Assembly: GCF_028864145.1 (NCBI RefSeq)
Contig: NZ_JARBHJ010000014.1
Span: 1-48,470 of the forward strand
DNA: 48,470 bases
Source of the DNA: Actinotignum schaalii
GTDB taxonomy: Bacteria; Actinomycetota; Actinomycetes; Actinomycetales; Actinomycetaceae
Direction: 5' to 3'
Shown: positions 1 through 48,470 of the stretch, piece after piece
Numbering within the stretch: the stretch's first letter is position 1
How the letters are laid out: each line of letters opens with the position of its first letter
Program-made: the position numbers and the translations under genes
The notes under the pieces: model-generated
Told to the model about the DNA's origin: nothing
Seen by the model: only the letters and a program-made list of their open reading frames with translations
The model's database searches: none

Positions 1-329
1 TCTCAGTCCCAATGTGGCCGGTCACCCTCTCAGGCCGGCTACCCGTCACCGCCTTGGTAGGCCATCACCCCACCAACAAGCTGATAGGCCGCGAGCCCAT
101 CCCCCTTCACATAAAGCTTTCCCAACACACCCATGCGAGCATGCCAGAATATCCGGTATTAGACCCCGTTTCCAAGGCTTATCCCAAAAAGGAGGGCAGG
201 TTACTCACGTATTACTCACCCGTTCGCCACTAATCCACCCACAACAAGTTACAGGCTTCATCGTTCGACTTGCATGTGTTAAGCACGCCGCCAGCGTTCG
301 TCCTGAGCCAGGATCAAACTCTCCACAAA
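1..329 (-). rRNA. 16S ribosomal RNA, 5' portion (partial)
   Basis: The reverse complement contains the universal 5' priming site of bacterial 16S (AGAGTTTGATCCTGGCTCAG, at 303-322), followed by the usual helix sequences including the GGCGTGCTTAACACATGCAA stretch and, near the window edge, the GACTGAGA end of the ~310-330 region. By analogy with E. coli numbering, nucleotide 1 of the mature RNA falls at about 329. Only about the first fifth of the gene is inside the window; the rest lies beyond base 1. The sequence is actinobacterial in character. The apparent open frames across it are not coding. Confidence 0.97.
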
Positions 330-561
330 AAAACAGAGAGCAAGAAAAACAACTAGCTCAAAAAAAACAAAATAAAAACAAGAACAACACACCACCAACA
401 AACAAACCAAACACATACCCGTAAACACGAATACATCCAGTCATTATCATTAGAGTGCTAACTGTCCTCGCACACACCCACACAACCAACACCACACCCA
501 CCAACCAAAAACAAAAAAGCCCTCAGCCAGCACTAGCGCGACATGCTAGTCATGTGAACAA

Positions 562-591
562 AAAATATCACGTAAAAAATAAATAGTCAGA
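562..591 (-). promoter_or_regulatory. Candidate rRNA promoter P2
   Basis: On the minus strand TCTGAC (586-591) and TATTTT (562-567) are separated by 18 nt, in the AT-rich part of the 16S leader. It would be a second promoter nearer to the 16S gene. The boxes are imperfect, so this is weaker than P1. Confidence 0.3.
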
Positions 592-683
592 CACACTATT
601 AAGCATCCAAACACCACGCCCACACCCCACGCACAACCACCCGAAAAAAACCACGGCAATCACACGCAAGAGAAACAATCACA

Positions 684-696
684 CTCAAAAAGAGCA
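684..696 (-). promoter_or_regulatory. boxA-like element in rRNA leader
   Basis: The minus strand reads TGCTCTTTTTGAG, close to the boxA consensus TGCTCTTTAACA used by Nus-factor antitermination of rRNA transcripts. It lies only a few bases after the predicted P1 start, which is unusually close, so the assignment is tentative. Confidence 0.3.
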
Positions 697-704
697 ACCC
701 CGTT

Positions 705-733
705 AGCTTAGCACCACCCAGCCAGGAAACCAA
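705..733 (-). promoter_or_regulatory. Candidate rRNA promoter P1
   Basis: On the minus strand a TTGGTT box (728-733) is followed after exactly 17 nt by TAAGCT (705-710), with a TGC immediately before it as in extended -10 promoters. Transcription would start near 698 and run toward the 16S gene. Shortly downstream (684-696) the transcript reads TGCTCTTTTTGAG, resembling a boxA antitermination element. Inferred from pattern only. Confidence 0.5.
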
Positions 734-941
734 ACCCAGCCCCAGTGAACCACGCCACTCTCAAGGGATCCTGTCACCGCTTACCGGTTTCCCGGGCCTC
801 GGCGACGGATAACAAGCTTACAAGCCCACCACCCAAAACACAAACCACACCAACGAGACACCCACCACACCCCACCCAAACACCCCAAAAAACCAAACAA
901 AACCAGGGAAAACTACATCTCGATAGCCTCGATGGAGACTC

Positions 942-2207
942 CTAGGACTCCTCTACACTTTCGCGAACCGCCTGCGCCACGGCAGCTGCCGCGCGCTCGT
1001 CAAAAGCGGAAACGATGATGTAATCCGGATGAGCATCCTCCCCCACCAGATCAGCAAGGGCCTGCGCTGCGGCCAGCAGCATCGCGTCGCTAACTTCCGT
1101 GGCATGCGCATCGAGTAAACCGCGGAATATCCCCGGGAAAGCCAGCACGTTATTGATCTGGTTGGGGTAATCCGAACGGCCGGTTGCTACCACCGCGGCG
1201 TGTTCGCGCGCTATTTCGGGGGCAATTTCCGGGGTGGGATTGGCCAGGGCGAAAACGATGGCGTTATCAGCCATGGTGTCCAGAGCTGCGCCGTCGAGAA
1301 TATTCGGGCCGGAAACGCCAATAAAAACATTCGCACCGCGCAGAGCCCCACGCACATCGCCGTCGATCTGGCGGGGATTGGTGCGGGCCGCAACCCAGGC
1401 ATGCCCCGGGTTGGTTTCGCTCCGGAACGGCCCGAGCGTTCCGGAGCGGTCCACGGCAACGATATCCCGCACCCCGTATTCGAGGAGCAAGCGGATAATC
1501 GCGGTGCCAGCGGCACCGATTCCGCATACCACGACGCGCGCGTCGGACGGCCGCTTCCCCACTACGCGTAGTGCCGTCATGAGGGCGGCCAGCACCACAA
1601 CCGCGGTGCCGTGTTGATCGTCGTGGAAGACTGGGATATCAAGTTCCGCACGCAGGCGTTTCTCGATCTCGAAGCAGCGCGGGGCGGAGATATCTTCCAG
1701 ATTGATACCGGCATACGCGGGCGCGATGGCTCGTACCGCAGCGATGATTTCCTCGGTATCCGTGGTATCTAGGGGTACCGGCCAGGCGTCCACCCCGGCG
1801 AAACGCTTGAAAAGCGCGGCCTTGCCTTCCATCACGGGAAGAGAAGCGAGCGGCCCGATATCGCCCAGGCCGAGCACCGCAGTTCCGTCTGTCACTACCG
1901 CCACGGTATTGGATTTCACCGTGTAGCGGCGGGCCAGTTCCGGTTCGGCGTGAATTGCTTCGCACACTCGCGCCACCCCGGGCGTATATACCCGAGCCAG
2001 GTCTTCCCGGTTGTTGATAGCGGCGGTCGCGTGAGTTTCGAGTTTTCCACCTTCGTGGGCCGCGAAAATCTCACGTTCGGAGGGCGGGGGCGCGAACTGC
2101 GCGGCTCCGTCAGTTCGTGCAGCGCCTCCAGTGCGCGCGGCTCCGTTAGCTCGCGCGGCTCCGCCCGGTTCCGACAGTCCGTCCGTACCTGCTTGTGTTC
2201 GCGCCAC
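942..2207 (-). CDS. NAD(P)-dependent malic enzyme (oxaloacetate-decarboxylating)
   Basis: Converts malate to pyruvate and CO2 with reduction of NAD(P), linking the TCA cycle to pyruvate. The protein matches the short bacterial malic enzyme type (about 400 aa): an N-terminal malic domain with YTVKSNTVAVVTDGTAVLGLGDIG and EDISAPRCFEIE, then a Rossmann NAD-binding domain with VVCGIGAAGTA. Start choice: the frame is open to 2303, which would overlap gatB, but the ATG at 2222 has no ribosome site. Its own codons read AAGGAGG, placed 5 nt before an in-frame GTG at 2207, so I take that GTG (421 aa). The first ~45 residues are a low-complexity Gly-Ala-Arg-Thr repeat (GGAAR/TDGAA units) not typical of the family. 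It lies 52 nt downstream of gatB and is probably co-transcribed with gatCAB. Confidence 0.9.
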   Translation of the reverse strand: MARTQAGTDGLSEPGGAARANGAARTGGAARTDGAAQFAPPPSEREIFAAHEGGKLETHATAAINNREDLARVYTPGVARVCEAIHAEPELARRYTVKSNTVAVVTDGTAVLGLGDIGPLASLPVMEGKAALFKRFAGVDAWPVPLDTTDTEEIIAAVRAIAPAYAGINLEDISAPRCFEIEKRLRAELDIPVFHDDQHGTAVVVLAALMTALRVVGKRPSDARVVVCGIGAAGTAIIRLLLEYGVRDIVAVDRSGTLGPFRSETNPGHAWVAARTNPRQIDGDVRGALRGANVFIGVSGPNILDGAALDTMADNAIVFALANPTPEIAPEIAREHAAVVATGRSDYPNQINNVLAFPGIFRGLLDAHATEVSDAMLLAAAQALADLVGEDAHPDYIIVSAFDERAAAAVAQAVRESVEES

Positions 2208-2259
2208 CTGCGCCTCCTTCATGAGATATTTCGGGCCCTTACCGGCATACCACCGGGTA

Positions 2260-3759
2260 CTACTGCGCGCCGGCACGCTCCATAATGAGAGCGCGCACGG
2301 CACCGGCGTCGGCCTTACCGTGGGTCGCCTTCATCACGGCACCGATAATTGCACCGGCAGCCTGCACCTTTCCACCGCGAATTTTTTCGACGACGTCGGG
2401 ATTAGCAGCCAGTGCCTCATCCACGGCCTTCTCCAGGGCCCCGCTATCGGAAACGATCTCCAGGTTACGTGCGGCAACAACTTCCTCCGGGCTGCCTTCC
2501 CCGGCGAGGACTCCCGCCAGCGCCTGGCGCCCCAGTTTGTCATTGAGGCGCCCGCTCTGGATGAGTCCGTCCAGCTCGGCCACCGCGGCCGGAGTAATGG
2601 GTGCATCCTCGAGTTCGACGTCGTTATCCTTGGCGTAGCGGGCGATATCGCCCATCCACCACTTGCGGGCTCCGGCGGGCGTTGCCCCGGCCCGCACAGT
2701 GGCGTCTACCAGATCCACCGCGCCAGCGTTAATAAGATCGCGCAATTCCTCCGGGGAAAGTTCCCATTCCTCGGTAATGCGGGCGCGCTTCGCGGCCGGC
2801 AATTCGGGCAGCCCCGCACGCACCTTCTCCACGTAATCCGGAGTGCAGATCACCGGGACCAAATCCGGTTCAGGGAAGTAGCGGTAGTCATCCGCGTCGG
2901 ACTTCACGCGCCCGGCGATGGTGCCCTGGATTTCTTCCTTGTAATGGCGCGTTTCCTGGAGGATCGTGCCACCGGCAGCCAAGATCGCCGCCTGGCGGGA
3001 AATCTCGTAGCGAATGGTGTTTTCAATACCGCGGAAGGAATTGACATTCTTCGTTTCGGTACGGGTACCGAAAGGAGCATCCGGGCTTTCCCGCAGGGAG
3101 ACATTGACATCCGCGCGAATATTTCCGCGCTCCATCCGCCCCTCGGAAATGCCGAGCGCCCGCACCAGTTCACGGATCCCGCGCACGTAGGCGCCGGCGA
3201 TCTCCGGGGCGTTCTTCCCCACCCCGGTAGCCGGGTCGGAAACGATCTCAATGAGCGGCACGCCGGAACGGTTGTAATCCACCAGCGAGTAGCGCGCCCC
3301 CTGCAGGCGCCCATCCGCCCCACCCACGTGGGTGTTCTTCCCGGCATCTTCTTCCAGATGCGCGTGTTCAATGGGGAAACGGTAGGGCGTGCCGTCCGCC
3401 AGCTCAATATCCAGATAGCCGCCCAGGATAATCGGCTGGGCGTTCTGGGTGATCTGGTAGGCCTTGGGCAGATCCGGGTAGAAGTAGTTCTTACGTTCGA
3501 AACGCGAGAGCTCGTTAATGCGGGAATTGAGGGCCAGGCCCAGCTTCACCGCGTATTCCACCGCCGCCTCATTGACCACCGGGAGCGAACCGGGAAGCCC
3601 GAGGGAAACCGGCTGCACATCGGTATTGGGTTCGGCACCGAAAGCCACCGGGGCGGCGTCGAAAATCTTGGTTTGTGTGGACAGTTCGACGTGTACTTCC
3701 AACCCGATCACCGGGTCGAAACGCGCGACGGCGTCCTCGTAATTCATGAGTTCATCCAT
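2260..3759 (-). CDS. gatB: Asp-tRNA(Asn)/Glu-tRNA(Gln) amidotransferase subunit B
   Basis: GatB is the kinase and tRNA-binding subunit of the GatCAB complex, which activates Glu on mischarged tRNA-Gln (or Asp on tRNA-Asn) and amidates it. At 499 aa it has the usual length. Visible hallmarks are the N-terminal [20 protein letters not shown] block, the [17 protein letters not shown] motif, the [17 protein letters not shown] stretch, and the C-terminal YqeY-like tail domain (about residues 350-499) ending in [16 protein letters not shown]. The ATG at 3759 lies 3 nt after the gatA stop, and the end of gatA (GGGAGGAATAA) supplies the ribosome site. The first two codons allow alternative ATGs nearby without changing the domain. 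Confidence 0.97.
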
Positions 3760-3762
3760 GCT

Positions 3763-5292
3763 TTATTCCTCCCAATCCCGCGCGGGGCAGGCAGCGGGGA
3801 CGTTGTGTCCAAGCGCAGTATCGATGGCCGCGGCCACCCGGTACATGAGGGCATCGGCTCGGGCCGGGCTGAGAATCTGCAAGCCTACCGGGAGCCCTTC
3901 CGAAAGCCCGGCCGGCAGCGAAATACCCGGGATTCCAGCCAGGTTGGCGGGAATGGTGGCGATGTCGTTGAGGTACATGGCCAGCGGATCGTTCGTTTTC
4001 GAGCCGAAGGGGAAAGCCACCGTGGGCGACGTGGGCGAAACGATCACGTGACACCGGGAGAAAGCCTGCTCCAAGTCACGCTGCACCAGGGTGCGGACCC
4101 GCAGCGCCGCGCCGTAGAACGCATCGAAGTTTCCGGCGGAGAGCACGTGGGTGCCCAAAATAATGCGCCGCTTGACTTCCTCACCGAAACCGGCCGCGCG
4201 GGTAGCGCGCATCACGGTTTCCGCGGTGACCGGCCCCTCTTCGGGTTCCACCCGCAGGCCGTAGCGCATCCCGTCAAAACGGGCCAGGTTGGAGGAGACT
4301 TCGGCGGGCATAATGAGATAGTAGGCGGCCAGCGAGTAGTGGAAACTGGGGCAGGAAAGCTCCACCGTTTCCGCGCCGAGTTCGCGCATGCGCGCCACCG
4401 CGTTTTCGAAAGCTTCAAGCACGCCGGGCGCGTAGCCTTCCCCGTGCATTTCTTCCACGAGGCCCACCTTGAGGCCCGCGAGCGGCCGCTCCGGATCCGC
4501 GCCAGCACCTTCCCAGCTCCCGGCTTCGCCGTGGCAGGCCGCCACCAGGCCGGAAGGAGTTTCGGGAAGCGAGGTGGAATCGTGGGGATCGTGCCCGCTG
4601 AGCAGCTCCTGGAGCAGCGCGGCATCTTCCACGGTGCGGGTCACCGGCCCGATCTGGTCCAGCGAGGACGCCATAGCGATGAGGCCGAAGCGCGAAACCG
4701 CCCCGTAGGTGGGCTTGGCACCCACCGTTCCGGTTACCGCGGCAGGCTGGCGGATCGAGCCGCCGGTATCAGAACCGAGGGCGAGCGGCACCATGAAGGC
4801 ACCGACGGCCGCGGCGCTGCCGCCACCCGAACCACCCGGGATTCGATCCAGATCCCAGGGGTTGCGCGAGGGTCCGAAAGCGGAATGTTCCGTGGAGGAA
4901 CCCATCGCGAATTCGTCCATATTGGTCTTGCCCACGATAGGGAGCCGGGCTTCTTTAATTTTTACGACGACGCTCGCATCGTACGGCGGGCGCCACCCGG
5001 CCAAGATTTTCGAGGCCGCGGTGGTGGGAATCCCGCGGGTGCAAATATTGTCCTTCACCGCGATGGGAATACCGGCAAGCGGGTGGAGTTCCACGCCTTC
5101 CGCGCGGGCGGCATCCACCCCGCGGGCAACCTCCAGGGCGCCTTCCCGATCCACGTAGAGGAAAGCATTGACCTTGGGGTTGAGCGCCTCAATGCGATCC
5201 AAGCAGGCGGTGGTGAGTTCGACGGAGGTGATGGCCCCCGCGCGCAGCAGCGCGGAGAGTTCCGCGGCAGATTTCAGCAACAAGCTATTCAT
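3763..5292 (-). CDS. gatA: Asp-tRNA(Asn)/Glu-tRNA(Gln) amidotransferase subunit A
   Basis: GatA is the amidase subunit: it hydrolyses glutamine and channels ammonia to GatB. The 509-aa protein is a full-length amidase-signature enzyme. Lys in [20 protein letters not shown], the Gly/Ser-rich loop [14 protein letters not shown] and the [12 protein letters not shown] block give the Ser-cisSer-Lys catalytic triad. A ~20-residue segment around residues 270-290 ([18 protein letters not shown]) looks like a lineage insert. The start ATG follows directly on the gatC stop (TAAATG), with GGAGG at the end of gatC, so translation is coupled. The presence of gatCAB implies that Gln-tRNA (and perhaps Asn-tRNA) is made by transamidation. 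Confidence 0.97.
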
Positions 5293-5589
5293 TTATTCCT
5301 CCCCCATAATGCGCGGGACGAGGAACTTACCTTCTTCGGCGGCCGGGGCCGCGGCGAGGACTTCCTCACGATCAAGAGTTTCCCCCGGAACATCGGGGCG
5401 TTTGACATTGGCCAGCGGGAGCGGATTGTAGGTAAAGGGAATATCCGGCGTAACAACTTCGGATACCGCTTTCACTGCATCCTCGATGACGGAAAGTTCA
5501 CCGGCCATTTTTTCGGCCTCGGCATCCGTCAGGGCGATGCGGGACAGGTCCGCTAGGCGCGCTACCTCTTCCTTAGAAAATGACGACAT
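5293..5589 (-). CDS. gatC: Asp-tRNA(Asn)/Glu-tRNA(Gln) amidotransferase subunit C
   Basis: The 98-aa protein has the GatC pattern: an N-terminal helix beginning FSKEEVARLADLSRIALTDAE, a linker, and the C-terminal RPDVPGETLDREEVLAAAPA segment that wraps around GatA. It stabilises the GatAB complex. It is the first gene of gatCAB(-malic enzyme). The sequence upstream of its ATG has no Shine-Dalgarno motif, and a TAGACT box ends 6 nt before the ATG, so a leaderless transcript is likely. Only 55 bp separate it from the divergent gene at 5645. Confidence 0.95.
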   Translation of the reverse strand: MSSFSKEEVARLADLSRIALTDAEAEKMAGELSVIEDAVKAVSEVVTPDIPFTYNPLPLANVKRPDVPGETLDREEVLAAAPAAEEGKFLVPRIMGEE

Positions 5590-5606
5590 GGCTCAAGTCT
5601 ACGCGG

Positions 5607-5637
5607 TTGCACCGCGCGATGGCGCACCGTCTACAAT
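5607..5637 (+). promoter_or_regulatory. Candidate promoter giving a leaderless transcript
   Basis: TTGCAC (5607-5612) and TACAAT (5632-5637) are separated by 19 nt. The -10 box ends 7 nt before the ATG at 5645, so RNA would start at or next to the start codon. No ribosome site is present, which agrees with leaderless translation, common in actinobacteria. Confidence 0.45.
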
Positions 5638-5644
5638 TGGCGCT

Positions 5645-6886
5645 ATGACTGAGTGGACTTCGCGCCGAGTGCTGCGCACTGCGGGCATGCTCGCGGCCGC
5701 GGCGCCGCTGGCCGCCGCGGGCGCCGTCGTCGTTGTAGATGAAATGCGCAAGCGCCGCACCCCACCGGTCAATTCTTATCCGCACCTGCCCCCGCAAGAG
5801 GTGCAGGTCGGGCGCGACCACGCGATGCTCTATACGGGTGCTGCGGATGTGTACCGCGCCATGCTCGCTGATATTAATAATGCGCGGGATCATATTTATT
5901 TCGAGTGGTTTATTGTCAAGGCGGACCATGTTGGGCACCGTTTTCGCGATGCGCTCATCGCCGCGGCCCACCGCGGGGTGCAGGTGCACGTACTGCTGGA
6001 CACCTGGGGCAATCTCAACCAACCGCCCTCCTTCCGGCACCCGCCGCGCATCGCGAACCTGCACTGGATGAATTTCCCGCTGGTGCGCACCGGTATCCTC
6101 ACCGGGCGTTCGCGCGACAAGGGGCGCGATCACCGCAAGATCCTGACCGTGGACGGGCGGGTCGGCTACGTGGGCGGCTACAATATCGGCGGCCTGTACG
6201 TGACCGAATGGCGCGATACCCACCTGCGTGTGGAGGGACCCGCGGTATGGGAGCTGGACGTGGCTTTTGTGGACATGTGGAATGCCTACCGTAAACGCGA
6301 CCATCCCACCCTCCGCCGCGCGCTCACCCACCATTGGGATTCGCGCATGCGGGCGGTCACAAATTCCCCCGCGCATAATACTTATCCTATTTCTTCGCTG
6401 TATTTAGATGCGCTGGCGCGCTCTTCGCAGCGGGCTTGGATCACCATGGGCTATTTCATTCCCGATGCGCCCATGCTCGATGCACTGACCAACGCGGCCG
6501 AACGCGGGGTGGACGTGCGGATTCTTATCCCGCAGTACTCCAATCATATTTATACGGACTGGGTGGGGCGGCCGCATTACGAGCGGCTGCTGCGTGCCGG
6601 GGTGCGTATTTTCCTCTACCAGGACGCCATGATTCACGCGAAAACCATGACGATGGATTCCACCTGGTCCACCGTGGGCACCGCGAATATTGACCGACTC
6701 TCCCTGCGGGGGAATTTCGAAATTAATATGTCGATTCACGACGCCGGTTTCGCGGCCGTCATGGAGAAGATTTTTGAATTCGACCTGCGCAATACCCGCG
6801 AGCTCACCCTGGAGGAATGGGATAAGCGCGGTGCGCTGGCGCGGGTAACAGAAAAGGTGATGGCTCCGCTGGCGCCGCTGCTGTAA
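5645..6886 (+). CDS. Phospholipase D-family protein, cardiolipin synthase-like
   Basis: This 413-aa protein has two HKD motifs, HRKILTVD (about residue 165) and HAKTMTMD (about residue 330), each followed by the typical Gly-x-x-N(I) segment (GGYNIG, GTANID). These are the catalytic sites of the phospholipase D superfamily, and the spacing fits a bacterial cardiolipin synthase that condenses phosphatidylglycerol. One hydrophobic N-terminal segment (LAAAAPLAAAGAVVVVDE) should anchor it in the membrane with the catalytic domain behind it, fewer membrane helices than E. coli ClsA. The frame is open upstream but the extra part lies over gatC; ATG 5645 fits the promoter. It could also be another PLD-family phosphatidyltransferase or a phospholipase. 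Confidence 0.85.
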   Translation: MTEWTSRRVLRTAGMLAAAAPLAAAGAVVVVDEMRKRRTPPVNSYPHLPPQEVQVGRDHAMLYTGAADVYRAMLADINNARDHIYFEWFIVKADHVGHRFRDALIAAAHRGVQVHVLLDTWGNLNQPPSFRHPPRIANLHWMNFPLVRTGILTGRSRDKGRDHRKILTVDGRVGYVGGYNIGGLYVTEWRDTHLRVEGPAVWELDVAFVDMWNAYRKRDHPTLRRALTHHWDSRMRAVTNSPAHNTYPISSLYLDALARSSQRAWITMGYFIPDAPMLDALTNAAERGVDVRILIPQYSNHIYTDWVGRPHYERLLRAGVRIFLYQDAMIHAKTMTMDSTWSTVGTANIDRLSLRGNFEINMSIHDAGFAAVMEKIFEFDLRNTRELTLEEWDKRGALARVTEKVMAPLAPLL

Positions 6887-6901
6887 CGGCGCGGCGGGAA
6901 A

Positions 6902-9460
<2,559 letters not shown>

Positions 9461-9664
9461 TCAAACCCGCAGCGCACGGCGGGCCGCCCATAGTCGTTTA
9501 AGCCTGGAATAACAAGAGAGAACTTCGAAAAGCGCGGGCCTTGAAATATCACACCGGTGGACTCTTTACCGCGGCGCTGCTCTTTGCCAAGATATATGGG
9601 TCTCACATGCAGCTATCCCGCAGGAGCGGGAATACCCCGCGAGTGGCGGGGAAAAGGAGGATTC

Positions 9665-9925
9665 ATGGATTGGCGTTCGCATGCCGCGTGCCTGACGGAA
9701 GACCCGGAACTTTTCTTCCCGATTGGTAGTTCGGCCTCGGCCCTGGCCCAGACGGATCGGGCGAAGCGAGTATGCCAGGAATGTACCGTCCGTGAAGACT
9801 GCCTCAGCTACGCGCTCGAACACAACCAGGATTCCGGCGTGTGGGGTGGCACCTCTGAAGATGAACGCCGCCGGCTGCGCCGCCGCACCGCCCGCGCGCG
9901 GCGAGTGCGCGAACTTGCCTCCTAA
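9665..9925 (+). CDS. whiB1: WhiB1-type iron-sulfur transcription factor
   Basis: Small (86 aa) actinobacterial regulator that binds a 4Fe-4S cluster and the sigma-A region 4. The four cluster cysteines are Cys9, Cys37, Cys40 and Cys46 (CxxC within VCQEC). The GVWGG turn and the basic C-terminal tail RRRLRRRTARARR are present. The opening MDWRSHAACL and the DPELFFPIG block match WhiB1 better than other WhiB classes. ATG 9665 has a strong AAAGGAGG ribosome site. The gene lies convergently beside a PdtaS-type kinase, the same arrangement as whiB1-pdtaS (Rv3219-Rv3220c) in mycobacteria, which supports the assignment. WhiB1 is a NO-responsive essential regulator there. Confidence 0.93.
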   Translation: MDWRSHAACLTEDPELFFPIGSSASALAQTDRAKRVCQECTVREDCLSYALEHNQDSGVWGGTSEDERRRLRRRTARARRVRELAS

Positions 9926-9970
9926 GGCGAACCGCCCCGGAGTACCGCTAGGCTGAATCACAAGCCCCGC

Positions 9971-10011
9971 ATGGCGAGGTTCCGCGAATCACGATCGCGA
10001 GACCTCGCCAT
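9971..10011. terminator. Bidirectional hairpin between whiB1 and pdtaS
   Basis: Perfect 10-bp inverted repeat ATGGCGAGGT (9971-9980) and its complement (10002-10011), with a nested CGCGA/TCGCG pair (9983-9987 and 9995-9999). It sits between the two convergent genes and is followed by TTGTTT on the plus strand. Confidence 0.65.
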
Positions 10012-10097
10012 TGTTTATCGGGAATCCGGGGCGAAATTACCCCTGCCGGCAGAGCGCCGTCGTCGTATTTAATCTTCCAGCACGCTGGGAACGGAAA

Positions 10098-11555
10098 CTA
10101 TTTTTCATCCGTGGGAGGCAGCCCGGCCGTCACGTTAATAGTGAGCGTCACGGTGGTACCACCGCCGGGGCGGGCCTCCCATTTAATGGTGCCGTGCAAT
10201 TCGCCTTCCACCATGGTGCGCACAATCCGAGTACCCAGGCCCTGCTTGACGCCGGTGGTGGGCACGCCCACGCCGTCGTCGCTCACCTGCACCGTGAGGA
10301 CATCGCCCGCGCGCTCCGCACTCACCACAATATGTCCGCCGTGCGGCAGCCCGTGCTCCACCGCGTTGGAGACCAGTTCGTTGAGGACAACTGCCAGGCG
10401 GGTGGCAGTATTCGCGTCCACCATTCCGAATTCGCCGCGCACCTCGGAGGAAACGCGCACATCCGTGGAGGCGATATCGGTAGCCATGGTGATAAGCGGG
10501 GTGAGGACTTCGGAAAAGTCCACGATTTCATCGACCGTTTGCGACAGGATCTGGTGGACGAGGGCGATGGTTTCCACGCGGCGCTGCGCCTCGGAAAGCA
10601 CCTCGATGACTTTTTTGTCGTCCGCGCGGCGCGCCTGCATCCGCAACAGCGCGGAAACTGTCTGCAGATTGTTTTTCACGCGATGGTTAATTTCGCGGAT
10701 CGTGGTGTCTTTGCTGACCAGTTCCAATTCGCGCCGGCGCAGCTCGCTAATATCGCGCGACAGCACGACGGCGCCCACGTGCTTGCCGTCCTTCCACAAC
10801 GGCACCGCCCGCAGGGAAAGCACCGCCCCGCGTAATTCCAGTTCCGTCATCCACGGGGCGCGCCCGAGCAGCACCACCGGCAGCGCATCATCCAGGCGGG
10901 TTTCCGCGTCAATACTTGAGGTGATTTGCTCGGCCAGCAGCTGGCCTTCAAACGTGGACCGGATCCCAAGCCGATGCAGATTAGATACCGCATTCGGGCT
11001 ATTGAAAATCACCGCACCATCAGCATCGATATGGGTGAAACCGTCCGTGACGCGCGGAGCACCGTGGCGGAAACCGCTCGGGGTACCCTCCATCGGGAAC
11101 AGACCCTGGGTGACCATATCGAGAAGCTGCTCTTCAATTTCCTCATAGGAAGAATGGCGCAGCACCGTTTCTTTGCGCGAGCGCTGGGAATACACCAGGG
11201 CGAGGACCGCGAAAGGATCCTCCCCCGCCCGGCGCACCGGATAACCTTCGTAACGCAGGCCGTGAATATAGACGGTGCCGCGCTGCCCGGTGGCAATAAT
11301 CTCCCGGAATTTCTCCGAATCGGCCGGATCGAACGTCATATTGACCACGTCGTTATCCAGCGCGGTGGCATTGGTGGCCGGGCGGCAGGCCGCCGCGATA
11401 ATAAAGCGTTCATCCTGGAGCGGGGTGACGAGCACGAGATCAGCGAAGGAGAAATCGGAGATTAACTGCCAGTCCCCCACCAGCTGATGCAACCATTCGC
11501 GTTGCGAAGCGGAGAGCGTTTGGGACCGTTCCAAGATATGACCGAGAGATGGCAT
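10098..11555 (-). CDS. pdtaS: PdtaS-type cytoplasmic sensor histidine kinase
   Basis: The 485-aa protein has an N-terminal GAF-like sensor (about 1-150), a PAS domain (about 165-275, ending GAVVLSRDISELRRRE), and a HisKA_2/HATPase_c kinase core. The phospho-accepting His is His291 in REINHRVKNNLQ. The N-box is NELVSNAVEHGL, the G1 box DDGVG and the G2 box GLGTRIV. There are no membrane segments, so it acts in the cytoplasm. In mycobacteria PdtaS phosphorylates PdtaR, an ANTAR antiterminator that binds RNA; no pdtaR is in this window. Upstream of the ATG, AGGGG lies very close to the start and a TACTCT box ends 7 nt before it, so the leader may be absent or very short. Confidence 0.92.
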   Translation of the reverse strand: MPSLGHILERSQTLSASQREWLHQLVGDWQLISDFSFADLVLVTPLQDERFIIAAACRPATNATALDNDVVNMTFDPADSEKFREIIATGQRGTVYIHGLRYEGYPVRRAGEDPFAVLALVYSQRSRKETVLRHSSYEEIEEQLLDMVTQGLFPMEGTPSGFRHGAPRVTDGFTHIDADGAVIFNSPNAVSNLHRLGIRSTFEGQLLAEQITSSIDAETRLDDALPVVLLGRAPWMTELELRGAVLSLRAVPLWKDGKHVGAVVLSRDISELRRRELELVSKDTTIREINHRVKNNLQTVSALLRMQARRADDKKVIEVLSEAQRRVETIALVHQILSQTVDEIVDFSEVLTPLITMATDIASTDVRVSSEVRGEFGMVDANTATRLAVVLNELVSNAVEHGLPHGGHIVVSAERAGDVLTVQVSDDGVGVPTTGVKQGLGTRIVRTMVEGELHGTIKWEARPGGGTTVTLTINVTAGLPPTDEK

Positions 11556-11705
11556 ACCCCTAAGAGTAGTCGCTCACGCGAGTACACTAGTAGTTCCGCG
11601 TTAGTTATATTCACGGCAGTGCGAGGGCCGGGCTGCGCCGGCGGTGGAGGCCGGGTGGGGCGGTGCCGCGCTGCGTCGTCGTTCTATCCACGAAGGGAAG
11701 CCCGC

Positions 11706-13211
11706 ATGGCCGCACGCCACCATGCTTCGTCTCGCGCTCGCGCCACCGATCACCACACCGCGCTGGCGCGCAGTCTCACCTCCCCGCAAATCGCCATGAT
11801 TGCCCTGTCCGGGGCGCTGGGAACCGGGCTGTTCCTCGGCGCGGGCGCCACGATTTCGCTGGCGGGGCCGGCCACGATTATTTCCTACGCGCTGGCCGGG
11901 TTGCTGGCGCTCTCGGTGGTGTGGGCGCTGGCGGAGATGGTCAGCGCGCATCCCGTTCCCGGCGGGCACGGCACCATTGCGGGGGCATACCTGGGGAATC
12001 TGGGGGCCTTTGTGACGCGCTGGAATCTGGCGGTCACCTATATCGTGGCGGTGGGCGCGGAGGTGACCGCGGGGGCGAAATATTTGCAGCATTGGCTGCC
12101 CCAGCTTAATAGCGCGGTGGGGACGGTGGCCTGTTCCCTCTTTATTGTGGGGCTGAATATGGCCACCGTGCGGCTCTACGGCACGGCCGAATACTGGTTC
12201 TCCATGATTAAAGTGGCGGCTATTTCGGTCTTTATTCTTCTTGGCCTCATTATTATTTTTGTGGGGCTGCCGGCGAGCGAGCCGGTGGGACTGGTCAATC
12301 TCACCGAGCACGGCGGGTTTATGCCGCTGGGTGCCGGCTCGGTCTTTATCGCCGCGTGCATGGCCGTTTTTTCTTTCGGCGGTATCGAAACGGTATCCGT
12401 CACGGCCGCGGAGTCCGGGAATCCCCGTTACGATATTCCGCGCGCGGCCCACACCATGATTTGGCGCCTGCTGCTCTTCTACGTGGGCGCGATTGCGGTG
12501 GTAGTGGCGATGCAGCCGTGGACGGTGACCGCCGAGCCGCTCCACGATATTTCGCAATCGCCTTTCGTGCACGCGCTGGACGCCGCGGCAATTCCGGCGG
12601 CCGGGCATATTATGAACGCGGTGCTGCTGGTGGCGGCGCTGAGCGCGGCGAACGGGTGCCTCTACACCTCCTCGCGGATGATTCACGCGCTGGCCACCGA
12701 CCGCATGGCCCCCGCTTTCGCGGCGCGCACCACCCCGAAAGGCACCCCGCGCGGCGCGGTCATGCTCGCGATGGTGGGGATGGTGGTCGCCTGTATTTTG
12801 GCGCTCACGTCCCCGCAGGCCGGCTTCTCGTATTTGTACGGCTGCGCCACGGTGGGGACCCTGCTCACCTGGGCTTTAGTAATGGCCACCCATATTGCTT
12901 TTCGACGACGCCGCCAGCAACTGGGACTCGAGCTCCCTCCGGCTCGCCTCTGGGGCGCCCCGGTAACGAACCTGGCGGTCATGGCCGGTTGCCTGGCGAT
13001 TTTCGTGGCGCTGTTCTGGCTCATGCCGGTAGCCTGGTATGCCGGGCTGCCCTACCTGGGTATCCTTCTTCTTATCTACGTTTTCCTGGACCGGATGCGC
13101 GGTCTGCCCGCCCCGCGAGACCTGGCCGGGGAGGAAGCGGCACGGGAGCGGAAAGGCGCGGGCGGTGGGCAAACCGCGGGCGGCGCGCCCGGCGGTGATT
13201 GGCTGCGTTGA
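11706..13211 (+). CDS. Amino-acid permease (APC superfamily, AAT type)
   Basis: A 501-aa integral membrane protein with about twelve hydrophobic segments. The first segment contains IAMIALSGALGTGLFLGAG, the substrate and cation-binding signature of the amino acid transporter family (GABA, proline, aromatic or basic amino acid permeases). FSFGGIETVSVTAAESGNPRYDIPRA is the family's conserved loop around helix 6. It should import an amino acid by proton symport; substrate cannot be assigned. The long open frame upstream is not needed: ATG 11706 follows GAAGGGAAG and the short positively charged N-terminus fits. It is divergent from pdtaS. Confidence 0.88.
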   Translation: MAARHHASSRARATDHHTALARSLTSPQIAMIALSGALGTGLFLGAGATISLAGPATIISYALAGLLALSVVWALAEMVSAHPVPGGHGTIAGAYLGNLGAFVTRWNLAVTYIVAVGAEVTAGAKYLQHWLPQLNSAVGTVACSLFIVGLNMATVRLYGTAEYWFSMIKVAAISVFILLGLIIIFVGLPASEPVGLVNLTEHGGFMPLGAGSVFIAACMAVFSFGGIETVSVTAAESGNPRYDIPRAAHTMIWRLLLFYVGAIAVVVAMQPWTVTAEPLHDISQSPFVHALDAAAIPAAGHIMNAVLLVAALSAANGCLYTSSRMIHALATDRMAPAFAARTTPKGTPRGAVMLAMVGMVVACILALTSPQAGFSYLYGCATVGTLLTWALVMATHIAFRRRRQQLGLELPPARLWGAPVTNLAVMAGCLAIFVALFWLMPVAWYAGLPYLGILLLIYVFLDRMRGLPAPRDLAGEEAARERKGAGGGQTAGGAPGGDWLR

Positions 13212-13289
13212 AATTGCCTACCGGTTGCTGGTGCGAGAGCGAGAGCGAGAACGGGCCGAAAACGGCATAGACGCTGATACACGAATAAG

Positions 13290-13918
13290 GATGTAGATAT
13301 TGGGTGATCCGATAACAGCTACCAGACCACTCACCTTGGTGTGGCGTAATCGTTCCTTGGCGCCCAATTGTTGGTGGCGCACAATTAGCTGCGGCAGTTT
13401 ACGATCATTTCTCCGGGGTGATCGTTGAGCGAGTCGGTCGGCGAGCAGGTCTTCTCCTGGCTTTCGGATACGGCGTCGTCGGATTCATCTTGATGACCAT
13501 TCCCCACACCATATGTGTGATCAGCGGTTTCACATTGGTGATTGTCAGCATGTTTGCGCGTGGACCCATCACTCGGGCAGTTGCCAACAAGGAAATTCCG
13601 AGCGAGCGCCGTGCGACGGTTTTAAACGTTGCAAGCACACTGGGAAGTCTCATTGGAATCCTCATCAACCCGATCATTGGCTGGGGCGCAGATCGGAGTC
13701 CAGTGGTGACAGTGTTCGGAATAGCAATCGTTCTTTTCATCGTCATGCTGACGTGGATTCCGATCGCAAATCGTTACGTTCAGGTCGAGGAAACGGAAGA
13801 GTAGGAGGCTATCTTTGAGCCGTACATGTCCAAGATTCTAGGCAGAGGCAAGATTGCCCTCCGGTTACCAAATTCCACGAGCCTTACCTACACCTCGCGT
13901 ATTTTATCGATGTAGATA
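13290..13918. repeat. 10-bp direct repeats bracketing a transporter fragment
   Basis: GATGTAGATA occurs at 13290-13299 and again at 13909-13918, on either side of the truncated MFS gene. This may be a footprint of an insertion or recombination event, or chance; no terminal inverted repeats or transposase are present. Confidence 0.25.
13316..13804 (+). pseudogene. 3' fragment of an MFS transporter
   Basis: The reading frame from 13316 (stop codon just upstream) encodes a C-terminal piece of a major facilitator transporter: FSGVIVERVGRRAG resembles the conserved loop after a transmembrane helix, followed by about four hydrophobic segments (GLLLAFGYGVVGFILMTIP, then VISGFTLVIVSMF and two more) and a charged tail VQVEETEE. 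A full transporter has twelve helices, so the N-terminal two thirds are missing, and no good start codon with a ribosome site is present (the first possible is GTG 13418). GC is lower than in the neighbours. I read it as a remnant of an acquired gene; whether it is expressed is unknown. Confidence 0.65.
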
Positions 13919-14038
13919 CCCCGATTATTTGGTTACACAAAAATTCCACGTGTGCTACGCCCAAGCATCGCTCCGGTTCTGCGCTGAAAAAAGCGGCCGT
14001 GCTTCCCTCCTGTCACACTCATGCGGGAAAATATAGCC
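13805..14038. other. Spacer without recognised gene
   Basis: About 230 bases between the MFS fragment and the DUF2505 gene. GC is lower than in the surroundings. I see no open frame, tRNA or strong hairpin; the only feature is the right copy of the 10-bp repeat at 13909-13918. The region is consistent with decay after an insertion. Confidence 0.5.
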
Positions 14039-14497
14039 ATGCAATTTTCACATTCTTATGAGATCGACGCCCCCGCGAGCGCCGTCGCCGCTGTCCTCAT
14101 GTCCGAAGAACTCGCCGACCGTCGCCTCGCCGCGCTCCGCACGAAACCGTCCTCTTTCACGCCCGGCGCGGAACGCGCGATCCTTACGGTGCAGGTGGAT
14201 GCTGAGCAGCTTCCCGCGCAGGCGCGGCGTTTTCTTTCTTCCGGTTTAGCTGCCAGCATCGTCTTTACCCGTTCCGGGAACGACGTCGCAGCGCAGCTGG
14301 AAGCCAAACTTCCCGTCCGCGCCAGCGCTGATTTCCAGGTTGCCGGGGAGGGGCCTGCCACGGTCACGGTGACCGGGGACGTGCAGGTCTCCATTCCTTT
14401 CGTCGGCAAGAAAATCGAAGAGAAGGTGGCCCAGTACGCCGCGAAAGTGGTGGAGCGCGACGCCGCGCTTATCCGCGAGATCATCGCGCAAAACTAG
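14039..14497 (+). CDS. DUF2505 family protein (START/SRPBCC-like)
   Basis: The 152-aa protein begins MQFSHSYEIDAPASAV and ends with the helix KKIEEKVAQYAAKVVERDAALI, the pattern of actinobacterial DUF2505 proteins. These have a Bet v1/START-like fold that may bind a hydrophobic ligand; no reaction is known. There is no signal peptide or membrane segment. ATG 14039 is preceded by a weak GGGAAAA; an ATG 18 nt upstream (14021) is an alternative that adds only six residues. A hairpin follows the gene. Confidence 0.8.
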   Translation: MQFSHSYEIDAPASAVAAVLMSEELADRRLAALRTKPSSFTPGAERAILTVQVDAEQLPAQARRFLSSGLAASIVFTRSGNDVAAQLEAKLPVRASADFQVAGEGPATVTVTGDVQVSIPFVGKKIEEKVAQYAAKVVERDAALIREIIAQN

Positions 14498-14505
14498 GGA
14501 GTTCG

Positions 14506-14542
14506 CCCGGCATACCACCTTTCCTGGAACTGCCTTGCCGGG
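14506..14542 (+). terminator. Candidate terminator after the DUF2505 gene
   Basis: Perfect 7-bp inverted repeat CCCGGCA (14506-14512) and TGCCGGG (14536-14542), followed by TAACTTTT. The loop is long (23 nt), so moderate confidence. Confidence 0.4.
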
Positions 14543-14593
14543 TAACTTTTCGCAGCCAATTTTTCTGTCGGAGTCACCACGTAGGATGGGTTC

Positions 14594-15394
14594 ATGATTA
14601 ATCGCCAATATGAAGATCTGCTTGCCGATATCCTCGCCAACGGAACTCGCAAGGGGGACCGCACCGGCACGGGTACCCTCTCTGTCTTCGGGCGCCAGCT
14701 GCGCTATCACCTGGCGGATGGTTTCCCGCGTATCACCACGAAGTTTGTGGCGATGAAGCCCATCAAGGGGGAGCTGCTGTGGTTCTTACGCGGCTCTACC
14801 AATATTGACTGGTTGCAACGCAATGGCATCACCATCTGGGATGAATGGGCTGATGAAAATGGTGAGCTCGGCCCGGTTTACGGCTACCAGTGGCGTAGCT
14901 GGCCCGCACCAGATGGCCGGCATATCGATCAGATCGCCCAGCTTTTGGAAACCCTGCGAACCAATCCGGATTCGCGGCGCATGATCGTTTCCGCTTGGAA
15001 TGTGGCGGATCTGGATAAGATGGCTCTCCAGCCCTGCCATGCGTTCTTCCAGTTCTATGTGGCAGATGGCAAGCTTTCCTGCCAGCTCTACCAGCGCAGT
15101 GCGGATATGTTCCTCGGGGTGCCTTTCAATATCGCCTCCTATTCTCTCCTCACCCATATGATCGCCCAGCAGGTTGGCCTGGATGTTGGTGATTTCGTGT
15201 GGACGGGCGGGGATTGCCATATCTATCTCAACCACCTCGATCAGGTGCGTGAACAGATCAGCCGCGAACCTTATCCCTTCCCCACCCTGGAACTGCGCAA
15301 AGCGGATTCGCTCTTCTCTTATGAGATGGATGATATTTCCGCGGCGGAAGGCTACCAGCACCACCCCAAACTCACCGGCGCAGTCTCGGTTTAG
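14594..15394 (+). CDS. thyA: Thymidylate synthase
   Basis: Methylates dUMP to dTMP using methylenetetrahydrofolate, which leaves dihydrofolate. The 266-aa length is that of the short E. coli type. The catalytic cysteine is Cys148 in [11 protein letters not shown]; the folate and dUMP-binding segments [34 protein letters not shown] and the phosphate-site arginines RRMIVSAWN are all present. A TAGGAT box ends 6 nt before the ATG, so the transcript may be leaderless. thyA is followed at once by the dihydrofolate reductase that recycles its folate product. Confidence 0.97.
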
Positions 15395-15402
15395 GAGGCA
15401 GA

Positions 15403-15960
15403 ATGCTCATTGCACAAATCTGGGCGGAAGCGCATGATCACGCCCTCGCAAAGGGCTTGCGCCTGCCCTGGAATGTTCCGGAAGATTCGGCCTTCTTCCG
15501 GGCAGCGGTCCGCGGGCGGCCCGTCATGATGGGGCGGAAAACCTGGATCTCGGCGGGGCGGCGGCCCATGCCCCACTCCCCCACCATCGTGGTGAGCACC
15601 CAGCAAGATTTCGAGGTTCCCGGTGCGCAACTAGCCACACATCTCGATGAAGCTTTCGCGCTGGCCCGCGCTACCGGAGCGGATGCGGCTTGGGTATGCG
15701 GGGGCGCCGGGATCTATGCCGAAACCCGGGAATGCTCGCACATACTCATCCGTACCGTTATCGATGCCGATGTGGATGCCGATATTTTCGCGCCCGCCAT
15801 CGGCCCGGGCTGGGAACTCCGGCTGCGCTCACCCGGAAACGATTGGCATACCTCGCGCGCTGGGCTGCGCTATCGATACGAAGCCTGGGCTCGCCCCGGT
15901 GTTGCTATCCCGCAGAATCTGCTTCCCGCTACCCCGGATGCGGCCTGGCAGGTGGCCTAA
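15403..15960 (+). CDS. folA: Dihydrofolate reductase
   Basis: Reduces dihydrofolate to tetrahydrofolate with NADPH, regenerating the cofactor used by ThyA directly upstream (8-nt gap). The 185-aa protein shows the DHFR pattern: LPWNVPEDSAFFR (substrate site, with acidic Asp/Glu in helix B), GRPVMMGRKTW (NADPH site) and the WVCGGAGIYAETRE cofactor segment. The usual Met-20 loop is present as AKGLRLPW. TAGGAGG at the end of thyA is the ribosome site, so translation is coupled. The C-terminal ~25 residues (after YRYEAWARP) extend past most DHFRs. Confidence 0.95.
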   Translation: MLIAQIWAEAHDHALAKGLRLPWNVPEDSAFFRAAVRGRPVMMGRKTWISAGRRPMPHSPTIVVSTQQDFEVPGAQLATHLDEAFALARATGADAAWVCGGAGIYAETRECSHILIRTVIDADVDADIFAPAIGPGWELRLRSPGNDWHTSRAGLRYRYEAWARPGVAIPQNLLPATPDAAWQVA

Positions 15961-16896
15961 ATGCCGCGCGCGGGTGCCTTCTACCGCGGTCTGCAGAGTG
16001 CACGTACAGCGCGTGCTGCCGTGGCACTCAGCTGTGTGGCGTGCACACCCGCCAGCGATGCCGGTGGCCCACCCTCTCCCACCCCGCGGCCCATCACCGC
16101 CATCGTGCAGCTAGGTGATTCTTTTTCCTCCGGTAACGGGGCAGGCAACTACGAAGAAGATACCTGCCGGCGTTCCCCGGATAACTACTCGGCCCCGCTC
16201 GCCCGCGAACTCGGTGCCAGCTACACCAACGCCTCGTGTTCCGGGGCGCGCACATCCGATATTGCCGAACAAGTCAGCGCCGTCACTCCCGATACCTCGG
16301 TCGTTTTCCTCACCGCCGGCGGCAACAACGCCAACTTCGCCCGGATTATCAGCTCATGTTTCGTGCTCCGTACCCCGAATAGCTGCGAAGATGCCATGAA
16401 CAAGGCCACCGCGGCACTTCCGGCTATCGAAGAAGCCACCGTAGAGATCCTGCGGGCCATCGATACCGCCTCCCAGGGCCAGGCCACCGCTATCCTGGTC
16501 GGCTACCCGCGGCTCTTCGCTGAACACTCCTACCTCATCCCGCCGGTGGCGGAAAGTTACGGTGCGGGGGCTACACTCGCCCGGCTCCAGGATGCTGCGG
16601 ATGCCCTGCAAGAACGCGCGGCCGCCCAATTGCGGGAAGAAACCAGCTCCGCGCGTTTCCTCTTTGCCTCCACCCAGGAGCTATTCGCCGGGCACGAACC
16701 GCGTGCGCAAGCTTTCCACGATAATGAAGAAGCCTGGCTGGTCTCCCCCTTCTCATCCTCCGATGTTCGAGCGTGGATGCATCCCACCGCGCACGGCTAC
16801 CACGTCGAAGCTACCTACCTGCGCGAACTCCTCGCCCGTGCCGGCTTCGCCATCCCCGCTAGCCCCGCTAGCCCCGAAAGTACGCCGCTCCCCTAG
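15961..16896 (+). CDS. Secreted SGNH/GDSL-type hydrolase
   Basis: A 311-aa protein with the SGNH hydrolase blocks: block I GDSFSSGNG (catalytic Ser), block III TAGGNNANFA, and block V WMHPTAHGYHVE (catalytic His). Such enzymes cleave esters of lipids or acylated polysaccharides; similar secreted forms occur in mycobacteria and related genera. The N-terminus has a short basic region and an AAVALSCVACTPASDAG segment that could be a signal peptide; the Cys context does not match a standard lipobox. Its ATG follows directly on the folA stop (TAAATG), so it is coupled to thyA-folA although its role is unrelated to folate. Four or more Cys in the mature part suggest disulfides outside the cell. Confidence 0.85.
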   Translation: MPRAGAFYRGLQSARTARAAVALSCVACTPASDAGGPPSPTPRPITAIVQLGDSFSSGNGAGNYEEDTCRRSPDNYSAPLARELGASYTNASCSGARTSDIAEQVSAVTPDTSVVFLTAGGNNANFARIISSCFVLRTPNSCEDAMNKATAALPAIEEATVEILRAIDTASQGQATAILVGYPRLFAEHSYLIPPVAESYGAGATLARLQDAADALQERAAAQLREETSSARFLFASTQELFAGHEPRAQAFHDNEEAWLVSPFSSSDVRAWMHPTAHGYHVEATYLRELLARAGFAIPASPASPESTPLP

Positions 16897-16918
16897 AGGT
16901 ACACCTAGCGCCGGACAC

Positions 16919-18385
16919 CTAGCGAGCTTCCGGCTTGGTCATCGCTGCGGGATTCACCCAGGCATCGAAATCCGCCGCACTCACCTCTCCCGAAGCTAAG
17001 GCGACGTCGCGCAGCGAACTCCCGGTGGCCTGGGCGGCGCGAGCCAGCTTGGCTGCGGCGTCGTACCCGATATGAGGGGCGAGTGCCGTGACCAGCATGA
17101 GGTTGCGATCCAGGTGCGCGGAGATGACATCGGTGCGCGGGGCGATGCCGGCCGCGCAGAAACGTTCGAAAGTGCGCAGGGCGTCACCGAGCAAACGCAC
17201 GGCCTCCAGCACCGAAAACACCATGACCGGCTTGTACACATTGAGCTGGAAATTCCCTTGCGAGCCGGCGAAAGCCACCGCGGCGTCGTAACCAAAAACC
17301 GCGACGCACACCTGCGTAAGGGCCTCCGCCTGCGTCGGATTCACCTTGCCCGGCATAATCGAAGAACCCGGCTCGTTATCCGGAATCGCGATCTCACCGA
17401 TACCGGTTCGCGGGCCAGAAGCATACCAGCGGATATCGTTCGCGATCTTCATGGCTGCCCCAGCCAACGTGCGCAGGCTCGCGGAAAAAGCCACGAGGTC
17501 ATCGTGCGCGGCCAGAGCCGCGGGAAGATTCTCCGCCGGGCGGAAAGGCAAACCGGTAGCTTCCTCGAACAGCTCGCACACCCGCGCCGCGAAACACGGA
17601 TGGGAATTCAGACCGGTGCCCACCGCGGTCCCGCCGAGCGCCACCTGGTACAGACCCGCAACGCTGGCCCGCACCCCCGCGAGCGCGCCCTCCAGCTGCG
17701 CCGCCCAGCTGCCCACCACCTGATCCCAGCGGATCGGGGTGGCATCCTGAAGATGGGTCCGCCCCACCATCACTACATCAGAAAACTGGCGAGCGCGGGC
17801 ATGTAGTGTAGCCGCCAGGCTCTCCACCGCCGGGATGAGGTGACGGTGCGTCTCCCGAGCCACCGCCACGTACATCGCGGTCGGGAACACATCGTTGGAC
17901 GACTGGCCCTTATTGACGTGGTCATTGGGGTGAACCGGGCTTTTGCCGCCGCGCTGGCCGGTGGCAATTTCATTCGCGCGGGCGGCAATCACCTCATTGG
18001 CGTTCATATTTGTTTGGGTGCCCGAACCGGTCTGGAACACCTTGAGGGGGAATTCCGCGTCAAGAACCCCCTCGGCAACCTCGCTGGCGGCCGCTGTGAT
18101 AAGGGAAACAAGCTGCTCGTCCAGCACCCCGAGCTCACCGTTGGCGCGGGCGGCCGCACCTTTGAGCAACCCGAACGCGTGGATCAGGGGACCACCCCAG
18201 ATGTAACGTTCCCCACCGATGGGGAAATGCTGGAGCGAGCGAGCCGTCTGCGCGCCCCAATAGTGCGCGGCGGGCACCGCAACCGGGCCCATCGAATCCG
18301 TTTCCGTGCGGGTGAGCTGATCCGCGCCCGTGAGCTGATCCACGCGAGTGCGGCGATTCGTGCCGGTGAGCTGATCTTTCGTCAT
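16919..18385 (-). CDS. fumC: Class II fumarate hydratase
   Basis: Interconverts fumarate and malate in the TCA cycle. At 488 aa it is slightly longer than usual. The family signature [13 protein letters not shown] is present with the catalytic Ser loop, as are [13 protein letters not shown] and the active-site His in [14 protein letters not shown]. The first ~28 residues are a repetitive DQLTG/TR-rich extension before [16 protein letters not shown], where typical FumC begins. I place the start at ATG 18385; the ribosome site is weak, so an internal GTG start within the repeats is possible. It is convergent with the SGNH hydrolase (22 bp apart). Confidence 0.95.
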
Positions 18386-18588
18386 GATTCCAAGGGTAGC
18401 GCCTATCCGGGCGGGAACGGCCAGGCCATCTGGGTTGTTACCACCGTGCCGACCGTCGCCTTTGCGAAGCCAGAGTGGCATCGCTCACGCTCACGGTATT
18501 TAGCCAGGAAAGACCGCCGTGGGCCGGTCATAAACATCTGCGCGCGCCGTGTTTATTAGGTAAAGTCAGGCGCGGACAAAGGAGGGGC

Positions 18589-19377
18589 ATGGCTACGGAG
18601 CGGCGGCGCGGTTCGCGGGCACTTGATACCCCCACGCGCGGCAAACGCGCCTCCAAGCCCGCGCCTTCTTCCACCACGGAAAAAGCCTCGCTCCGGGACG
18701 AGCGTGACCAGCTGCGCGCGGAGTGCGAGAAGTTGCGCGCAGAGCACAAGAAGCTTCGCGATGAAGGCACCGCGCTCCGCCACGAAGCGGAACTGTTGCG
18801 CACGGAAAATTCGCAGCTGCGCGGCGAGCGCGAGGGTGCGCGGGCGGAGGTCGCCACTTTCCAGACCCGCGTGACCGAGCTAGAGGGCCTGGTGGCGGAT
18901 TTGCGCCGTCGTGAAAAAGAGTTGGAAGCGGGCGTGGTGTACGCCTCGGGCGTGGAACAAAGTGCCGTGACTGCGCAGGCCCGCAGCGAGGACGCGATGC
19001 GACGCGCGGCCCGCCTGGTTGCGCGCGTGCGTAGTTTAGAGCAGCAGCTAGAAGAAGAACGACGGCGCTACGCGGCCCTCGAGGCGGCGGGTCGGGCTCG
19101 GGAAGCACGCCTGACCGTGGATTCGGCGCGCACCTCCGCCGCGCATGAGGAACGTTACACCAGCCAGATCCGCACTCTTGAGGTGCAGCTGCGCGAGGCT
19201 CAAGCGCAGCTGGCCGCCGCCCGCGTCCAGCTGGACACCGGCGAAGATGAGCTGGCCGAAGCCCGTACGGAGCTAGGCGAGGCCCGCTCCCAAGCGCAAA
19301 CCCAGCGCTACCTGAGCCTCGGGCTGGGAGGACTCGCGGCAGCGCTGGGTATTGCTCTACTCATTGTGCTTCTCTAG
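18589..19377 (+). CDS. Tail-anchored coiled-coil protein of unknown function
   Basis: The 262-aa protein has a basic, Ser/Thr-rich N-terminus (residues 1-35), then about 190 residues of heptad-like Leu/Ala/Glu/Arg sequence (for example LRDERDQLRAECEKLRAE) predicted to form a long coiled coil, and one C-terminal hydrophobic helix (LGLGGLAAALGIALLIVLL) ending at the last residue. This suggests a rod anchored in the cytoplasmic membrane by its tail, with the rod inside the cell. A role in cell-wall growth or division scaffolding would be a guess. Start: ATG 18589 with AAAGGAGGGG. It is the last high-GC gene before the low-GC block. Confidence 0.75.
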   Translation: MATERRRGSRALDTPTRGKRASKPAPSSTTEKASLRDERDQLRAECEKLRAEHKKLRDEGTALRHEAELLRTENSQLRGEREGARAEVATFQTRVTELEGLVADLRRREKELEAGVVYASGVEQSAVTAQARSEDAMRRAARLVARVRSLEQQLEEERRRYAALEAAGRAREARLTVDSARTSAAHEERYTSQIRTLEVQLREAQAQLAAARVQLDTGEDELAEARTELGEARSQAQTQRYLSLGLGGLAAALGIALLIVLL

Positions 19378-19383
19378 TAAGAC

Positions 19384-19398
19384 GGCACGTTCAGTGCC
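19384..19398. terminator. Small hairpin at left edge of the island
   Basis: GGCAC (19384-19388), 5-nt loop, GTGCC (19394-19398), between the convergent coiled-coil and phosphorylase genes. Short stem and no long T-run, so weak. Confidence 0.3.
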
Positions 19399-19412
19399 TC
19401 AATGTATTGTGC

Positions 19413-20186
19413 TTATTCCAATGAAGCTAACACCTTCAGCGAAGTTTCCAATGTGGCATCAATAGCTTTTGTAACAATTTCACGATCAGGTTCGTAGGAG
19501 GTCATGTCCTCGTCCTCATCCTTGAGGGGATTGCCGTCGATGGCCAAGATCGCGCCCGATTTGACTCGGTGGATTGAAGCCGTAATGAATAGCGCAGCTA
19601 CCTCCATCTCAACTCCGATTGCCCCGGCATCGCGCCATTTTGGTTGGTCATTGCCAAGAATCGGACTCGGATAGAAGTTAGCGCTGGTAATAACTACTCC
19701 CGAATGCGTATTCAAGTCGGATTCTTCCGCGGTGTGCACAAGACTACTTGTAACCTGAAGATCAGGAACCGCAGGATAATTCATAGGAACGACAAGTTCT
19801 GTGTAGCCGTCACAGCGCACAGCACCAGTGACAACAAGAAGATCTCCGTCGACCACATCGCGCTGTACGCCACCCGCTGTACCAGCACGGATGATGTATT
19901 TTGCGCCGCCTCGACACAGCTCTTCAAAGCAGCACGCGGCCCCCGCAGCACCGACGCCATGCGAGGCAACCGTAATGAGTTTTCCTCCATATTCCCCAAC
20001 GTAGGAATGGTATTCGCGATTTTTTGCAATGGGCTTTGCGTTGGTAAGAAGACCAGCAGCTTTTGCCGCTCGATCTGGGTCACCAACGACCAAAACTCGA
20101 TCCGCAAGTTCCGCTACCGGGATTTTCGTGAGAGCCAACGTTTCATCCTGCCCCTGCCGAAGTGGAACATATTCATTCTTACTCAT
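19413..20186 (-). CDS. Nucleoside phosphorylase, uridine-phosphorylase-like (NP-I family)
   Basis: The 257-aa protein is a hexameric-type NP-I phosphorylase. VVGDPDRAAKAAGLL is the phosphate-binding start, RAGTAGGVQRDVVDGDLLVVTGAV the core, and AIGVEMEVAALF carries the ribose-contacting Glu-Met-Glu. It should split a nucleoside with phosphate to the base and (deoxy)ribose 1-phosphate. The QRD-GDL-TGAVR pattern is nearer to uridine phosphorylases than to DeoD, but purine substrates cannot be excluded. It ends the eleven-gene minus-strand unit; AAAGGAG precedes its ATG. Having two phosphorylases side by side suggests that pyrimidine and purine (or thio/deoxy) nucleosides are both handled. Confidence 0.85.
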   Translation of the reverse strand: MSKNEYVPLRQGQDETLALTKIPVAELADRVLVVGDPDRAAKAAGLLTNAKPIAKNREYHSYVGEYGGKLITVASHGVGAAGAACCFEELCRGGAKYIIRAGTAGGVQRDVVDGDLLVVTGAVRCDGYTELVVPMNYPAVPDLQVTSSLVHTAEESDLNTHSGVVITSANFYPSPILGNDQPKWRDAGAIGVEMEVAALFITASIHRVKSGAILAIDGNPLKDEDEDMTSYEPDREIVTKAIDATLETSLKVLASLE

Positions 20187-20205
20187 CTATTTCTCCTTTG
20201 AAATT

Positions 20206-21000
20206 CTAAATATCTGAAAGTGCATCGTGGCATGGGCAAGAAGGGTCCACCTCCAAGCGAGCTACAGTTTCCGCAAGTGCTTTTTTAATTCGAGGCTGTC
20301 CATCGGCCACGGTTCGCCACACCAAGCCCGCGGTAACCGGATCATCCTGAACGCCTTCAACTCCCGCATCCAGATCTGAAACAAACGAGAGATTGCAGAC
20401 ACACATCCCCAGTTCACGAGCCAAAGTCGTTTCCGGGTGTTGTGTCATTGAGATGACGGAGAACCCTAGTTTTTGGAACACCTGTGACTCTGCACGAGTG
20501 GAAAAGCGTGGCCCTTGGATAACCACTGCAGTTCCACCGTCATGGTATTTCTCTTGCAAGCTGTCCAACGCTGCTACCGCAGCATCGTGCAAACGAGGAC
20601 AGTATGGATCCGCTACCGACACATGGATAACCTTGGGTCCTTCGTAAAAGGTTTGATCCCGGCCCCAGGTGCGGTCAAAATACTGGTCCGTTATGACGAA
20701 GTCTCCCGGTGCGTAGTCAGCACGCAGAGACCCCACCACAGACGAGGTAACCAGCGTAGAAACACCAAGATTATGAAGCGCTTTGATATTTGCCCGGTAA
20801 TTAATCATATGGGGTGGAACGCCATGATCCTTACCGTGCCGTGTCATGAAAGCGACTTCTTTTCCTCCGATTTCTCCAATAGATACTGCAGACGAAGGCC
20901 TTCCATATTCAGTATCTACAACAACATGTTCTGGGTCCTCTAGAAGTTCATATAGTCCGGACCCACCAATGATTCCCACCTTTGGCATTTCTATCACCAT
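20206..21000 (-). CDS. mtnP: MtnP-like S-methyl-5'-thioadenosine / purine nucleoside phosphorylase
   Basis: Trimeric NP-I phosphorylase of the MTAP branch, 264 aa. Features: IIGGSGLYELLED at the N-terminus, MTRHGKDHGVPPHMINYRAN (phosphate and ribose site), IQGPRFSTRAES and MTQHPETTLARELGMC. MTAP enzymes release adenine from methylthioadenosine and give methylthioribose 1-phosphate; several also accept 5'-deoxyadenosine, adenosine or inosine. The ATG at 21000 overlaps the end of the SDR gene by 7 nt; an ATG four codons later is an equally good start. Paired with mtnA and a class II aldolase in the same unit, its product most likely feeds the isomerase. Confidence 0.88.
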   Translation of the reverse strand: MVIEMPKVGIIGGSGLYELLEDPEHVVVDTEYGRPSSAVSIGEIGGKEVAFMTRHGKDHGVPPHMINYRANIKALHNLGVSTLVTSSVVGSLRADYAPGDFVITDQYFDRTWGRDQTFYEGPKVIHVSVADPYCPRLHDAAVAALDSLQEKYHDGGTAVVIQGPRFSTRAESQVFQKLGFSVISMTQHPETTLARELGMCVCNLSFVSDLDAGVEGVQDDPVTAGLVWRTVADGQPRIKKALAETVARLEVDPSCPCHDALSDI

Positions 21001-21758
21001 CCTGCTACTGCGGACATGCCACCGTCGACAACAAGGTCATGCCCACTAATAAAGCTGGCCGACTCCGATGCGAGGAAGACGCACGCACGGCCAATGTCTT
21101 GTGTATTTGCTGTTCTTCGGAGCGGAACCCCCGCCATCCAACTTTGGTAACCTGCCGGCCAACTTTCAGCCAACCTACCGTCACTATCGATGAGGCCAGG
21201 TGAAACCGAGTTAACTCGGATCCCGTATTTTCCAAATTCCAAAGCAAAATTGCGCGTCATCATTTTTACCCCGGCTTTGGAGGCATCGTAATGCGCGTGA
21301 TTCATTGCCGGAATCGATGCCTCGACCGAGGCGATGTTGATGATAGAGCCAGCTACATTCGCGTGCACCATCCGAGATGCCATCTTTTTCGAGACAATAA
21401 ACGTCCCGTTGAGATTGACATTTACTACTTGCTTCCATTGCCCGACCGTCATCTCTTCGAGCGAGATCACAGGTTGAACGCCAGCATTGTTGACGAGCAC
21501 ATCAACATTTCCACACTGTTGGAACGCTGCTTCGATCATTTCGTCAACGTCGGCTTCGGAGCAAATATCTCCAACCACCTGGAATGCAGATACGCCTATA
21601 TCACGCAGTTCTTTTGCAAGTTCATTTGCTCTGGTGCTTTCACGCAAAGAGTGCACGATGACCGAAGCACCCGCCTGCGCAAAGACATGAGCAATTCCAG
21701 AACCGAGATTCCCATCGGCTCCCGTAATCAAAACGACTTTATCTTTTAGTTCGCTCAT
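20994..21758 (-). CDS. Short-chain dehydrogenase/reductase (SDR)
   Basis: Classical SDR of 254 aa: the TGADGNLGSGIA cofactor loop (close to the usual TGxxxGxG), VDVLVNNAGVQP, catalytic Ser144, Tyr157 and Lys161 (HYDASKAG). The HSLRESTR segment after strand beta-2 has Arg/Ser rather than Asp, which favours NADP(H), a guess. It overlaps the aldolase stop by 4 nt (ATGA). In this operon the likely substrate is the aldehyde released by the aldolase (methylthioacetaldehyde, acetaldehyde or glycolaldehyde), or the sugar itself. Confidence 0.88.
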   Translation of the reverse strand: MSELKDKVVLITGADGNLGSGIAHVFAQAGASVIVHSLRESTRANELAKELRDIGVSAFQVVGDICSEADVDEMIEAAFQQCGNVDVLVNNAGVQPVISLEEMTVGQWKQVVNVNLNGTFIVSKKMASRMVHANVAGSIINIASVEASIPAMNHAHYDASKAGVKMMTRNFALEFGKYGIRVNSVSPGLIDSDGRLAESWPAGYQSWMAGVPLRRTANTQDIGRACVFLASESASFISGHDLVVDGGMSAVAGW

Positions 21759-22375
21759 GCGTGAATCAGCTCCACTCCTTCGGGGAATGCGGTCTCTTTA
21801 TCCCCGAGCAACATTGCTCGGTACGTGTTCTGAGCAGCCTGTTCTAATAGGGATGCACGCCTGAAAGCCATCTCAGGGTCTTCGCCAACCGTGCAGCAAC
21901 CGTGGTGCGCAAGTATTGCACAGTTATGTTTTTCCATCTCACGCGCAGTCTCATCGGCAAGTTCGTCCGACCCATTGGGATAATAGGGAACAACACCAAC
22001 AGACTTCACGTACAAAGCATCATCAAGCGTAAAGAACCGAATCTCGTAACCCAGAGCATTGAGTAGCACTGCCGTTTGGGGATGTAAATGGAAAACCGAA
22101 TTGACATCCGAACGGGTCCGATAGATTCTGTCATGGAGTTTCCACTCACTTGAGGGCCGAGAATCGAAAGGACCGGTTTGCCCAATTTTCATTCTCGCGA
22201 AAGATGCCGGGGTTAGTTCATCAAGCCAGGTACCCGACTTGGTAATAAAATACTCATCGGAGTCAGGGATACGCACCGAAATATTACCGCCAGATCCCAG
22301 GACTAGTCCCGAGGATACTGCAGTATGTGCGTGCCGAATCAGGCTATCCACCAACTCCTCTGTCGTCTTGTACAA
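21755..22375 (-). CDS. Class II aldolase/adducin family protein, ketose-1-phosphate aldolase
   Basis: The 206-aa protein belongs to the zinc-dependent FucA/AraD/MtnB superfamily. Metal and catalytic residues are visible: Glu77 in SSEWKLH, His96 and His98 in FHLHPQTA, and His157/158 in AILAHHG. GSGGNISVR near the N-terminus is the phosphate-site loop. Members cleave fuculose-, ribulose-, 5-deoxyribulose- or methylthioribulose-1-phosphate to DHAP and an aldehyde; MtnB is a dehydratase of the same fold. With MtnP and MtnA beside it, and no later methionine-salvage enzymes, an aldolase is more likely. The start is a TTG at 22375 with GGAGG 5 nt upstream. Confidence 0.85.
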   Translation of the reverse strand: MYKTTEELVDSLIRHAHTAVSSGLVLGSGGNISVRIPDSDEYFITKSGTWLDELTPASFARMKIGQTGPFDSRPSSEWKLHDRIYRTRSDVNSVFHLHPQTAVLLNALGYEIRFFTLDDALYVKSVGVVPYYPNGSDELADETAREMEKHNCAILAHHGCCTVGEDPEMAFRRASLLEQAAQNTYRAMLLGDKETAFPEGVELIHA

Positions 22376-22393
22376 TTTTCCTCCATGTGTTTG

Positions 22394-23167
22394 TCAACTT
22401 CTTACTCGCATCATCGAGAACTGAAAACGTCCCTCGCGGAAATACGTCTTGGCGAACAGAATCGGCAAATGATCTCTATCAAAATGCAACTGGTACAACC
22501 CTAAGAATGACTCGTCACGAGCTTCGTGTTGCATCCCAAAATCGCTCCCTACAACCGCATGTAGATCGGTCGAGGCGTATTTGATCGAGTGCCCCACAAG
22601 ATCGCATAGTGCAAAAATCGAGCCGTGTATCGACTGCACATCGAATCCAGGAGGGAAGATTCCGGCGCGTATGACTTCGAACGATACCGAAACCATCGCT
22701 TTATTCGCTTCTACTTCACGACGAGTTTCGATAACTGGTTCATCATCCTCGAGACGCAGTAGCTTTATTTCTGTTTCGGTTGCCGCACGGAGACGTTTTT
22801 CGGTATATCGAATCGTTGGATCCATCCCCGCTGACGCAATTGTCTGAGTCATCGATGTTAACTCTGAGAGGTTAGAAGCCATCACCGCTTGCACGTCAGT
22901 AACAAAGGTTCCTGAGCCCCGGCGACGAATAACTAAACCCTGAGCGGCCAACTCTTGTAATGCCGACCGCAAGGTATTTCGAGATACCCCAAGTTCCGCT
23001 GCAAGCACCGGTTCAGAGTCCAGCGCTTCGCCCGGTTCCCACTCACCCGAATGGATTCTCTTTCTTAGAACCGATGCCACTTCCGCGGCCGCACCGACAT
23101 TGGGGGCGCGTGTGACCACTGGAGTTACCGGGTTATCAGAATGCGGATAAATAGGGCTCAGAGTCAT
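22394..23167 (-). CDS. GntR-family regulator with UTRA ligand domain
   Basis: The 257-aa protein has a ~30-residue leader, then a GntR winged helix (about 27-97; EPVLAAELGVSRNTLRSALQELAAQGLVIRRRGSGTFV) and a UTRA effector domain of the HutC type (about 110-257). These repressors leave DNA when they bind a small ligand, often a substrate or phosphorylated intermediate of the neighbouring genes. The gene starts 1 nt after the cupin stop (TGATATG), inside the operon, so it should regulate itself. TTGT-N3-ACA(A/T) sites at 29425-29498 are its probable operators. Confidence 0.9.
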   Translation of the reverse strand: MTLSPIYPHSDNPVTPVVTRAPNVGAAAEVASVLRKRIHSGEWEPGEALDSEPVLAAELGVSRNTLRSALQELAAQGLVIRRRGSGTFVTDVQAVMASNLSELTSMTQTIASAGMDPTIRYTEKRLRAATETEIKLLRLEDDEPVIETRREVEANKAMVSVSFEVIRAGIFPPGFDVQSIHGSIFALCDLVGHSIKYASTDLHAVVGSDFGMQHEARDESFLGLYQLHFDRDHLPILFAKTYFREGRFQFSMMRVRS

Positions 23168-23168
23168 A

Positions 23169-23618
23169 TCATTTCCCTTCGTCGTGCTTTTGCAATGACT
23201 TTATCCCATAGGCATCCTGCATCTCCTTACTTGCGATTTCGAACCCTTCCCAAGAAAAGCCTGGGGCCATAGTTGTACCCAGGAGAGTCCACTCTCCTAG
23301 AGACATCGATCCTTGCCACACGCCAGCTTTCACCACGTGCTGAGGTCGCTGTCCTGCCCTCAAATCGTTCCCGAGTATCGTTTCCCTGCGTTCACCGCTT
23401 TCATCTATTTCGACTAGAAGCAACGGTGCCCCGGCATACCAGTGATATACCTCGGGACCGCTCAATCTGTGGAGTTCAGACCACTGATCTCCACCCACGA
23501 GGTAGTAGATCGCCGTGGAATACTCATCCGCATAGGTTTGCCGATGCAGTCCTCCTTCCTGGTCAAGCTCAGAAAGATCTAGCAGCTGTGCAATTTCCTC
23601 ACGTGTCAATGGATTCAC
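23169..23618 (-). CDS. Cupin of the DUF985 (Cupin_5) family
   Basis: The 149-aa protein has the DUF985 pattern: GGLHRQTYADE, STAIYYLVGGDQWSELHRL, VYHWYAGAPLLLVEID, and a GLGNDL-like loop followed by PQHVVKAGVWQGS and GTTMAPGFSWEGFEIA. The family has a single cupin barrel; its function is not established, although it is often called a sugar epimerase. It is not the acireductone dioxygenase of methionine salvage: the GxHxH metal motif is absent. I choose GTG 23618 because AAGGAGGAG lies 7 nt upstream; the frame extends ten more basic codons, which are the end of the permease gene in another frame. The gene overlaps that permease by 20 nt. Its position in the operon suggests work on a sugar or sugar phosphate. 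Confidence 0.8.
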   Translation of the reverse strand: MNPLTREEIAQLLDLSELDQEGGLHRQTYADEYSTAIYYLVGGDQWSELHRLSGPEVYHWYAGAPLLLVEIDESGERRETILGNDLRAGQRPQHVVKAGVWQGSMSLGEWTLLGTTMAPGFSWEGFEIASKEMQDAYGIKSLQKHDEGK

Positions 23619-24519
23619 GTTTCGTCTCCTCCTTCTTTTTCTTGACAAAATTCACTGTCGTAAGCAATAGCGCTAGCAAAGTAACGACATACGGTGCGGC
23701 ATCGGTTACCTGCGTCGGAATCCCAATTCCCTGCGCTCGGAAACCAAGCGCTTCAGCCGTACCAAAGAGGGCCGCGGCACCGAGAACCCCAATAGGATGA
23801 GAACGTGCGAGCATGACTGCCACAACCGCAATCCACCCACGCCCAGCGGACATCTCTTCAGAGAATTGCACAACGTTCCCCAATGCCAGCTGAGCACCAC
23901 CTAGTCCGCACAGGAGGCCCGAAATGATGACCGCAGCGTACTTGTACGAAACGGGATTCACGCCAAGGGTTTGTGCCGCGAGTGGCTTTTCTCCAACCCC
24001 ACGAAGCCGCAACCCAAGTGGCGTACGGAAGATAACGATCCATGCGACGAAAACAAGTACGAATGCGAGGTAGCCCAGCACCGTTTGACTGAATAGCGCA
24101 TTTCCAATCCACGGAATGTCACTGAGCAAGGGGATCGAATAGGTTTTCAATCCTACGATCCGCGGATCCACGAAGGTACCCGATGTGTGGAAAAGCCCCA
24201 CCAAAAGGAAGGAGGTGACGCCCGTCGCCAGAATATTCATAGCGACGCCAATAACGATTGGTTCCGCCCCGCGGTTGACGCTCCCATAGGCCAAGATCAA
24301 TGTAAAGACTCCCGCAGCAAACATGCCTCCCAGCGCACCCGGGAAAGCACTGCCGGTGTAATACGAAGTTGCCACCGCAAAGAAGCACCCGATCAAGAGT
24401 TGCCCCTCAAGCGCAATATTGAATATGCCTGCTTTATCGCAGATCAAACCGCCGAGCGCAGCAAACAAAATTGGAATAAGAGCTCGAACAATAGAATCGA
24501 TGAGTGCAGCATCAAACAT
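23599..24519 (-). CDS. Nucleoside ABC transporter permease (YufQ/NupQ type)
   Basis: A 306-aa permease with about eight to ten hydrophobic segments and the ALEGQLLIGCFFAVATSYYTG region of the BPD_transp_2 family. RTPLGLRLRGVGEKPLAAQTLGV is the coupling loop that contacts the ABC ATPase. It forms one half of the membrane channel of a BMP-type nucleoside importer; the other half is encoded just upstream. Start and upstream stop overlap (TAATG). Confidence 0.92.
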   Translation of the reverse strand: MFDAALIDSIVRALIPILFAALGGLICDKAGIFNIALEGQLLIGCFFAVATSYYTGSAFPGALGGMFAAGVFTLILAYGSVNRGAEPIVIGVAMNILATGVTSFLLVGLFHTSGTFVDPRIVGLKTYSIPLLSDIPWIGNALFSQTVLGYLAFVLVFVAWIVIFRTPLGLRLRGVGEKPLAAQTLGVNPVSYKYAAVIISGLLCGLGGAQLALGNVVQFSEEMSAGRGWIAVVAVMLARSHPIGVLGAAALFGTAEALGFRAQGIGIPTQVTDAAPYVVTLLALLLTTVNFVKKKKEETKRESIDT

Positions 24520-25718
24520 TACTTCTCGCCTCCTTCAGCAAAGGCGTATTTTTCGGCCTGAGATTGTGATGGCGATGTATTACCTGTCGTTTCATCATCA
24601 GGGTCTATCTTCTGCTTCTTCTTGAAGGACGGAAGCGCAACCCTGAATACGATCAAAACGATAACGACGCCCTGAATTACGGCAGCAATCTGGGGAGACA
24701 TTCCCAAACCTCGGCTCATTGAACCAGCGCCTGCCATAATGGCACCGAAGAACAACCCCGCAATAAGAACTGCGTAAGGACGGTACAGGGCTAGAAGTGC
24801 AACCATCAAGCCGGTCCATGCGTACCCGGACGATAGCAGAGCTCCGTCAATAAGACGTGTTTCGGGAGCTCCGATCGTTAGCATCACGCCAACAAGCCCG
24901 GCTATCCCACCGGACAGAGCCATAACTTGGAGGCTGAGCTTCCGCTCACTCCCACCGCCGTACCGAATGAACATTGGATTCTTGCCGTTGAGGCCGGATT
25001 CATATCCAAAAATGGTATTCCGGTTCACGTACGCCATTCCGATCACGACTAGGAGAATGATAACGAATGACCAATTCACAGAATTACCGATAGTGGAAAT
25101 GAAGTTACCTCGTCCAAGGCTTTCCGATATCGACTTGCCGAGCCCGGATTTCAAGGGGAGAAGCATGGGGATCTGAACGTCAAGAGATATCTGTTCCGAG
25201 GCAACCATCTGCGATGACTGGTCTTTCAACGGGTATCGAATCATCCACGACGCGAAGAAGCGAGCCGGATATGAGAGTAGAAGCGACGTGATGAGGATTG
25301 GTACCCCGGGCCAGAACTGCAAAACACCAGAGAGCAACGCCCAGAGCATTCCGCCGATAATGCCACCGAGAATGGCACATAGCATGACAAGCATGCCGGG
25401 ACCAGGCATATAGAGAGCCACCATGCCGCCCACTAGCCCGCCCATGATCATTTGACCTTCAGTGCCGATGTTTAGAATCCCGGATCGGAAAGCAACCGCT
25501 GTCGCCATTGCCATTCCAGTAAGAGGAATCGCTCGCTGAATTGCATTCGTCACTCCGGCAGAGGTAAGGAATGAGCCCTCTGCCATCGTTTTATAGGCAT
25601 CTGTGGGTGAATACCCCGCAGCAGCGATAAATATCGCTCCGATTATAAACGCAGCAAGAATTGACAGAGGAATCGGCCCCGCCAACCAACGCAAAGTCGC
25701 GTTCATTTTAGTCTTCAT
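24519..25718 (-). CDS. Nucleoside ABC transporter permease (YufP/NupP type)
   Basis: A 399-aa membrane protein of the BPD_transp_2 family, longer than its partner. FRSGILNIGTEGQMIMGGLVGG is the conserved EAA-like segment, and a lumenal domain of about 60 residues (SEQISLDVQIPMLLPLKSG) lies after helix 5. A charged cytoplasmic tail follows the last helix (FKKKQKIDPDDETTG). It heterodimerises with the YufQ-type permease. It overlaps the ATPase gene by 11 nt, so all transporter subunits are translationally coupled. Confidence 0.92.
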   Translation of the reverse strand: MKTKMNATLRWLAGPIPLSILAAFIIGAIFIAAAGYSPTDAYKTMAEGSFLTSAGVTNAIQRAIPLTGMAMATAVAFRSGILNIGTEGQMIMGGLVGGMVALYMPGPGMLVMLCAILGGIIGGMLWALLSGVLQFWPGVPILITSLLLSYPARFFASWMIRYPLKDQSSQMVASEQISLDVQIPMLLPLKSGLGKSISESLGRGNFISTIGNSVNWSFVIILLVVIGMAYVNRNTIFGYESGLNGKNPMFIRYGGGSERKLSLQVMALSGGIAGLVGVMLTIGAPETRLIDGALLSSGYAWTGLMVALLALYRPYAVLIAGLFFGAIMAGAGSMSRGLGMSPQIAAVIQGVVIVLIVFRVALPSFKKKQKIDPDDETTGNTSPSQSQAEKYAFAEGGEK

Positions 25719-27234
25719 TGTTTAGTACACCTCCTGCCATGAGTAGGCCCAGCTTGCTTTCAGTGGCTTCGCCAACTGGCATCTCGGCTACTATCTCGCC
25801 TTCATACATGACGGCAACGCGAGTGGATAGCGAGAGAATCTCACTGAGTTCCGCGCTAATCAGGAGAATTCCACCACCAGCATCTCGATAGTGGGTCAAC
25901 GTCGAATGGATAAACTCAATAGCTCCAATGTCAACACCACGGGTTGGCTGCTCCGCTACTAATAGTGGTGAGTTGTATTCCAATTCGCGCGCAATGAGTA
26001 TCTTTTGCAGATTTCCACCAGAAAGGGTGCCAACCGCAATACTCTCATTCGCGATCTTGACTGAGAATTTCTCAATAAGCCGTCGTGCGAAAGATGCACG
26101 GGCAGTGCGATCAATGATTCCTTTCCGTTTAGTCAATTCTTTGCTGCGATGGTGCCCCATTGCTAGATTCTCTTCAGCAGATGCATCGGGCGCCGCGCCC
26201 ACGCCTTGCCTATCTTCCGGGATATACGAAAGTCCCTTTTCGCGCCGTTTCCGCACAGTTGCTCTAGTAACATCAGATCCCGATATGGCTACTGAACCGC
26301 TCGTGATTGGAATCAGACCCGCGATGGCACTCGCTAATTCGCTTTGTCCATTTCCGGCTACTCCAGCTATTCCAAGAATTTCTCCCTCGCGAACTTCGAG
26401 CGAGAGATTACGAACTTTCGCTTGCTTTTGGGAGTCTTGAACGCAGAGGTTCTTCACCTCAAGCACCGTGCGTCCCGGAGCGAGTTGGGAGGGCGCCTGC
26501 GTAAGGTCAACATCACGCCCCGTCATCGCGTGCGTGACTGATTCCGGAGTTGCTTCAGCAGTATTCATTCGAGCTACCACTTGCCCATCTCGCAAAACAG
26601 TAACCCGATCAGAGATTTCCATAACCTCACGGAGTTTGTGGGTAATAAGAATGATCGTCTGACCCTGCTTCTTGAGCTGCCGCAAAACATCAAATAATTG
26701 GTCTGTTTCTTGCGGCGTCAACACGGCCGTTGGTTCATCCAGGATCAATACCTTCGCACCTCGATAGAGAACCTTAATGATCTCGGCGCGTTGCAGAAGA
26801 CCTACCGGCGCATCTGCTACGCGCATAAGTGGATCAACATCCAAACCAAAACGTTGCGCGTAACTTTCAACAATTTCGACAGCTTCAGACCGATTAATCA
26901 ATCCTCCGGTTGTTGGTTCCTTTCGGAACACAACATTCTCAGCAACCGTCATGGACGGGAACATCTGGAACTCTTGGAATACCATTCCAATTCCTGCCCT
27001 GATGGCATCCAGAGGGCTTGCGAAGTGGACTTCCTTCCCATCGAGGAAGATCGAACCTTCATCCGGAGTGTAAAGTCCAGACAGGATAGACATCAGGACT
27101 GATTTCCCCGCGCCGTTCTCGCCCATGAGCGCATGAATCTCACCCTTATTCACCGAAAAAGTGACGTTCTTATTCGCCTGGACACCGGGGAAGGATTTTG
27201 TGATGCCTCTCATTTCGATATCAAGCATTGGCAT
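25708..27234 (-). CDS. Nucleoside ABC transporter ATPase with two nucleotide-binding domains
   Basis: The 508-aa protein carries two ABC domains in one chain, as in YufO/NupO, RbsA and similar importers. Domain 1: Walker A GENGAGKS (about residue 40), Walker B VLILDEPTAVLTPQE, with a degenerate signature (VGLLQRAEI in place of LSGGQ). Domain 2: degenerate Walker A GVAGNGQSEL lacking the Lys, signature LSGGNLQKILIAREL, and LLVAEQPTRGVD. One functional and one degenerate site per domain is typical for this family. It energises import of nucleosides bound by the BMP lipoprotein, encoded upstream and separated from it by a hairpin. Confidence 0.93.
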   Translation of the reverse strand: MPMLDIEMRGITKSFPGVQANKNVTFSVNKGEIHALMGENGAGKSVLMSILSGLYTPDEGSIFLDGKEVHFASPLDAIRAGIGMVFQEFQMFPSMTVAENVVFRKEPTTGGLINRSEAVEIVESYAQRFGLDVDPLMRVADAPVGLLQRAEIIKVLYRGAKVLILDEPTAVLTPQETDQLFDVLRQLKKQGQTIILITHKLREVMEISDRVTVLRDGQVVARMNTAEATPESVTHAMTGRDVDLTQAPSQLAPGRTVLEVKNLCVQDSQKQAKVRNLSLEVREGEILGIAGVAGNGQSELASAIAGLIPITSGSVAISGSDVTRATVRKRREKGLSYIPEDRQGVGAAPDASAEENLAMGHHRSKELTKRKGIIDRTARASFARRLIEKFSVKIANESIAVGTLSGGNLQKILIARELEYNSPLLVAEQPTRGVDIGAIEFIHSTLTHYRDAGGGILLISAELSEILSLSTRVAVMYEGEIVAEMPVGEATESKLGLLMAGGVLNNED

Positions 27235-27252
27235 CCTCCCTTCTTACAAAAC

Positions 27253-27288
27253 TGGAGTGGGGCCGTGTAGGTTTCCAGCCCCACTCCA
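27253..27288 (-). terminator. Hairpin between the BMP and ATPase genes (attenuating terminator)
   Basis: Perfect 11-bp inverted repeat: TGGAGTGGGGC at 27253-27263 (plus strand) pairs with 27278-27288, loop 14 nt. On the minus strand it lies 6 nt after the BMP stop and is followed by AGTTTTGT. This partial terminator would let the binding protein be made in excess over the membrane subunits, as is common in ABC importers. Confidence 0.6.
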
Positions 27289-27294
27289 TTGGGA

Positions 27295-28356
27295 TTAGTT
27301 AAACTTGCCGGTTGCGTCAGGTGGCGTGATTTCGCCGTCGATAATTTTTTGCTTGATTTCCGCAAGCTTCGCAACCACATCAGGATGATCCATGACCGTG
27401 CATTGCGATTCGGCCGCACCCGGAGCGAGCGAAACAAGATCCATTCCGCCTTCTGCCAAGCCGAAGGATGAGAATGATTCAGCCTGTCCAGCATCAATCT
27501 TGTCGATAAGTTGTGGAATCAGCGAATCCATGAGTTTCAGAGTGCCGTCACCAACTCCGCCAGGAGTCAGCGGGCACTGATTCACATCTACGCCGTACCC
27601 GGTTACACCGCCACTTCCAGTCGCCTCAAAAATGCCACCGTTGGATCCGGAAGCTACCGCGAAGATATGGTCCACTCCCTGAGCAACTAAAGCAGATGCC
27701 TGCTCCTTGGCTCGTGCAGGATCGGAGAAGGGACTGTCACCGCCGATGAACAGCTGTTGGTCGGAGACCGCAGGATTGGCAGCCTTGGCTCCCGCTGCGT
27801 ACGCATCGGTGTACCGGTGAATGAACGGAATGTCCACCGCTCCGACCGAGCCTACGCGATTGCTCTTTGTGAGCAACCCCGCCTCATATCCAAGTAGATA
27901 GGCAGCTTCGTGCTCGCGGAAGACTGCACAGTACATATTTGACGGGTAGGGGCCCGGCGGGCAGTCGTCAATGTGAATGAACTTCTGGTCCGGATAACGT
28001 TCCGCATATTCGAACGCCACATCAGTGTAGGAATACGTAATCGTTACGATATAGTCAGGGTTTTCGGCAATCGCTTGATCCATATTTTGCCGGATCGAGG
28101 TCTGGTCTGAATTTCCCTCATAAACCTTGGCGGTTCCACCGTGCTTTTCGGCGGCTTTTTCAACACCAATCTTTCCTGATTCCAGGAACTTGTTTACACC
28201 GATGGGATCATTTGTCAGGTAAATATAAGTAGGGCCATCAGAACCGCCATTAGCAGTTCCGTTATCGGCGTTGTCACTTCCACCGCACCCAGTGAGTGAC
28301 AGGGCAGCGACACCTAAGATAGCCGCAAGCTTTGACTTCGCCTTTGAAGTAGCCAC
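27295..28356 (-). CDS. BMP-family nucleoside-binding lipoprotein
   Basis: The 353-aa protein has a signal peptide ending in the lipobox LTGC (Cys24), a Gly/Asp/Asn-rich linker, and a BMP (PnrA/TmpC/BmpA) periplasmic-binding domain. This family binds purine nucleosides, and some bind other nucleosides; aromatic residues stack on the base. The FIHIDDCPPG..NMYCAVFREHEAAYLLGYEAGL stretch is characteristic. It delivers nucleosides to the ABC transporter encoded downstream. Start GTG 28356 with AAGGAG. It lies 21 nt after mtnA, so isomerase and importer share a promoter. Confidence 0.93.
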   Translation of the reverse strand: MATSKAKSKLAAILGVAALSLTGCGGSDNADNGTANGGSDGPTYIYLTNDPIGVNKFLESGKIGVEKAAEKHGGTAKVYEGNSDQTSIRQNMDQAIAENPDYIVTITYSYTDVAFEYAERYPDQKFIHIDDCPPGPYPSNMYCAVFREHEAAYLLGYEAGLLTKSNRVGSVGAVDIPFIHRYTDAYAAGAKAANPAVSDQQLFIGGDSPFSDPARAKEQASALVAQGVDHIFAVASGSNGGIFEATGSGGVTGYGVDVNQCPLTPGGVGDGTLKLMDSLIPQLIDKIDAGQAESFSSFGLAEGGMDLVSLAPGAAESQCTVMDHPDVVAKLAEIKQKIIDGEITPPDATGKFN

Positions 28357-28377
28357 GCTGTTCTCCTTAGCTAATTT

Positions 28378-29400
28378 CTATTTTGTGCGAATTGGTCCGA
28401 GAGGTACCGTTGCGAGTGTTTCACCACGATCAATACGAATGACTCTCCGATCCGTGACAATAGCGGTGATATTCTCGTGCGGCGTCACGTCAAAAGCGGG
28501 ATTAATAGCTTCTGTGCCTTCAGGAGCTGTCCGGACTCCGTGGAAGTTTGCAACTTCCTCGCTACCACGATCTTCGATCTTGATATCAGCACCCGTCTTC
28601 GTCGCCATGTCGATCGTAGATTCCGGAGCCACGATAATGACCGGAAGATTCATCGCCTTAGCGCCGAGCGACAGCGAGTAAGTACCAATTTTATTAGCAG
28701 TATCACCATTAGCTGCAATGCGATCTGCGCCGGCGAAGAACGCCTGGGCAAAGCCCCGACGAAGTAGGAAAGGCCCCGCGGAATCAACAATGAGTCGGTA
28801 AGGTGCTCCCATTTGCTGGAGTTCCCACGCGGTAAGCCGCGAGCCCTGCAGAAGGGGACGAGTTTCAACGGGAAGCGCTTCCTTGAGAGTTCCTCGCTCA
28901 AACATGGTCTGGATAACACCGAGGGCGGTTCCCCGCTCCACGCACGCCAAACCACCGGTGTTGCAGACAGTCATAACCGAATGCTGCCCTTCACCAAGCA
29001 GTTCTTCCATAAGATCCGCGCCATATTGCCCCATGGAGTAACACGAAGCAATGTCCTCATCGCGAATCTTGAGAGCTTCTTCCAGAATCCTGTCTTTACC
29101 TTTACTCGCGTACTGCATAACGCGTTTAACGCCCCAGGAAAGGTTGACGGCCGTCGGACGAGCATTTGCGAGGCGATCTGCAGCATCTTCTAAGTCACTT
29201 CCGCTCAAGCCCTGTTGAGCGACTAGTGCGACACCGAGCCCTCCAGACACTCCGAGAGCGGGTGCACCGCGTACAGCCAGTCGCTTGATGTCGTCAATAA
29301 GCTCGTCAAGATCTGACACTTTTCGTACCACCAGTTCACCCGGCAGTTTCGTCTGGTCAATGAGTTCAATATGCCCATCGATCCAATCAATAGTCCTCAT
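28378..29400 (-). CDS. mtnA: S-methyl-5-thioribose-1-phosphate isomerase (MtnA family)
   Basis: Isomerises an aldose 1-phosphate (methylthioribose 1-phosphate, or 5-deoxyribose or ribose 1-phosphate in relatives) to the ketose 1-phosphate. It is related to eIF2B subunits. The 340-aa chain has the MtnA blocks: RGAPALG, NLSWGV, VCNTGG with catalytic Cys146, ETRPLLQGSRLTAWEL, and GADRIAANGDTANKIGTY with catalytic Asp226. It is the first gene of the minus-strand operon, next to the TTGT-N3-ACA operators. AAGGAGG lies upstream of ATG 29400. Its product is exactly the type of substrate used by class II aldolases such as the one in this operon. Confidence 0.92.
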   Translation of the reverse strand: MRTIDWIDGHIELIDQTKLPGELVVRKVSDLDELIDDIKRLAVRGAPALGVSGGLGVALVAQQGLSGSDLEDAADRLANARPTAVNLSWGVKRVMQYASKGKDRILEEALKIRDEDIASCYSMGQYGADLMEELLGEGQHSVMTVCNTGGLACVERGTALGVIQTMFERGTLKEALPVETRPLLQGSRLTAWELQQMGAPYRLIVDSAGPFLLRRGFAQAFFAGADRIAANGDTANKIGTYSLSLGAKAMNLPVIIVAPESTIDMATKTGADIKIEDRGSEEVANFHGVRTAPEGTEAINPAFDVTPHENITAIVTDRRVIRIDRGETLATVPLGPIRTK

Positions 29401-29424
29401 TGACTACCTCCTTCATCTTGTAAG

Positions 29425-29498
29425 TTGTTCTACAAGCCTGTCACAGCTGTGCTATCTTGTCAATAAGTTGTTCTACATCTACATCTATTGTTGGACAT
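29425..29498. promoter_or_regulatory. Three TTGT-N3-ACA(A/T) sites, probable GntR operators
   Basis: Site 1 TTGTTCTACAA (29425-29435), site 2 TTGTTCTACAT (29468-29478) and site 3 TTGTTGGACAT (29488-29498) lie in the spacer between mtnA and the divergent small gene. Sites 1 and 2 share the 14-bp direct repeat TAAGTTGTTCTACA (29421-29434 and 29464-29477). Centres are 43 and 20 bp apart, about four and two helical turns, which puts them on the same DNA face. Site 1 is also nested in CTTGTA-N8-TACAAG. HutC-type GntR repressors bind short TTGT/ACAA-type palindromes. The link to the GntR protein in the operon is inferred. Confidence 0.6.
29435..29463 (-). promoter_or_regulatory. Candidate promoter for the mtnA-importer-aldolase operon
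   Basis: A perfect TTGACA (29458-29463, minus strand) is followed after 17 nt by CAGGCT (29435-29440), a weak -10. The -10 box abuts operator 1, so a bound repressor would block it. Supported mainly by position and the perfect -35. Confidence 0.4.
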
Positions 29499-29522
29499 GT
29501 ACTCACAAGGGGGTAAGTACGT

Positions 29523-29816
29523 ATGGATCAGAAAACGTTACTTGAGGCTTTCGGATGGCTAGGATCACTCCTTGTCGTTCTTTCGCTAATCCTGCCTAAC
29601 CAAAGAAAGTTTCGCTTTTGGAACTTTGTCGGCAGCGGTATCGCCGCTATTTACAACCTCATACTGGGCATTTGGCCTATGGTTATCATGAATACAGCAA
29701 TCGTCGTCATTGATCTTTACTGGCTCCAACGACTCATGCGAGAGGAGCGTAACCCCCGGAAAGATGCAGATTCTGACGCGCATTCCCCGGCGTCAACACC
29801 CACTTCCAATACATAA
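29523..29816 (+). CDS. Small 3-TM membrane protein, YgjV/PQ-loop-like
   Basis: The 97-aa protein has three hydrophobic segments: WLGSLLVVLSLILP, then FVGSGIAAIYNLILGIWP and MVIMNTAIVVIDLYWL, with the conserved PNQRKFRFWN between the first two. It resembles YgjV/CBU_0592-type small proteins and has the size and three-helix plan of semiSWEET/PQ-loop transporters, where two copies make a carrier. The C-terminal 25 residues are polar and probably disordered. The ATG follows AAGGGGG. It is transcribed divergently from mtnA, immediately upstream of the nucleoside hydrolase, so it could export or import a sugar or nucleobase. That function is speculation. Confidence 0.7.
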   Translation: MDQKTLLEAFGWLGSLLVVLSLILPNQRKFRFWNFVGSGIAAIYNLILGIWPMVIMNTAIVVIDLYWLQRLMREERNPRKDADSDAHSPASTPTSNT

Positions 29817-29855
29817 GGACCTGCAAAGAAATTTCAACACCCACAGGAGTTTTCA

Positions 29856-30812
29856 ATGAAGAAGCTAATCCTAGATCTTGATACTGGAATCGACGATTGC
29901 CTGGCGCTTGCCTACGCTTTAGGTTCCCCGGAAGTGGAAATTATTGGTATCACCGGAACGTTCGGGAACGTTCAACGGGATACGGGCGTTCAGAACAGTC
30001 TCGCCCTTCTTGACCTGTTCGGTCGTCAAGACATTCCCGTATTTGCCGGAGCTTCCCACGCACTCCAACGTTCTACCTTCGATGTCCAAGAAGCATCGGC
30101 ACTCATTCACGGTAGAAACGGCCTCGGTAACGTACAGATCCCGAAATCCAACCGTCAGCCTGAACATGCACCTGCTTGTGACTTCCTTATCGAATCCGCA
30201 AAGGAACATGGCGAGAATCTAACACTAGTGGCAACTGGACCGATGACTAACCTTGCCCAGGCTTTGGAAAAAGACCCAGAATTCCACAATGGATGCCAGA
30301 TCACCATCATGGGCGGTGCCTTAACAGTTCCGGGCAACTGTAATCCAGTACAAGAGGCAAATATCTCCCAGGATCCAGAAGCTGCCGATATACTGTTCCG
30401 TTCTGGAACGGCGATCACCATGGTCGGTTTAGACGTGACACTACAAACACTCCTTACGTACAAAGAAACCGCAGCCTGGCGGCAAATTGGAACACCCGCA
30501 GCGAACTACGTGGCTGAGATAACGGATTCATACATCCAGGCATACGGCACAATCGCCCCGTATTTAGGAGGCTGTGGACTTCACGATCCGCTCGCGGTAG
30601 CTATAGCAATAGATCCATCGCTCGCCTCTTTCTTCACAACTAATCTGAAGGTCGATTTGTCAGAACCTTTCCGCGGCAGGACAATCGGAGACGAGCAGCG
30701 CCTTAACAATCCGCATAAGACCGTCAAGGTAGCACTCACGGTCGATGCTGAACGCTTTTTAAAGGAGTTTATGCACCGCGTATCTACTCTCCTACGCAGC
30801 CGCACGTTCTAG
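29856..30812 (+). CDS. Inosine-uridine preferring nucleoside hydrolase family protein
   Basis: Splits nucleosides with water into base and free ribose. The 318-aa protein opens with the calcium-binding motif DLDTGIDD (Asp7, Asp9, Asp13, Asp14) and carries VATGPMTNLA, the IMGGAL region, PVQEANISQDPEAADILF and the active-site LHDPLAVAIA (His and Asp). No signal peptide is present, so it acts on nucleosides after import. CAGGAG precedes ATG 29856. It follows the 3-TM gene in the plus-strand unit of the nucleoside block and marks its right edge: high-GC sequence begins within 20 bases of its stop. Confidence 0.93.
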   Translation: MKKLILDLDTGIDDCLALAYALGSPEVEIIGITGTFGNVQRDTGVQNSLALLDLFGRQDIPVFAGASHALQRSTFDVQEASALIHGRNGLGNVQIPKSNRQPEHAPACDFLIESAKEHGENLTLVATGPMTNLAQALEKDPEFHNGCQITIMGGALTVPGNCNPVQEANISQDPEAADILFRSGTAITMVGLDVTLQTLLTYKETAAWRQIGTPAANYVAEITDSYIQAYGTIAPYLGGCGLHDPLAVAIAIDPSLASFFTTNLKVDLSEPFRGRTIGDEQRLNNPHKTVKVALTVDAERFLKEFMHRVSTLLRSRTF

Positions 30813-30827
30813 AAACGGCACCCAAGC

Positions 30828-31886
30828 GTGATCTTCGGCGGCGAATTCACTTCTCTCCCGCACCGCTGCGCCCCGCGTGCTCTTCCGGTTCCGCCCGGTG
30901 CGATGCTGGTGCAATCGGGGCGCCAGGCCCTCGGCCTTATCGCCCAGGCTCTCGCCGCCCGCGGTATCCGCCGCATCATCGCGCCGGGCTTTCTGTGCGC
31001 GACCGCGGTCGAGCCTTTCCAGCTCGAAGGCATCCGGGTCCACTGGGTGCAGGTCGGCCCGGATCTCCTGCCCGCCCCGGCCCGGCTCGCCCCGCTCCTC
31101 ACCGACCCGCTGCGCTGCGCGGTCCTCATCTCCACCACCTTCGGAGCTTGGCCCGCGCCCGAGTTGCGCGCCGTGCTTGCGGAGTGGGAGGGCCGCGGTG
31201 GCGTCGTCGTCGCCGATCTCACGCACGCACCCTTCGGTGCCGCTACCCAGGACGTCCCGGCACGTTATGCCGCGGCATCGTTGCGGAAGTGGTTTCCGAT
31301 TCCCGACGGCGCCTGGGCGCTCGGCCCCTCGCTTCCCGCCGCGGCTGCGGGTAATGCGGCGGCGCGCGAAGCGACCCGGCGCGGCCTGCTGCAATTGCGC
31401 GGGGAGGAGAACGACGGCGCAGCTGAGGCCGCCATCGATGCCGCTCTCAACCCGAGCTCAATGAGCGGGCCCGCCCGGGATATTCTCAGCCACCTGGATA
31501 TTGCGGCGGCGCTGGAACGGCGGCGTGCAAATGCCCGGGTCCTGCGCGCGGCATTGCTGAACGAGGGGGTGCCGGAGGCTGCGCTATTCCGCGGCGGGGA
31601 AGAAAGCTGCGCGGCTACTAGCACCGCGACCGCGAGCAACGCGCCCGCTAGCCATGCTCCCTACGCGCTCGCGCTCCACCTGGACGCCCTACCGCCGCAC
31701 TGGCCCGCCCCGCACCATTGGGCCGAGCGCCTCGCCGCCCACGGAGTTTTCACCCCCGCTTTCTGGCCGCGCCTGACCCATATGATCGACTGGCCACATG
31801 TCCTCGCCCTACCCATCGACCAGCGCTACACACCCGCGCAGATGCCGGAGCTGGCGCTGCGGGTGGTGCAGCACTGGGCAGGGTAG
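30828..31886 (+). CDS. DegT/DnrJ/EryC1-like PLP-fold protein
   Basis: The 352-aa protein shows the overall order of DegT-type sugar aminotransferases: VQSGRQALGLIAQAL at the start, a mid-region VVVADLTHAPFGA corresponding to the PLP-ring Asp strand, and AASLRKWFPIPDGAWALG with the presumed Schiff-base Lys. It lacks sugar-nucleotide neighbours, and the segment after residue 250 has an Ala/Thr/Ser-rich insert, so substrate is unknown. Start GTG 30828 has no clear ribosome site. The gene resumes the high-GC background and is convergent with transaldolase. Confidence 0.6.
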   Translation: MIFGGEFTSLPHRCAPRALPVPPGAMLVQSGRQALGLIAQALAARGIRRIIAPGFLCATAVEPFQLEGIRVHWVQVGPDLLPAPARLAPLLTDPLRCAVLISTTFGAWPAPELRAVLAEWEGRGGVVVADLTHAPFGAATQDVPARYAAASLRKWFPIPDGAWALGPSLPAAAAGNAAAREATRRGLLQLRGEENDGAAEAAIDAALNPSSMSGPARDILSHLDIAAALERRRANARVLRAALLNEGVPEAALFRGGEESCAATSTATASNAPASHAPYALALHLDALPPHWPAPHHWAERLAAHGVFTPAFWPRLTHMIDWPHVLALPIDQRYTPAQMPELALRVVQHWAG

Positions 31887-31897
31887 AACAGGCAGAC

Positions 31898-32998
31898 TTA
31901 GCGGGCAGCCGCGAGCGCTGCGCTGACCGTTTCGCTCAGTTCTTTCCAGGAGACGATGAACTTCTCCACGCCTTCGCGTTCGAGCTGGGCGGCCACATCG
32001 CCCATATCCACGCCCACCGCGGCGAGTTCCTCGAAGACCCGGTGTGCCTGCCCGTAGTTTTCACGCACGGTATCCCCGGTGATGTCCGCGTGATCCGCGG
32101 TGGCCTCCAGGGTTTTCTCCGGCATGGTGTTCACGGTTGCGGGAGCCACCAGCTCGGTGACGTAGAGGGTATCCGGGTAATTCGGGTTCTTCACCCCGGT
32201 GGATGCCCACAGCGGGCGCTGGGCATGCGCGTGGTCCGCGGCCAGCACGGTGAAACGTTCGGACGCGAATTTCTTTTCGAAGATTTCGTAGACCAGGCGG
32301 GCATTGGCCACCCCGGCCTTGCCGCGTAGTGCCAGGGCTTCCTCGGTACCGATCTTCTCCAGGCGGGCATCCACTTCAGTATCCACGCGGGAAACGAAAA
32401 GCGAAGCCACCGAGTGAATATCGCTGAGGGCATGCCCGGAACGCTGGGCCTTTTCCAGGCCGGCGAGGTAGGCATCCACGACCTCGCCGTAGCGCGCCAG
32501 GGAGAAAATCAGGGTGACGTTCACGGAGATCCCGTGCCCGATCACTTCGGTAATAGCGGGCAGGCCTTCCTTCGTGGCCGGGATTTTGATCATGGCATTC
32601 GGGCGGTTCACCCGGTCCCACAGCTGGCGGGCCTGGGCCACGGTAGCCGAGGTATCGTGTGCTAATTCCGGGGAGACTTCGATGGAAACACGCCCGTCTT
32701 CCCCGCCTGTTTCCTCAAAGATCGGGCGGAATATATCGCAGGCGTCCTGCACGTCCTTGATAATGATGTCGAAAATGGCCTCGTCGCCATCCTTGCCGGC
32801 CGCCGCGGTGGCGGCCACCTGCTCGGTATAGCTTTCCCCGTTGCGCAGGGCCGCGGCGAAAATTGTGGGATTCGTGGTCACGCCCCGCACCGTATGCGTA
32901 TCGATGAGGGAAGCGAGATTCCCGGAGGCAATACGCTCGCGGGATAGATCATCCAGCCAGATACTCACTCCGGCGGCGCTCAAGCTAGCGGTACTCAT
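31898..32998 (-). CDS. tal: Transaldolase
   Basis: Transfers a dihydroxyacetone unit in the non-oxidative pentose phosphate pathway. The 366-aa protein is of the longer actinobacterial type (TalB-like subfamily 2). GVTTNPTIF is the N-terminal signature, and the Schiff-base Lys is Lys138 in [10 protein letters not shown]. The [16 protein letters not shown] and [15 protein letters not shown] segments are typical. It is the last gene of the nrdD-nrdG-MFS-osmC run on the minus strand, 36 nt after osmC, though it may have its own promoter. Confidence 0.95.
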
Positions 32999-33034
32999 GC
33001 TTGCTGTCCTTTCTCAGTGGTACCCGAAGGCATC

Positions 33035-33445
33035 CTAGTTACCCGCAGCGTCGCGGATCTCCAGGTTGTGCGGGGCGGGGTGGTCGAGAGTGCGACCCAC
33101 CGTGCACGCCCGCTCAATGGCGCGGTCCACCCGCCCCAGTAGCGCAGCGCGTGCCTCTTCTGGCATATCGGCAAACTCCACCTCGAGGGCGGTATGGAAA
33201 GCGGTGAAGCGGTTTTCCTCGCGGTTCGCATCCGCACTCACCGTGAACGTGGCGTGATAATCCTCCCCGAGCGCCTGCTCAAAACGGGAATCCGCGCTGA
33301 GGGCCTGGCACCCGGCCACCGCCAGCTGCATGAGTTCCCCGGGGGTAAATTGTTCGGGGCCTTTCCCGATTTCCACGCTGGCACCGCGATCATTAACGGC
33401 GGTGAAATGAAGATGCCCGATACGCCGGGCAGAGAGCTGAGCCAT
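33035..33445 (-). CDS. OsmC/Ohr family protein
   Basis: OsmC-type thiol peroxidases reduce organic hydroperoxides with a pair of cysteines. This 136-aa protein has both: Cys45-region LAVAGCQALS and the C-terminal ACTVGRTL. FTPGELMQLAVAGC is the family motif. It would act in the cytoplasm against lipid hydroperoxides. The arrangement in a unit with anaerobic ribonucleotide reductase is unusual and may reflect oxygen stress on anaerobic cells. Confidence 0.85.
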   Translation of the reverse strand: MAQLSARRIGHLHFTAVNDRGASVEIGKGPEQFTPGELMQLAVAGCQALSADSRFEQALGEDYHATFTVSADANREENRFTAFHTALEVEFADMPEEARAALLGRVDRAIERACTVGRTLDHPAPHNLEIRDAAGN

Positions 33446-33481
33446 AGCTACCTCCTTGTTTCTTTCACTTTACGGGAAAGC

Positions 33482-34771
33482 TCAGCGCCGTGGTGAGCGC
33501 GCTTTCCACCAGCGGAAAAGTCCGGCCAAGAAAAGACCGACCGCTGCCAGTACGCAAGCTCCCCAGAGCGCGGGCGTGAAGGAGCCCCCGTGGGCACCGG
33601 CACTTGCCGCGGCCCAGCGTGGGGCGACGACGGCGGCCAGTGAGAAACCGAGGAACATGAGGCCGTAGTTGGTTCCGTTATGGCGCGGCCCGAAGCTTTG
33701 CATGGTCAGCGGCGCGAAGAGACTCATGGTGCCCCCGAAAGCCAGGGCCACGAGGATGGCTCCGGTGAGGAAGAGCGCCGTCGCCCCGCGCCCGGATAGC
33801 GCAAGAAGCGCGAGCCCACCGGCCGCGCAACCGAGCACCGCCACCAGGCACAGCGGGATGCCGATACGGTCGGAAAGCCAGCCCCAGGCCAGCCGCCCGG
33901 CCGCGTTCGCAACCGCGAAAAGCGAGACGGTGAGAGCCGCGGTTGCGGCGTCGAACCCAATACTGGTGGCAAGCGGCGCCATATTGGCGTTCACCATGAT
34001 GCCACCGAACGCGGCCATAACGAAAATAGCGAGGATAAGCCAGAACGTGGGAGTGGCGAGCATCTGGCGCGGGCTGAGGCTCGCGCGCGGCCCGGCGGCT
34101 GCGGCGGTGCCCGCCGGGCGGGGCAAATAGGCCCCGTATTCTTCCCGGAAGGGACGCACCAGGAAGATAACCGCAGCTGCGTTAATGACCGTGAAAGCGA
34201 TTCCGAGAATCACGAGGGCGCTCCGCACGCCGTATCCGGCGATGAGGTGCTGGCCGGCCGGGGCGATGATCATGGGGCCGATTCCCATCCCCGCGGTGAT
34301 CAGGCCGGCCACCATGCCGCGCCGGTCGGGGAAGAAACGCATGGTATTCGTGAGCGCGGCCGAGTAGAAGAGACCCTGGCCGCCGCCGGTGACCAGTCCG
34401 TAGCTGAGCACGAAAAGCGGGAGGGAGGGTGCCAGGCCGGCCAGGATATGCCCCAGCCCGAAGCAGATACCGCCCACCGCCATCATCTGGGCCGCGTAGC
34501 CGCGCCGCAGCAGCGTACCCGAAGCGATCATAATGAAGGGCACCACCAGGGAGGCGAGCCCGAAAGCCAGCATGATATCCGGGGGTGCCCAGCCGCGGCT
34601 GGCGGCGAGCGGGCGCACAAAAATAGAGAAGGCGGTGAGCGCCCCGGTGGTCATAATGGCGAGAAGTGTTCCGATAAGAACGCGGCTGCGGCGCGGCATC
34701 GTTGCCGGCGGCTGAACGGCAGGTTCCTGAGCGGCGGGGTGAGTACTGGTCACGTTAGTCGTAATCTCCAT
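33482..34771 (-). CDS. MFS transporter, oxalate/formate antiporter (OFA) type
   Basis: A 429-aa major facilitator with twelve hydrophobic segments. GQGLFYSAALTNTMRFFPDRRGMVAGLITAGMG is close to the OFA family signature, and LAWGWLSDRIGIP is the loop 8-9 motif. OFA members exchange monocarboxylates such as formate, oxalate or lactate; substrate is not predictable. I use ATG 34771, which overlaps the end of nrdG by 17 nt; the frame extends further upstream through nrdG and is not needed. Since class III reductase uses formate as reductant in many bacteria, a formate-related role beside nrdDG is tempting but unproven. Confidence 0.8.
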   Translation of the reverse strand: MEITTNVTSTHPAAQEPAVQPPATMPRRSRVLIGTLLAIMTTGALTAFSIFVRPLAASRGWAPPDIMLAFGLASLVVPFIMIASGTLLRRGYAAQMMAVGGICFGLGHILAGLAPSLPLFVLSYGLVTGGGQGLFYSAALTNTMRFFPDRRGMVAGLITAGMGIGPMIIAPAGQHLIAGYGVRSALVILGIAFTVINAAAVIFLVRPFREEYGAYLPRPAGTAAAAGPRASLSPRQMLATPTFWLILAIFVMAAFGGIMVNANMAPLATSIGFDAATAALTVSLFAVANAAGRLAWGWLSDRIGIPLCLVAVLGCAAGGLALLALSGRGATALFLTGAILVALAFGGTMSLFAPLTMQSFGPRHNGTNYGLMFLGFSLAAVVAPRWAAASAGAHGGSFTPALWGACVLAAVGLFLAGLFRWWKARSPRR

Positions 34772-35384
34772 TTTTCCAGAGCCGCACCGGGGCTTCGCAC
34801 CCGGCTTGCATAGCGGCAAATGTTTCGGGTACGTCGATAATGCGCTGATTCTTCGAGCCGCGGAAGGTCAGGTCCCGAATGAACTGGGATTGGATAAAGG
34901 GCCCGTCCACCAGCACGTCCACGTGAGAAAGAAGTTCGCGTTTATCTTCGGTTTCTTCCAGGAGCTGCTCGAAGGTGTATCCACTCCAGCTCCAAATTGT
35001 TTTGGTATTCCCGAAGCGCTCGCGGAAACGCCGCGCCAAAGGCAGGAGAACCGGGGTATTGAGGAAAGGTTCCCCGCCCACGAAGGACACCCCGGCCACG
35101 TAGCTTTTCGCGCAGTCCGCGAGGATGCGTTCTTCGAGTTCTTCGGTATAGGGGGTGCCGTAGCGGAAACTCTGGGCCGCCACGTTATAGCAGCCCGGGC
35201 ATTTGAAGGGGCACCCGGATACGTAAATTGCGCAGCGTACCCCTTCCCCGTCCACCATGACAAAGGGCTTGTAATCGGCAACGTAGCTGCGGGACAGGCG
35301 CCGCCCATCCCAGGCGCCCGGGCGCTTGGGCTGGTGCACCCCCGGAGCATCCGGCGGGGTGGTGAGCAGGCGCAATTCTCGCAT
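34755..35384 (-). CDS. nrdG: Anaerobic ribonucleotide reductase activating protein
   Basis: Radical-SAM enzyme that forms the glycyl radical on NrdD. The 4Fe-4S motif CX3CX2C is present as CPFKCPGC, followed by the conserved YNVAAQSFRYGTPY and GVSFVGGEPFLN. At 209 aa it is slightly longer than the E. coli protein because of ~30 N-terminal residues. AAGGAAG precedes the ATG. It lies 99 nt after nrdD with a hairpin between. Confidence 0.95.
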   Translation of the reverse strand: MRELRLLTTPPDAPGVHQPKRPGAWDGRRLSRSYVADYKPFVMVDGEGVRCAIYVSGCPFKCPGCYNVAAQSFRYGTPYTEELEERILADCAKSYVAGVSFVGGEPFLNTPVLLPLARRFRERFGNTKTIWSWSGYTFEQLLEETEDKRELLSHVDVLVDGPFIQSQFIRDLTFRGSKNQRIIDVPETFAAMQAGCEAPVRLWKNGDYD

Positions 35385-35413
35385 TCTTCCTTACCTTTTC
35401 ACAGTCCCTGAGT

Positions 35414-35463
35414 CGCAATACTCCCCGCGCCCGGCACATTCGCCGAGTGCGGGGAGCCTTGCG
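35414..35463 (-). terminator. Intercistronic hairpin between nrdD and nrdG
   Basis: CGCAA-TA-CTCCCCGC (35414-35428) pairs with GCGGGGAG-CC-TTGCG (35449-35463) with a 2-nt mismatch; a CGGC/GCCG pair is nested in the loop. No U-run follows, so it may protect or attenuate the mRNA rather than end it. Confidence 0.5.
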
Positions 35464-35483
35464 ATAGTGCGCCCGCGAGGAGC

Positions 35484-37643
35484 TTAGGCGCAGGGACCGT
35501 CCATGTGCTTGACACGGGAAATGATTTCCTCGTGCCGGCCGTGCACCATGGGGCGCTTGACCGGGTTGCCGAGGTACCCGCAGGTCCGCTTGACGACGTC
35601 GCAACGGTCGGGATCATCATTGCCGCAGTTCGGGCACTTGAAGCCTTCCGCCGTGGGATCGAATTCCCCGCTGAAGCCACATTCGTAGCACTTATCAATC
35701 GGGGTATTGGTACCCAGGTAGGCCACCTTATCGTAAGCGTAATCCCATACCGCTTCCAGAGCCGCGGTGTTGTGGGTCAGCTTGGGGTACTCGCAATAGT
35801 GGATGAAGCCACCCTTGGTGTACTCCGCGTAGGGCGCTTCGAAGTCGATCTTCTCGAAGGGAGTGATCTTCTTGCGCACATCGTAATGGAAGGAATTTGT
35901 GTAGTAATCCTTCGCGGTGATATCCGGAACCGCACCGAAACGCTCGCGGTCCATGGAGCAGAAACGGTTGGTCAGGGACTCGGCCGGGGTGGAGTAAACG
36001 GAGAACCAGTAGGGGTACTCCTTCTTCCACTGGTCAGCGTACGCGCTCAGGCGGCGCACGATATCCAGCGTGAATTCCTTTGCTTCGGCATTGTGCTCCC
36101 ACTCGGGGCCGTAGAACGCGGTAGCCGCTTCGTACAGGCCGATGTAGCCAATGGACAGCGTGGAACGCTGGTTGTGGAAGAACTTGGTCACATCCTCATC
36201 GCCCTCTTCCGCGCGGATACCCAGGGCACCGTAGCGGTAGAGAATGGGGGCGTTTTCCGGAGTGGCATCCTCGCAGCGCTGGGCGCGGTAGACCAGAGCT
36301 TCCTTAACCACCTGCATGCGCTCATCAAAGATCTTCCAGAAACGCTGCTTATCCCCGCGCGCCTGCAGTGCAATACGCGGCACGTTGAGAGTGACCACGC
36401 CCAGGTTATTACGCCCGGCGTTCACGGCCTCACCGGTTTCCGGATCCACCCACTTGGGCAGGAAGGAACGGCAGCCCATCGGAGCCTTGTAATCACCTTC
36501 CAGTTCGGTGAGGCGATCATAAGAGAGGACATCCGGATACATGCGCTTCGTGGAGCATTCCAGCGCGAGCTGCTTGACGTCGTAATTAGGATCCTCGGGA
36601 TTGAGGTTAACTCCGCGGCGCAGCCCGAAAACCAGCTTCGGGAAGATCGCGGTGTGGCCATCGGCCCCGATGCCCTTAATGCGAATGGTGAGGATTGCCT
36701 TCTGGATTTCGCGTTCGAAACGGTTGGTACCCAAGCCGAAACCAAGGGTGACGAAAGGAGTCTGCCCGTTCGAGGAGTAGAGAGTATTGATCTCATACTC
36801 CAGGGACTGCATGGCATCGTAGATGTCTTTCTTCGTCTTTTCCCAGCAGTACTCATCGCGCTTATCTTCAGCGACCCAGCGCTGCGCATCCTTGAGGTGC
36901 TTGGCGTAATTGAGTTCCGCGTAGGGGGCAAGCACCTCATCGCAGCGATCCACCGAGCAGCCACCGTACTGGCTGGAGGCCACATTCGCGATGATTTGGG
37001 CGATCTGCGCGGTTGCGGTGTTAATGGAACGCGGGGATTCCACCCGGGCGTTGCCGATCTGGAAACCATCGCGCAGCATGCCTTCAATATCGATGAGGCA
37101 GCAATTGGTCATGGGCTGGAAGGGGTTGTAATCCAGATCGTGGAAGTGGATATCGCCCTTAATATGAGCATTGGCCACCGCCGGGGGCAGCAGGTACTTG
37201 AGAGCGTATGCCTTGGCCACCGCACCCGCGGTCAAATCACGCTGGGTGTTAAATACAGTGGAGTCCTTGTTCGCGTTCTCATTGACCACGGTCTTATCGC
37301 GCTGCATGAGCTTATCCAGGGAACGCGAAATATCCATGGCCTGTTCGCGCGCGGTATCGCGATCGTGGCGGTATTCGATATAGGCACGCGCCACCTGCGG
37401 GTAGCGGGAGGCCATGAGCACGTTTTCCACTTCCGTTTGAATGGTGGGAACGTCAAGCTTCTCAGCATCAAGATGATCGATCACCGTACGGGTGGCTTCT
37501 TCAACGAATGCGTAATCGTCAATGCCCTGGCTGTTCATTGCCAGCGCGATTGCGCGGTAGATCTTACCGGCGTCAAAGCTAACCGACCGACCGTCACGCT
37601 TGGTAACAGCTACCCCCGTGGTCGTTGAGGTATCAATCAACAT
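35484..37643 (-). CDS. nrdD: Anaerobic (class III) ribonucleoside-triphosphate reductase
   Basis: Makes dNTPs from NTPs without oxygen, using a glycyl radical. Of the 719 residues, the first ~100 form an ATP-cone allosteric domain (TKRDGRSVSFDAGKIYRAIA). The catalytic domain includes NCCLIDIEGMLRDGF and CSVDRCDEVLAPY. The C-terminus has two CxxC pairs (CYECGF, CPNCGN) for zinc and the radical site RTCGYLG, with Gly689. Start: ATG 37643 with GGAGG; the frame continues upstream over the promoter region. An NrdR-like box lies just upstream. With nrdG, MFS and osmC this is the start of a minus-strand unit. Confidence 0.96.
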   Translation of the reverse strand: MLIDTSTTTGVAVTKRDGRSVSFDAGKIYRAIALAMNSQGIDDYAFVEEATRTVIDHLDAEKLDVPTIQTEVENVLMASRYPQVARAYIEYRHDRDTAREQAMDISRSLDKLMQRDKTVVNENANKDSTVFNTQRDLTAGAVAKAYALKYLLPPAVANAHIKGDIHFHDLDYNPFQPMTNCCLIDIEGMLRDGFQIGNARVESPRSINTATAQIAQIIANVASSQYGGCSVDRCDEVLAPYAELNYAKHLKDAQRWVAEDKRDEYCWEKTKKDIYDAMQSLEYEINTLYSSNGQTPFVTLGFGLGTNRFEREIQKAILTIRIKGIGADGHTAIFPKLVFGLRRGVNLNPEDPNYDVKQLALECSTKRMYPDVLSYDRLTELEGDYKAPMGCRSFLPKWVDPETGEAVNAGRNNLGVVTLNVPRIALQARGDKQRFWKIFDERMQVVKEALVYRAQRCEDATPENAPILYRYGALGIRAEEGDEDVTKFFHNQRSTLSIGYIGLYEAATAFYGPEWEHNAEAKEFTLDIVRRLSAYADQWKKEYPYWFSVYSTPAESLTNRFCSMDRERFGAVPDITAKDYYTNSFHYDVRKKITPFEKIDFEAPYAEYTKGGFIHYCEYPKLTHNTAALEAVWDYAYDKVAYLGTNTPIDKCYECGFSGEFDPTAEGFKCPNCGNDDPDRCDVVKRTCGYLGNPVKRPMVHGRHEEIISRVKHMDGPCA

Positions 37644-37665
37644 CTTGTGCCTCCGTAAAAATCGA

Positions 37666-37681
37666 ACACTACATATAGTAG
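37666..37681 (-). promoter_or_regulatory. nrdR box: NrdR box upstream of nrdD
   Basis: ACACTACATATAGTAG matches the 16-bp NrdR-box consensus ACACTATATATAGTGT at 13 positions. On the minus strand it covers a TACTAT -10 box 25 to 30 nt before the start codon, so NrdR binding would repress nrdDG when dATP is high. NrdR boxes usually come in pairs; a perfect palindrome ACACCGGTGT at 37694-37703 lies upstream at a spacing that does not fit the usual pair. Confidence 0.65.
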
Positions 37682-37807
37682 TCGTCCGGAATGACACCGG
37701 TGTGCTTTGTAGGCCACACGGGCGCGTTTTTTGCGCCGCGGGCATCCCCACCACCCCCGTAAAGGGCGACGTCGCGCCACTCTCAGCTCCACCCCGCCCA
37801 TTTTATG

Positions 37808-37820
37808 ATGTGTGACACAT
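37808..37820. promoter_or_regulatory. Perfect inverted repeat, candidate operator
   Basis: ATGTGT-G-ACACAT, 6-bp arms with a 1-bp centre. It resembles a small repressor or activator site. It is embedded in GTGTGACACATTTTCACA, similar to but not matching a CRP site (7-bp instead of 6-bp spacer). Confidence 0.35.
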
Positions 37821-38084
37821 TTTCACAGGGCCGCGTTTCGCGGCATACATACACTCTCACCACTACCCCTAGGGGCATCGGCCGCCCGCCACCCCTACAT
37901 CTTGCGATTGGGGAGAAAACGGCTCGAGGGAGCCATTTACGCCGCAAACCAACCCGCGGGCAGCTGGCGGCGTCGTCGCACTTCATCGCGGCAAGCCACA
38001 ATTTAGGTGGTCTAGCTCACAAACGGGCCGGTAACGCCAACGTAAGTTAACGCAAGACTGTTGCACGCGTTTATTATCGGATGT

Positions 38085-38100
38085 GGTGGCGTACGCCACC
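38085..38100 (+). promoter_or_regulatory. 16-bp perfect palindrome upstream of cstA
   Basis: GGTGGCGTACGCCACC, 85 nt before the cstA start and 8 nt after a TATTAT box. It would overlap the transcription start, so it may be a repressor operator or a 5' hairpin controlling cstA. Confidence 0.45.
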
Positions 38101-38184
38101 CGGGTACTCAACCGAGGATCCGCACAAGATGCCAGCGCTGCCGTCCACGCGGACCACGCCGGCCCTATAAATGGAGTTTCAGCT

Positions 38185-40683
38185 ATGAGTGCACCAGCTG
38201 ACACTGCTCTTCCTCAGTATTCTGAGGAAGAGGAAAAATATATTATCCGGAACCGCCACGGTGTTCCGGTCGGAACAAAACCGCATACGAAGTGGACGCT
38301 GCCGCGCATCGCGGTGTGGGTCCTCGTAACAGCCCTCGGCGTTGCGGGCTGGTACATGCTCGCCTTCTATCGCGGTGAACAAGTCAATACGGCGTGGTTC
38401 GTGGTGACATCGGTCTGTACCTACATGATCGCCTACCGCTTCTACGCGCTCTTTATTCAAAAAACCATTATGAAGCCCGACGATTCCAACGCGACGCCGG
38501 CCGAACGCATCAATAACGGACGCGATTTCGACCCGACGAACCGCGTGGTGCTCTACGGGCATCACTTCGCCGCTATCGCCGGTGCCGGCCCGCTGGTGGG
38601 CCCGGTGCTGGCCGCCCAGATGGGCTACCTGCCCGGCACCCTGTGGATTATCTTCGGGGTGTGCGTGGCCGGCGCCGTCCAGGACATGCTCGTCCTCTTC
38701 TTCTCCATGCGTCGCGGCGGACGCAGCCTCGGCCAGATGGCCGTAGATGAAATCGGGAAGATCGGCGGGGCCGTGGCCGCCGTCATGATCCTCGTGATGC
38801 TCATGATCGTGCTGGCCGTGCTCGCCATGATCTGCGTGAACGCGCTGGCCGATTCGCCCTGGGGCGTTTTCGCCGTCGGTATGACCATCCCCATCGCGGT
38901 ATGTATGGGCCTGTGGCTGCGCTTCGTCCAGCCCGGCAACATCACAATGGTCTCCATCGTTGGATTCATTGCGCTGCTCGGTGCGATTATCGGAGGCCGC
39001 TACGTGGCGGAATCCGATTTCGGCCAGGCGTTCCTGCACCTGTCCCCCACCACCCTCGTGTGGTGCATGATTGTGTACGGTTTCTTCGCGGCCGTGCTGC
39101 CCGTGTGGCTGCTCCTCACCCCGCGTGACTACCTGTCCACCTTCATGAAGGTCGGCACCATCGTGGTACTGGCCCTGGGCATTCTTATTGTGCGCCCGCT
39201 GGTGGAAATGCCGGCCGTCACCGAATTCGCCTCGAATACAGACGGACCGGTTTTCGCCGGGGAACTCTTCCCCTTCCTCTTTATTACCATCGCCTGCGGG
39301 GCACTGTCCGGGATGCACGCAACGGTTTCCTCCGGTACCTCCCCGAAGATGATCCAGAAGGAATCCCAGGTTCGCATGATCGGCTACGGCGGGATGCTCA
39401 TGGAATCCTTCGTGGCAATTATGGCGCTGGCTGCGGCGTCGTCCCTCAACATGGGTATCTACTTCGGTATGAATACCTCCGAGCACACCACCGATAAGCT
39501 GGCGGGCACGGCCATCGTGCAGATGACCGATAACCGCGCCGAGCTTTCGGCCGCCGCGGTGCAAAACCTCGCGGTCACCGATACGCACGGCAATTCGGTG
39601 GAAGCCCGGTGGGAATCCTGGGATGAGAACGGCAACGAGAAAACCTACGTGGGAGCGGAGGCCTTCGATAAGGTCGCCGAAGACGTTGGGGAAACCTCCG
39701 TCACCTCACGTACCGGTGGTGCGCCCACCCTCGCGGTGGCCATCGCGCATATTCTGCACCAGGTGGGTGGCGGCCAGGCCATGATGGGCTTCTGGTACCA
39801 CTTCGCGATTATGTTCGAGGCGCTCTTCATCCTCTCCGCCGTGGACGCCGTGACCCGCGTGGCCCGCTTCCAGCTGGGCGACGCGCTAGGCAATGTGCTG
39901 CCCAAGTTCAAGGATCCCTCCTGGCGGGTGGGCGCGTGGATTACCACGGCCATCGTGGTGGCGGCCTGGGGCTCGCTGCTGCTCATGGGCGTGACCGACC
40001 CGCGCGGCGGTATCCAAACCCTCTACCCGCTCTTCGGGGTGGCTAACCAGCTCATTGCCGCGATGGCGCTTATTTTGTGCACCGTGGTAGTGGTCAATAA
40101 GGGCTGGGCGAAGTGGGCCTGGATCCCGGGCATCGCCGCGGCCTTCGACCTGGTGGTCACCTTCGCGGCGTCCTGGCAGAAGATCTTCTCCTCCGACGCC
40201 GCCATCGGGTACTTCACCCAGAACACCAACGCTAAGGCAGCGCTCGCGAAGGCGCAGGCCGCCGGCGACACCGAGGCCATCGGTATCCAGTCCGCGATTG
40301 TGCGCAACACCTTCATCCAGGGCTGGCTCTCCGTCATCTTCCTGGCCACGGTGGCCTTCGTGCTGGTCTGCGCGATTATCAAGATCATCCGGGTTATCAC
40401 CGCGAAGAAGTACGTGAATTCCGAAGATCCTTACCAGGAATCCAACTTCTACGCGCCTACCCAGCTCTTCCCGACCAAGTTGGAGAAGAAGGTGGTGGCG
40501 GAATACGCCGTCGTGGGCGACCCGGCGTTGATTCCCGGTTTCGATCACCGTAAGGGCGCGGCACCGCACGGTGCGGGTGCTGGTTCTGGCGATGGTTCTG
40601 GCGATGGTTCTGGTACGACGGCGCCCGCAGCCAAGGCGGGCTCTGCCAGCGACGCGGATTCTTCCGAGTCCGCCCAGCACTAG
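38185..40683 (+). CDS. cstA: CstA family pyruvate/peptide transporter
   Basis: CstA (carbon starvation) proteins import peptides or pyruvate. The 832-aa protein has about 16 hydrophobic segments; FDPTNRVVLYGHHFAAIAGAGPLVGPVLAAQ and the PKMIQKESQVRMIGYGGML stretch are family signatures. A soluble ~100-residue segment (about 440-530; NTSEHTTDKLAG) lies between helices, and the C-terminus ends in a GSGDGSGDGSG-rich tail. I use ATG 38185 with GGAG; the longer frame from GTG 38083 overlaps the palindrome. The small YbdD-like protein follows 12 nt downstream as in enterobacteria. Confidence 0.93.
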   Translation: MSAPADTALPQYSEEEEKYIIRNRHGVPVGTKPHTKWTLPRIAVWVLVTALGVAGWYMLAFYRGEQVNTAWFVVTSVCTYMIAYRFYALFIQKTIMKPDDSNATPAERINNGRDFDPTNRVVLYGHHFAAIAGAGPLVGPVLAAQMGYLPGTLWIIFGVCVAGAVQDMLVLFFSMRRGGRSLGQMAVDEIGKIGGAVAAVMILVMLMIVLAVLAMICVNALADSPWGVFAVGMTIPIAVCMGLWLRFVQPGNITMVSIVGFIALLGAIIGGRYVAESDFGQAFLHLSPTTLVWCMIVYGFFAAVLPVWLLLTPRDYLSTFMKVGTIVVLALGILIVRPLVEMPAVTEFASNTDGPVFAGELFPFLFITIACGALSGMHATVSSGTSPKMIQKESQVRMIGYGGMLMESFVAIMALAAASSLNMGIYFGMNTSEHTTDKLAGTAIVQMTDNRAELSAAAVQNLAVTDTHGNSVEARWESWDENGNEKTYVGAEAFDKVAEDVGETSVTSRTGGAPTLAVAIAHILHQVGGGQAMMGFWYHFAIMFEALFILSAVDAVTRVARFQLGDALGNVLPKFKDPSWRVGAWITTAIVVAAWGSLLLMGVTDPRGGIQTLYPLFGVANQLIAAMALILCTVVVVNKGWAKWAWIPGIAAAFDLVVTFAASWQKIFSSDAAIGYFTQNTNAKAALAKAQAAGDTEAIGIQSAIVRNTFIQGWLSVIFLATVAFVLVCAIIKIIRVITAKKYVNSEDPYQESNFYAPTQLFPTKLEKKVVAEYAVVGDPALIPGFDHRKGAAPHGAGAGSGDGSGDGSGTTAPAAKAGSASDADSSESAQH

Positions 40684-40695
40684 GAGATCAGGTCC

Positions 40696-40893
40696 ATGTT
40701 TATTACCCAGCTTCGCGCCTTCGCGGCACATGCTCGCAGCCTGTGGCGGGACTTCACCGGCGAATCGGCCTACGACAAATACGTAGCCCGGCATGCCCGT
40801 GAACACCCCGATCATCCGCCGCTTGCCGAACGTGATTTCTGGCGTCAGCGCGCAGCCTTCGACGAGGAGAATGTCTCCACCGGCTGCTGCTAA
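40696..40893 (+). CDS. YbdD/YjiX family small protein (DUF466)
   Basis: A 65-aa protein with the family pattern: SAYDKYVARHAREHPDHPPLAERDFWRQR. In E. coli YbdD and YjiX are encoded beside CstA and BtsT and are needed for their transport activity. Immediate co-location with cstA supports the same role here. Two Cys at the very C-terminus (STGCC) are an unusual ending. The ribosome site AGGAGATCAGG precedes the ATG. Confidence 0.9.
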   Translation: MFITQLRAFAAHARSLWRDFTGESAYDKYVARHAREHPDHPPLAERDFWRQRAAFDEENVSTGCC

Positions 40894-40969
40894 GCGCTGG
40901 GCGCTGGGCGCTGAACAGGTGCCGGGCGCTGAGCTGGCATGAGGCGCCGGGCTGGAAACTGGCCAATAA

Positions 40970-41017
40970 CACCGCTCCCCGAACCTCGGACTTCGGTCCG
41001 CCGTTCGGGGAGCGGTG
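40970..41017 (+). terminator. Strong rho-independent-type terminator after cstA-ybdD
   Basis: 15-bp perfect stem (CACCGCTCCCCGAAC, 40970-40984, with 41003-41017) around an inner CGGAC-TTCG-GTCCG hairpin with a UUCG tetraloop (40987-41000), followed by CTTTGT. Very stable; it may act in both directions. Confidence 0.75.
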
Positions 41018-41103
41018 CTTTGTCCCACTTCCATGTGCCCCACTTCCCGCTCCGCACAAAATGCAACAGCAAATACATTAAGTTTTCCAAATCATGCACT
41101 GGG

Positions 41104-41283
41104 GTTGCTTTCTGCGGCACCTACCGCCATAGCGTTGCTTTCTGCGGCACCTACCGCCATAGCGTTGCTTTCTGTGGGCCCCGCCGTCATGACGTTGCTT
41201 TCTGCGGCACCTACCGCCATAGCGTTGCTTTCTGTGGGCCCCGCCGTCATAGCGTTGCTTTCCACAAGACCTACGGTCGAGAG
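41104..41283. repeat. Six tandem 30-bp repeats
   Basis: Units start at 41104, 41134, 41164, 41194, 41224 and 41254, each beginning GTTGCTTTC. Units 1, 2 and 4 (type A) continue TGCGGCACCTACCGCCAT; units 3 and 5 (type B) continue TGTGGGCCCCGCCGTCAT; unit 6 is degenerate. In the frame Val-Ala-Phe-Cys-Gly, three of the A/B codon differences are synonymous. There is no unique spacer between units, so this is not a CRISPR array. Confidence 0.9.
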
Positions 41284-41331
41284 GATGCATTTTCCGGTCT
41301 CCGAGAGGGCACCCGCGGCGATCACGAACAA

Positions 41332-41413
41332 AGTGGTACTGGAGCTACAACCAATACCCGATTTTCTGTCGTGCAGTACCACTCTGTCAGGCCCGACGTT
41401 CTCCAGTACCACT
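41332..41413. repeat. 13-bp inverted repeat with third copy
   Basis: AGTGGTACTGGAG (41332-41344) and its exact complement CTCCAGTACCACT (41401-41413); CAGTACCACT recurs at 41374-41383 between them. In the plus-strand open frame the two CAGTACCAC copies encode Gln-Tyr-His repeats. They could equally be binding sites or part of a mobile or regulatory repeat. Confidence 0.7.
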
Positions 41414-41551
41414 ACGCCAACCAAACCCATCTGCAACACCGGTATACCGATATGACTCACCCCATCCCCAGCCAATCCACATACGCAGTCCGCCTCGCGC
41501 GCCCGCAGAGCCGGAGCTCCGCAGCGGCGGGGCGGGGTGTTTTTCCTGAGG

Positions 41552-41582
41552 TGTACTTCAAACGTACGACAAATGAAGTACA
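41552..41582. repeat. 9-bp inverted repeat around CGTACG
   Basis: TGTACTTCA (41552-41560) and TGAAGTACA (41574-41582), 13-nt spacer containing the palindrome CGTACG. Perfect arms suggest an operator or RNA hairpin. Confidence 0.6.
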
Positions 41583-41897
41583 GCTCTGAAAACACGTAGT
41601 GCCTCGCCGGTTCAGAAAGCGCGATCTAGTCCGCCCGGTTCAGAGCGCTCGGTCTGGCCCGCCCGGCTCAGAGTGCCTGTCCGGACACCCCGAAAGACCC
41701 CGCACCGAAAGCCCCCGCACCGAAAGACCCACCCACCGTGGGACCTCGGGCCTAGACGCGGCGACGACCGGCCTCTCGCGGCGAAAGTGGCGCACACTTG
41801 TGTGGCGTCGTCGTACCTGGTCCCTATTACTGATCGCCCGGCCGACCTAGGATGAAAGAGAGGCAAAGGAGCCTCATCATTTTATGTCGAGGTAATT

Positions 41898-44501
41898 ATG
41901 GGACGTTGTTTTTCTGTATCCACACACAAGAACACCTCGCGTCCACGCCGGCTGCTCCCCCTGCTCGGGGCGCTCGCGCTGGCTCCCGTTGCCCTAGGTT
42001 CGTGCGCCGCATCCGCGAGCGCGCCCGCCGGTGCGGCAACTGTGCACGGAGGTGAAGCAAATATCGTACTGCCTGACCTGTCGGGCGTGAGCGCGGTGGG
42101 CGGGGTTTCCGGCCGGCTGCTCCTCCTCATCGGGGTGGGGGTATGCGTGCTGGGACTGTGCTTCGGGCTCATCACGTATATGAATCTGCGTAAGCTTCCG
42201 GTGCATCGGGCCATGGCCGAGGTCGCGGACCTGATTTACGAAACCTGCAAGGCCTACCTGGTCAAGCAGGGGCGATTCCTGCTGGTGCTCTGGGCCTTCA
42301 TCACCGCGGTGATCGTGGTCTACTACAAGTTCCTCGTGGGCTTCACGTGGGGCAAGCTCGCGATTGTGGTGGCGTTCTCGCTGCTGGGTATGGGCGGGTC
42401 CTACGCGGTGGCGTGGTTCGGGATTCGCGTGAACACCCTGGCCAATGCGCGCACGGCTTTCGCTTCGCTGCGCGGGCGCCCGCTGCCGCTGCACCAGGTG
42501 CCGCTGCGTTCGGGGATGTCCATCGGGATGGTGCTCATTTCCCTGGAACTGCTGATGATGCTCGTCATTTTGCTGTTCCTGCCCGCGGATGTGGCCGGGG
42601 CGTGCTTTATTGGCTTCGCCATCGGGGAATCCCTGGGGGCGTCGGCCCTGCGCATCGCCGGTGGTATTTTCACGAAGATTGCCGATATTGGCTCCGACCT
42701 CATGAAAATCGTGTTCAAAATTGATGAGGACGACCCGCGGAACCCGGGTGTTATCGCCGATTGCGTGGGTGATAATGCCGGGGATTCGGTGGGCCCCTCC
42801 GCGGACGGCTTCGAAACGTACGGGGTGACCGGGGTGGCGCTGGTGACCTTTATTGTGCTGGCCGTTCATGATCCGGCGCTGCAAGCCACCCTGCTGGTGT
42901 GGGTGTTCACGGTGCGGGTGGCGATGATTATCGCCTCGGCCTTGGCCTACGGGCTCAATGCGCGCCTGGCCGCGACCCGCTACGCGCAGGCCACCACCCT
43001 CAATTTCGAAAAACCGCTGAGTTCACTCGTGTGGCTCACCTCGATTTTCTGCATTGCTTGCGTGTACGGGATCTCCTGGCTCGTTTTGGGTGGGCACGAC
43101 GGCGCACTGTGGCTCGCGCTCGCCACGATCGTCACCTGCGGGACTCTCGCGGGGGCGCTCATCCCGGAGCTGGTCAAGGTCTTCACCTCCACGACCTCGC
43201 GGCACGTGCGTGAAGTGGTGAAAAGTTCGCGCCAGGGCGGGGCTTCCCTCAATATTCTCTCCGGCGTGGTGGCCGGGAATTTCTCCGCTTTCTGGCTGGG
43301 TATCACCATTGTGGGGCTCATGGCCGGGGCATTCGTGATCGCGGATGCCACCCTGCGCGAGTTCATGCTAGCGCCGGCGGTTTTCGCTTTCGGTCTGGTG
43401 GCTTTCGGTTTCCTGGGCATGGGACCGGTGACGATCGCGGTGGATTCCTACGGGCCGGTAACCGATAACGCCCAGTCGGTTTACGAGCTCTCCCGCATTG
43501 AGGCCCTTCCTGATATCGACGCCGACATTCGCTCCGGTTTCGGTTTCGCGCCGCAGTGGGATCGCGCCAAGCTCATGTTGGAGGAGAACGACGGCGCCGG
43601 CAATACTTTCAAGGCAACCGCCAAGCCGGTGCTCATCGGTACCGCGGTGGTGGGTGCCACCACGATGATTTTCTCCATTATTATCGGGCTGACCGGCGGG
43701 CTGACCGCCGGGATCGAGATGCTGTCGCTCATGCACGCCCCGTTCCTGCTGGGGATTATCAGCGGGGGTGCGGTGATCTTCTGGTTCTCCGGGGCGTCGA
43801 TGCAGGCGGTGACCACGGGGGCCTACCGGGCGGTGGAGTTCATCAAGGATTCCATCCACCTGGATAAGAATGCGGAGCGGGCTTCCCATGATGACTCGCG
43901 GCGCGTCGTCGAAATTTGTACCCAGTACGCGCAGCAGGGAATGCTCACGATTTTCCTGGCGGTTTTCTTCGCCACGCTGTCCTTCGCCTTTATCGAGCCG
44001 TACTTCTTCATCGGCTACCTCATTTCCATCGCTATTTTCGGCCTCTACCAGGCTATTTACATGGCGAATGCGGGCGGGGCCTGGGATAACGCGAAGAAGA
44101 TCGTGGAGGTGGATTTGCACGCGAAGGGCACCGCGCTCCACGATGCCACCATCGTGGGTGATACCGTGGGCGATCCGTTCAAGGACACCTCCTCGGTGGC
44201 CCTCAACCCGATTATTAAGTTCACCACCCTCTTCGGCCTGCTCGCCGTGGAGCTGGCCGTGAGCCTCAATGCCCAGAATCTCACCGCGGTGGTCACCGGC
44301 CTGGCGGTGTGCTTCGGGGCCCTCGCGCTCGTCTTTATTTACCGCTCCTTCTACAGCATGCGAATCCAGGCCTCCACGGAGGATCCGCTGCTGGACGAGC
44401 CCGCATCCGCATCAGAATCTGCATCCGCATCAGAATCCGAACCCGGATCCGGATTCACCTCTGAACCCACCTCTGAACCCGAGAAGGGAGTCCTGGCATG
44501 A
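41898..44501 (+). CDS. hppA: Membrane-bound proton-translocating pyrophosphatase, divergent type
   Basis: Hydrolyses PPi and pumps H+ (or Na+). The 867-aa protein has about 16 membrane segments. The PPi/Mg site is GIFTKIADIGSDLMKIVF followed by EDDPRNPGVIADCVGDNAGDSVGPSADGFETYG. GNTFKAT carries the Lys that makes these enzymes K+-independent. SADGFETYG in place of the usual AADLFETYA and the overall pattern match the evolutionarily divergent, Na+-regulated H+-PPase group (characterised members include Cellulomonas fimi), from memory. The N-terminus is an added signal-like segment with LGSC, and the tail is Ser/Glu-rich. GAGG precedes ATG 41898. It overlaps the next gene by 4 nt. Confidence 0.9.
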   Translation: MGRCFSVSTHKNTSRPRRLLPLLGALALAPVALGSCAASASAPAGAATVHGGEANIVLPDLSGVSAVGGVSGRLLLLIGVGVCVLGLCFGLITYMNLRKLPVHRAMAEVADLIYETCKAYLVKQGRFLLVLWAFITAVIVVYYKFLVGFTWGKLAIVVAFSLLGMGGSYAVAWFGIRVNTLANARTAFASLRGRPLPLHQVPLRSGMSIGMVLISLELLMMLVILLFLPADVAGACFIGFAIGESLGASALRIAGGIFTKIADIGSDLMKIVFKIDEDDPRNPGVIADCVGDNAGDSVGPSADGFETYGVTGVALVTFIVLAVHDPALQATLLVWVFTVRVAMIIASALAYGLNARLAATRYAQATTLNFEKPLSSLVWLTSIFCIACVYGISWLVLGGHDGALWLALATIVTCGTLAGALIPELVKVFTSTTSRHVREVVKSSRQGGASLNILSGVVAGNFSAFWLGITIVGLMAGAFVIADATLREFMLAPAVFAFGLVAFGFLGMGPVTIAVDSYGPVTDNAQSVYELSRIEALPDIDADIRSGFGFAPQWDRAKLMLEENDGAGNTFKATAKPVLIGTAVVGATTMIFSIIIGLTGGLTAGIEMLSLMHAPFLLGIISGGAVIFWFSGASMQAVTTGAYRAVEFIKDSIHLDKNAERASHDDSRRVVEICTQYAQQGMLTIFLAVFFATLSFAFIEPYFFIGYLISIAIFGLYQAIYMANAGGAWDNAKKIVEVDLHAKGTALHDATIVGDTVGDPFKDTSSVALNPIIKFTTLFGLLAVELAVSLNAQNLTAVVTGLAVCFGALALVFIYRSFYSMRIQASTEDPLLDEPASASESASASESEPGSGFTSEPTSEPEKGVLA

Positions 44502-45547
44502 ATATCGCCGTGCACTGGTCCGGCGCGCAGCTCAGCCCGGAAGGAAATATAGTCGGCCAGGATGCCGGCGCCACCCTGCTGCGGCGTCTCTTGCGTATTT
44601 TCCCGGGCGCCGCGGTTCTTGACCCGGGCGCCGCGGTTCTTGACCCGGCGGCAGCATCCGCGCAAGATCTTGCCCCGGATACGGTTGTTATCACTATGGA
44701 TGTGCATGACACTCCGGCCCTGTGGGCGCGCCTGCGCAAGGCCGGCCACGCTACCCCGCGCCTCATGAATTTTGTGTGGCTGCCGGTGTCTACCCTGGAA
44801 AGCGCCGAGGAACTCGCCCCGGTGGCGCTTTCCTGCGCACTCTTCCCCACGTTCGCGAATTCGGAGCGCACCGCCGGGGAGATCCGCGAGATGGTCAATA
44901 AGTGGACGGTGCCGCCGCTGGCCGGGCGCCTGAAGCTGGGGTGGGTGAATCTCGGTTTCCGCCTCGATCACGTGCAGGAGCGGCACGAGCCGGACGTCCC
45001 GGTGGTGCTCTACCCCGCGATCTACCTTTCCCCGCGCAAACGCCCCGAGTTCTTTATGGATGTGCTGACCCGGGTGCGTGAGCTTATCCCGCTCACGGTG
45101 GAGATGCGCCTGCACGAAGCGCATCTGGTTTCCGAGAAAGCCATGACGTATTCGCGCCTGCCGTGGATGCACGTGGGGCCGCTCACCGATACCCGCACTT
45201 CGTATTACGAGGCTCTCGCGCATACCACGGCGTTCCTGGCCACGGCCGCGGAGGAATCCTACGGGCTGTCCTACGTGGAGGCGCTGGGCGCCGGGGCGCT
45301 CGGGGTATTCCCGGACGTAGCCTGGGCCCGCGCCCTGCTGCCCGAGCACTATCCCTTCTTCTATCCGGATGGCGATACCGCGGCCGCCGCGGCCATGCTC
45401 ACCAGGGTTCTTACCCGCACCGCGCAGTGCCGGGCGGATCTGGATGCGGCTTGCGGCGGGAGTTTCCGCGAGTGGATCGCGGCGCATCACTCCGATGATG
45501 CCTTCGACCGGGAAATCACAGCCGCGGTGCGGAGGTGGTTCGCGTAG
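44498..45547 (+). CDS. Glycosyltransferase, GT4-like
   Basis: The 349-aa protein lacks membrane segments. Its C-terminal half has ATAAEESYGLSYVEALGAGALGVFPD, the Glu-rich nucleotide-sugar site of GT-B glycosyltransferases, so it probably transfers a sugar to a cell-surface or small-molecule acceptor. The N-terminal half is poorly conserved and contains a 21-bp tandem duplication. ATGA overlap with the pyrophosphatase gene couples translation, though a functional link is unclear (glycosyl transfer releases nucleotides, not PPi). Confidence 0.7.
   Translation: MNIAVHWSGAQLSPEGNIVGQDAGATLLRRLLRIFPGAAVLDPGAAVLDPAAASAQDLAPDTVVITMDVHDTPALWARLRKAGHATPRLMNFVWLPVSTLESAEELAPVALSCALFPTFANSERTAGEIREMVNKWTVPPLAGRLKLGWVNLGFRLDHVQERHEPDVPVVLYPAIYLSPRKRPEFFMDVLTRVRELIPLTVEMRLHEAHLVSEKAMTYSRLPWMHVGPLTDTRTSYYEALAHTTAFLATAAEESYGLSYVEALGAGALGVFPDVAWARALLPEHYPFFYPDGDTAAAAAMLTRVLTRTAQCRADLDAACGGSFREWIAAHHSDDAFDREITAAVRRWFA
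44602..44643 (+). repeat. 21-bp tandem duplication inside the glycosyltransferase gene
   Basis: Two exact copies of a 21-nt unit beginning CCCGGGCGCC (44602-44622 and 44623-44643), encoding GAAVLDP twice. In-frame, so it adds seven residues; replication slippage is the likely cause. Confidence 0.9.
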
Positions 45548-45630
45548 GAGTCGGTGCGGTGTGCGTAGGGTTAGGCGCAAACATAACGACGACGGCGCCA
45601 GCGCCTGCGGCCTCGCTTTGACCTCGCGTT

Positions 45631-46347
45631 TTATTCCTCGGTGATAGCGGGGGCGGGGCGGGCCGTGTAGGGCGTCGTCGTACCTACCAGGCGGTACGCG
45701 ACGGTGCGGTTGAAGAAATCGACGACGACGCCAATTCCCAGCGCCATAATCGCGGTGCCAATGCCGATCACGCCGCTGCTGAGGTCGAAGCGGAAGAGTG
45801 CGAGGGCGATGAGGACCACGATGAAGTCCTGGGCCACGCGGAAGGTGCGGTAGGAGTGGCCCGGGAAACGGCGCAGGAGGACGGGGACGATGCAGTCGGC
45901 GGCGCCCTGCCCGATATCCGGGGTGATGTAGAGCGAGAGCCCGAGCGCGAAAATAACTAGCCCTACCGCGAGGTGGGCGAGCATCCCGGGGATGGAATAC
46001 GTGAAAACGTAGATGGAATCGAGAATGCCGGTGAAGCTGGTGACGAGTACCCCGACCAGGGTGAAGTTGAGGACGGTGCCCAGCCCGAAGACTTTGTGAT
46101 CGAAGGGGAAAATGAGAGCGATGAGGGCGATATTGACCGCCGGGACCACCCAGGAAAAAGACAGGCCCGTCACGTGGCTGACGCCCTGGAGGAGGGCCGT
46201 GAAAGGATCCACGCCGGCGTGACCTTTGAGGGCCACGGTGATGCCGATGGCGGTGAGGATCACGCCGATGAGGCATACCAGCGAGCGACGCAGCAGGCTG
46301 CCCGGGCGTAACGTCCATTCGCGGGCGCAGCGCAGTGTCTCAAACAT
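45631..46347 (-). CDS. YczE/YitT-like membrane protein
   Basis: The 238-aa protein has about five to six hydrophobic segments. LIGVILTAIGITVALKGHAGVDPFTALLQGVS and GLVIFALGLSLYITPDIGQGAADCIV are typical of YczE/YyaS membrane proteins, whose function is not established. ATG 46347 has AAGGTGG upstream; the frame extends 18 residues further. It is convergent with the glycosyltransferase gene. Confidence 0.75.
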   Translation of the reverse strand: MFETLRCAREWTLRPGSLLRRSLVCLIGVILTAIGITVALKGHAGVDPFTALLQGVSHVTGLSFSWVVPAVNIALIALIFPFDHKVFGLGTVLNFTLVGVLVTSFTGILDSIYVFTYSIPGMLAHLAVGLVIFALGLSLYITPDIGQGAADCIVPVLLRRFPGHSYRTFRVAQDFIVVLIALALFRFDLSSGVIGIGTAIMALGIGVVVDFFNRTVAYRLVGTTTPYTARPAPAITEE

Positions 46348-46486
46348 GACGAGCCACCTTTTCAATCTCAGGGAAGCCGCCGTGCCACACCGCGGCATCA
46401 CCAGCGTAGTGCATGCAGGCGGGCATTTCCTGGGCCGTGGCGGAGGTCGCTTTCGTCATTCGTGCGAGCGGCTTCATCTGCAAGGA

Positions 46487-46528
46487 GGGGCTGGTAGATC
46501 ATCCTCTAGAGGATTCTCTACCAGCCCC
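46487..46528. terminator. Strong hairpin after the surface protein gene
   Basis: GGGGCTGGTAGA (46487-46498) pairs with TCTACCAGCCCC (46517-46528), and the loop holds the palindrome ATCCTCTAGAGGAT. It lies 30 nt past the stop of the surface protein gene. No T-run on the minus strand. Confidence 0.6.
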
Positions 46529-46558
46529 TCGCTTGTGTTATGCGATTAGTTCAGCAGC

Positions 46559-48470
46559 TTATGCCTTGCGGCGCCGCGTCACCACGAGTCCACCGGCGAG
46601 CAGCAGGAGTGCTGCCGTGCCGGCAAGACCGACGCTCGTTGCACCTGTCACCTGAAGAGTCTTCTTGACCTTCTTGGGCTTCGGCGCAGGCTTACCGGGA
46701 TCGTTCGGGTTCAACGGGTCGGTGCCGTTCTTGATTTCGTCACCGTCGTTGATACCGTCACCATCGGTATCGGCCTTGTTCGGGTTGGTCGCCTTGCCAC
46801 CATTCTTGGCACCGGTCACCTCGTCACCATCGGTGAGTCCATCACCGTCAGTATCCGGGTTGAGCGGATCGGTATTACCGGGCTTGCCGTCCTTATTGAA
46901 CTTATCGTCCTTGAACGGGTTCTTGGTGCCATTGACCTCATCACCGTCATTGATGCCGTCACCGTCGGTATCCGGGTTCTTCGGATCAGTACCGATCTTC
47001 TTCTCGTCCCCATCCGTCAGGCCATCGCCATCAGTATCGGGGTTGTTCGGATCGGTTCCATCCTTCTTCTCATCCCCATCCGTCACGCCGTCACCATCGG
47101 TATCGGCCTTATTCGGGTTGGTCGGCTTACCGTTGTTGTGCTTGCCAGTGACTTCGTCACCGTCATTCACGCCATCGCCATCCGAATCAGGGTTGAGCGG
47201 ATCGGTATTACCAGGCTTACCGTTCGGGTCAGACTTGTCATCCTTGAACGGATTCTTGGTGCCATTGACCTCATCACCGTCATTGATGCCGTCACCGTCG
47301 GTATCCGGGTTCTTCGGATCAGTACCGATCTTCTTCTCGTCCCCATCCGTCAGGCCATCGCCATCAGTATCGGGGTTGTTCGGATCGGTTCCATCCTTCT
47401 TCTCATCCCCGTCCGTCACGCCGTCACCATCGGTATCGGCCTTATTCGGGTTGGTCGGCTTACCGTTGTTGTGCTTGCCAGTGACTTCGTCACCGTCATT
47501 CACGCCATCGCCATCCGAATCAGGGTTGAGCGGATCGGTATTACCAGGCTTACCGTTCGGGTCAGACTTGTCATCCTTGAACGGATTCTTGGTGCCATTG
47601 ACCTCATCACCGTCATTGATGCCGTCACCGTCGGTATCCGGGTTCTTCGGATCAGTACCGATCTTCTTCTCTTCACCATCGGTGAGTCCGTCACCATCGG
47701 TATCCGGATCGGTCACCGTCACAGTCACGGTATCCAGTTCCTTACCATCCCGATCCTTGATAGTAACGACGACCTCGTCCTTATCCTTCGCATCGGGATC
47801 CGGAGTAACCGTGATCGAACCATCAGGATTGAGTGTCGCAGTACCCGGACCGTTCACTTCCACCGTTGTACCGTCAGGTACCGGCCCGCCGGTATTAGGA
47901 ATATCAACCGGGACACCCGGCTTACTGCTTCCGTCATTCCAGATGGGCTTGTCCGGCTCGGTAACCGTTACCTTAGAAGTATCGAAGGCCTTGTCGCCGT
48001 CCTTGACGGTCACGGTGATTTCAGTACCCGGAGTAGCGTCACCAGGAACCTTCACAACAACATTGCCGTCCCCATCAAAGGAACAAGTAGCACCATTGGA
48101 AGCTTCACACGTAGCAGTATCCGGAATCGGACCATTAGCCGGATCCTTCGCAAGCGTCACATCCGAGCCAGGCTTACCATCACCATCACCCCAAGCCGGG
48201 CAACCATTATTAGAAGCCGGCCCAGCAACAGACGGGCACTGATCCAACGAATCAGGAACAGTATCACCATCAGTATCCGGATCAGTGACAGTCACCTTCG
48301 ACGTATCAAACGTCTTATCACCATCCTTGATCGTGACAGTGATCTCGTCCTTATCCTTCGCGTCACCAGGAACCTTCACAACAACATTGCCGTCCCCATC
48401 AAAGGAACAAGTAGCACCATTGGAAGCTTCACACGTAGCAGTATCCGGAATCGGACCATTAGCCGGATCC
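46559..48470 (-). CDS. Large sortase-anchored surface protein with thrombospondin type 3 repeats (5' truncated by window)
   Basis: The frame runs to the window edge; at least 637 residues are visible. From N to C: Ig-like/Rib-type modules with a repeated motif ([20 protein letters not shown], seen twice), then about eight DTDGDGxxDGDE calcium-binding thrombospondin type 3 units, then a Pro/Lys spacer, the sorting signal LQVTG, a hydrophobic helix [16 protein letters not shown] and RRRKA. LQVTG replaces the usual LPxTG, so a non-standard sortase may act on it. The acidic TSP3 stalk should be stiff when it binds calcium and hold the outer domains away from the wall. Function is probably adhesion, by analogy only. 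Confidence 0.9.
46991..47656 (-). repeat. 333-bp near-identical tandem repeats in the surface protein gene
   Basis: The sequence from 46991 recurs at 47324 and begins again at 47657, always 333 bp (111 codons) apart. Units 1 and 2 differ at only a few bases (for example CATCCGTCA against CGTCCGTCA near 47081/47414). The third start is partial. Such repeats are prone to copy-number change by recombination. Confidence 0.9.

Follow-up and report, generated by a model that had tools for sequence, protein, structure and literature searches.

An importer-linked island for a proposed phosphorylase-type DHAP shunt in Actinotignum schaalii

The window, meaning the whole stretch of 48,470 nucleotides that was analysed (Actinotignum schaalii, contig NZ_JARBHJ010000014.1), holds an island in which genes for a nucleoside-type importer lie together with genes for phosphorylases, an MtnA-family isomerase and a class II aldolase, raising the question of which nucleosides such an operon would serve and to what end. 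The island is read here, with reasonable if not high confidence, as an acquired operon that would let the cell feed on 5'-deoxynucleosides from outside through an importer-fed, phosphorylase-type DHAP shunt. This reading was based on gene content, conservation, GC contrast, the content of the same site in two sister genomes, active-site residues and the missing histidine that contacts the 5'-hydroxyl (5'-OH) group; we infer the substrates, the specificity of the importer, the regulation and the roles of the SDR and the cupin.

The island and its regulatory region

The island comprises 11 genes in one direction (19413-29400, minus strand) and two divergent genes on the plus strand (Table 1). 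The gene inventory of an earlier note on this DNA was borne out, as all ORFs were open and correctly placed and their families were confirmed by Pfam and NCBIfam, and its proposal of a single island, equipped with an importer and a regulator gene of its own and following an MtnP-MtnA-class II aldolase logic, was supported. On its divergent side, the nucleoside hydrolase gene it had listed is present but lies outside the conserved block, and the ORF at 29523-29816 had been missed. The GC content of the island is about 51%, compared with 60-65% in the surroundings (0.50-0.54 for the operon genes, 0.67 and 0.71 for the adjoining ORFs), and over 16.5 kb the genome matches one of A. schaalii at 99.99% identity. 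As marks of transfer, no tRNA was found in the window and no integrase was recognised by inspection of ORFs of at least 120 aa at 15-36 kb.

Table 1. Features of the island, with coordinates in the window
Feature	Coordinates	Strand	Evidence
PNP_UDP_1 phosphorylase, hexameric, Plasmodium-PNP-like, Leu replacing His7	19413..20186	-	profile scores, PDB match, alignment
MtnP-like trimeric phosphorylase, SDLD purine site, Ala at 5'-OH His position	20206..21000	-	profile scores, alignment
SDR (short-chain dehydrogenase)	20994..21758	-	PF13561 200.2 bits; 6/6 type A clusters
Class II aldolase, predicted 5-deoxyribulose-1-phosphate to DHAP + acetaldehyde	21755..22375	-	PF00596 137.6 bits
GntR/UTRA regulator	22394..23167	-	PF00392 + PF07702
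DUF985 cupin	23169..23648	-	PF06172 110.2 bits; 6/6 type A clusters
ABC permease 2	23599..24519	-	PF02653
ABC permease 1	24519..25718	-	PF02653
Two-domain ABC ATPase of the importer	25708..27234	-	PF00005, two stretches
BMP/PnrA-type binding lipoprotein, presumed nucleoside-binding	27295..28356	-	PF02608 120.2 bits; LTGC, presumed lipobox
MtnA-family isomerase (5-deoxy / 5-methylthio-ribose-1-phosphate), first gene of the operon	28378..29400	-	TIGR00512
Operator-like pair, exact 14-nt direct repeat TAAGTTGTTCTACA at 29421 and 29464	29421..29477	.	between divergent genes
Small membrane-protein ORF, divergent	29523..29816	+	Imp-YgjV 22.7 bits, slightly below the 23.5 cut-off of Pfam
Nucleoside hydrolase, divergent	29856..30812	+	PF01156 299.2 bits

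The importer was assigned to the BMP/PnrA type by Pfam matches to a BMP binding protein, in which LTGC is taken by us to be the lipobox motif, a two-domain ATPase and two BPD_transp_2 permeases. The listed TTG start of the DUF985 cupin overlaps permease 2, and its true start may lie downstream. The operator-like repeat has a palindromic core, TTGTTCTACAA, at 29425-29435. As a rare motif on its own TTGTNNNACAA was rejected, since it occurs once in the window where 0.30 would be expected; all evidential weight for a putative operator comes from the repetition of the 14-mer and from its presence upstream of MtnA in relatives as well. A promoter scan gave no match in the divergent region, and three matches in the whole stretch compared with 10.0 in shuffles.

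Enzyme families and active-site residues

The MtnA-family protein clears the equivalog cut-off of its model (TIGR00512, 357.5 against 279), and in the alignment the six compared active-site positions are conserved and the catalytic Cys and Asp are present. Identity as a ribose-1,5-bisphosphate (R15P) isomerase was ruled out, both by score (TIGR00511, 139.6, cut-off 314.1) and by the residues at the 5-phosphate, which is held by Ser137 and Lys240 in the R15P isomerase PH0208 (PMC5789824); on alignment to the Thermococcus chain 3a11, both positions are Thr in MtnA.

The earlier note had described the active site of the aldolase as intact, and this held: E77, H96, H98 and H158 are all present and invariant in an 11-row alignment, E77 aligning with Glu76 of DrdA and the three histidines being what we take, from FucA, to be the metal ligands. 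None of the curated cut-offs shown (25 of 28 families listed) was reached by the protein, which scored 128.4 for PRK08333, 93.9 for FucA_Meth and 58.1 for the MtnB dehydratase model TIGR03328 (cut-off 137.05) and gave similar scores against the PDB chains of FucA (2opi, 75.3 bits) and DrdA (6btd, 71.5 bits). Since these scores are below cut-off and relatives adjoin FGGY kinases at 34 of 88 loci, the family does not fix the substrate of the aldolase. No other protein of the genome matched PF00596, hence no MtnB was seen there, and an MtnB identity was ruled out by this and by the score. The SDR, to which the earlier note gave the aldehyde to handle, is a candidate for that step. In one carrier the aldolase is fused to the SDR, an arrangement that favours a link between the two; this is tempered by a separate copy of the same SDR retained in that carrier.

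The MtnP-like phosphorylase scored slightly under its cut-offs (TIGR01694, 265.2 against 274.85; PRK07823, 293.8 against 306). It has an MTAP-type base site and, in five of five rows, Ala at the 5' position as in the MTA phosphorylase 1v4n, this Ala being the norm for MTAP. The second phosphorylase had previously been labelled Udp-like, a label that does not fit: the uridine phosphorylase model was missed widely (TIGR01718, 162.8, cut-off 280.3), the best PDB match is Plasmodium falciparum PNP (PfPNP; 3fow) and the equivalent of its Asp206 is kept. Uridine phosphorylase was therefore ruled out in favour of a Plasmodium-PNP-like purine phosphorylase. PfPNP, which also cleaves 5'-methylthioinosine according to passages of PMC3885546, is the nearest solved relative; Val66, Met183, Glu184 and Asp206 are kept, whereas His7 is replaced by Leu, position 73 is Cys and Tyr160 is replaced by Phe.

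The 5'-OH position is His in E. coli DeoD, E. coli Udp and PfPNP. Of ten hexameric phosphorylases from these clusters and their sister clusters none has His there (Leu, Ile or Val instead), compared with 26 of 27 controls. These controls look mostly DeoD-type and may differ by ancestry; the hexameric loss may be a single event. The trimeric PNPs of NupC/PNP-type sister clusters have His in none of five (Ala or Met), compared with 30 of 30 controls. Among PNP chains aligned to the L016 protein, 8swu has His and the Planctomyces-type 4m1e and 6tk9 have other residues, so the histidine is not universal in PNPs. In the passages of PMC3885546 consulted, His7 of PfPNP lies 3 Å from the 5'-OH of a bound inhibitor, and His7Phe raises the Km for inosine from 11 to 353 µM with that for methylthioinosine unchanged at 9-10 µM; the inosine/methylthioinosine ratio shows no shift to methylthioinosine in His7Ala (2.2 versus 1.6), but does shift in His7Ser (0.1) and His7Phe (0.3). 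Tyr160Phe costs at least ten-fold of the methylthioinosine activity (same passages), and position 160 is Phe in the hexameric protein and in all cluster and control rows; a methylthio substrate would therefore be less favoured than a plain 5'-deoxy one. Judged by their residues, both phosphorylases bear the marks of enzymes that would not bind a 5'-hydroxyl. Inosine or uridine as main substrates, as considered earlier, are thus unsupported, given the missing histidine in both and the wide miss of the uridine phosphorylase model.

Recurrence in other genomes

Relatives were searched for the same neighbourhood, as the earlier note had advised, and MtnA, a BMP-type ABC importer, the cupin, two phosphorylases, the SDR, GntR and the class II aldolase were found in similar order in six lineages (type A clusters), which excludes chance adjacency. 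The order MtnA-BMP-ATPase-permease-permease-cupin was found again in other genera, and the importer genes directly follow the isomerase gene in all six carriers. A homologue of the ORF at 29523-29816 adjoins MtnA in A. timonense, G437 and G144. The nucleoside hydrolase was rejected as a member of the system: among type A carriers, in a count that for Arachnia does not extend ahead of MtnA, it occurs in the two Actinotignum species only and was not found in G437, G084 or G144. In two island-free relatives a homologue of the hydrolase (64-65% DNA identity) occupies the same site. Within the genus the aldolase is missing from three of six genomes, so the pathway would be dispensable for growth. 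As to a single origin of the type A aldolase, the tree gives two changes, with one group in 23% of bootstraps.

An amidohydrolase is added in two of the six type A clusters, its curated matches including 5'-deoxyadenosine and MTA/SAH deaminases, all under cut-off. A homologue of the Arachnia deaminase was found neither in the genome of the window, by a search run without a positive control, nor in the flanking sequence available for the four remaining carriers; lacking it, the hypoxanthine branch would need imported, already deaminated nucleosides. At ten sister loci (Leucobacter, Microbacterium, Frigoribacterium) the aldolase is paired with MtnA and an MTR-kinase homologue. The one such homologue scanned, at L075, scores 353.7 against a cut-off of 275 and adjoins a sugar-type ABC importer, and by gene content loci of this kind are predicted to encode the kinase form of the DHAP shunt. 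An early working reading of the sister clusters as ribose-1-phosphate routes was dropped as first choice.

Predicted pathway, alternatives and known systems

In the proposed pathway, 5'-deoxynucleosides would be imported by the BMP-type ABC transporter and lose their base to one of the two phosphorylases: the MtnP-like enzyme would act on 5'-deoxyadenosine or methylthioadenosine and set adenine free, and the PfPNP-like enzyme would act on nucleosides of the 5'-deoxyinosine type and set free a purine, probably hypoxanthine. Either reaction would leave a 5-deoxyribose-1-phosphate, to be converted by MtnA to a 1-phospho-ketose, from which the aldolase would make DHAP and either acetaldehyde or methylthioacetaldehyde as the small aldehyde. 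Repression of the divergent promoter is probably exerted by the GntR/UTRA protein from the two operator copies, and would be lifted when a sugar phosphate of the pathway or a nucleoside binds to it. Human urine contains 5'-deoxynucleosides, including deaminated forms, at about 1-300 µM, as reported in passages of PMC10986504. If the reading is true, Gram-positive bacteria would have in 5'-deoxynucleosides, the waste of SAM enzymes, a dedicated food and an import system devoted to it, and the missing 5'-hydroxyl histidine in two phosphorylase folds would serve as a sequence rule for predicting such enzymes.

Ordinary ribonucleoside catabolism, in which purine nucleosides would give ribose-1-phosphate, then ribulose-1-phosphate through MtnA, and finally DHAP and glycolaldehyde, in a bacterial parallel to a haloarchaeal route, is considered unlikely. 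The BMP-type importer and the adjoining nucleoside hydrolase would suit it, FGGY kinases beside related aldolases would fit pentulose-1-phosphates, and the profile search gave no DeoB phosphopentomutase match in the genome, which is weak support because mutases other than DeoB can serve. A FucA-type ribulose-1-phosphate aldolase does work in haloarchaea (passages of PMC9700705). Against it, the readable phosphorylases of the clusters have no 5'-OH histidine, MtnP resembles MTA phosphorylase at both the base and the 5' site, conservation of the block does not extend to the hydrolase, and the block has no R1P kinase or RuBP phosphatase, its MtnA not being an R15P isomerase by score.

Disposal of internal 5'-deoxyadenosine and MTA, with the importer meeting an unrelated nucleoside need, is less probable again. 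Removal of 5-deoxyribose by a kinase, an isomerase and an aldolase is a published role in Bacillus thuringiensis (passages of PMC6079011), but here the importer genes stand directly behind the isomerase gene in every carrier and three of the six genus genomes lack the aldolase. Moreover, what was read as a Pfs-type nucleosidase-like protein adjoins a LuxS-like protein elsewhere in the genome, so the island may not be required for housekeeping. Methionine salvage from MTA, with the aldolase-like protein as MtnB or as a feeder of the methylthio branch, is very improbable: MtnP and MtnA are indeed the opening steps of that route and the aldolase has a weak MtnB match, but this match is far below its cut-off and below those to PRK08333 and FucA_Meth, the genome has no other class II aldolase match, and the later salvage genes are missing from the block. 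Another 5'-modified nucleoside, halogenated or antibiotic-type, is scarcely credible as the substrate, since the island bears no sign of such chemistry and urine is reported to contain 5'-deoxynucleosides (passages of PMC10986504), even if pockets without a 5'-OH contact could admit other groups and Streptomyces cattleya converts 5'-fluoro-5'-deoxyadenosine to DHAP and fluoroacetaldehyde (passages of PMC6079011).

The preferred reading, a 5'-deoxynucleoside operon, may tentatively be extended to a family in Actinobacteria, an extension we regard as possible rather than probable. It would consist of importer-coupled, GntR-regulated operons for foreign 5'-deoxynucleosides, built on one aldolase clade and an isomerase, either MtnA or a divergent relative of it, to which transport (BMP ABC, NupC, sugar ABC), deamination and phosphorylases of two unrelated folds without the 5'-OH histidine are added in varying mixtures; with the version in the window, a urinary bacterium could draw on the adenine as well as the hypoxanthine forms, and this version would have been acquired independently of the DHAP shunt of extraintestinal E. 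coli (ExPEC), in the same niche.

The literature searched, by titles, abstract openings and passages, showed no DHAP-shunt cluster with a BMP nucleoside importer, with a PfPNP-like enzyme as second phosphorylase or with GntR, and a search for nucleoside use in A. schaalii gave only general genome and urinary papers. The earlier claim that an importer combined with a repressor was undescribed is too strong, as passages of PMC6079011 and PMC12632272 show transporters and the MtnR repressor. The chemistry is known; its coupling to an importer and to two specialised enzymes for base removal looks like a new form of it.

The phosphorylase form of the Rhodospirillum rubrum shunt (MtnP-MtnA-Ald2; passages of PMC10986504 and PMC8102628) shares the phosphorylase, MtnA and a class II aldolase, with DHAP and an aldehyde as products, the likeness to Ald2 being by description; the island differs in having its genes in one block with a BMP importer, GntR, SDR, cupin and a second, Plasmodium-PNP-like phosphorylase. 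The haloarchaeal non-carboxylating pentose bisphosphate pathway shares a nucleoside phosphorylase, an IF-2B-family isomerase and a FucA-like aldolase yielding DHAP, but acts on guanosine and uses an R1P kinase, an R15P isomerase and a RuBP phosphatase (passages of PMC9700705). The drdKIA clusters share a kinase or phosphorylase, an isomerase and an aldolase, and four figured clusters have sugar transporter gene(s); however, the transporters named in the passages of PMC6079011 are for sugars, not nucleosides, the assayed Bacillus enzymes begin with a kinase, and DrdA matches the island aldolase at only 71.5 bits. The E. coli operon mtnK-mtnA-ald2-transporter, under MtnR and CRP, shares the isomerase, the aldolase, a putative transporter and a repressor. 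As described in passages of PMC12632272 and PMC10986504, it differs in its nucleosidase-kinase route, its one putative permease, the lack of phosphorylases and a regulator of another family, found also in cluster-free E. coli; it resembles the proposed pathway in that external 5'-deoxynucleosides are used and in its tie to extraintestinal, including urinary, niches. This suggests a parallel in which Actinotignum and extraintestinal E. coli, unrelated urinary colonists, took up the same chemistry.

Organisation and putative control of the island

The window represents one entire contig of the 2.2 Mb source genome. From position 29400, the eleven-gene run of the island encodes MtnA, a BMP lipoprotein, an ABC ATPase, two permeases, a DUF985 cupin, a GntR/UTRA regulator, a class II aldolase, an SDR, an MtnP-like (trimeric) phosphorylase and a second PNP_UDP_1 phosphorylase (hexameric, PfPNP-like), and the genes for a 97-residue membrane protein and a nucleoside hydrolase diverge from it. 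GC content is 0.50-0.54 for the eleven genes, 0.48 and 0.51 for the two divergent genes, and 0.67 and 0.71 for the adjoining ORFs.

Two copies of TAAGTTGTTCTACA, 43 bp apart, lie between the divergent genes. Its 13-base core, with at most one mismatch, was located at three sites genome-wide, two of them between the divergent genes, and a reversed control pattern gave zero sites across the whole genome. TTGTTCTACAA is conserved in A. timonense and in G437 (a genome of another genus), GTTGTTCGACAAC lies upstream of MtnA in G144, another carrier of the cluster, and G084 (a Bifidobacteriaceae MAG) provided only a 7/8 match. The repeated motif between the divergent genes may be bound by the GntR regulator.

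Genome-wide searches identified one class II aldolase and three PNP_UDP_1 matches, namely the two island phosphorylases and a 473-residue protein elsewhere, read as Pfs-like with LuxS as its neighbour. TIGR01700 PNP gave zero matches in the window's genome (48 of 59 genomes in the same search match), DeoB gave zero matches genome-wide in the 98.66% complete assembly, and an Arachnia deaminase homologue was not found in the window's genome in a search run without a positive control; these absences are not final, because the assembly, at this completeness, is divided into 77 contigs.

Coordinates of the island, its counterparts and neighbouring features
Feature	Location	Strand	Remark
Eleven-gene run	29400 to 19413	minus	overlaps or short gaps between genes
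DUF985 cupin	23169-23648		
ORF at island edge	30828-31886		352 residues; no Pfam match at 0.001
Partial 16S rRNA	1-329		contig end
Alternative site content, two island-free sister genomes (G343, G344)	L128:16864-19223 and L129:12592-14951		nucleoside hydrolase and transporter-like ORF
Tandem copies in G437	L122 and L123, G437:C1:1725000-1764800		whole cluster in each 12,461-bp unit (offset 12,461 bp)
Aldolase-SDR fusion, type A cluster of G144	L195:5061-7031		
Divergent MtnA-like isomerases	L071:6893-7936, L084:6608-7717, L089:6440-7552		Gln for first phosphate-binding Arg
Example of aldolase clade beside FGGY kinase	L026:3175-7209		

Active-site residues of the phosphorylases, isomerases and aldolase

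In Plasmodium falciparum PNP (PfPNP) the 5'-hydroxyl of the bound inhibitor lies 3 Å from His7 (PMC3885546), and in a Bacillus enzyme the sugar hydroxyls are contacted by His4* (PMC3434127). One alignment column holds the corresponding histidines of PfPNP, E. coli DeoD and E. coli Udp. In the known enzymes this residue is supplied by the adjacent subunit. At this column the hexameric phosphorylases carry Leu in the window, Leu, Leu, Ile and Leu in other clusters of the window's kind (type A), Val in all three rows from clusters pairing a divergent isomerase with a BMP importer (type B) and Val in the row from clusters pairing it with NupC or PNP (type D); L062, whose N-terminus could not be read, was not counted. 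Controls were taken from the same order, where 30 of the 42 matches listed had loci (the 12 without a locus were left out), and removal of the proteins of L014 and of the window itself left 28 rows, comprising 26 His and 2 Leu. One of the Leu rows, L136, belongs to the type A cluster of G144, and after it was moved the count was 0/10 His in clusters versus 26/27 in controls, L140 (Leu) being the remaining exception. Of the five type D PNPs, which have the trimeric fold, four carry Ala and one carries Met at the His position, and the control PNPs with loci among the 51 matches listed have His in 30/30. All five aligned MtnP rows (that of G144 left out) have Ala, the same as MTA phosphorylase 1v4n. 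In human PNP, His257 is presumably the contact to the 5'-hydroxyl. This residue lines the pocket (PMC10226123).

At position 66 of the hexameric enzymes, 9/10 cluster rows share the Val of wild-type PfPNP and 26/27 controls carry Met; position 160 is Phe in every row of both sets. Because Phe at position 160 weakens methylthioinosine use in PfPNP (PMC3885546), this residue and the His column together would lean towards plain 5'-deoxy nucleosides as the favoured substrates of the second phosphorylase. For MtnP we lean towards 5'-deoxy or methylthio nucleosides as probable substrates. Its purine site reads SDLD in the window protein versus TDYD in MTAPs, and we take SDLD to favour adenine. All substrates proposed for the island proteins are predictions from sequence comparison.

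The window MtnA, aligned to B. subtilis MtnA and to R15P isomerase using the active-site residues of the latter (PMC5789824), retains the two Arg, Cys, Gln, Asp and Asn and lacks the R15P isomerase side chains for the 5-phosphate. A family of divergent MtnA-like isomerases is linked to nucleoside importers and phosphorylases; in four rows of types B and D (L016, L071, L083, L089), Gln replaces the first Arg and Cys-Trp-(Ala/Gly)-Glu-Ser is found at the catalytic Cys. The two that were scanned scored 202.5 and 202.4 with TIGR00512, below the cut-off of 279, and 271.6 and 277 with the broader PRK05720, just above its cut-off of 271. In the window aldolase the Glu and the presumed metal ligands are intact, and the protein missed every curated cut-off displayed.

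Conservation of the cluster and reuse of the aldolase

The type A block is carried by A. schaalii, A. timonense, G437, G084, an Arachnia MAG (L061) and G144, under the group codes f1, f20 and f8, which cannot be matched to family names; Arachnia belongs to the Propionibacteriaceae. MtnA, BMP protein, ATPase, both permeases, cupin, both phosphorylases, SDR and GntR are present in 6/6, with the cupin at no other locus of the compared neighbourhoods, and a free aldolase in 5/6. In G144 none was found within 20 kb, its place being taken by a class II aldolase-SDR fusion (NF006196, 980.8 versus a cut-off of 831) alongside a separate SDR 49% identical to that of the window. The Arachnia and G144 clusters (2/6) additionally contain an amidohydrolase. 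Its curated matches all score below their cut-offs, those to 5'-deoxyadenosine deaminase and MTA/SAH deaminase among them.

The window aldolase matches its A. schaalii FB123 counterpart at 100% identity and the A. timonense one at 96%, and a 16.5 kb stretch that takes in most of the island is 99.99% identical to G345. The aldolase is present in three of six genomes searched in the genus. Two of the three without it, G343 and G344, align to the island flanks at approximately 79-99% DNA identity. In the interval matching window 19371 to 30827 they instead have a transporter-like ORF, which we interpret as MFS, together with a nucleoside hydrolase whose DNA is 64-65% identical to that of the window's own. 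For the third, G347, the match is confined to the transaldolase region within the 20 kb compared. The locus thus resembles a variable slot occupied by nucleoside genes. Family-wide, the aldolase was detected at E <= 1e-25 in 7/213 genomes, with the block in four (G000, G345, G346 and G437) and an FGGY kinase beside the aldolase in three (G363, G364, G466). The two identical tandem copies in G437, on one contig, reflect either recent amplification or an assembly effect.

A scan of genome contigs yielded 133 relatives, and the 80 best were used; subtraction of L048 (a duplicate of L014) and addition of nine loci from the genome search gave 88 aldolase loci. Distant matches (L011/L022, L012/L023), a 51% match (L004/L015), L016 and L017 (the same records as L084 and L090) and G144 (free aldolase absent) were excluded. 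Contexts were assigned using tblastn at 1e-10 inside the available flanks of each locus, so genes beyond these were missed. FGGY kinase was present at 34 loci, 19 had no gene of those sought, 10 had both MtnA and an MTR-kinase homologue, and 7 had the divergent isomerase alone; type A, type D and MtnA alone accounted for 5 each and type B for 3. Context labels group on the aldolase tree yet also switch, with 17 changes where 7 is the minimum and shuffling gave a mean of 49, which marks the aldolase as a reused module. FGGY-kinase loci, often accompanied by proteins read as 2-hydroxyacid dehydrogenase and MFS transporter, probably represent another ketose-1-phosphate route.

Comparison with known systems

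Trios of kinase or phosphorylase, isomerase and aldolase are described across six phyla, with sugar transporters in four of the figured clusters (PMC6079011). The main text of the A. schaalii genome paper counts three CUT2 transporters and does not contain methylthio, purine or adenosine (PMC5720513). No publication combining a nucleoside importer with the DHAP shunt was found in the literature searched, which mostly excluded subscription journals, and we have found no description of a variant that joins a BMP importer, a GntR gene and two phosphorylases lacking the 5'-hydroxyl histidine. The predicted chemistry of the island is a known pathway. E. coli consumes external 5'-deoxynucleosides via mtnK, mtnA and ald2, which adjoin a putative transporter gene and are controlled by MtnR and CRP, and MtnP is named as the other known form (PMC12632272, PMC10986504); 5'-deoxynucleosides, including deaminated ones, occur in human urine, as cited by PMC10986504.
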